Assembly: GCA_026989655.1 (NCBI GenBank)
Contig: JALSIX010000012.1
Location: 1 to 32,225 of the forward strand
Direction: 5' to 3'
DNA: 32,225 nt
DNA from: Caldilineaceae bacterium
GTDB lineage: Bacteria; Chloroflexota; Anaerolineae; Caldilineales; Caldilineaceae
Shown here: one piece after another, positions 1-32,225 of the stretch
How the letters are laid out: each line of letters begins with the position of its first letter
Numbering within the stretch: position 1 is the first letter of the stretch
Program-made: the position numbers and the translations under genes
Notes under the pieces: generated by a model
The model's input: the letters and a program-made list of their open reading frames with translations, nothing else
Told to the model about the DNA's origin: nothing
Database searches by the model: none

Positions 1-914
1 CGCTGTTTCAGGTAGTCGCTCAAGGAGAGGGCCGGGGGCCGCCGGGGCTGGGGCCGGGACGGCGCCGGCGGCTGGGGCGGTTCCAGGCGCTCCGGGAGCT
101 GGGCCCGGACTTCGATGCGGCCGATGGAGACCCGGATCACCGGCGGCTGGGTCGCCTCCCGGGGCGGGGCGGAAGGAAGCGGCCGGGCCGGCTGGATGGG
201 CTGGGCCGGCGGGATCCGGGGACGGGTCACCGGGGCGGGACGGGTGGGCCGGCCCTGGGACGGCGACGCCGGCGGGTTGGCGGGCTCGAGCCGGGACGGC
301 GCCTCACCCTCCCAGGCGGGCGGAGGCGAGCTGGTTCCGGGCCGGGCCGGGCGAGGGGAGGCATCCCCTGGGCCCAGGGACGCGATGGTGGAGGGTGGCT
401 CCGGCCAGGCGGGCAAGGGACGATCCCGGCCTGGCTCCTGGGCCGGAGGCGTGGCGATGGGGGGAGTCGGAGCCCCCAAGGCCGGGACGGGCCGCTGTGG
501 GGAAGGCGGAGCCTGGGCCGGGCGAGGAGATCCGGGCCGGGCCTTTTCCCCGGAAGGCAGGGGGGAAATCGAGCGCCGAGCCGCTTTCGGCATGGGGCCG
601 GGCGCCTCCTCTCCCGGGGGAGCCACCTCCCTTGGCCGGGGCGGGATGGGTGCGCTGGGCGGCGTGGTCGGCGACGGGGCCGAGGGAGGCGGGGTGGTCT
701 GCGTCAGAGCGGGCGACCCGGGCCTGGGATGGGATTCCCCTTCCGGGGTCGGCGGCGCGGAGGGGGTGGGCGCCGGGGCCCAGGGAAGGCTGGGCGGCTG
801 GGCGCTGGCCTCCCCCATCAGGGGCGCGGGCTCGAAGAGGGAGCCCAGCCGGGGGCGGACCATCGGCGCGGCGGATCGGTTGCGTTGGAGCAGCCCGGTG
901 AGAAAGTCGGTCAT
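1..914 (-). CDS. Proline-rich contractile injection system protein (partial)
   Basis: Starts with ATG at 914, overlapping the TGA of the upstream baseplate-like gene (ATGA), and stays open to the left edge, so the C-terminus is cut off. At least 304 residues are visible. After a short N-terminal segment (MTDFLTGLLQRN) almost the whole protein is a low-complexity Pro/Ala/Arg/Gly/Ser linker. Near the visible end it becomes ordered: VIRVSIGRIEVRAQLPE, then another proline stretch, then LSLSDYLKQR. From memory, a short VxIGRIEVRA element followed by an LSLxDYLxxR tail is typical of a small accessory protein in contractile injection system operons that lies just after the tube and chaperone genes. 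Its biochemical role is not known to me. A scaffold or baseplate linker is inference. The extreme GC bias makes other frames appear open, but the start overlap, the operon position and the C-terminal motif support this frame. Confidence 0.75.
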   Translation of the reverse strand, partial: MTDFLTGLLQRNRSAAPMVRPRLGSLFEPAPLMGEASAQPPSLPWAPAPTPSAPPTPEGESHPRPGSPALTQTTPPPSAPSPTTPPSAPIPPRPREVAPPGEEAPGPMPKAARRSISPLPSGEKARPGSPRPAQAPPSPQRPVPALGAPTPPIATPPAQEPGRDRPLPAWPEPPSTIASLGPGDASPRPARPGTSSPPPAWEGEAPSRLEPANPPASPSQGRPTRPAPVTRPRIPPAQPIQPARPLPSAPPREATQPPVIRVSIGRIEVRAQLPERLEPPQPPAPSRPQPRRPPALSLSDYLKQ

Positions 915-1705
915 GCTTGCACCATCTCCAGGTAGATGCGGCGGCGCCAGGCGCTCATGGAGAGGATGGCCTCCTGGGACCAGCCGTAGCTCCGGGCCAG
1001 GAGGTGCACCTCCCGCAGCATGCGCCAGGCCCAGTCGTCGATCTCCTGCCAGAAGAAGCCCAGGATGTCGAAGGGGGCCTGCCAGGCGTGTTCGCAGGCC
1101 GGGCAGGTGAGCTCCAGGCGCAGGTCTGCCAGGGGGTCCTCGGCCTCCAGGGCCTGGGCCAGAGCGATGGCCAGGGGCTCGGGCAAGGGGTGGGGCAGGG
1201 CCAGAGGCCCGGTCTGCTCCTGCCCTTCCTCCCGGGGCCGCACGTCCAGGAGGCAGCGGCGCAGCAGAGCGTCCCGAGCGGCCTGGGGATCCGTCTCCGG
1301 GTCCGCTTCCTGGAGCGCGGCGGCCAGGTCCTGGCTGGTGGGCAGGCGCAGGGTGATGGCCAGGGGCTGGCCTTCCAGGCGGGTCTCCGGGGTGACGGGC
1401 TGGGGCTCCGGGTCCGGAAGCTGGGGCGGGTGGGCGTCCGGGGCCAGCTGGCGGCTGTCCAGGGTGAACTCCAGGCGCTCGCCACAGGCGGGGCAGTCCG
1501 CCACGCTGTCCAGGTGGGGGCCGAAGGTCCACGCCCGCAGCTGGAGGAGCAGGGCGTCCCGGCGGCCCAGGGGGAGCTGGGCCAGTTGCTCCGGGCTCCA
1601 CTCCGGGCAGGCCAGGGCCAGGAGGAGCAGAGCCCGGTGCAGGGGCGAGGCGGTCCGGCCCCGCTCCCAGGCGTCCAGGAGCTCCGTGGCGGTGAGGGGG
1701 CGCAT
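911..1705 (-). CDS. T4 gp26-like baseplate hub assembly chaperone / baseplate protein
   Basis: 264 residues, ATG at 1705, six bases after the stop of the tube gene, and overlapping the next gene by four bases. Two cysteine pairs, C71-x2-C74 in CPACGERLEF and C201-x2-C204 in CPACEHAWQA, look like the halves of a zinc ribbon split by about 125 residues. The segment after the second pair (FDILGFFWQEIDDWAWRMLR) is rich in aromatics and helical, followed by a tail with WSQEAILSMSAWRRRIYLEM. Proteins of this size with CPxC pairs follow the tube gene in many contractile injection systems and are annotated as phage baseplate proteins or T4-type baseplate hub assembly chaperones. I assign it to that group from context, the cysteine pattern and the WxxxxILxMxxxxRxxYL-type C-terminus. 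Zinc binding is inferred and the exact family is not certain. Confidence 0.65.
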   Translation of the reverse strand: MRPLTATELLDAWERGRTASPLHRALLLLALACPEWSPEQLAQLPLGRRDALLLQLRAWTFGPHLDSVADCPACGERLEFTLDSRQLAPDAHPPQLPDPEPQPVTPETRLEGQPLAITLRLPTSQDLAAALQEADPETDPQAARDALLRRCLLDVRPREEGQEQTGPLALPHPLPEPLAIALAQALEAEDPLADLRLELTCPACEHAWQAPFDILGFFWQEIDDWAWRMLREVHLLARSYGWSQEAILSMSAWRRRIYLEMVQA

Positions 1706-1710
1706 GTGGG

Positions 1711-2238
1711 CTACCCGGCCGGCTCAGTGAAGCTGGGCTCCGTGGGCTCGGTCACGTCGTAGTCCCGCTCCCAGCCCTCGTTCTCCAACTTCAAGGTCTG
1801 GATGGCCACCGCGTTGCCGCTGGCGTCCAGCTCGGGCAGGGCCTGGTACTCGGAGACCCAGCAGCGGTAGACCTTGTAGGCGATGGCCAGCTGACCGGCC
1901 TCGTTGTAGACCTCGATGATGATGTCCTTGCGGAAGTCCTTCAAAGAGACCTCCGAGCCCAGGCCGGAGCCGAAGTTCCAGACCTTGTTGGCCCACTGCT
2001 CGAACTCCGGGTCGTGGGTCACGCCCCGCTCCAGGGTGATGGCCTCGTACTTGGTCTGGCCCGGGGACTTGCGCTCGGTGCTGGGGTCCCCGCCTTCCCG
2101 GTGGGTGATGGGCTCGGTGGTCCGCTTCAGGGCGCCCACCTTGCTCACCCCGGCCACGTAGCGGCCGTCCCATTTCACCCGGAATTTGAAATTCTTGTAG
2201 GGGTCAAAGCGCTGTGGATTGACGCTGAACTGTGCCAT
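1711..2238 (-). CDS. Phage tail tube protein (contractile injection system inner tube)
   Basis: 175 residues beginning MAQFSVNPQRFDPYKNFKF. The reading frame is open further upstream to 2313, but the start at 2238 is chosen because AAGGAG lies seven bases before it and the extra N-terminal residues come from a repeat-rich spacer. The sequence is typical of T4 gp19-like tube proteins: an N-terminal FRVKWDGRYVAGVSKVGALK segment, then RTTEPITHREGGDPST, a KSPGQTKYEAITLERGVTHD strand pair, and a C-terminal GWERDYDVTEP. Stacked hexameric rings of such proteins form the rigid tube driven out when the sheath contracts. It sits between the sheath gene (114-base gap) and the baseplate-like gene. Only one tube gene is visible; others may lie beyond the left edge. 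Confidence 0.93.
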   Translation of the reverse strand: MAQFSVNPQRFDPYKNFKFRVKWDGRYVAGVSKVGALKRTTEPITHREGGDPSTERKSPGQTKYEAITLERGVTHDPEFEQWANKVWNFGSGLGSEVSLKDFRKDIIIEVYNEAGQLAIAYKVYRCWVSEYQALPELDASGNAVAIQTLKLENEGWERDYDVTEPTEPSFTEPAG

Positions 2239-2352
2239 GTGGGTTCTCCTTGGAAATGCAGGGTAAGGAGTAACGAGTAGAAGAGTAAGGAGTAAAGGAC
2301 GGCCGGCGATCACGCATCACGCATCACTCATTACGCATCACTCATCACTTGT
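2239..2352. repeat. Short A/T-rich direct repeats in the sheath-tube spacer
   Basis: This 114-base gap contains two families of short repeats of much lower GC than the flanks. GTAAGGAGTAA occurs at 2263-2273 and 2285-2295. GCATCACTCAT occurs at 2321-2331 and 2335-2345, beside further CGCATCA copies at about 2313-2327. Read on the minus strand, in the direction of the operon, the second family becomes a TGATGAGTGATGCGTAATG-like string with stop codons in several frames. The tube ribosome binding site lies immediately downstream. From memory, similar degenerate strings are common between genes in Chloroflexota genomes, but I cannot confirm this here. Confidence 0.7.
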
Positions 2353-3912
2353 CTACGTCTCGATCTGGCCGGCGATCTGCTGGATCTTGATGATCACGAA
2401 CTCCGCGGGTTTCAGGGGGGCGAAGCCCACCAAGATGTTCACGATGCCCCGGTCGATGTCGTTCTGGGTGGTGGTCTCCTTGTCGCACTTGACGAAGTAG
2501 GCCTCCCGGGGGGATGTGCCCTGGAAGGCGCCCTGGCGGAAGAGCCCCTGCATGAAGGCCCCCACGTTCAGCCGGATCTGGGCCCAGAGGGGTTCGTCGT
2601 TGGGCTCGAAGACCACCCACTGGGTGCCGCGATAGAGGCTCTCCTCGATGAAGAGGGCCAGGCGACGCACAGGGACGTACTTCCACTCAGAGGCCAGGCG
2701 ATCCTCGCCGGCCAGGGTGCGCGCGCCCCAGACCACCTTGCCGTAGGCCTGGAAGCTGCGCAGGCAGTTGAGCCCCTTGGGGTTGAGCCGGCCGTTGTCC
2801 CCGTCGGTGAGCTTGACGCTCAGCTCCCGCACGCCCACCAGGCTGGCCTCGATGCCGGCCGGGGCCTTCCAGACCCCTCGCTGGGCGTCGGTGCGGGCGA
2901 AGATGCCGGCCACCGCGCCGCAGGGGGCGAACTCCTCGGTGCGGTTCTCCTGGAGCTGGTCCGCCATCTTCAGCCGGGGGAAGTAGGCCGCGGCGTTGGT
3001 GGCCAGGTCCGTGCCGATGTCCGAGCGCAGGCTGTCGATGCCCGTCTCCGCGTCCCCCACGTCGTTCCAGTTGGAGGGCGGATCCAGGATGAGCATGGCC
3101 CGGCGATCCTTGCAGTACTTGGCGGCGGCGGCCAGGGTGGTGTCCGTGCCCACGTCCGTGGTGCGGGTCAGGGGCGGGATGCAGAGCAGGTTGAAGAGGT
3201 CCGCCTTGTCCAGGGCGTAGATGCCCGTACGGGCCGTGGCGTCCCCGGTCACCTCTGTGTCGGTGATGTCGCTGCCGTCGCTGCCGTTGGTGGTGGGGGC
3301 CACGGGAATGGGGTTGCCGCTCCCGTCCAGAGGCGTGGCGTCGGGGCGGGCGCTGGGCACGGCGCCGCTCACCTCCACCAGGGTGGACTCCTCCTCCAGC
3401 ACCTTGCTGACGAAGCGGGGCGAGTCCTCGGTCACCGAGACGTTGAGGAACTTCTCCGTGGCCACAGGATTGCCTGTGCCTGGGTCCACCTCGGTGACGG
3501 TGAGGTTGAAGAGGGAGGTGTCGCTGGTGTCCTTGGTGTCGTAGTCCACCACGGCCCGCAGGTTGTTCCCCCAAGCGCCGGGGCTGCTGGCGGCCAGGGT
3601 CAGGGTCTCCCCGTCGGCGGGCAGGGCGATCTGGGCGGCCGCGGCCCCGTTGTGGACCCGGACGATGAGGGCGTCCGTGCCGCCGTGGCGGAAGTAGTGG
3701 AGGACCGCGTAGCTCATGGTGCTCTCCCGCCAGAGGCCGCCGAAGGCCCGCTGGTAGTCGGCGAAGCTCTGGATGCGGGTGGGATCGTCCACCGGTCCCC
3801 GCAGGGCCCGCCCGATGAAGGCGGTGATGGAGGTGGCCACCCCGGTGATGGTGCGTACACCGCTGGGCACTTCCTCGATGTACACCCCTGGGTAGGTTGG
3901 TGTCACAGCCAT
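2353..3912 (-). CDS. Phage tail sheath protein (contractile injection system sheath)
   Basis: 519 residues, ATG at 3912 preceded by a strong GGGAGG site, stop TAG at 2353-2355. The N-terminal arm TPTYPGVYIEEVPSGVRTI and the following GVATSITAFIGRA segment are hallmarks of the tail sheath superfamily. The C-terminal part contains RRLALFIEESLYRGTQWVVF, then FEPNDEPLWAQIRLNVGAFM, and ends with VNILVGFAPLKPAEFVIIKI. These are the conserved core and C-terminal arm that interlock sheath subunits. The middle (about residues 120-230) is a variable surface insertion, including a DGSGNPIPVAPTTNGSDGSD loop. The length is within the usual range. It is the first gene of the minus-strand injection system operon, which continues with tube, chaperone-like and proline-rich genes and beyond the window. 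Confidence 0.96.
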   Translation of the reverse strand: MAVTPTYPGVYIEEVPSGVRTITGVATSITAFIGRALRGPVDDPTRIQSFADYQRAFGGLWRESTMSYAVLHYFRHGGTDALIVRVHNGAAAAQIALPADGETLTLAASSPGAWGNNLRAVVDYDTKDTSDTSLFNLTVTEVDPGTGNPVATEKFLNVSVTEDSPRFVSKVLEEESTLVEVSGAVPSARPDATPLDGSGNPIPVAPTTNGSDGSDITDTEVTGDATARTGIYALDKADLFNLLCIPPLTRTTDVGTDTTLAAAAKYCKDRRAMLILDPPSNWNDVGDAETGIDSLRSDIGTDLATNAAAYFPRLKMADQLQENRTEEFAPCGAVAGIFARTDAQRGVWKAPAGIEASLVGVRELSVKLTDGDNGRLNPKGLNCLRSFQAYGKVVWGARTLAGEDRLASEWKYVPVRRLALFIEESLYRGTQWVVFEPNDEPLWAQIRLNVGAFMQGLFRQGAFQGTSPREAYFVKCDKETTTQNDIDRGIVNILVGFAPLKPAEFVIIKIQQIAGQIET

Positions 3913-4090
3913 GGTGTTTCCTCCCTTCGATAGCGAAAAAACGGTCCGTTCATCAACGATCCGGCGTCACCGGGGCTGTAGCTTCGGGCTGGGGCGCCGC
4001 ACCCCGCCCTCAGCACGTCGATGGTCGTGTCCGCGGCGGTGCTGTGGCTCCGATCTCGCCGGGACCGACCTGGTGGGCGGGAAGCCGGGT

Positions 4091-4137
4091 GCTCTCCGGG
4101 ATCGGGCACGGCGCGGAGAGCGCCCCGATAGCGCTCT
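4091..4137. promoter_or_regulatory. Overlapping, mutually exclusive hairpins between regulator and sheath
   Basis: In the 268-base gap between the SARP-like gene and the sheath gene, both on the minus strand, GCTCTCCG (4091-4098) pairs perfectly with CGGAGAGC (4114-4121). AGAGCGC (4117-4123) also pairs perfectly with GCGCTCT (4131-4137). The shared segment 4117-4121 cannot be in both stems, so the two hairpins exclude one another. No run of T follows on the minus strand. This could be a terminator after the regulator gene or an attenuator-like switch in the sheath leader. Function is inferred only. I found no convincing -35/-10 pair directly upstream of the sheath gene. Confidence 0.35.
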
Positions 4138-4180
4138 GCCGTCCCGACTGGGAGTCTACAGGGGGAGGCTCACCGTCTGC

Positions 4181-5182
4181 TCACCGAAGGATCTCCTGTG
4201 GGTCATCGGGGCTGGATGCCGTGGGAGCGCTTCTGGGAAAGGGGTTGTGCGCAAGGTCTGGTTCGGGTTCTTGCCTGGGGTTCCGGAGCTGGAAGAGATC
4301 CTGGAGCGCGCGTTCCAGCTCGAGCTGGGCCTGCTTGTACCCACGCCATGCCCGTTGAAGGCGCTCCAGGATCTGGGCTTCCGGCTGGATGGCGGGGGGC
4401 AGGGCATGGGGAGGGCTGTGGGGGGCCGGCGGATGTGGGTTGGACAGCAGGGCCTCGGTCTCGGCCATGGGGCTCACGTCCAACTCCTCCGACAGGACCC
4501 GGCGACAGGTCTCGTACTGCTGGAGGGCCAGAGGCCGTTGCCCCTGGGCCAGGTACAGGCGGATGAGTTCCTGGTGTACCCCTTCCTGGAGCGGGTCCTC
4601 GACCAACAGGGAGTGGCCGAGCTGGATGCTTCGCTCCAGCTCCCCGTGATGTCGATACCAGTGCATGAGCCGGGCACATGCGTGCATCCGCAGCAGTCGA
4701 AGCCGTTCTCGCTCGGGGACGATCCATTCGGTGTCCAGCTCTTCCAGCAGCTCGCCGGTATACAGGGCAAGAGCTTGTTCGATCTGGTCGATCTGATCCC
4801 TGCTCACCGCGGGGACAGGGGCCGATAAGAACCGGGACAGGGTCTGTTCGAAGACCGTCACATCCAGCCAGTGGTCGCTACGGCCGTTGAACTGGACACC
4901 GTTGTGGCGTTCGGTCAGAAGGTACGGCCCTGCACCGCTGGCCCGGGGCTCCATGATCCGGCGAAGGCGCCAGAGGGCGGTGTTCAGGCAGCGGCGGGCC
5001 CTGTCTGGAGCGAGCTCGGGCCAGAACAGCTCTCCCAGTCGATCTCGGGGATGACTGCGTCTGTGGAACAGCACCAGGTAGGCCAGCAGGGGACGGAGGG
5101 ACGGGGGCACGGCCAGGGGGCGGGGGTGCGATGCCCATGTCAGGCGCAGGCTGCCGAACATCTGGATGTGCAGGGTGTTCAT
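4181..5182 (-). CDS. SARP/BTAD-family transcriptional activator
   Basis: 333 residues; ATG at 5182 preceded by AGGAGG, stop TGA at 4181-4183. Residues about 1-95 form an OmpR-type winged helix domain (MNTLHIQMFGSLRLTW, LLAYLVLFHRRSHPRDRLGE, FWPELAPDRARRCLNTALWR, with a terminal beta hairpin around YLLTERHNGVQFN). Residues about 100-245 are a bacterial transcriptional activator domain built of TPR-like helices (ALALYTGELLEELDTEWIVP, then LYLAQGQRPLALQQYETCRR and the SEELDVSPMAETEAL end). The C-terminal 85 residues contain a predicted coiled coil (ILERLQRAWRGYKQAQLELE) and a proline-rich tail. It lacks the ATPase domain of larger SARPs. It lies directly upstream of the injection system operon on the same strand and divergent from the glycan operon, so either may be its target. 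Confidence 0.9.
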   Translation of the reverse strand: MNTLHIQMFGSLRLTWASHPRPLAVPPSLRPLLAYLVLFHRRSHPRDRLGELFWPELAPDRARRCLNTALWRLRRIMEPRASGAGPYLLTERHNGVQFNGRSDHWLDVTVFEQTLSRFLSAPVPAVSRDQIDQIEQALALYTGELLEELDTEWIVPERERLRLLRMHACARLMHWYRHHGELERSIQLGHSLLVEDPLQEGVHQELIRLYLAQGQRPLALQQYETCRRVLSEELDVSPMAETEALLSNPHPPAPHSPPHALPPAIQPEAQILERLQRAWRGYKQAQLELERALQDLFQLRNPRQEPEPDLAHNPFPRSAPTASSPDDPQEILR

Positions 5183-5293
5183 GGGACCCTCCTGTTAAGG
5201 GCATCGGGGGCTCTCGGGCCACGGTCTCGGCCAGCCAGATCACGGGGTGTTGGGGGGCTCTCCGCACGGCGCGAGTGGAGGGCAAGGATCCAA

Positions 5294-5322
5294 AATATAG
5301 CGGCCACCCGGACGGCGTACAA
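5294..5322 (-). promoter_or_regulatory. Candidate promoter for the SARP gene
   Basis: On the minus strand TTGTAC (complement of 5317-5322) is followed after 17 bases by TATATT (complement of 5294-5299). The -10 element matches the sigma-70 consensus at five of six positions; the -35 element matches at three. It would give a leader of about 100 bases before the AGGAGG site and ATG at 5182. Confidence 0.4.
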
Positions 5323-5438
5323 TGAGCTGGATCACACTTCTGGAGGTTGTGGAGATATCTCGGCGGGAGGGGGCACTTCCGCCGAATGGCCCACAGGGCG
5401 TAAGCATTTGGTTGTAAGCAGATTGACACGATTTTCCC

Positions 5439-5467
5439 TTGACCGGAGTATGCTCCCGTGCTGTAAT
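5439..5467 (+). promoter_or_regulatory. Candidate sigma-70 promoter for the glycan operon
   Basis: TTGACC at 5439-5444, a 17-base spacer and TGTAAT at 5462-5467: five of six matches in each element. A perfect TTGACA lies 16 bases further upstream (5423-5428) but its -10 partner (GAGTAT, 5446-5451) is weak. The spacer contains the small inverted repeat GGAG-TATG-CTCC (5445-5456), which could be an operator half. The predicted leader to the first gene start at 5579 is about 105 bases. Confidence 0.55.
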
Positions 5468-5578
5468 ATCGAGGTATGAGCGCTCCTGCCCCGCAGACCG
5501 CGCCCGTGAGGACGGCATCCTATCTCCCGAGACGCTCGGGTTTTCGCCCCATCGTTTCCAGCTCCCAACCTGGGTTCC

Positions 5579-7093
5579 ATGTCTCCCGAGATCCGCATGG
5601 CTAGAAAGCGAGCTGAATCCCTCGACCTCGACTTGCCTCGCCCTACGGAGGCGGTCCAAGCGGTGCCGTTCTCTTACGGGATCCTGGTGGGGATCACCCT
5701 GTTCGCCGCGGCTCTGCGGCTCTACAAGCTGGGGGCCTGGAGCTTCTGGGGCGACGAGATGTTCACCATCCGGGACGCGCAGATCGCGGTGAGCACTCCA
5801 GGGCTGCACGCCCTCTCCTTCACCCTGACGGGCGTGGCCCTCCGGATCTTCGGCATCAGCGAATGGTCCGCGCGTCTGGTCTCCGCCCTCATCGGGATCG
5901 GGACGATTCCGGTCCTCTACGTCCTGGTGCGGCGGATCTTCGGTTCCAGGGTGGCCTTGGGGGCCGCGCTCCTCCTGGCCATCTCGCCATGGCACCTCTA
6001 CTGGTCCCAGAATGCCCGTTTCTACACGGCCCTGTTGTTGTTCTACACCGTGGCCCTGTTCCTCTTCTTCCTGGCCTTCGAACGGGATCGCCCTTTGCTC
6101 CTGGGCCTGTCGTTGCTCTTCGCGGGGCTGGCCCTTTTGGAGCGCCTGACGGCCCTCCTGTTCATGCCGGTGGTGGTCACCTATCTGGCGCTCCTCTACC
6201 TGGTGCCTGGCCTGGGATGGTTGGGGATCCCACGTCCCTCGGGCCTGCGGCCCCGCAACCTGGCCCTGCTGTTCGTGCCCACCTTCCTGGGGGGGCTCTA
6301 CATGGCTGTGCCCCAGATCATGGCCTGGCCTCAATGGCTCGAGGCCTTCGGTCGGATCAACAACAACCCCTTCTGGATCGTGGCGGGTGTCGCCTACTAC
6401 GTGCGGGTGCCCATCCTGGTGATGGGGCTGGCAGGGCTGGCGTACCTTCTGCTCCAGGAAAGGCCGCACCTGCAACGGGCGGGGCTGTTGTTGGGGGCAT
6501 CGGCCTTGGTGCCTCTGGCCCTCATCGCGGCCCTCTCCCTGGTCCACTATACCGCGAACCGGTATGTGTTCATCTCCCTGACCAGTTGGGTGGTGCTGGC
6601 CAGCGTGGCCGTGGTGGCCCTTTTCGAGCAGGTACGCGGGCGGTGGTCCTCTCGGGCCGTGGCCTCTTCCCTCCTGGTCCTGGGCCTTCTGGCGGTCCTG
6701 GTCCTGGAACCCTTGAGCGAGAACCTCCTCTACTACCGGTACCAGAACGGCAACCGGGACGACTGGCGGGGGGCCTTCGCCTATGTCCAGGCCCGGATGC
6801 AGCCCGGCGACCGGGTCATCAGCGGCCACTCCCTCCTGGGCGACTACTACCTGGACCAGGAGACCATCGATATCTATGGGTTGACCCTCTCCGACCTGGA
6901 GGCGTTGGACTCCAGGACCTGGCTGGTGGCGGACATGAACGTTCCTGAACGACGGCCGGGAATGTACCGCTGGATCGTGGAGAATGCGCAGCTCATGGGG
7001 ATCTTCGACGTGCACGTGCGGGCCCGCAACTTCATGCTTCGGGTCTACCTCTTCGAACCCGGGGAGCCGGTTCGTCCGGTGTACGTGCGTTAG
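5579..7093 (+). CDS. GT-C fold membrane glycosyltransferase (ArnT/PMT-like, family 39 type)
   Basis: 504 residues, with an alternative start at 5597 (MARKRAESL); neither has a strong ribosome binding site. After a cytoplasmic N-terminus, the first membrane helix (FSYGILVGITLFAAALRLYK) is followed by FWGDEMFT. The D59-E60 pair in the first external loop is the metal/catalytic carboxylate position of GT-C enzymes that use polyprenyl-phosphate sugars. About ten further hydrophobic segments run to residue about 385, with a WHLYWSQNARFY loop typical of the family. The last 120 residues are a soluble domain. It is likely to transfer a sugar from a lipid carrier to a glycan, lipid or protein on the outer face of the membrane. 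The next gene encodes an enzyme of the kind that makes such lipid-linked sugars, so the pair may act in sequence. Confidence 0.85.
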   Translation: MSPEIRMARKRAESLDLDLPRPTEAVQAVPFSYGILVGITLFAAALRLYKLGAWSFWGDEMFTIRDAQIAVSTPGLHALSFTLTGVALRIFGISEWSARLVSALIGIGTIPVLYVLVRRIFGSRVALGAALLLAISPWHLYWSQNARFYTALLLFYTVALFLFFLAFERDRPLLLGLSLLFAGLALLERLTALLFMPVVVTYLALLYLVPGLGWLGIPRPSGLRPRNLALLFVPTFLGGLYMAVPQIMAWPQWLEAFGRINNNPFWIVAGVAYYVRVPILVMGLAGLAYLLLQERPHLQRAGLLLGASALVPLALIAALSLVHYTANRYVFISLTSWVVLASVAVVALFEQVRGRWSSRAVASSLLVLGLLAVLVLEPLSENLLYYRYQNGNRDDWRGAFAYVQARMQPGDRVISGHSLLGDYYLDQETIDIYGLTLSDLEALDSRTWLVADMNVPERRPGMYRWIVENAQLMGIFDVHVRARNFMLRVYLFEPGEPVRPVYVR

Positions 7094-7158
7094 CAGGGCC
7101 GCCCCGGGCGGATGGGCGAGGCCCTCTTTCCGGCCGGGCTATCTCAGCGAGGCTTTCC

Positions 7159-8301
7159 ATGGCCGATTCCTTCGTCGCCGACATCGGATTCCAGCATCGA
7201 GTGGAGGGGGTGCCTGAGGGGCGGATTCCCCGATCGGTCCTCTCCATGACCACCCTGTACACCCCCAGCGCGATCCTGGCCGGGGCCACGGCGGTGCCGG
7301 GAGACCAGGAGGCCGCCATCGACGTCTCGGTGGTGGTTCCGGTCTACAACGAGGTCGCGAGCCTCCCCCTCCTCCACCAGCGGCTGCGCCGTGCCCTCCA
7401 GGAGACCGGTCGCAGCGCGGAGATCATCTACGTGGACGACGGCAGCACCGATGGGAGCGATCGGGTGCTCCGGGAGCTCTGCGCCCGGGAGCCTGGGGTG
7501 CGGGTGATCCAGTTTCGGCGCAACTTCGGCCAGACCGCCGCGTTCTCCGCGGGGTTCGACCATGCCCGGGGCGAGATCGTGGTCACCATCGACGCGGATC
7601 TCCAGAACGATCCCGCGGATATCCCCCGGCTGTTGGACAGACTGGACGAGGGGTACGACATCGTGAGCGGCTGGCGGGTCAAACGGCAGGATCCCTTCCT
7701 CACGCGACGTCTCCCCTCCATGGTGGCCAACTGGCTCATCTCCCATCTCACCGGCGTACGGCTGCACGACTACGGGTGTTCCCTGAAGGCCTATCGACGG
7801 GAGGTGGTGAAGAACATCCGGCTGTACGGCGAGATGCATCGTTTCATCCCGGCCATCTCCAGTTGGATGGGGGTGCGGGTGGCCGAGATCCCGGTGAACC
7901 ATGCGCCCCGGAGACACGGCCGCTCCAAGTATGGCCTGTGGCGGATGATGAAGGTCTTCCTGGACCTGATCGCGGTCAAGTTCCTGCTGGACTACGCCAC
8001 CCGGCCCATCCAGGTCTTCGGTCTGTTGGGCACCCTCTGTTTCGGCATCGGCATGGCCGTGACCGGCTACCTGGCCTACATCCGGCTCCTCTACGACCAA
8101 CCTCTGGCGGATCGCCCTCTGCTGCTGCTGGGCATCCTGTTGCTGGTGCTGGGGGTCCAGCTCATCACCATGGGGCTGCTGGGAGAGCTCATGGTGCGCA
8201 CCTACCACGAATCCCAGCGAAAGCCCACCTATGCCATCCGGGACGTGTGGGCTTCCCGCCTGGACGATGCCGGAGCGGCCGAACTCGAGGTGTCGCCATA
8301 G
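7159..8301 (+). CDS. Polyprenyl-phosphate glycosyltransferase (GT2, DPM1/GtrB/ArnC type)
   Basis: 380 residues from ATG at 7159; an internal ATG at 7228 would remove 23 residues and cannot be excluded. The GT2 domain starts at about residue 55 (DVSVVVPVYNE), continues with YVDDGSTDGS, RNFGQTAAFSAGFDHARGE and the metal-binding D145-A-D147 in TIDADLQNDP, and then YGCSLKAYRREV. The C-terminal part carries HGRSKYG and two membrane helices (about 270-290 and 305-330), the architecture of enzymes that move a sugar from a nucleotide onto undecaprenyl phosphate at the cytoplasmic face. The product would be the donor for the GT-C enzyme encoded 65 bases upstream. The sugar cannot be read from sequence. 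Confidence 0.92.
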   Translation: MADSFVADIGFQHRVEGVPEGRIPRSVLSMTTLYTPSAILAGATAVPGDQEAAIDVSVVVPVYNEVASLPLLHQRLRRALQETGRSAEIIYVDDGSTDGSDRVLRELCAREPGVRVIQFRRNFGQTAAFSAGFDHARGEIVVTIDADLQNDPADIPRLLDRLDEGYDIVSGWRVKRQDPFLTRRLPSMVANWLISHLTGVRLHDYGCSLKAYRREVVKNIRLYGEMHRFIPAISSWMGVRVAEIPVNHAPRRHGRSKYGLWRMMKVFLDLIAVKFLLDYATRPIQVFGLLGTLCFGIGMAVTGYLAYIRLLYDQPLADRPLLLLGILLLVLGVQLITMGLLGELMVRTYHESQRKPTYAIRDVWASRLDDAGAAELEVSP

Positions 8302-8321
8302 CCACAGCCCTTCCAACTGCC

Positions 8322-10001
8322 ATGCCTGCCATGCAGCGGGATCTACAGGCCCTGTCCGATGGGGAGTTCGACGTGGTCGTGGTCGGCGGGGGCATCTTCG
8401 GCATCTGTGTAGCCTGGGATGCGGTGCTGCGCGGGCTCTCTGTGGCCCTGATCGAGAAGGACGACTGGGGAGGTGCCACCTCGGCCAATCACTTCAAGCT
8501 CATCCATGGGGGGCTTCGTTACCTCCAACACCTGGACCTACGCCGGGTCCGGGAATCCAGCCAGGAGCGGAATGTCCTCCTGCGCATCGCGCCGCATCTG
8601 ATGACCCCGGTGCCGTTTGTGGTGCCCACCTACGGCCATGGGCTCCAGGGCCCGGAGCTCATGCGGGCGGCCCTGGCGGTGTACGATCTCCTGGTGGTGG
8701 ACCGGAACCGGGGGATCCCGGATCCTGCGCGGCGGATCCCGGCGGGGCGCATCATCTCTCGAGATGAATACCGGCGCCTCTTTCCCCATCTGGATCAGCC
8801 TGGCCTGACCGGTGCGGCCGTCTTCTACGAGGTCCAGGTGTACAACCCACCCCGGCTCTCCCTGGCCTTCGTGCGCTCTGGGATGGAGCAGGGCGTGGTG
8901 GCGGGGAACTACGTGGAGGCCACGGGGTTTCTGCGCCGGGGAGAGCGGATCTGCGGTGTCCGGGCCCGGGACCGGCTGTCCGGCGAGGCCTTCGATCTTC
9001 GGGCCCGATGCGTGGTCAACGCGACCGGCCCTTGGGCGAAATGGCTCGTCCAGGAGGGCCTGGGCCGGCCCCTCCGGCCGGAGCCCACCTTTTCCCGGGA
9101 TGCCTACTTCGTGGTGAGAGGGCGGCTGACCGGAGACCATGCCCTGGCCATCCTGGGCCAGACCCGGGATCCGGACGCTGTGTTGAGCCGGGGCAAACGT
9201 CACCTCTTCCTGGTGCCCTGGCGCCAGTACACCCTGATCGGGGTCTGGCACAGGGTGCACACCGGTGGTCCGGAGTGTTTCACCGTCACCCCCGAGGAGC
9301 TCCAGGCCTTCCTGGACGAGGTGAACACCTCGTGTCCTGCGCTGGGGCTGGGGCTGTCGGATGTGACCCGATGGAATGCGGGGCTGACCCTTTTCGGGGA
9401 CAACGATCCCCAGGCCCGGGACCTGCGATACGGCCATCGTTCGCTGATCATCGACCATCGGCAGGTCCATGGCTTGGACGGGCTGATCACCCTCATCGGT
9501 GTCCGTTTCACCACGGCCCGGAACGTGGCGGCTCGGACCGTGGATCGGGTGCTGCGCAAGCTGGGCGAGCGGCCTCGGCCTTCATCGACCGGGAAGACCC
9601 GCCTGGCAGGGGGCCAGATCGACGACATCCAGGGCTACCGACAACAGGTGTACCGGGAATGGTCCTCCCGGTACGACCAGGACACGCTCCAGGGTCTGGT
9701 GGCCAATTACGGGACCCTTTGCACAGAGGTCCTGGCCCTGGCCCAGGAGCATCCCGAGCTGGGCCGGCCCTTGCCTGGCTCCTCCGTGCTCCGGGCCCAG
9801 GTGGTCCATGCGGTCCGAGAGGAGATGGCGCTGAAGCTCGGCGATGTGGTCTTCCGGCGGACCGACCTGGCCACGGGCGAGGATCCGGGGGACGAGGCCC
9901 TGTGGGAATGTGGCCGGTGGATGGCCCAGGAACTGGGGTGGAGCCCCCAACGTCTGCGCTCCGAGGTGGAGGAGGCCAAGGCCTGCATCCATCGGCTGTA
10001 G
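8322..10001 (+). CDS. FAD-dependent glycerol-3-phosphate dehydrogenase/oxidase family protein
   Basis: 559 residues from ATG at 8322 (or 556 from ATG 8331), 20 bases after the GT2 gene. The dinucleotide-binding motif VVVGGGIFG (residues about 19-27) and a downstream acidic residue in ALIEKDDWGG bind FAD. SANHFKLIHGGLRYLQ is the characteristic GlpD/GlpA signature. The middle FAD/substrate domain includes ARCVVNATGPWAKW, and RHLFLVPWRQYTLIGVWH. A C-terminal helical domain of about 125 residues follows. The usual reaction is oxidation of sn-glycerol 3-phosphate to dihydroxyacetone phosphate with electrons passing to quinone or oxygen. Its position inside a glycosylation operon is unusual and suggests a related polyol phosphate or glycerol-containing glycan as substrate, but this is inference. 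A housekeeping GlpD captured in the operon is the alternative. Confidence 0.88.
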   Translation: MPAMQRDLQALSDGEFDVVVVGGGIFGICVAWDAVLRGLSVALIEKDDWGGATSANHFKLIHGGLRYLQHLDLRRVRESSQERNVLLRIAPHLMTPVPFVVPTYGHGLQGPELMRAALAVYDLLVVDRNRGIPDPARRIPAGRIISRDEYRRLFPHLDQPGLTGAAVFYEVQVYNPPRLSLAFVRSGMEQGVVAGNYVEATGFLRRGERICGVRARDRLSGEAFDLRARCVVNATGPWAKWLVQEGLGRPLRPEPTFSRDAYFVVRGRLTGDHALAILGQTRDPDAVLSRGKRHLFLVPWRQYTLIGVWHRVHTGGPECFTVTPEELQAFLDEVNTSCPALGLGLSDVTRWNAGLTLFGDNDPQARDLRYGHRSLIIDHRQVHGLDGLITLIGVRFTTARNVAARTVDRVLRKLGERPRPSSTGKTRLAGGQIDDIQGYRQQVYREWSSRYDQDTLQGLVANYGTLCTEVLALAQEHPELGRPLPGSSVLRAQVVHAVREEMALKLGDVVFRRTDLATGEDPGDEALWECGRWMAQELGWSPQRLRSEVEEAKACIHRL

Positions 10002-10166
10002 GGAGACCATGGATGGTGGGGAGACGGTTGTCGGTGTTGTTGTGGGGAAAATGGGGACAGGCGGAGGGTGCTTTCCCGGAAGGAGATGGGGGAGGCTCTC
10101 TGGAATTCCTGGCGGTGTGGCATGTGTGGGGAAGGAGGCAGTGGGATCATGGGCGAGAGGAGACCG

Positions 10167-11996
10167 ATGCGGATCCTGGGAATTGGTGACCATGTGAGCT
10201 GTGGTTCGGCCCTGGTGGAGGAGGGGCGGCTGGTCGCTGCCATCACCGATGAGCGGCTCGTGCGGGAGAAGATGGTCTTCGGCGTTCCTCGGGAGTCCAT
10301 CAAGGCCATCCTGGAGCTCACCGGCCTGGGGCCTGAGGAGATCGACGCCATCGCGGTGGCTACCATCAACCAACACCTGATCGATGGCTATGTGGACTTC
10401 CGGGGAGGGTGGTTCGGCCTGAAGCGAAGCCCCTTCAAGCAGGCCCTGTTCGAGATCGGATCTCGGGTGAGCCGATATCGGCAGCAGATCCCGATCCTGG
10501 ACGACATCTACTATGCCCTGCGCCAGCCTGCCTTCGCGCACAGGCGGCGGCGACTGCGGGAGATCTTCCGGGAGGAGTTCGGGTTCACCTGTCCCGTCCA
10601 CTTCCTGGACCATCACTACTGCCATGCCACCTCCGCGTACTACACCAGCGGCTATCGGGATGCCCTGGTGGTCTCCATCGATGGGGGCGGGGACGGGAAA
10701 TCGGCCCGGATCTACAGCGTGGTGGACGGCCGGTTCACCGAGCTGACCAGCATCTCCAGCTTCGACTCCCTGGGCGCGTTCTACTCCTACATCACCGAGA
10801 TCTGCGGTTTCAAGGCGGGCCGCCACGAGGGCAAGATCACGGGGTTGGCGGCCTATGGCGAGCCCATCTACATCCCTCAGCTCCAACAGCTCATCGTGGA
10901 GGAGGAGGGGCAGATCCGGAACATCGGCAATGTCTTCTTCCTCTCGGCCCTGGAAACCCTTCGGCGGCTTCTCCCCCCGGACTTCAGCCACAAGGATCTG
11001 GCGGCCAGCATCCAGGTCTACACAGAGCAGATGGTGGTCCGCCTGGTCCGCCACTGGCTCCAACGATCGGGCCACACCCGGGTGGCCCTGGCCGGCGGCC
11101 TCTTCGCGAACGTGAAGATCAACCAGCGCATCCACGAGATCCCGGGGGTGGAATCCGTGTTCGTGCACCCGGGCATGTCCGACGCAGGGATGCCGGTGGG
11201 CGCGGCCCTGGGGCTCTACCACGAGCTCTCGGACGCGCCCTACGACCCAGACTTCGTGGCCATGGAGCATGTCTACCTGGGGCCCGAGTACACCGAGGCG
11301 GAGATCCGCCGGGCCCTGGAGCGGGCCGGGGTCCAGGCCACCTACCACGAGGACGTGGAGGCCGAGATCGCGCGGCTCCTGGTGGAGGACAAGGTGGTGG
11401 CCCGGTTCAACGGACGCATGGAGTACGGACCCCGGGCCCTGGGCAACCGGACCATCCTCTACCAGGCCACGGACCCGACGATCCAGTACTGGTTGAACGA
11501 GGCCCTGAACCGGACGGAGTTCATGCCCTTTGCCCCGGTGGTCATGGCAGAGCATGCGGGGCGCTGTTTCCACCACGTGGAAGGGGCGGAGAACACAGCC
11601 CGGTTCATGACCATCACCTTCGACTGCACGGACTGGATGCGGGAGACCTGTCCCGGGGTGGTCCACATCGACGGCACGGCCCGTCCCCAACTGGTCAGTC
11701 GTCAGGACAACCCGAGCATGTACCGGATCCTGGAGGAATACCATGCCCGAACCGGGATTCCCTGTCTGATCAACACCAGCTTCAACATGCACGAGGAGCC
11801 CATCGTCTGCTCGCCGGAGGACGCGATCCGATCGTTCCAGATGGGACACCTGGACTACCTGGCCATCGGCCCCTGGATCGTGGAGAACCCGGAGCCGGCT
11901 CCCCGGATCACAGACCCGGAGAAGTTCCAGCGCCATGTCAACCGACGAGGTGCCGGTCGGCGATCTCGCCCGGAGCACCAGCCGGTTCCGGCCTGA
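10167..11996 (+). CDS. O-carbamoyltransferase (NodU/CmcH/TobZ family)
   Basis: 609 residues; ATG 10167 is chosen because AGGAG precedes it by about five bases and MRILGIGDHVSCGSALVEEG matches the family N-terminus. The TsaD/Kae1-like domain contains FLDHHYCHATSAYYTSG (D148, H149, H150, H153; metal site), SIDGGGDGKSARIY (phosphate loop) and ALAGGLFANVKINQRI. The YrdC-like C-terminal domain carries RMEYGPRALGNRTIL (about residues 417-431) and CLINTSFNMHEEPIVCSPED. Members use carbamoyl phosphate and ATP to form carbamoyl-adenylate and then carbamoylate a hydroxyl of a sugar or natural product. In this operon a sugar hydroxyl is the likely acceptor. The 165 bases upstream hold no recognisable gene. 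Confidence 0.93.
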   Translation: MRILGIGDHVSCGSALVEEGRLVAAITDERLVREKMVFGVPRESIKAILELTGLGPEEIDAIAVATINQHLIDGYVDFRGGWFGLKRSPFKQALFEIGSRVSRYRQQIPILDDIYYALRQPAFAHRRRRLREIFREEFGFTCPVHFLDHHYCHATSAYYTSGYRDALVVSIDGGGDGKSARIYSVVDGRFTELTSISSFDSLGAFYSYITEICGFKAGRHEGKITGLAAYGEPIYIPQLQQLIVEEEGQIRNIGNVFFLSALETLRRLLPPDFSHKDLAASIQVYTEQMVVRLVRHWLQRSGHTRVALAGGLFANVKINQRIHEIPGVESVFVHPGMSDAGMPVGAALGLYHELSDAPYDPDFVAMEHVYLGPEYTEAEIRRALERAGVQATYHEDVEAEIARLLVEDKVVARFNGRMEYGPRALGNRTILYQATDPTIQYWLNEALNRTEFMPFAPVVMAEHAGRCFHHVEGAENTARFMTITFDCTDWMRETCPGVVHIDGTARPQLVSRQDNPSMYRILEEYHARTGIPCLINTSFNMHEEPIVCSPEDAIRSFQMGHLDYLAIGPWIVENPEPAPRITDPEKFQRHVNRRGAGRRSRPEHQPVPA

Positions 11997-12021
11997 GCAT
12001 GAAAGGGAACAGGGACACGCG

Positions 12022-13893
12022 ATGCAGGTGGTGATCACAGGCGGTACAGGCTTTATCGGGTCCCGGTTGGCCCTTCGGTGCCTGGCCGAGGGCCACCGGG
12101 TGCGGGTCCTGGGCCAGGAGAACACCCCCGCGGAGGCCCGGAACCGGGCCCAGCTGGAGGCCGAGGGCGTGGAGGTCCACCTGGGCTCGGTGACGGATCG
12201 GAGACAGGTGTTCTCGACCATCCAGGGGGCGGACTGGGTCTTCCACCTGGCCGCGGCCCAACACGAGGCCAATGTGCCGGATCGGCACTTCTGGGACGTG
12301 AACGTGGAGGGAACCCGCAATGTCCTGGAGGCCTGTGTCGCGGCCCAGGTCCAGCGGCTGGTCCACGGCAGCACCATCGGCGTGTACGGCTCCGCGCTGG
12401 CAGGCCCCCTGGACGAGTCGTCCCCGGTCCGACCGGACAACATCTACGGGAGGACGAAGCTGGAGGGAGAGCGCCTGGTCCTGGCCCACCAGGAGCGGCT
12501 GCCGGCAGTGGTGGTCCGCATCTCCGAGACCTACGGCCCGGGCGATCTGCGGCTGTTGAAGCTCTTCCGGGCCATCCAGAAAGGGGCCTTCTTCCTGATC
12601 GGCGATGGCCAGAACCTGCATCACCTGATCTATGTGGAGGACCTGGTCCGGGGCCTTCTCCAGGCTGCAGCCTCGGAGGAGGCTGCGGGACAGGTCTTTG
12701 TCCTGGCTGGGAAGGAGGCCCTGACCACCCGGGAGATGGTGGAGACCATTGCCCAGGCCCTGGGCGCTCGGCTTCCCCGCATCTCCGTTCCCCTGCTGCC
12801 GGTCCTGGGGGTCGCGGTGGCCATGGAGACGGTGTTGCGGCCGCTGGGCATCCAGCCTCCGCTCCACCGTCGGCGCATGGACTTCTTCCGCAAGAGCTTC
12901 CATTTCTCCAGCCACCGCGCGGCCGAGGTGTTCGGTTTCCGTCCGGAGGTCTCCTTTGCCGAGGGGGTGCGGCGGACCCTCCGCTGGTACGTGGAGCAGG
13001 GCTATCTGTCCTCCGCACATCTCCCTTCAGGGGGGGCTCACCTTCCCACCCGGGCCAACGGCCGTGTTCAGAGCCCGGCCCCGGCTTCCCCGGAGCGGGC
13101 CGGCCCGGAGGCCGAGGAGGTGGATGCCCAGCCCTACGCCCAGACCGCGGAGGCCGGCGTCCTCTCCTCCCAGGAATTGGCCGCCCAGATCGAGCCCTTC
13201 GACTCCTTCTGGGAAGGGCCCGAGGACGTGGCCTCGGGGTATGCCCGGTTCGGACAGTTCTATCGGGTGAACTACCTGCCCCGCCTGCCCCGAGATCGGG
13301 ACGCGCGCATCCTGGTGGTCAGCTGTGGCCCGGGCTACTTCGTGAACCTGCTCCAGGAGGAGGGATACACCCAGGTTCTCGGCATCGACTCGGATCCGGC
13401 CAAGGTGGAACATGCCCGGCAGCGGGGTCTGAACTGCCGGGTGGCCCGGGCCTTCGAGTTCCTCCAGGGGACGGCCCCCGAGTCGTACGACCTGATCATC
13501 TGTGAGCAGGAGCTGAACCACTTGACCAAGCGGGAGATGGTGGCCTTTCTCCACCTGTGTCGCCGTGCATTGGCCATGGACGGGATGTTGGTGGTCCACG
13601 GCCTGAACGGCGCGAACCCCATCACCGGTGCCGAGGCTCTGGCCCAGAACTTCGACCATTTCAACACCTTCACGGCCTATTCCCTGGCACAGGTGCTGGC
13701 CTACTGTGGGTACGATCGGATCTCGGTGTTCCCGCTCAACCTGTACGTGTTCTACTCCAATCCCTTCAACTACGTGGCCATGGCCTGGGCGGGCCTGAAC
13801 GCCCTGCTCTTCCGGCTGAACTTCATGCTGTACGGCAAACACAACAAGATCTTCACGAAGAAGATCGGGGCTGTCTGTCGCAGGGGGCAGTGA
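12022..13893 (+). CDS. Fusion of NAD-dependent epimerase/dehydratase and SAM methyltransferase
   Basis: 623 residues from ATG 12022 (AGGGA upstream), 25 bases after the carbamoyltransferase. Residues 1-~325 are an extended short-chain dehydrogenase: MQVVITGGTGFIGSRL with the GxxGxxG nucleotide motif, HLAAAQ, HGSTIGVYG, and the catalytic Y142-x3-K146 in NIYGRTKLEGER, with HHLIYVEDLVRG further on, as in 3-beta-HSD-like and sugar-nucleotide epimerases. Residues about 335-395 are a Pro/Ala-rich linker. The remaining part is a class I methyltransferase with motif I as VVSCGPGYF (residues about 432-440), acidic motif VLGIDSDPAKVEHA and DLIICEQELNHL. The two activities probably act in succession on one sugar intermediate. 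I see no frameshift; the fusion is one continuous frame. Substrate unknown. Confidence 0.9.
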   Translation: MQVVITGGTGFIGSRLALRCLAEGHRVRVLGQENTPAEARNRAQLEAEGVEVHLGSVTDRRQVFSTIQGADWVFHLAAAQHEANVPDRHFWDVNVEGTRNVLEACVAAQVQRLVHGSTIGVYGSALAGPLDESSPVRPDNIYGRTKLEGERLVLAHQERLPAVVVRISETYGPGDLRLLKLFRAIQKGAFFLIGDGQNLHHLIYVEDLVRGLLQAAASEEAAGQVFVLAGKEALTTREMVETIAQALGARLPRISVPLLPVLGVAVAMETVLRPLGIQPPLHRRRMDFFRKSFHFSSHRAAEVFGFRPEVSFAEGVRRTLRWYVEQGYLSSAHLPSGGAHLPTRANGRVQSPAPASPERAGPEAEEVDAQPYAQTAEAGVLSSQELAAQIEPFDSFWEGPEDVASGYARFGQFYRVNYLPRLPRDRDARILVVSCGPGYFVNLLQEEGYTQVLGIDSDPAKVEHARQRGLNCRVARAFEFLQGTAPESYDLIICEQELNHLTKREMVAFLHLCRRALAMDGMLVVHGLNGANPITGAEALAQNFDHFNTFTAYSLAQVLAYCGYDRISVFPLNLYVFYSNPFNYVAMAWAGLNALLFRLNFMLYGKHNKIFTKKIGAVCRRGQ

Positions 13894-15134
13894 GCTTGCG
13901 CATCCTGTTCTGCAACTACGAGTATCCCCCGTTGGGCGGCGGCGGCGGGGTGGTGAACGCGTGGCTGGCCGCGGAGCTGGCCACGCGGCACGAGGTGACG
14001 GTGCTCACATCCCAGCCGCGGGGCCTGCCACATCTGCGGATGGAGGAGGGCGTTCGGATCCTGGGGGCACCGGTCCTGTTGCGATGGCAGCGCTCGGTGG
14101 CCAGCCTGCCCTCCATGTTGGCCTTCGTCCTCTCCGGCCTCTGGGTGGGTCGCCGCCTCCTGGCCCAGGAGCGCTTCGACGTGGTCAACACCCACTTCGT
14201 CCTGCCCACCGGGCCCGTGGGCGACGCGCTCTCCCGCTGGGCAGGGATCCCCAACGTCCTCTCTCTCCATGGGGGGGATCTGTACGACCCCAGCAAGTGG
14301 ACCTCGCCCCACCGCCATGGGATCCTGCGTCTGTGGATCCGCCGTCTGTTGCGTCGCGCGGACCAGGTGGTGGGCCAGTCCGCGAACACCCTGGCGAACA
14401 TGCGGCGCTTCTACACCCCGGAGCTCCAGGGAGTGCGGATCCCCTTGGGCATTCGCCGTGTGCCCCAGGGCCTTCCGCCGGCGGAGCGAGAGGTGTTCGG
14501 CCTCACCTCCGGGGACGTGGTGCTGGTCACGGTGGGCCGCCTGGTGGCTCGCAAGGCTGTGGACCAGCTCCTGCGGGTGGTGGCGGAGCTGCCGGCCCAT
14601 GTCCATCTCCTGGTGGTCGGGGACGGCCCCCAGCGGGCCAACCTGATCTCCCTGGCCCAGACGTTGGGGCTCCAGTCCCGGGTGCGCTTCCTGGGCTATG
14701 TGGACGAGAGCACCAAGCTTCGCCTCCTGAAGATGGCCGATCTCTATGTGTCCACCAGCCAGCACGAGGGCTTTGGCCTGGTCTTCCTGGAGGCCATGGC
14801 CTGCGGTCTGCCGGTGTTGGCCTACGACCACGGGGGGCAGCGGGACTTTCTCCTGGATGGTCGGACCGGCTACCTCGTGCCCCTGAACCGGCACGAGCAG
14901 TTCCTCCGCCGGTGCCGTGTCCTGGTGGAGGATGGTTCCATGCGTCGGGCGATGGGCGCCTTCAACCGGATGCATGTGGAGCGGTTCTACATCGACCGGT
15001 GTGCGGCACGCTACGAAGCGGTCTTCGAGCAGGTCGTCCAGGCCCGGCTGCAGGATCCAGCCCCTGCAAGTGTGGCCCCCTCTTCCCGCGAGCCGGTGTC
15101 CTCGACCGACACCGGGCCGCGATCGCGAGGTTGA
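13890..15134 (+). CDS. Family 4 glycosyltransferase (GT-B fold)
   Basis: 414 residues with GTG start at 13890 overlapping the previous stop (GTGA) and AGGGGG just upstream; TTG at 13896 is an alternative. The N-terminus SLRILFCNYEYPPLGGGGGV has the glycine-rich acceptor loop seen in GT4 enzymes. The second Rossmann domain starts near GDVVLVTVGRLVARKAVDQL, continues with LLVVGDGPQRANL, VRFLGYVDESTKLRLLKMAD, and the donor-binding SQHEGFGLVFLEAMACGLPV (the E-x7-E motif). It is a retaining glycosyltransferase that adds a sugar from a nucleotide donor during cytoplasmic glycan assembly. Coupled by overlap to the fusion gene and by two bases to the AsnB gene, so the three are probably co-translated. 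Confidence 0.92.
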   Translation: MSLRILFCNYEYPPLGGGGGVVNAWLAAELATRHEVTVLTSQPRGLPHLRMEEGVRILGAPVLLRWQRSVASLPSMLAFVLSGLWVGRRLLAQERFDVVNTHFVLPTGPVGDALSRWAGIPNVLSLHGGDLYDPSKWTSPHRHGILRLWIRRLLRRADQVVGQSANTLANMRRFYTPELQGVRIPLGIRRVPQGLPPAEREVFGLTSGDVVLVTVGRLVARKAVDQLLRVVAELPAHVHLLVVGDGPQRANLISLAQTLGLQSRVRFLGYVDESTKLRLLKMADLYVSTSQHEGFGLVFLEAMACGLPVLAYDHGGQRDFLLDGRTGYLVPLNRHEQFLRRCRVLVEDGSMRRAMGAFNRMHVERFYIDRCAARYEAVFEQVVQARLQDPAPASVAPSSREPVSSTDTGPRSRG

Positions 15135-15136
15135 AC

Positions 15137-17095
<1,959 letters not shown>

Positions 17096-17212
17096 GAGCG
17101 TTCTCGGTTCGGCCGCACCGGAGCGAACCCGGGGCCATGGCCCGGATCGGGGCGCGGTGGCGACATCTCTCCCCATCCCATTCCAGAGATCCGCGAACGG
17201 AAAGGGCTATCC

Positions 17213-19027
17213 ATGCGAAGGTGGATGCGAGGCAGGCGAATCGGCTGGGCGATCCTGGTGGTGGGAGGTGTGTTCCTGGTGGGCCTCGGCAGTTGGCTGT
17301 GGCTGGGCATGGGAGGAGAGCGGCTGTGGTTGGCCCACCAGTTCCGGCAGTGGTGGCTGTATCGAAGCTACGCGGAGCAGGTTCGTCTTCTGAAGGCCTT
17401 GGACGTGCAGCGAGACGGATATGTGCGGGTCCGGGTCTTCGACCTCTCCGCCGATCCAGGAACAGGAGCGGACAGCCAGGTCCCTGGAGTCCACTATGTC
17501 CTCCAGTCGCCGGCAACGGAGGTCTGGGACACCGACATCCGGGGCTTTCTCGACGGTGAGGTGAAGTATCCGTTCAACCAGGCCACCGCGTATCACATGC
17601 GGGTGGGACGGCGGTACAACGGCGAGATCCACGGGGAGTACGAGCTCAAGCGAAGCCTCATCCGCTGGAAACTGCCCCGGATCCCCCGGTCCTCCCGGGT
17701 CGTGTCGGCCACGGTGACCCTGAACGTGGAGCCTGCCCTCACCGATTCCCCTCCCATCCAGGAGCTGCACTTCTACCTGTATCCACTGGGTGAGGAGTGG
17801 ACCCCTGGCGCCGGCGGGGTGGAACGCGACAGCTTTTCCCCCGCGGCACCTGGCGAGGTCACCTGGAACGAGGCCCGGGCCGGCGAGAAGAGCTGGCCTG
17901 CCCCAGGAGCCCTCGCGATCAACGGGGAAGAACCGATGACCTACTACCGGGCCCAGCCCCTGGCCATGGCCCACTGGCGCCGAGGGCAGGAGGTCCTGGT
18001 CTTCCAGGGAGCTCGGTTGGCCGCATACATCGAGGCGGTGAGCCGCGCGGGCGGCTCCTCCCTCAACGTGTTGGTCAAGCTCGACGATATCGAGGAGGAT
18101 GCCTGGGGCACCGAGACGGGGATCTTCACCTCGGATTTCGGCGACGACAAGGACTTCCCCAGCAGACGGCCGAGGTTGGAGTTCTGGCTCGGCGGGGTGA
18201 CACCGGTGATGGACGAGCGCTATCCCTTCGTCCTGGAGGCCGGCATGGCCTCGCCGGAGTACACCGTTGCCCTGCCCAGGGGAAACGCCCTGGTGGCCAT
18301 CGACGTGGAGCCCCTGGAATCGGGGCGCGCTCCTCCCCAGATCTGGGTGCAGATCCCTCCGGACACCCCAGGCGGCCAGGCGACCTGGGAGCGGTACGTC
18401 TCGCCCCAGGTCATGGCCCAGGATTCCATGACCTTCCGGCTGACCACCGCGTTGAACTCCGTGGAGTGGGGCGATCCCTTCCAGATCGAGCTCCTGGAGA
18501 CCTGGGTCCAGCCCGGCCCGCGGGACGAGCAGGTTCCGGAGATGCTTCTGTTGGCGCCGTCGGGGCGCCTCTATCGGGTCCTCGGGGCCCCTGTGTCGGA
18601 TGTCGCGTACCGGATCGTGGTCCGACCGGACGAGGTGGGCCTCTGGCGCTATCTGTGGTCGTTTGCACCCATGCCGGAGACGCCGCCGAACGGCCATATG
18701 GGAACGGGGCTCTTCTTCGTGACCATCACGCCGACCCCAGCCAATGTCCAGCGCCTCCACGCGTTTGCCGCGCATATCGAGCGGGAGCTCCGATCTGTCC
18801 CGGTCTACGACCTGGGCCTGCAACAGCAGGTCAACGCCCTGATCCGGTTGACCGCTCGGTTCTCCTCCGGTGGGAGCTCGAACGGGGAGCTGGAGATGCC
18901 GTCCCTGCGCGCGTTGCGTGCCCGGATGGCGGACAACGAGGCCCGCATGCGTCGCTCGTTCTGGGGCCGAGTGCAGCATTTCATCGCCAAGCGTGTCGTC
19001 GCGGACATCCTGTCCATGGGCGATTGA
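17213..19027 (+). CDS. Membrane-anchored beta-rich protein of unknown function (DNRLRE/CBM96-like region)
   Basis: 604 residues; AAAGGG precedes ATG 17213. Residues about 10-32 are one N-terminal membrane segment (IGWAILVVGGVFLVGLGSWL) that looks like an uncleaved anchor. The rest is extracytoplasmic and beta-rich. Residues about 150-275 resemble a DNRLRE-type jelly roll: SATVTLNVEP, LHFYLYPLGEEWTPG and VTWNEARAGEKSW. A later beta sandwich (VEWGDPFQIELLETW ... RIVVRPDEVGLWRYLWSF) looks like the N-terminal domain of some surface glycosidases. The C-terminal 90 residues are helical and charged. I do not recognise a catalytic motif. Its place in the operon suggests a surface protein acting on or displaying the glycan, but that is inference. 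Confidence 0.75.
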   Translation: MRRWMRGRRIGWAILVVGGVFLVGLGSWLWLGMGGERLWLAHQFRQWWLYRSYAEQVRLLKALDVQRDGYVRVRVFDLSADPGTGADSQVPGVHYVLQSPATEVWDTDIRGFLDGEVKYPFNQATAYHMRVGRRYNGEIHGEYELKRSLIRWKLPRIPRSSRVVSATVTLNVEPALTDSPPIQELHFYLYPLGEEWTPGAGGVERDSFSPAAPGEVTWNEARAGEKSWPAPGALAINGEEPMTYYRAQPLAMAHWRRGQEVLVFQGARLAAYIEAVSRAGGSSLNVLVKLDDIEEDAWGTETGIFTSDFGDDKDFPSRRPRLEFWLGGVTPVMDERYPFVLEAGMASPEYTVALPRGNALVAIDVEPLESGRAPPQIWVQIPPDTPGGQATWERYVSPQVMAQDSMTFRLTTALNSVEWGDPFQIELLETWVQPGPRDEQVPEMLLLAPSGRLYRVLGAPVSDVAYRIVVRPDEVGLWRYLWSFAPMPETPPNGHMGTGLFFVTITPTPANVQRLHAFAAHIERELRSVPVYDLGLQQQVNALIRLTARFSSGGSSNGELEMPSLRALRARMADNEARMRRSFWGRVQHFIAKRVVADILSMGD

Positions 19028-19105
19028 GAGGTCCAGACCCATGGCTTGGGAGTCGCGAGACAGATATAGATGCCGGTAGGGTTCGCAGGGGGGCGCGGGG
19101 AAACC

Positions 19106-20101
19106 ATGAAACACTTGAAGACCGTTGTACGGGTTGCCCTGAGCGCCGTGCTGCTGGGCTACCTGCTCTACATGGTCGATCTGGACCAGGCCGAGGGGCT
19201 CGTCCGCCAGGGGCGCCCCCTCTACATCCTGGCGGCCCTGGGGATCGCGCTCTTCGACCGGTGGCTGATGGCCTACAAGTGGGTCATTCTGTTGCGGGTC
19301 AAGCGGATCGCGCTGACCGTACGCCAGGCCACGGAGGTGTACTGGACCTCCACCTTTCTGGGGGTGTTCCTGCCGGCTACCGTGGGCGGAGATGCCCTGC
19401 GCTTCCTCGCGATCTGGCGGCGGGGATTCCCGTCCCGCGATGTCATCGCCTCCATCATGGTGGAGCGGCTGCTGGGCTTCGTGGCCTTGTTCGCCTTCCT
19501 GGCCCTCAGCATCTTCCTGAACCTCACCCTCTCGCCTGGACTGCTGCCTGAGACGGTCTGGCGTCCGCTGCGGCTCGTGGCTCTGGGCGCCCTGGCCCTG
19601 ACCGGCCTGTTTGCCCTGACGATGCACCCGCAGGCCGCCCGGCTCTTCGCGAGGGGCTCTGGCCGGGTCCATGGACGGCTCGGGGCCATTCTGGCCAAGG
19701 TCCGCTCCTTCTACCAGGCCTATCTGGGATACAAGGACCATCCGATGGCCCTGTCCCAATTCCTGGCCCTGTCCCTGTTCGAGAACCTGCTGCCCCTGAC
19801 CTGGACCTACCTGCTGGCCCAGGCCTTTGGGATCCAGATCCCCTTCCTGTACTACTTCGTCCTCATCCCCATTGTGCTGGTGTTGGTGCGGCTGCCCATC
19901 TCCTTCGACGGCTTCGGGGTGCAGGAAGGGGCCTTCGTCTATCTGCTCTCCCTTGTGGGGACGCCGGCAAGCGATGCGTTCTTCCTGGGCCTGACCAGCC
20001 ACATCCTGGCACTGATCTCTGTGTTGCCCGGAGGAGTCCTGTATGCCCTGGGGGGCCTTGAGGGGTACGGCGATTCCAAGTTGGGTGTCCGGACCGAATG
20101 A
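19106..20101 (+). CDS. Flippase-like membrane protein (LPG synthase TM / UPF0104 family)
   Basis: 331 residues from ATG 19106 (GGGGAAA upstream); an upstream in-frame ATG at 19070 adds 12 unlikely residues. About eight hydrophobic helices. Typical family segments are VALSAVLLGYLLYMVDLDQA at the N-terminus, LMAYKWVILLRVKRI, TSTFLGVFLPATVGGDALRF, VERLLGFVALFAFLAL, and RLPISFDGFGVQEGAFVYLL near the C-terminus. The family includes the membrane part of lysylphosphatidylglycerol synthase and AglD-like proteins and is common in glycan and glycolipid clusters. Roles proposed are lipid or lipid-linked sugar translocation, but the biochemistry is poorly defined. There is no soluble aminoacyl-transferase domain, so lysylation is not expected. 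Its TGA (20099-20101) overlaps an ATG at 20098. Confidence 0.88.
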   Translation: MKHLKTVVRVALSAVLLGYLLYMVDLDQAEGLVRQGRPLYILAALGIALFDRWLMAYKWVILLRVKRIALTVRQATEVYWTSTFLGVFLPATVGGDALRFLAIWRRGFPSRDVIASIMVERLLGFVALFAFLALSIFLNLTLSPGLLPETVWRPLRLVALGALALTGLFALTMHPQAARLFARGSGRVHGRLGAILAKVRSFYQAYLGYKDHPMALSQFLALSLFENLLPLTWTYLLAQAFGIQIPFLYYFVLIPIVLVLVRLPISFDGFGVQEGAFVYLLSLVGTPASDAFFLGLTSHILALISVLPGGVLYALGGLEGYGDSKLGVRTE

Positions 20102-20124
20102 GAACGACCACAGCGAGGGTATCG

Positions 20125-21249
20125 ATGGGAAATGATCGGCGGTGGTCCTGGATCGTCCTCTGGCTGCTTCCTCTCCTCGGGGTCGGGGGGCTTCTCGTCT
20201 CCCTCACCCTTGGAAGACCCCTGTTGCAGTACGTGGGGATCCTGGGGCCTGGGGAACCGCCCTACCCGTGGAGCGAACGGATCGTGGGGGTGGAGTTCGA
20301 CTGGGAAACGCACCAGGAGATGGCCGAGGGGAGCGACAACTGGGCGGTGACGTGGTACCGAGACGATATCCAGTTCACCACATGGGGGGACGGTGGAGGC
20401 TTTGGCGGCACAAACACCGCAGGGCGGGTCAGCTTGGGGGTGGCACGGCTGGAAGGAGAGTGGCCCACGTTTCGTGCACGCAATGTGTGGGGCGGGTATG
20501 AGGCGGAGCACCCCGCCCAGTTCGGGGGCAAGAGCTACGGGATCCTGGCCATCGGGGAGACGCTGTACATGTGGGTCTCCCCCGGATCGGATGCGGAGAA
20601 CTACCGAGAGGCCCGGCTGGCCCGCTCCATGGATGGAGGGGCGACGTGGGAACGGGCGCCCTGGGCGTTCACCCAGGAGGAGGGGCTGATCCTGCCCACC
20701 TTTGCCCAGTTTGGACCGGGTTACGCGGACGCCTACGATGGATATGTGTACATCTACGCGGCTCGCCTGCAGGATGGACGGGAGCTGAAGGTGCAGAAGC
20801 CGGGCTACATCGATCTGGTCCGGGTGCCCCGAGAGGAGCTCTGGGATCGCTCGGCGTACGAGTTCTTCGCCGGACTGGACGGCGCCGGGAAACCCCGGTG
20901 GACCGGGGCCCTCGCGGACCGGGAGCCGGTCTTCCAGAACGCGGCCGGGGTGGGATGGACGGTGAGCGTGACCTACAACCGAGGGCTGGGCCGTTTTCTG
21001 TTGGCCACGGAGCACACCGCGAGCTTTCGGGGGAATCTGGGGCTGTACGAGGCGCCCACACCCTGGGGACCGTGGCGGACGGTGGGGTACTATGCCAACT
21101 GGGGCAGGTATGGTTCGACGTTCTTCTGGAACTTCTCGAACCGGTGGACGAGTGAGGACGGGCGTCGGTTCGTGCTGATCTTCACCGGGACGGGAAGGAA
21201 CGACTCGTGGAACGCCCTGCAGGGCGTCTTCCAGGTGGCTCCTCGCTGA
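20125..21249 (+). CDS. Membrane-anchored DUF4185-like protein, copy 1
   Basis: 374 residues from ATG 20125, chosen for GAGGG five bases upstream; ATG 20098, which overlaps the previous stop, would add nine residues. An N-terminal hydrophobic segment (WIVLWLLPLLGVGGLLVSLT) acts as anchor or signal. The rest is one domain beginning PPYPWSERIVGVEFDWETHQ, with GSDNWAVTWYRDD, TWGDGGGFGG, RVSLGVARLEG, YMWVSPGSD, LARSMDGGATWERAPWAF and WNFSNRWTSEDGRRFVLIFT. These motifs match my recollection of DUF4185, a beta-propeller-like family related to glycoside hydrolases, with blade-like SxDGGxTW repeats. Enzymatic activity is not established. It ends the glycan operon. It is the shorter partner of the protein at 21682-24990. 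Confidence 0.82.
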   Translation: MGNDRRWSWIVLWLLPLLGVGGLLVSLTLGRPLLQYVGILGPGEPPYPWSERIVGVEFDWETHQEMAEGSDNWAVTWYRDDIQFTTWGDGGGFGGTNTAGRVSLGVARLEGEWPTFRARNVWGGYEAEHPAQFGGKSYGILAIGETLYMWVSPGSDAENYREARLARSMDGGATWERAPWAFTQEEGLILPTFAQFGPGYADAYDGYVYIYAARLQDGRELKVQKPGYIDLVRVPREELWDRSAYEFFAGLDGAGKPRWTGALADREPVFQNAAGVGWTVSVTYNRGLGRFLLATEHTASFRGNLGLYEAPTPWGPWRTVGYYANWGRYGSTFFWNFSNRWTSEDGRRFVLIFTGTGRNDSWNALQGVFQVAPR

Positions 21250-21308
21250 CACACCTCCTCTTTCTCTCCCATCCCATCCTCCCGACAACCCCATAGACAT
21301 AGGACGGA

Positions 21309-21356
21309 CCGGAGCCAGGCCGAAGCCCTTTCCGGGGGCCCTTGGCCTGGCTCCGG
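21309..21356. terminator. Candidate terminator hairpin after copy 1
   Basis: CCGGAGCCAGGCC (21309-21321) and GGCCTGGCTCCGG (21344-21356) form a perfect 13-bp stem with a 22-base loop, 60 bases after the stop of copy 1. There is no T run after it, so intrinsic termination is uncertain; it could instead stabilise the transcript end. Confidence 0.4.
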
Positions 21357-21383
21357 CGCGGGTGCGGGCACTCTGGCGAAGGC

Positions 21384-21420
21384 CTTGCCCCACCGCGCCG
21401 TAGAGGAGTTGTGGGGCAAG
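21384..21420. terminator. Second tandem hairpin after copy 1
   Basis: CTTGCCCCAC (21384-21393) and GTGGGGCAAG (21411-21420) form a perfect 10-bp stem with a 17-base loop, followed by the weakly T-rich AGTAGTTATG. With the preceding hairpin it makes a tandem structure between the two paralogues. Confidence 0.35.
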
Positions 21421-21492
21421 AGTAGTTATGTCGTCTATGGCCCATGGGGAGGCCACCCGGTTCCATGTGGTCCGATTGGTACCATAAAGACC

Positions 21493-21521
21493 TTGAGAAA
21501 GGGTGTGGACTCCACTAGCAT
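21493..21521 (+). promoter_or_regulatory. Candidate promoter for the secreted multidomain protein
   Basis: TTGAGA (21493-21498), a 17-base spacer and TAGCAT (21516-21521): five of six and four of six matches to the sigma-70 elements. The leader to ATG 21682 would be about 150 bases. Confidence 0.42.
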
Positions 21522-21681
21522 GGACATCGGCGGATCGCGCTAAGCCATTCTTCGGGTTCGGTGCGAGCCGAGCCGAGACGGGACACCAGCCGGTTCCTGA
21601 TCTGCGCCTATGAGGAGGAAGGGAGTTCCGGGGATCTTCCGGAGCCATGACGGTTGTCCGCCCCTGGGAGGCACAGGACAC

Positions 21682-24600
21682 ATGCATCGGAAACAGCTTG
21701 GGACTTTGTTCGGCGGCCTGGCCATCCTCGCCCTGATCGGTGTGTATCTCTTCGGGGGGGCTGCCCGCGCGGCCTGGCCCTCCCGGATTCCAGCCGGTGC
21801 CGCCCAGCTTTCCGGGGAACCACCCTACCCGTGGAGCGAGCGGATCGTGGGGGTGGAGTTCGATTGGGAGACGCACCAGGAACTGGCGGCGGGGAGCGAC
21901 AACTGGGCGGTGACGTGGTCTGGGGATGGGAACCAGTATGCCGCGTGGGGAGATGGAGGCGGGTTCGGCGGCAGCAACTCCCTGGGACGGGTGAGCTTGG
22001 GGGTGGCCCGCCTGGAGGGCGGATGGCCGGATTTTCGCGGGGTGAACGTGTGGGGCGGGTATCGGAGCGAGCATCCTGCCCAGTTCGGGGGCAAGAGCTA
22101 CGGGATCCTGGCCATCGGGGAAACGCTGTACATGTGGGTCTCCCCGGGCTCGAACACGGAGAACTACCGGGAGGCCCGGCTGGCCCGCTCCATGGATGGA
22201 GGGGCGACGTGGGAACGGGCGCCCTGGGCGTTCACCCGGGACGAGGGACTGGTGTTGCCCACCTTCGCGCAGTTTGGGCCAGGCTATGCGGACGCGTGGG
22301 ATGGGTATGTGTACGTCTACTTCATCCGCCTGGTGGACAGCTCTCGCCTGGGAATCCAGCAGCCGGGGCGGATCGATCTGGCCCGGGTGCCGTTGGAGCG
22401 GCTGTGGGATCGTTCGGCCTATGAGTTCTTCGGGGGCGTGGATGGGAGCGGGACACCTCGCTGGACCGGAGACCTGCGCGCCCGGGAGCCGGTCTTCCAG
22501 GACGCGGCCGGGGTGGGGTGGACGGTGAGCGTGACCTACAACCGAGGGCTGGGCCGTTTTCTGTTGGCCACGGAGCACACCGCGAGCTTTCGAGGGAATC
22601 TGGGGCTGTACGAGGCGCCCACACCCTGGGGGCCGTGGCGGACGGTGGGGTACTACACCAACTGGGGGGGCTATGGCTCGGTGTTTTTCTGGAACTTCTC
22701 GAACCGGTGGACGAGTGAGGACGGGCGTCGGTTCGTGCTGATCTTCACCGGGACAGGGGGGAACGATTCGTGGAACGCCCTCCAGGGCGTCTTCCAGGTG
22801 GCCGGCGATGGGCCCACTCCGCCCACGGCCACCCCGTCCCCCCCGCCGACCTCCACCCCCACCCCGACCCCTGTGGTCACAGGGCCATCCCCTGGCCTGG
22901 GACGGGTCGAGGACGGTCTGTTGTCCCTCTATCTGTTCGACGAGGGGCAGGGAACCATGGTGCGCGATCGCGGGGGCTCCGGCCTCTCCCTGGACCTCCG
23001 GATCGACCTGCCGGATCGGGTCCAGTGGCTGGAGGGGGCCTTGACCGTGGGAGGAGGTGTGCGTCTTGTCTCCACGGCCAATGCCCAGGGGCTTGTACAG
23101 CGGGTCAAGGCCGCGAATGAGCTGACGGTCGAGGCCTGGATTCGACCCTCCAGCCTCCAACCGGACGGACCGGCCCGGATCCTGGCCATCTCCCAGGACA
23201 AGTACAACCAGAACTTCGTCCTGGGCCAGGCGCGGGATCGGTTCGATGTCCGGTTCCGGACCACGGAGACCGACAGCAGCGGCCGTCCTTCCCTGCGTTC
23301 GCCCCAGGGAGATCTCCAGCTCCAGCTCATGCATGTGGTCTACACCCGAGATTCCGGCGGCACGGCTCGCCTCTACATCAACGGGGTCGAGCGCAGCCGG
23401 GCCCTTGTCGGGGGCGACCTGACCGCGTGGAACGAGGCCTATTCCCTCATCCTGGCCAATGAGTTCGGCGCGGATCGTCGATGGCAGGGCACATACCACC
23501 TGGTGGCTCTCTATGCTCGGGCACTGAGCGCCGGGGAGGTCCTCCAGAACTATCAGGCAGGCCCCGACCCCGAGCTGAGCCCAGACCCTCCTGCCACCCC
23601 GACGCCCTCCCCCACGCGGACACCGACAGCAGCCCCGCCCCCGGGAAGTGGACAGGCCCAGATCCGGGTGCAGCCGGAGCGCGCCACGGTCCACGTTGGC
23701 GAGACCTTTCGGGTGGATCTGGTCGTGGTCACCGGTGACCAGGCCCTCGACGGCGCTGCAGCCTACCTGGACTTCGATCCCGCGGTGCTGCAGGTGGTCT
23801 CGGTGGTGCCCGGCGATCGGCTCTCCACGGTCCTCTCCAACACCTACGACAACGGCCGGGGTCATGTGGACTTCGTCGCCGGCACGCTGGGCACCCCGGT
23901 CACCGGCACGTTCACCCTGGCCACCGTGACCTTCCGGGCCATCGCGGCCCGCGCGGAGACCCCCCTGCGTCTGGGCGAAGCCGCGCCCCGGGCCACGGAT
24001 CTCACCTGGAAGGGGGTCTCCATGCTCGGCCAGCGGCAGGGGAGCTCTCTCCAGGTGATGCCTGGCGCCTCCCTGCGGGCCACGGTACGCCTGGAAGGGC
24101 GCCCACAGCCGCCCCACGAGCGCTGGATCACCCCCCTCTTCGTCCGTCTGACACCCCTGGGAGCCCCGGGCCCGGGCCATGCGTTCACCGTGCAGACGGA
24201 TACGTCCGGGAAGTTTCGGATCGCCGACATCCCGCCCGGAGACTACGTCCTCGAGGTGGAGAACCACCATACCCTGGCACGTTCCAGCACGGTGGCGCTG
24301 GTGGCTGGGGAGAACGAGGTGGATATGGGGCTGCTGCTGGAAGGGGATGCCGTGGACGACGAGGTGGTGGACCTGCTGGACTTCTCCCTCCTGGCCGCGG
24401 GCTTCGGCCGATGTGGTCTGGAGGGCATCGACATCACCCCCATCGATTTCGACGAGGACGGCTGTGTCACCATCCAGGACTTCTCGTTGTTGGCGAAGAA
24501 CTATGGGGAGACGGCTGTTCCCTCGGCTGGGGCCGGGACAGAGCTCATCGGCTGGCTTCCGGGCAGGCAGGAGGGCGAACGCTTCACCGTCCAGATCACC

Positions 24601-24990
24601 GTGAGCGGCGAGTCCGGCCAACAGGTCGACGCCGTCGCCCTGCACCTCCAGATGGATCCCGATCTGGTCCGGGTCAGGGAGGTGCGCCTGGCAGATTCGC
24701 CGCTGACCACCGAGCTGACCCGCTCCTGGGACAACGCCTCGGGAGCCATCGATGTGGCTGTGGGCAGTCTGGGCGGCGGGGCCTCCACGCCCTTCTCCCT
24801 GGCCACCCTGGAATTGGAGGCTGTCCGCACCTTCTCCCGGGCTCCTCTGGCCCTGCGCGGGACCGCCCCTCGCACCGGGGCAGCCCATTCCGGCATCCTG
24901 TTCCCGGTCCAGATCGAATACGATGGAGCCGCCCAGGTGCGCCTGCGGGTGTCCGCGCACCGGCTGTATCTGCCCCACATCCGCCGGTGA
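21682..24990 (+). CDS. Secreted multidomain protein: DUF4185-like, LamG-like, cohesin-like, dockerin-like
   Basis: 1102 residues from ATG 21682 (GGGAGG ten bases upstream); the frame is open to 21610 but a signal peptide begins here (hydrophobic LGTLFGGLAILALIGVYLF, cleavage likely near GAARA-AW). Order: DUF4185-like domain (about 45-373, paralogue of the preceding gene); Pro/Thr linker (374-405); LamG/concanavalin-like jelly roll (409-627; ELTVEAWIRPSSL, ARLYINGVE); Pro/Thr linker; cohesin-like domain (659-793; VHVGETFRVDLVV, AAYLDFDPAVLQVVSVVPG); carboxypeptidase-regulatory-like domain (795-887; GKFRIADIPPGDYVLEVE); dockerin-like pair (888-946; the second loop DFDEDGCVTIQDFSLLAKNY is canonical, the first degenerate); a second cohesin-like domain (953-1093); and the tail RLYLPHIRR. 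No glycosidase catalytic site was identified. Probably an exported surface adhesin or glycan-binding protein. Confidence 0.85.
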   Translation: MHRKQLGTLFGGLAILALIGVYLFGGAARAAWPSRIPAGAAQLSGEPPYPWSERIVGVEFDWETHQELAAGSDNWAVTWSGDGNQYAAWGDGGGFGGSNSLGRVSLGVARLEGGWPDFRGVNVWGGYRSEHPAQFGGKSYGILAIGETLYMWVSPGSNTENYREARLARSMDGGATWERAPWAFTRDEGLVLPTFAQFGPGYADAWDGYVYVYFIRLVDSSRLGIQQPGRIDLARVPLERLWDRSAYEFFGGVDGSGTPRWTGDLRAREPVFQDAAGVGWTVSVTYNRGLGRFLLATEHTASFRGNLGLYEAPTPWGPWRTVGYYTNWGGYGSVFFWNFSNRWTSEDGRRFVLIFTGTGGNDSWNALQGVFQVAGDGPTPPTATPSPPPTSTPTPTPVVTGPSPGLGRVEDGLLSLYLFDEGQGTMVRDRGGSGLSLDLRIDLPDRVQWLEGALTVGGGVRLVSTANAQGLVQRVKAANELTVEAWIRPSSLQPDGPARILAISQDKYNQNFVLGQARDRFDVRFRTTETDSSGRPSLRSPQGDLQLQLMHVVYTRDSGGTARLYINGVERSRALVGGDLTAWNEAYSLILANEFGADRRWQGTYHLVALYARALSAGEVLQNYQAGPDPELSPDPPATPTPSPTRTPTAAPPPGSGQAQIRVQPERATVHVGETFRVDLVVVTGDQALDGAAAYLDFDPAVLQVVSVVPGDRLSTVLSNTYDNGRGHVDFVAGTLGTPVTGTFTLATVTFRAIAARAETPLRLGEAAPRATDLTWKGVSMLGQRQGSSLQVMPGASLRATVRLEGRPQPPHERWITPLFVRLTPLGAPGPGHAFTVQTDTSGKFRIADIPPGDYVLEVENHHTLARSSTVALVAGENEVDMGLLLEGDAVDDEVVDLLDFSLLAAGFGRCGLEGIDITPIDFDEDGCVTIQDFSLLAKNYGETAVPSAGAGTELIGWLPGRQEGERFTVQITVSGESGQQVDAVALHLQMDPDLVRVREVRLADSPLTTELTRSWDNASGAIDVAVGSLGGGASTPFSLATLELEAVRTFSRAPLALRGTAPRTGAAHSGILFPVQIEYDGAAQVRLRVSAHRLYLPHIRR

Positions 24991-25066
24991 AGGAGGCCAT
25001 CGTGGCAACCGAGCCACGGCTTCCCCGCTGCCACGGGGGATCGGCCGTGCGTGGTGGATCCCGTCC
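24991..25066. terminator. Candidate bidirectional terminator between convergent genes
   Basis: The 76-base gap between convergent genes holds two small perfect stems: GTGGC/GCCAC (25002-25006 with 25013-25017) and CCCCG/CGGGG (25023-25027 with 25034-25038), each with a six-base loop. There are no T runs. The convergent position is the main support. Confidence 0.3.
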
Positions 25067-26218
25067 CTAGAACAGAGCACAGAGGAGATCGGCCATGGCA
25101 TCCACCGGGCCCACTTGCAGGCGGAAGCAGCGGGCCTGGGCCAGCCGTTCCAGGAGTTCAACCGTCAGGGGCAGAGACCGATGGCGGTGTTCCTCCAGGA
25201 CGGCGGAGCGGGTGCCGAGGTGGAACCGCTGGAGAATGTCCGGGATGAGCTCGCTGGGGCGGATCTCCTGGAGTCGGGCCGGCCCTGTGAAGGACGGCCG
25301 ATGCTCTTCCCACTGCCAGACATTCAGGATGGGGGCTCGATGGCGGGCGGCCAGGGCCTCTATCTGGGCCAGCACCGCGTGCTTATCTTGGGCATGGATC
25401 CGCAGCAGGGGAAAGCCGTGCAGCGACCCCTGTTCGACCCGGTGGACATGGGGGTGGGTGTCCAGGGATTGCCGCAGGTCCTCTGGCACCCACTCCATCC
25501 AGATCTGCAGCGGCGCGCGGGTGCGCTCCTCCCAGGATGGGGCGTCGGGGTCGAACAGGGCGACCACGTAGGTCAGCTCGGCCTCTTCTGCAACCTGGCC
25601 CGGGAAGAGCGCTTCCACGTCCACCACGAGCTTGTCCGTCCACGGCATCGTTGCGTTCTCCGGCGGCTGGATCCCCAACAGCTCCAGGGTCTCCGGTCGG
25701 ATCTGGAGGCCCCGGGGAAAGGCGTGGACCCGAGATCTCCCGCGTTCGATGGCGGCCAGATCGTCCGACAGCAGGTGGAATCCACAGCGCAGGAGCTCCA
25801 GCACCAGGGTGGTCTTGCCCCACATGGAGTCGCCCAGGAGGACAAGGGCCCGGCCCTGATGGGCCACGGCTCCGGCGTGGACGAGGAAATGCGTTCGCAC
25901 CCTGCGCAGGATGTCCCGGAGGATGGCCTCCGCGGCGAACCACTCCAGGAGCTCTGGATGGGCCATGGGCCATACCTCCCGGTCCAGGACCACCACGGGT
26001 GTGCTCCAGGGGTTCTCCTGGGCGGCGAAGACCCCATACCTCACCTCCACCTCCTGGAGATATCCCCGGGATACCATGCGTCGATACCGGTGCTGGAAGA
26101 GCTCTGCGAAGGAACGGGAATCCGTGTAGATCGCGGCCATACGGTCGAACGCGTGGAAGCGCCACTGCCAGTGGGCAGCCGCGGAGAGGGCAGCGTGGGT
26201 GGGGGGACGGTCCGGCAC
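25067..26218 (-). CDS. HPr-kinase-like protein (RiPP-associated HprK type)
   Basis: 383 residues from a GTG at 26218 without a clear ribosome binding site; ATG at 26140 (residue 27) is an alternative. The core is diagnostic of the HprK/P kinase fold: FLVHAGAVAHQGRALVLLG, the P-loop GDSMWGKTT (residues 129-137), and HLLSDDLAAIE (149-157) with the paired aspartates near the phosphate site. Canonical HPr kinase has an N-terminal domain and a C-terminal signature that I do not see; residues 1-100 are different and the last 100 residues are unfamiliar. HprK-like proteins accompany RiPP clusters; in the paeninodin lasso peptide system such a kinase phosphorylates the C-terminal serine of the precursor. 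Here it lies 134 bases after a precursor-like peptide gene, with a stem-loop between. It probably modifies that peptide, which is inference. Confidence 0.85.
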   Translation of the reverse strand: MPDRPPTHAALSAAAHWQWRFHAFDRMAAIYTDSRSFAELFQHRYRRMVSRGYLQEVEVRYGVFAAQENPWSTPVVVLDREVWPMAHPELLEWFAAEAILRDILRRVRTHFLVHAGAVAHQGRALVLLGDSMWGKTTLVLELLRCGFHLLSDDLAAIERGRSRVHAFPRGLQIRPETLELLGIQPPENATMPWTDKLVVDVEALFPGQVAEEAELTYVVALFDPDAPSWEERTRAPLQIWMEWVPEDLRQSLDTHPHVHRVEQGSLHGFPLLRIHAQDKHAVLAQIEALAARHRAPILNVWQWEEHRPSFTGPARLQEIRPSELIPDILQRFHLGTRSAVLEEHRHRSLPLTVELLERLAQARCFRLQVGPVDAMADLLCALF

Positions 26219-26287
26219 AGGAGTTTGGCCTGCGGGCTATAGATCCGGAGCGGTGGCAGGTGGGACGAACAGATGAGAGAGACACAC

Positions 26288-26316
26288 ACGAAAGGGGCCG
26301 ACACGACCCCTTTCGT
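26288..26316 (-). promoter_or_regulatory. Perfect stem-loop between precursor peptide and kinase genes
   Basis: ACGAAAGGGG (26288-26297) and CCCCTTTCGT (26307-26316) form a perfect 10-bp stem with a nine-base loop. It begins about 37 bases after the stop of the peptide gene in the direction of transcription. No T run follows (GTGTGTCTCTC), so it is more likely to be a partial terminator or an mRNA-stabilising element, a common arrangement after RiPP precursor genes that lets the precursor outnumber the enzymes. Confidence 0.6.
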
Positions 26317-26352
26317 CCAGCTCTTGGATTGTCGACGTCCGATGGCCAGAGC

Positions 26353-26508
26353 CTATGGGCCGCCAAAGGTGCTGGAGAGACCGGTCTGGGCCGGCCCGAG
26401 CATCTTCCAGAGGGTCTCCTCGTCGTAGGTGACCACGGCGGGGGTCTGATAGGACGGGCGTTCGTCCTTCGGGAGGTGGGACTGGGAAGCGGTCAGGTGT
26501 TTCTCCAT
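26353..26508 (-). CDS. Candidate RiPP precursor peptide (51 residues)
   Basis: 51 residues starting MEKHLTASQSHLPKDE; ATG at 26508 has AGAGGAG upstream. The frame is open to 26625 but the extra residues are rich in Arg/Pro and lack a ribosome binding site. The middle contains YQTPAVVTYDEETLWKML: Y20-x2-P23 matches the YxxP element that PqqD-type recognition domains bind in lasso leaders, followed by an acidic helix. GPAQ (residues 38-41) then marks a possible leader end, leaving TGLSSTFGGP as a ten-residue core rich in Gly, Ser and Thr. There is no N-terminal signal peptide and no cysteine. Neighbours are a kinase, a nucleotidyltransferase and a soluble S24/S26 peptidase. It could instead be a small regulatory protein. 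No family name is certain. Confidence 0.72.
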   Translation of the reverse strand: MEKHLTASQSHLPKDERPSYQTPAVVTYDEETLWKMLGPAQTGLSSTFGGP

Positions 26509-26599
26509 GGGATCACTCCTCTGCTGTGCTGACAAAAGGACCACGGTATCCCGGCCACGGGAACGAATGTGGAGGAAAACGATTTGGAATGGGCATCGC

Positions 26600-26620
26600 C
26601 CCGGGCTGGGTCTGCCCGGG
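26600..26620 (-). promoter_or_regulatory. Hairpin in the leader of the peptide gene
   Basis: CCCGGGC (26600-26606) and GCCCGGG (26614-26620) form a perfect 7-bp stem with a seven-base loop, inside the predicted 5-prime leader about 90 bases upstream of the peptide start. Function unknown; it may be the weak end of readthrough from the nucleotidyltransferase gene. Confidence 0.3.
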
Positions 26621-26648
26621 CCCATGGCACCGAGATAGAGCCGATTCC

Positions 26649-26677
26649 ATCATAGCAGAGATGGCTACCGGGCGCAA
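26649..26677 (-). promoter_or_regulatory. Extended -10 promoter for the precursor peptide gene
   Basis: On the minus strand TTGCGC (complement of 26672-26677) is followed after 17 bases by TATGAT (complement of 26649-26654), directly preceded by TGC, an extended -10 motif. Transcription would start near 26642, giving a leader of about 135 bases before the strong ribosome binding site of the peptide gene. This makes separate, stronger expression of the peptide plausible. Confidence 0.5.
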
Positions 26678-26755
26678 CCCCCCATCCTGTCATCAAGATT
26701 ACAGGCCGGTCCTTCCGGGACGGCCGGAACGGGCGGCCGACTTGGAAGCAGGTGT

Positions 26756-27799
26756 TCACGGCGCTCGACCTGCCACGGCTTGGCGGGCCTTGGCCCAGGC
26801 CTGCCAGGGGCTGTAGGTGGCGTACACCAGGAGCAGCGAGAGCTCCACTTGGCGGCCGAACAGCTCCCGCGGGGGGATCTGGGGCCGCGGCGGCACGGAG
26901 CCGAGGGAGAGGGTGCGGAGCAGGGTCCCAAGGAGACCCCGGATCAGGAGGGCCCGTCCTCTCGGCACGTGGAGGGCATCCAACATGGCCGCGGCGATCT
27001 CTCCCCCAACGGTCCGTTGGACGGTCAGGAGGGCCGTGTACACGATGTTGTTGCAGCGATAGCGCTTGGCCCGCTCTGCCAGGACCTGCCATTCCAGGGC
27101 GGGGCGATAATGGAGCAGGGTCTCTGCGATGTCGAACAGGGACTTCACCCGCAGGTAGCGTTTCCGACAGCTGTTGATGCAGAGGGACAGGACCAGGTCC
27201 TCCGGCCTCATCACGTACACGGTCTCGCCGTCGAGGGCCAGGGGCCGGGCTTCCGCCCAGATACGCTGGAAGTCCACGGGGAGGACGCCGTTCAGGGTCA
27301 CATCGTGGTGCTCGAAGTAGTCGAACTCGATCCCCGATCCGTGGAGCCGTCGTTCGAAGAGCCGGTGGGTGGCCTCGTCGATCTCCGAGCGCCGCACATC
27401 CAGGACCAGGTCGATGTCCTCGGAGACGGTGAGCCAGGGAAAGGCATACACGACCTCGGCCAGGGCGCCTCCCTTGATCAGCATCGCGCGAATGCCCGCT
27501 TCCCGGAAGAACCGGAGTGCCTCCACCAACATGCGTCGGCGGCGTTCCTGGAGCAGGGCACTGGAGTACTGGGCCAGCTTGAACTGTCTCTGGACCGGTG
27601 GGGGAATGCCCAGGGCGTCCGGATCCAGGCCCTGGAGATGGTGCCCGACCAGAGGGGCAATCCGATGGGCCTCGGCCTGGCGGAAGAGCGCGGCCCAGTC
27701 GATGACGTGCTCGGAGCAGAGGCGTTCGATCTGGACTCGGTGGGCTTCGGTGAGATGCTGACGTGCAAAGGCCAGGAGCAAGCGATCTTGGGGCTTCAT
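26756..27799 (-). CDS. Nucleotidyltransferase family protein (NTP_transf_5-like)
   Basis: 347 residues from ATG 27799 (MKPQDRLLLAFARQHL); the frame is open to 27940 but the extension is low-complexity and unlike the family. No strong ribosome binding site is visible. A helical N-terminal region (IDWAALFRQAEAHRIAPLVG) is followed by the catalytic core: AMLIKGGALAEVVY (K109, G110, G111) and WLTVSEDIDLVL with D128 and D130 as the metal-binding pair. Further on are LPVDFQRIWAEA and a helical C-terminal half with RPEDLVLSLCINSCRKRYLRVKSLFDIAE. This family of uncharacterised nucleotidyltransferases recurs in RiPP clusters with HprK-like kinases and PqqD proteins and in polysaccharide regions. Here it is upstream of the precursor-like peptide on the same strand. 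The nucleotide and acceptor are unknown. Confidence 0.85.
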   Translation of the reverse strand: MKPQDRLLLAFARQHLTEAHRVQIERLCSEHVIDWAALFRQAEAHRIAPLVGHHLQGLDPDALGIPPPVQRQFKLAQYSSALLQERRRRMLVEALRFFREAGIRAMLIKGGALAEVVYAFPWLTVSEDIDLVLDVRRSEIDEATHRLFERRLHGSGIEFDYFEHHDVTLNGVLPVDFQRIWAEARPLALDGETVYVMRPEDLVLSLCINSCRKRYLRVKSLFDIAETLLHYRPALEWQVLAERAKRYRCNNIVYTALLTVQRTVGGEIAAAMLDALHVPRGRALLIRGLLGTLLRTLSLGSVPPRPQIPPRELFGRQVELSLLLVYATYSPWQAWAKARQAVAGRAP

Positions 27800-28142
27800 G
27801 GACACCGGAAAGCCTGGGACCGGGATGGCTCGGGTTGGTTTCCGAGGACCCGCTGGCACGCCCCCCGGAGATAGGGACGGGGCGTGGACGTCGGTGTTCC
27901 CCGGATCCGCGCCCTGGGGAAGGGTGCCAGGGCTGGGCAACGGCGCCTCCTCCAGGGTATCAGAGGGCCAGGCTTCGCTCTCTAGAGATCAGGATACACG
28001 GATGCAGAGCTGCCCGATATGGTCGATCTCTCCCGATTCTCGTAAGCAGGGATTGAGGCAATTGGCCTATCCCATCCAGCCCAACGATGTAGTTCAATGG
28101 AGCAGGACCGGGTTCCCTTTCAGAGCGACAAGGACGATGACG
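27800..28142. other. Spacer between nucleotidyltransferase and small membrane ORF
   Basis: About 340 bases without a recognisable gene. It includes the perfect palindrome TCTCTAGAGA (27979-27988) and an A/T-richer stretch at 28030-28100. I could not find a promoter with good -35 and -10 elements in either direction, although both the nucleotidyltransferase gene (minus) and the small ORF (plus) would need one here unless the former is read from upstream. Confidence 0.4.
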
Positions 28143-28289
28143 ATGATCTGGCTCCTGGGCGGCTTTCTGCTGGCAGAGATGGTGTTCTGGTATCTGGATC
28201 ATCAGCAACGGCTCATCCAGAACCGTCGCCTGTACGAGGCTCTGGTCAGGCGCGCCCGTGAGGAGGAGGGCTACGGGCCCGTCTCCTGA
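28143..28289 (+). CDS. Small predicted membrane protein (48 residues)
   Basis: ATG 28143 has AAGGA about eight bases upstream; ATG 28137 would add two residues. The protein starts MIWLLGGFLLAEMVFWYLDH: a single hydrophobic helix, then an Arg/Glu-rich amphipathic tail (LIQNRRLYEALVRRAREEEG). The change from a hydrophobic to a charged helix is typical of genuine small membrane proteins, and the upstream part of this frame does not look coding. Its 3-prime end overlaps the convergent S24/S26 peptidase gene by 19 bases. It is on the opposite strand from the surrounding cassette. Function unknown; it may be chance. Confidence 0.45.
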   Translation: MIWLLGGFLLAEMVFWYLDHQQRLIQNRRLYEALVRRAREEEGYGPVS

Positions 28290-28900
28290 GACGAGCCGCG
28301 CTCCACCGTTCGGATCAGTTTCTGGCGTAGCCGCAGCAAACGCTGTTTCCACACCCCTTGTCCCAGCCGCAACACCGGCTCGAGCCATCGGCCCAGTGGG
28401 CTCTCCTGGGCTCCTCTTGCGAGCCGGTAGGCCTTTTCGCTCCCCCACGAGAGGACCGAGAGCACCCGGCCGAGATATCGCCCGAGCCGAGAGTCCAGGC
28501 GGATGTATCGGCCATTGGGGCGGACAATGCCCACCACCCGTCCCAATATCTGCTCGTCGCGGACCGGTGGATCCGGGGTGAGCGTGTTGTCCCCCTTGGT
28601 CAACCAGGTCCGTCCGTCGCGGTTCCGCCGGACTTCCAGGACCCGATGGGCGATCAGGCCCCTCTCCGTGTGGAAGACGATCACATCGCCCACACGGATG
28701 CCCTGGGTTCCCGGCGAGACGAGCAGCAGATCGCCTTCCGCGATCAGGGGGAGCATGCTGCTGCCCACGGCCGGGACACGGCGGATCCGCTCTCCTTCCT
28801 GCTGCCATAGGACGATGACGGAGCGGAGGAGGGCCTCGGAGATCCGGTTGGCCTCTGTCGGGCCGTCCTCGGCTGCCGTGGCGCCTGGCTTCTCGTCCAT
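28271..28900 (-). CDS. Soluble S24/S26 family peptidase (signal-peptidase-like)
   Basis: 209 residues, ATG 28900, seven bases after the ftsK stop, so probably co-transcribed with it. The catalytic dyad is visible: S48 in VGSSMLPLIAEGD and K102 in TWLTKGDNTLTPD, with GDVIVFHTERGLIAHRV between, as in type I signal peptidases and LexA-like proteases. It lacks the expected N-terminal membrane anchor: residues 1-40 are charged (EALLRSVIVLWQQEGERIRR) and there is no strong hydrophobic helix elsewhere. The C-terminal 70 residues are basic and amphipathic. It is therefore unlikely to be the general signal peptidase. Such S24/S26 proteins occur with nucleotidyltransferase and HprK-like genes in RiPP-like loci, where they might cleave a precursor. 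That link is inference. Confidence 0.85.
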   Translation of the reverse strand: MDEKPGATAAEDGPTEANRISEALLRSVIVLWQQEGERIRRVPAVGSSMLPLIAEGDLLLVSPGTQGIRVGDVIVFHTERGLIAHRVLEVRRNRDGRTWLTKGDNTLTPDPPVRDEQILGRVVGIVRPNGRYIRLDSRLGRYLGRVLSVLSWGSEKAYRLARGAQESPLGRWLEPVLRLGQGVWKQRLLRLRQKLIRTVERGSSQETGP

Positions 28901-28907
28901 GGTCGCT

Positions 28908-31448
28908 TCACATCCACACCCGTGGAGGGCCGTCCTCGTCCTCGGGGGCGGCTCTCTCGTCTGCCTGGCCGGGCCGGGAGGAGTGGGCTCCAGGCGCGTC
29001 GGCCCCGCGGGTGTAGACCACCCGGCCGCGGTTCCCCTGGGATTCTGGGCCCACGATGCCGGCCTCCTCCAACTGGTCCATGAGACGGCTGGCCCGGCTG
29101 TAGCCGATACGGAGCTTGCGCTGGAGCAGGGTGACGGAGGCCCGGCCAGCCTCCTGGACCACGCGAACGGCTTCGTCGAAGAGGTTGTCCCGGGCGTCCT
29201 CTCGCTGCATCCGTTCGATCTCCCGGAACAGGGGGGGCTCCAGCAGAGGCCGGGCCCGGGAAGGCCTTGTGGGCTCCAGGCGACGGGGAGGGGGGTCCGG
29301 ACGTGGGTCCGAGGTGGCCGGGGAAGGCTTCTCCTGGGTTTCCTGGGCAGGCGAGTCGGCCCAGGGCGGTGCCGGTCGGGGCGGGGACGCCTCGTGGCGG
29401 GGGTCCGGGCTCTCCCGAGCTGCGGTCGCCTGGGGGGGGACTGCGGCCTGGGCCTGGTCCTGCCAGTAGCGGACGATGCGCCCGATCTCCTCGTCGCCCA
29501 GGTAGGCTCCCTGTAGCCGTTCCAGCTTGTTGCTGTCCGGGGCCATGAAGAGCATGTCCCCCCGCCCCAGGAGCCGTTCCGCGCCGGGGATGTCCAGGAT
29601 CACCCGGCTGTCGGTCTGGCTGGTCACCGCGAAGGCGATCCGAGCTGGGAAGTTCGCCTTGATCAGGCCGGTGATCACGTCCACCGAGGGCCGTTGGGTG
29701 GCCACGATCAGGTGGATGCCTACCGCGCGGGCCATCTGGGCCAGACGACATACGTGCTTCTCCACCTCCTCCGGCGCAGCCATCATCAGGTCGGCCATCT
29801 CGTCCACCACCACCACGATGTAGGGCAGGGGCGCTTCGCCGCGCTGGCGCAGGGCCTGGTTGTAGCGCACCAGGTCTCGGGCCCGGGCCTTGTTCAGGAG
29901 CTGATATCGCCGCTCCATCTCCTTGACCGCCCAGAAGAGGACCCCCGCGGCTCGGTCCACCTCGGTCACCACCGGGCTGAGGAGGTGGGGGATGCCGTTG
30001 TAGACCGTCAGCTCCACCATCTTGGGGTCGATGAGGAGGAGACGAAGGGTCTCCGGCGTGTGGGTCAGGAGCAGGCAGCCGATGATCGCGTTGATGCACA
30101 CGGACTTTCCAGAGCCGGTGGCCCCGGCGATCAGGAGGTGAGGCATCCGGGCCAGATCTGTGACCACGGGCTCGCCCCGCACATCCTCTCCCAGGGCGAT
30201 GGGGAGGCGGGCCTTCTCCCGCAGACGTCGGAAGGTCTCGCTCTCCATGAGCTCCCGCAGGCCCACCACGTTGTTGTTGGTGTTGGGCACCTCGATGCCC
30301 ACGTAGTTGGTGCCGGGGATGGGGGCCTCGATGCGGACGCTGGGGGCGGCCAGGGCCAGGGCCAGGTCGTTGGCCAGGGCCGCGATCTTGCTCACCTTGA
30401 CCTTGGTGCGCTTGACCTCGCCCCGGACCACCCGTTCCACATAGCCCGGCCGGATGAGATATTGGGTCACCGTAGGTCCCGCGTTGACGCCCTCGAAGTC
30501 CGCGGGGACCCCGAAGAGGGCCAGGGTCTCCTCGATGAGCTTGCCGCGACGGCGGATCTCCTCGTCCGGATCGATGTAGCGATCCCAGGCTTCCAGGACC
30601 TGGTCGATGGCAGGCAACTTCCAGGCGTGGGCACCGGCCCGGCCCGGTACCAGGACCTCTGTTCCCGGTGGCGGTGGCTGGGCCTGGGGGGGCGCCGCGG
30701 GCGACGGTCCCGGGGAGATGGGTCTCGGTTCGGGGGCCCGGGGCCGGAGAGCCGGGCCCTCCGAAGGGCCCATGGCCTGGGTCTCCTGTTCCTGCGACCA
30801 CCTCAGGAGCCGGCGCAGGAACCCGCGTCGCCACCAGGGGGTGGGTCCCGCGTTCCAGTCCAGAGGGGGTTGGGATAGGGGGGGTCCAGCCCCTTGACGG
30901 GCGCGCCAGCTCTCCCAGACATCCCTGGCCTCGTCCCAGAGGGCCAGGGCGATCTCCACCAGGAGCCGATCCGTCACCATCACCGCGCCGGCGACGCCCA
31001 TGCCCAGGGCCACCATGCCGGCCCCCAAGGGGGTCAGGATCCGGCTCAGGGTCTCGGCGAGCCAGGCCCCTATCTGGCCACCTCCGGCCGGGCTGTTTCC
31101 GGTGCTGGGCATGGCCAAGGAGGCGCCAAGGATGTAGCCCAGGAACAGGAGCAGGAGACCGGCGGGCCGTTGCCAGGGTGGGTTCGGCATCCGATCCACG
31201 GCGCGGATGACCATCCAGAGGCCCCATCCGCCGACGACCAGGGTGAAGAGCCAGGCGCCGCTGCCGGTTGCGCGTTCCAGCAGGTCGATCCACGCGGCGG
31301 TGAGTGCGCCTCGGCTGCCCGTGAGCAGGCTCAGCAGGGTGAACACGGCCACGGTGACCAGGATCAGGCCGGCCACGTCGCTGCGTTGGAGGAACTGGGG
31401 GAGGGTTGTTGAGGGACGGGTGCGCCCACGTCGTCTCTGCGCCGGCAT
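28908..31448 (-). CDS. ftsK: DNA translocase FtsK/SpoIIIE
   Basis: 846 residues from ATG 31448 (CGAGGA upstream); an in-frame ATG at 31565 would precede the predicted promoter and is rejected. Four N-terminal membrane helices (about 25-42, 63-82, 96-112, 138-158) are followed by a Pro-rich linker to about residue 285. The alpha domain begins near EETLALFGVPADFEGVNAGP. The RecA-like motor has Walker A GATGSGKS (K448) and Walker B VVVVDEMADLMM, with VATQRPSVDVITGLIKANFP and LGRGDMLFM. A second Pro-rich linker leads to the gamma winged helix (LFDEAVRVVQEAGRASVTLL, RASRLMDQLEEAGIVGP), which reads polar sequences near dif. It pumps chromosome ends through the closing septum. The second linker between motor and gamma domain is longer than in many homologues. 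Confidence 0.96.
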   Translation of the reverse strand: MPAQRRRGRTRPSTTLPQFLQRSDVAGLILVTVAVFTLLSLLTGSRGALTAAWIDLLERATGSGAWLFTLVVGGWGLWMVIRAVDRMPNPPWQRPAGLLLLFLGYILGASLAMPSTGNSPAGGGQIGAWLAETLSRILTPLGAGMVALGMGVAGAVMVTDRLLVEIALALWDEARDVWESWRARQGAGPPLSQPPLDWNAGPTPWWRRGFLRRLLRWSQEQETQAMGPSEGPALRPRAPEPRPISPGPSPAAPPQAQPPPPGTEVLVPGRAGAHAWKLPAIDQVLEAWDRYIDPDEEIRRRGKLIEETLALFGVPADFEGVNAGPTVTQYLIRPGYVERVVRGEVKRTKVKVSKIAALANDLALALAAPSVRIEAPIPGTNYVGIEVPNTNNNVVGLRELMESETFRRLREKARLPIALGEDVRGEPVVTDLARMPHLLIAGATGSGKSVCINAIIGCLLLTHTPETLRLLLIDPKMVELTVYNGIPHLLSPVVTEVDRAAGVLFWAVKEMERRYQLLNKARARDLVRYNQALRQRGEAPLPYIVVVVDEMADLMMAAPEEVEKHVCRLAQMARAVGIHLIVATQRPSVDVITGLIKANFPARIAFAVTSQTDSRVILDIPGAERLLGRGDMLFMAPDSNKLERLQGAYLGDEEIGRIVRYWQDQAQAAVPPQATAARESPDPRHEASPPRPAPPWADSPAQETQEKPSPATSDPRPDPPPRRLEPTRPSRARPLLEPPLFREIERMQREDARDNLFDEAVRVVQEAGRASVTLLQRKLRIGYSRASRLMDQLEEAGIVGPESQGNRGRVVYTRGADAPGAHSSRPGQADERAAPEDEDGPPRVWM

Positions 31449-31495
31449 GGTCCTCGGGGAAACCCTGGGTCGAACATCCGTTTCACGGTGGCCCC

Positions 31496-31525
31496 AGTAT
31501 ACCACAGGAGCCCCAGGGGGCTCAA
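31496..31525 (-). promoter_or_regulatory. Promoter of ftsK with a palindrome in the spacer
   Basis: On the minus strand TTGAGC (complement of 31520-31525) is followed after 18 bases by TATACT (complement of 31496-31501) preceded by TGG, an extended -10. The spacer and -35 overlap the perfect palindrome GAGCCCCAGGGGGCTC (31508-31523; two 7-bp arms). The leader to ATG 31448 would be about 40 bases. Confidence 0.55.
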
Positions 31526-31548
31526 GCAAGCCAGGCTCGCGCAGGGGT

Positions 31549-31566
31549 ATTGCAAGTGGTTGCAAT
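31549..31566. promoter_or_regulatory. Operator-like inverted repeat upstream of ftsK promoter
   Basis: ATTGCAA-GTGG-TTGCAAT is a perfect 7-bp inverted repeat with a four-base centre, about 25 bases upstream of the -35 element. Its A/T content is unlike the surroundings. It fits a dimeric regulator site; the regulator is unknown. Confidence 0.45.
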
Positions 31567-31644
31567 GGGAAAGGGGCTGAGCCTGGGTTAAGGCAGAGTC
31601 TGCCCCATGGTTTGGGGGCGGTTGGCTGCCTCTCAGCTCGTACC

Positions 31645-31710
31645 GCCTAACGCCAGCGTCAGCGGCGGGCGAGCCGAAGCGAAGCCGGTCTGCTGCACGG
31701 GATGTGAGGC
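31645..31710 (-). repeat. attC-like recombination site (integron cassette type)
   Basis: On the minus strand the site starts GCCTCAC (complement of 31704-31710) and ends GTTAGGC (complement of 31645-31651), a perfect match to the GTTRRRY core; the partner box departs from RYYYAAC at one position. Inside are inner boxes that pair imperfectly: CGTCAGC (31657-31663) against GCTGCACG (31692-31699), with one unpaired G, the extrahelical base expected in attC sites. The centre GAGCCGAAGCGAA resembles terminal loops of environmental attC sites. At 66 bases the length is normal. The core faces left, so the associated gene would be the minus-strand hydrolase to the right. No integrase is in the window. 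Confidence 0.5.
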
Positions 31711-31809
31711 CGGGTTTCCGTCCGCTCAATCCCCCGCAGCCTCGTGCTGTATCTCACTGGCAATCTGTCCAGGCGATGATCGGCAGTTCACGAATTCGTA
31801 GGGGAGTCG

Positions 31810-31858
31810 GCATCCTCAGATGCCGATTCCAGAGGGGCGATGCCGCATCTGAGGATGC
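31810..31858. repeat. Perfect 14-bp inverted repeat whose arms are palindromic
   Basis: GCATCCTCAGATGC (31810-31823) and GCATCTGAGGATGC (31845-31858) are exact reverse complements with a 21-base spacer. Each arm is itself a hairpin: GCATC-CTCA-GATGC and GCATC-TGAG-GATGC. The sequence can therefore form one long stem or two short ones. No T run follows either way. Confidence 0.6.
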
Positions 31859-31969
31859 TCACTCCTCCATTTGGCTAAAATTGTGAATTATTGGGTGTGT
31901 CGTCGTTTTGCCGTCGCCAACTTCTTGCCCGATACCGTGTTCCCACTGGAAGTGCAGGCGGGGCTTCCA

Positions 31970-32225
31970 TCAATCGCCGAAGAAAGATCGGAGCAGTTCG
32001 GTATAGGTGTCGGCTTCATTGACATACGGGAAATGTCCCGCTGCATGAAATGTATACACGGAAGCAGCAGGGTAGGTTGCTTTCAGTTGCTCACGTAGCG
32101 TCGCTTCGACCAACGGATCGTTGTCCGACTCGACGATCATCGTGGGAATCTCCACCGCCTGGGGGTTCACGGTTTCGAAGGGCTCTATCACCGCCTTGGC
32201 ACGCGTGGCCACCTGGGCCTTGCTC
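31970..32225 (-). CDS. Alpha/beta fold hydrolase, C-terminal part (partial)
   Basis: Open at the right edge; 84 C-terminal residues are visible, stop TGA at 31970-31972. The visible part has the last two catalytic positions of an alpha/beta hydrolase: the acid in IPTMIVESDNDPLV and the histidine in YTFHAAGHFPYVNEADTYTE, with the usual loop and final helix TELLRSFFGD. The nucleophile elbow would lie beyond the window. Codon use is less GC-rich than in ftsK. It lies about 260 bases from an attC-like site whose core is on its downstream side, the arrangement of an integron gene cassette. Substrate unknown. Confidence 0.82.
   Translation of the reverse strand, partial: SKAQVATRAKAVIEPFETVNPQAVEIPTMIVESDNDPLVEATLREQLKATYPAASVYTFHAAGHFPYVNEADTYTELLRSFFGD

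Follow-up and report, generated by a model that had tools for sequence, protein, structure and literature searches.

The window, a stretch of 32,225 nucleotides from a Caldilineaceae bacterium, carries on its minus strand a cassette of four collinear genes, transcribed in the order S26 peptidase, NTP_transf_5 protein, precursor peptide and HprK-like kinase. The cassette is probably a reduced form of a linear RiPP system resembling that of the Linear Polyphosphorylated Peptides (LPPs), and would make a modified linear peptide. All four are genuine, conserved genes, and a chance arrangement is excluded, since homologous peptides are linked to the kinase in relatives and the gene set recurs in other phyla. 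The first-pass annotation had placed these genes on one strand and had read the YxxP-leader precursor, the kinase, the nucleotidyltransferase and the S26 protease as one system; the position of the genes and their conserved linkage elsewhere both bear this out. The features are as follows:

about 15.2-17.1 kb, plus strand: asparagine-synthase-type protein, fitting XrtA/EPS-type amidotransferase or AsnB models
25067..26218, minus strand: HprK/PEPCK-fold kinase, 383 aa, P-loop GDSMWGKTTL, with a C-terminal extension common to the family
26288..26316, minus strand: stem-loop of 13 bp between the peptide and kinase genes, fold z-score -2.2, no T-run
26356..26508 (26353 with the stop codon), minus strand: precursor peptide, 51 aa, of a family of 38 with a fixed motif; leader ending in ...YQTPAVVTYDEETLWKMLGPAQT, core GLSSTFGGP, cleavage point predicted
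26756..27799, minus strand: NTP_transf_5 nucleotidyltransferase-fold protein, 347 aa, PF14907 115.9 bits (cut-off 31.2), KG...DxD intact
28271..28900, minus strand: anchorless ER/archaeal-type signal peptidase (S26/S24), 209 aa, matching TIGR02228 and Sec11A

The peptide (MEKHLTASQSHLPKDERPSYQTPAVVTYDEETLWKMLGPAQTGLSSTFGGP), first noticed for its YxxP and GPAQ motifs, has AGAGGAG about 7 nt ahead of its ATG and belongs to a family with 38 examples, from Chloroflexota, Acidobacteria, Aminicenantes, Planctomycetes, Verrucomicrobia and others. The family has a constant leader, YxxPx[VIL]x[TS][YFW]...LGPAQ[A/T/G] (in its longer form, YxxPx[VIL]x[TS]Y....[IL]L..LGPAQ[ATG]), and a variable core. Y1, P4, G19 and P20 are present in 38/38 peptides, the degenerate DNA pattern used for the search fixing Y1, P4, L18, G19, P20, A21 and Q22 by construction; positions outside the pattern are also constrained, with V/I/L at 6, T/S at 8 and A/T/G at 23 in every one of the 38. 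Pattern hits at L091, L097, L098, L100, L102, L105, L107, L109, L110 and L115 were taken as chance and excluded.

The core is informative about the role of the peptide. It begins with [A/T]C in 9/9 genomes that have a PqqD-fused radical-SAM enzyme vs 1/19 of those that do not (Fisher p about 1e-6), which argues for the peptide as a substrate. One such cassette (L104) includes PqqD, the radical-SAM enzyme and a Cys-core peptide containing ACSFGHSVIECG. The correlation makes the chemistry of this branch directly testable. It also bears on the quite improbable reading that the kinase and nucleotidyltransferase serve an upstream glycan locus, the peptide being an accessory or regulator. Glycosyltransferases of a surface-glycan locus do lie upstream of the cassette (5.6-21 kb), and in Acidobacteria the peptide and PqqD adjoin polysaccharide-export genes. 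However, the glycan genes of the window lie on the strand opposite to the cassette, the core changes with the presence of the radical-SAM enzyme, which is what a substrate would be expected to do, and the pairing of kinase and peptide is seen across phyla in different gene neighbourhoods.

All three enzymes of the window retain their catalytic residues. The P-loop of the kinase is intact, as the first-pass annotation had it, and its GK..L core is conserved across the family. The AlphaFold2 model (pLDDT 88.7) finds PEPCK (Z 16.6, 277 aligned, 4.2 Å) and also HprK/P in the PDB. Resemblance to HprK_rel_A (TIGR04352) is weak, 41.1 bits vs a cut-off of 200. The HPr-rel-A system (TIGR04352/TIGR04353) is similar in having an HprK-related kinase, with PqqD as its partner in relatives, but cassette kinases score 41-57 bits against that cut-off of 200, and one cassette PqqD 13.7 against 35. 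The assignment of the NTP_transf_5-like protein holds well above the model cut-off, and K109, G110, D128 and D130 are invariant among 8 cassette members. The S26 protein scores 65.5 against TIGR02228 (signal peptidase I, archaeal type), above the cut-off of 51.85, and retains Sec11-type Ser48/His85/Asp104, as seen from the Sec11A match and an alignment of 8 cassette members. No hydrophobic anchor or transmembrane segment is found in it (maximal 19-residue Kyte-Doolittle value 1.35), in agreement with its earlier description as anchor-less, and it is likely the leader peptidase. The member at L215 has Cys at the catalytic Ser position.

Kinase and peptide travel together. The long form of the kinase is found at E<1e-35 in 17/22 peptide-bearing genomes, and in 10/15 of those outside profile building; among 399 other Chloroflexota genomes, neither the long kinase (E<1e-25) nor the peptide was found. 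In three relatives from the same family (G012, G013, G034), a protein search turned up homologous kinases with a homologous peptide of the same motif next to them or close by, and motif and profile searches add a fourth relative with both (G020). Peptide, kinase, S26 protein and nucleotidyltransferase occur together in the window and at G034/L045, G474/L215 and G483/L219; G034 encodes PqqD as well (L045:5896-6165). The gene set extends to phyla beyond Chloroflexota, and fuller cassettes add a C25 protease of the gingipain type, PqqD, a SPASM radical-SAM enzyme fused to PqqD, and an FN3-tailed secreted protein; linkage with PqqD, radical-SAM and C25 genes is seen at L104/L220, L217, L082 and L081. 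The radical-SAM enzymes of the Cys-core branch resemble SPASM maturases (mycofactocin MftC, StsB, PapB) in having an N-terminal PqqD-like region and a radical-SAM/SPASM part, but score far under the cut-offs of the maturase models (at best 148.8 vs 625 and 140.9 vs 265). This is apparently a multi-phylum family, undescribed before, of peptide-modifying cassettes in which each peptide is paired with a protease of the gingipain type and a secreted protein.

The closest characterised system is that of the LPPs, where the roles of kinase, RRE and peptidase have been established experimentally. In Paenibacillus alginolyticus, the kinase of the lpp cluster polyphosphorylates its peptide at core Ser3, the leader is removed by an RRE-guided signal-peptidase-like enzyme with the triad S29/H68/D93, the RRE being required for cleavage in vitro, and the NTP transferase has no detected effect (Nat Commun 2026, PMC13381572). 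Both systems have a YxxP-leader precursor with a variable core, an HprK-like kinase, an NTP transferase (alike at the level of type, PF14907 here and LppN by description), an archaeal-type signal peptidase I of the Ser/His/Asp type, no cyclase, and a frequent location in polysaccharide loci. The leaders differ: the LPP leader YxxPxVLxHQxIxFETxxS has only YxxPxV in common with that of the window, where LGPAQ follows. The window cassette also lacks the discrete RRE of LPP and its MsbA-like exporter, although cassettes of relatives do have PqqD; none of the annotated window genes is an MsbA-like exporter, and no exporter adjoins the cassette. The PqqD-fused radical-SAM enzyme, C25 and FN3-tailed partner of the relatives are absent from the text of the LPP paper (PMC13381572). 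Whereas LPPs are reported to be restricted to Bacillota (PMC13381572), the GPAQ family lives outside that phylum, so that the LPP-type cassette, with a different leader, extends to several others. The LPP family, the C25 protease and the secreted partner all lay outside the view of the first-pass annotation.

By analogy we infer a sequence of reactions. The YxxP...LGPAQ[A/T/G] part would serve as leader, bound in most relatives by a PqqD-type RRE. The HprK-like kinase would phosphorylate the peptide, most plausibly at the Ser just after the leader (GLSST), which is at +3 of the core if the cut falls after LGPAQT, and the NTP_transf_5 protein may then extend the phosphate with a sugar or a nucleotide. 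The soluble signal-peptidase-like enzyme would cut off the leader, at LGPAQT or directly beside it. The phosphorylation step is the more tentative in that, unlike in LPP, no conserved phospho-Ser was found in the core across the family. Ser/Thr after position 23 is missing in three cores (L044, L088, L116), two of them from kinase-bearing loci, and therefore the kinase may have another target.

The lasso peptides offer another comparison. YxxP is a lasso leader element. In the paeninodin/pseudomycoidin systems, an HprK-like kinase places a phosphate on the peptide, to be capped with a hexose by a nucleotidyltransferase (PMC8498205), and the window shares this pair of enzymes. Even so, a paeninodin-type lasso system whose core enzymes lie in another part of the genome is highly improbable, and was rejected for three reasons. 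The core (GLSSTFGGP or TGLSSTFGGP) has no Asp/Glu at position 7-9 to accept a macrolactam, the genome has no PqqD, and the amidotransferase of the window is of the EPS type. In relatives, too, no cyclase-like gene lies beside the GPAQ peptide, and G020 carries separate lasso-type clusters (L183, L184) with a different HprK-like kinase. The claim that lasso core enzymes are absent thus stands with a qualification: the window encodes a single asparagine-synthase-type protein, but this scores 230.5 against the lasso cyclase model, far under the cut-off of 525, as against 522 bits for TIGR03108 and 444.5 for asn_synth_AEB, the latter above its cut-off. No B2 leader peptidase is present among the annotated window genes, and the lack there of both B2 and cyclase would be expected of a system that is not of the lasso kind.

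The absence of PqqD has a different meaning. As far as the 99.17% complete assembly shows, the absence is real for this genome, as had been noted, and PqqD is undetectable in both window and genome. A weak model does not account for this, as a cassette-specific PqqD profile also gave nothing credible (best E 0.12). As a property of the system, though, the absence does not hold: most relatives encode a PqqD-type RRE, and PqqD, often with a radical-SAM enzyme, is present in cassettes elsewhere. The window genome thus carries a reduced form of the system. It retains the long-form kinase together with the YxxP...LGPAQ[ATG] peptide and, on contig C38 (L042), a second peptide with an FN3-tailed secreted protein; the best match to the FN3-like domain in the genome (5.9e-44, the next being 1e-7) falls in the gene lying 65 bp away from this second peptide. 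A PqqD-fused radical-SAM enzyme and a full-length C25 were not found in the genome, the latter giving only a partial match of 20.8 bits, below cut-off. It appears that the genome has lost PqqD and C25, and has kept the modifying half in the window and the peptide/partner pair on C38.

Since the RRE is needed for LPP cleavage in vitro, the window cassette could be decaying. That it is already a non-functional leftover from the loss of PqqD and C25 is improbable. The loss itself and the want of an FN3-tailed partner beside the window peptide would fit such a remnant, but none of the four genes has an interrupted reading frame or a damaged catalytic motif, the peptide matches the family motif without fault, and the genome keeps another peptide along with its partner. 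If the reduced LPP-like cassette is active, its enzymes must recognise the leader unaided or rely on some other domain that they borrow; domain scans found no RRE fused to another cassette protein. The genome is in this respect a natural test of such enzymes working without an RRE.

In other genomes, the surroundings of the peptide point to the cell surface. In 21/39 peptide loci, the peptide gene has as its neighbour a gene for a secreted protein that ends in a conserved FN3-like domain, on the same strand in all 21. The domain matches no Pfam or NCBIfam model, and in the PDB it finds generic FN3 domains and no specific relative. Some partners carry a Por/T9SS-type tail, and in most full cassettes a C25 gene directly follows the kinase. 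C25 is the peptidase family of the T9SS sortase PorU and of the gingipains. The arrangement resembles that of type IX PorU/gingipain C25 enzymes in that C25 has as neighbours secreted proteins whose C-terminal beta-sandwich is conserved, and differs in being linked to a kinase and a small precursor peptide, also in Chloroflexota. Among the papers searched, none links C25 with PqqD, HprK or radical-SAM RiPPs, and the tie of such cassettes to surface proteins and C25 seems new. Because the peptide is encoded with an FN3-tailed secreted protein, and often with a secreted C25, the site of action of the product is probably the cell surface, where it may partner with, or be attached to, the FN3-tailed protein. 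The two proteins, as specific partners, give a concrete clue to the purpose of phosphorylated linear RiPPs.

A stronger form of this idea is that C25 joins or exchanges the modified peptide, as a tag or anchor, on the FN3-tailed protein, the window keeping part of the machinery. The invariant strand of the adjoining genes, the position of C25 after the kinase, the Por/T9SS-type tails and a genome (G464) in which at least seven copies of the peptide, spread over separate contigs, go with one kinase all fit. Such surface conjugation is nevertheless rather unlikely: no conserved acceptor site was identified, the FN3-like domain of the partners is an ordinary sandwich, a full-length C25 is missing from the window genome even though peptide and partner are both there, and adjacency could mean a shared envelope role only. 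We hold equally tentatively, perhaps a shade less doubtfully, a general version across phyla, in which each FN3-tailed protein would have its own peptide, tailored in the cytosol by phosphorylation, plus radical-SAM modification in the Cys-core branch, and a C25 transpeptidase outside the cell would then join the peptide to its partner protein, or would need it in order to process that protein; this would be a hitherto undescribed way of conjugating peptides to proteins or of displaying them.

Finally, an Rfam scan of the window gave no match. The stem-loop between the peptide and kinase genes is a possible attenuator that would hold the peptide above the level of the enzymes.

The peptide, kinase, nucleotidyltransferase (NT) and S26 genes lie together on the minus strand of the window, which is one entire contig (C12) of a 4.09-Mb genome in 150 contigs (99.17% complete).

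28271-28900, minus: S26 peptidase, after ftsK
26756-27799, minus: NTP_transf_5 protein (NT)
26356-26508, minus: peptide of 51 aa
25067-26218, minus: kinase
5579-21246 (about 5.6 to 21 kb), plus: surface-glycan locus, in the upstream part of the window

The peptide-kinase gap holds a 13-bp stem-loop with no T-run. The glycan locus encodes a PMT-type mannosyltransferase, a GT2, a NodU-like carbamoyltransferase, a GT4, an XrtA/EPS-type amidotransferase, an LPG-synthase-like membrane protein and a DUF4185 protein.

Protein searches of 61 relatives found peptide homologues next to or near the kinase in three genomes (G012, G013, G034), another in G054, and a second peptide in the window's own genome (contig C38). 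Motif and profile added a fourth relative, G020. A degenerate DNA pattern, run over 84,980 species (one genome each), gave 40 matches, of which about 30 are real. The pattern fixes Y1, P4 and L18-Q22 in its own matches; the first seven peptides came without it. Over 38 peptides the leader reads Y1-x-x-P4-x-[VIL]6-x-[TS]8-[YFW]9 ... [ILFV]14 ... L18-G-P-A-Q-[ATG]23, with rare exceptions at positions 18, 21 and 22. Positions 6, 8 and 23 were left free by the pattern, yet are restricted to [VIL], [TS] and [ATG]. The sequence beyond position 23 is variable, as in the cores GLSSTFGGP (window), CSPSPCPTYQ, CTSPCPVP, VYGNLGDSI, GYVKGDSAF and YGGG...RLFPGLR.

The linkage of this peptide to the cassette enzymes recurs. 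Long-form kinase homologues adjoin it at seven loci (L043, L045, L046, L087, L099, L116, L117), and at L081, L082 and L104 only a radical-SAM gene intervenes. Fuller gene orders are as follows.

Gene order at five related loci
L215: peptide, radical-SAM, kinase, C25, S26, NT
L217: PqqD, peptide, radical-SAM, FN3-tailed protein, kinase, C25, NT
L220: FN3-tailed protein, PqqD, peptide, radical-SAM, kinase, C25, S26
L219: C25, peptide, kinase, S26, NT
L218: C25, radical-SAM, kinase, S26, peptide

In large scans that scored the best few candidates per genome, the kinase profile matched at E<1e-35 in 17 of 22 peptide genomes (10 of 15 among those outside the profile build). In 399 other Chloroflexota genomes its best match was 7e-25, and the peptide was not found. 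The window's kinase, NT and S26 belong with the GPAQ peptide.

That the cassette acts on the peptide as its substrate is best supported by the way the core tracks an enzyme. Of the 28 genomes tested, nine encode a PqqD-fused SPASM radical-SAM enzyme (E<1e-70), and in every one of these the core starts [A/T]-Cys. Such a core occurs in one of the 19 others, G481, where PqqD adjoins a more distant radical-SAM protein (Fisher p ~1e-6; the profile was built from eight of the nine carriers, G054 being independent of it).

The first-pass annotation had proposed a minimal or divergent RiPP system, unusual in lacking PqqD, B2 protease and cyclase. The absence of PqqD is real in the window genome, where neither Pfam nor a cassette-specific profile found it; it is a trait of this genome and not of the system, since relatives' cassettes carry PqqD. 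Full-length C25 and the PqqD-fused SPASM radical-SAM enzyme were not found in the window genome either, and no exporter adjoins the window cassette genes. A convergent gene follows the window kinase where relatives carry C25.

The nearest described kind is the LPPs, stated to be restricted to Bacillota (PMC13381572). In LPP biosynthesis, HprK-like LppK adds one to four phosphates to core Ser3, YxxP is bound by the RRE protein LppB, and cleavage after T-1 is carried out by an archaeal-type signal peptidase, LppS (S29/H68/D93); deletion of lppN has no visible effect (PMC13381572). The window kinase, NT and S26 have intact motifs and are of the same types as their LPP counterparts. Because of this match, the kinase would phosphorylate the peptide, glycosylation or nucleotidylation may follow, and the leader would be removed at or near LGPAQT. 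The small residue that always follows LGPAQ is consistent with the -1 position of a signal-peptidase site. The window set is without the RRE, the leader motif and the exporter of LPPs, and for this reason it is not classed as an LPP, though it would work like one. The core Ser is not conserved in the peptide family, and two cores from kinase-carrying loci have no Ser/Thr past position 23; core-Ser phosphorylation therefore cannot be general.

Many peptide loci encode a secreted partner with a C-terminal or nearly C-terminal domain, roughly 105 residues long (consensus ...SFTA....V.L.WETA.E.DNAGFNIYRA...G.Y.KIN..LIPA.G....GA.Y.F.D...G.Y.Y.LEDVD..G.ST.HGPV...), which has no Pfam or NCBIfam model and a predicted FN3-like sandwich fold (pLDDT 89). 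The partner's gene lies beside the peptide gene at 21 of 39 loci, always on the same strand and with the domain no more than 1.1 kb away; at two further loci, L117 and L118, the domain is in the neighbouring gene. The window genome has one strong match, in a gene separated by 65 bp from the gene for its second peptide. G464 has a single kinase for at least seven near-identical peptides (core CSPSPCPTYQ) on separate contigs (L081, L083, L092, L101, L108, L119), most adjoining a different FN3-tailed protein. In Acidobacteria (L080, L084, L090, L094, L103, L111), PqqD accompanies a peptide whose Gly-rich core ends in RLFPGLR or a similar sequence, and the kinase is encoded elsewhere in the genome. 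This branch lacks the FN3-like domain; its PqqD and peptide genes instead adjoin polysaccharide-export-like genes (judged from sequence). No description of the GPAQ leader, FN3-tailed partner or C25 link appeared in the limited set of papers searched. The conjugation reading, an unproven proposal, would if true be categorically new.

The same plan occurs with another leader: a second peptide family (YEKPRVVYEAQLEVRAGSP, YQTPEIIYEGELEVQAGSP) lies at L174:540-10381 and L171:7208-14178, with C25, a short HprK-like kinase and FN3-tailed proteins, plus PqqD, S26 or NT. G020 has, separate from its GPAQ cassette, lasso-type loci (L183:5168-10121, L184:3667-7447) with an asparagine-synthase-like gene, PqqD, HprK-like kinase and small peptide.

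Elsewhere in the window, the contig edge (914-3912, minus) carries genes for a contractile tail tube (gp19), a sheath and T4-baseplate-like proteins; together with a BTAD regulator (4184-5182) they represent the terminal part of a contractile-injection or tail-like locus. Secreted protein(s) at 21610-24990 (plus) end in LYLPHIRR; the C-terminal [LV][YF]LPxxx[RK], shared with secreted proteins of L042, L044, L045 and L046 from the same bacterial family, is a possible sorting or anchoring signal.
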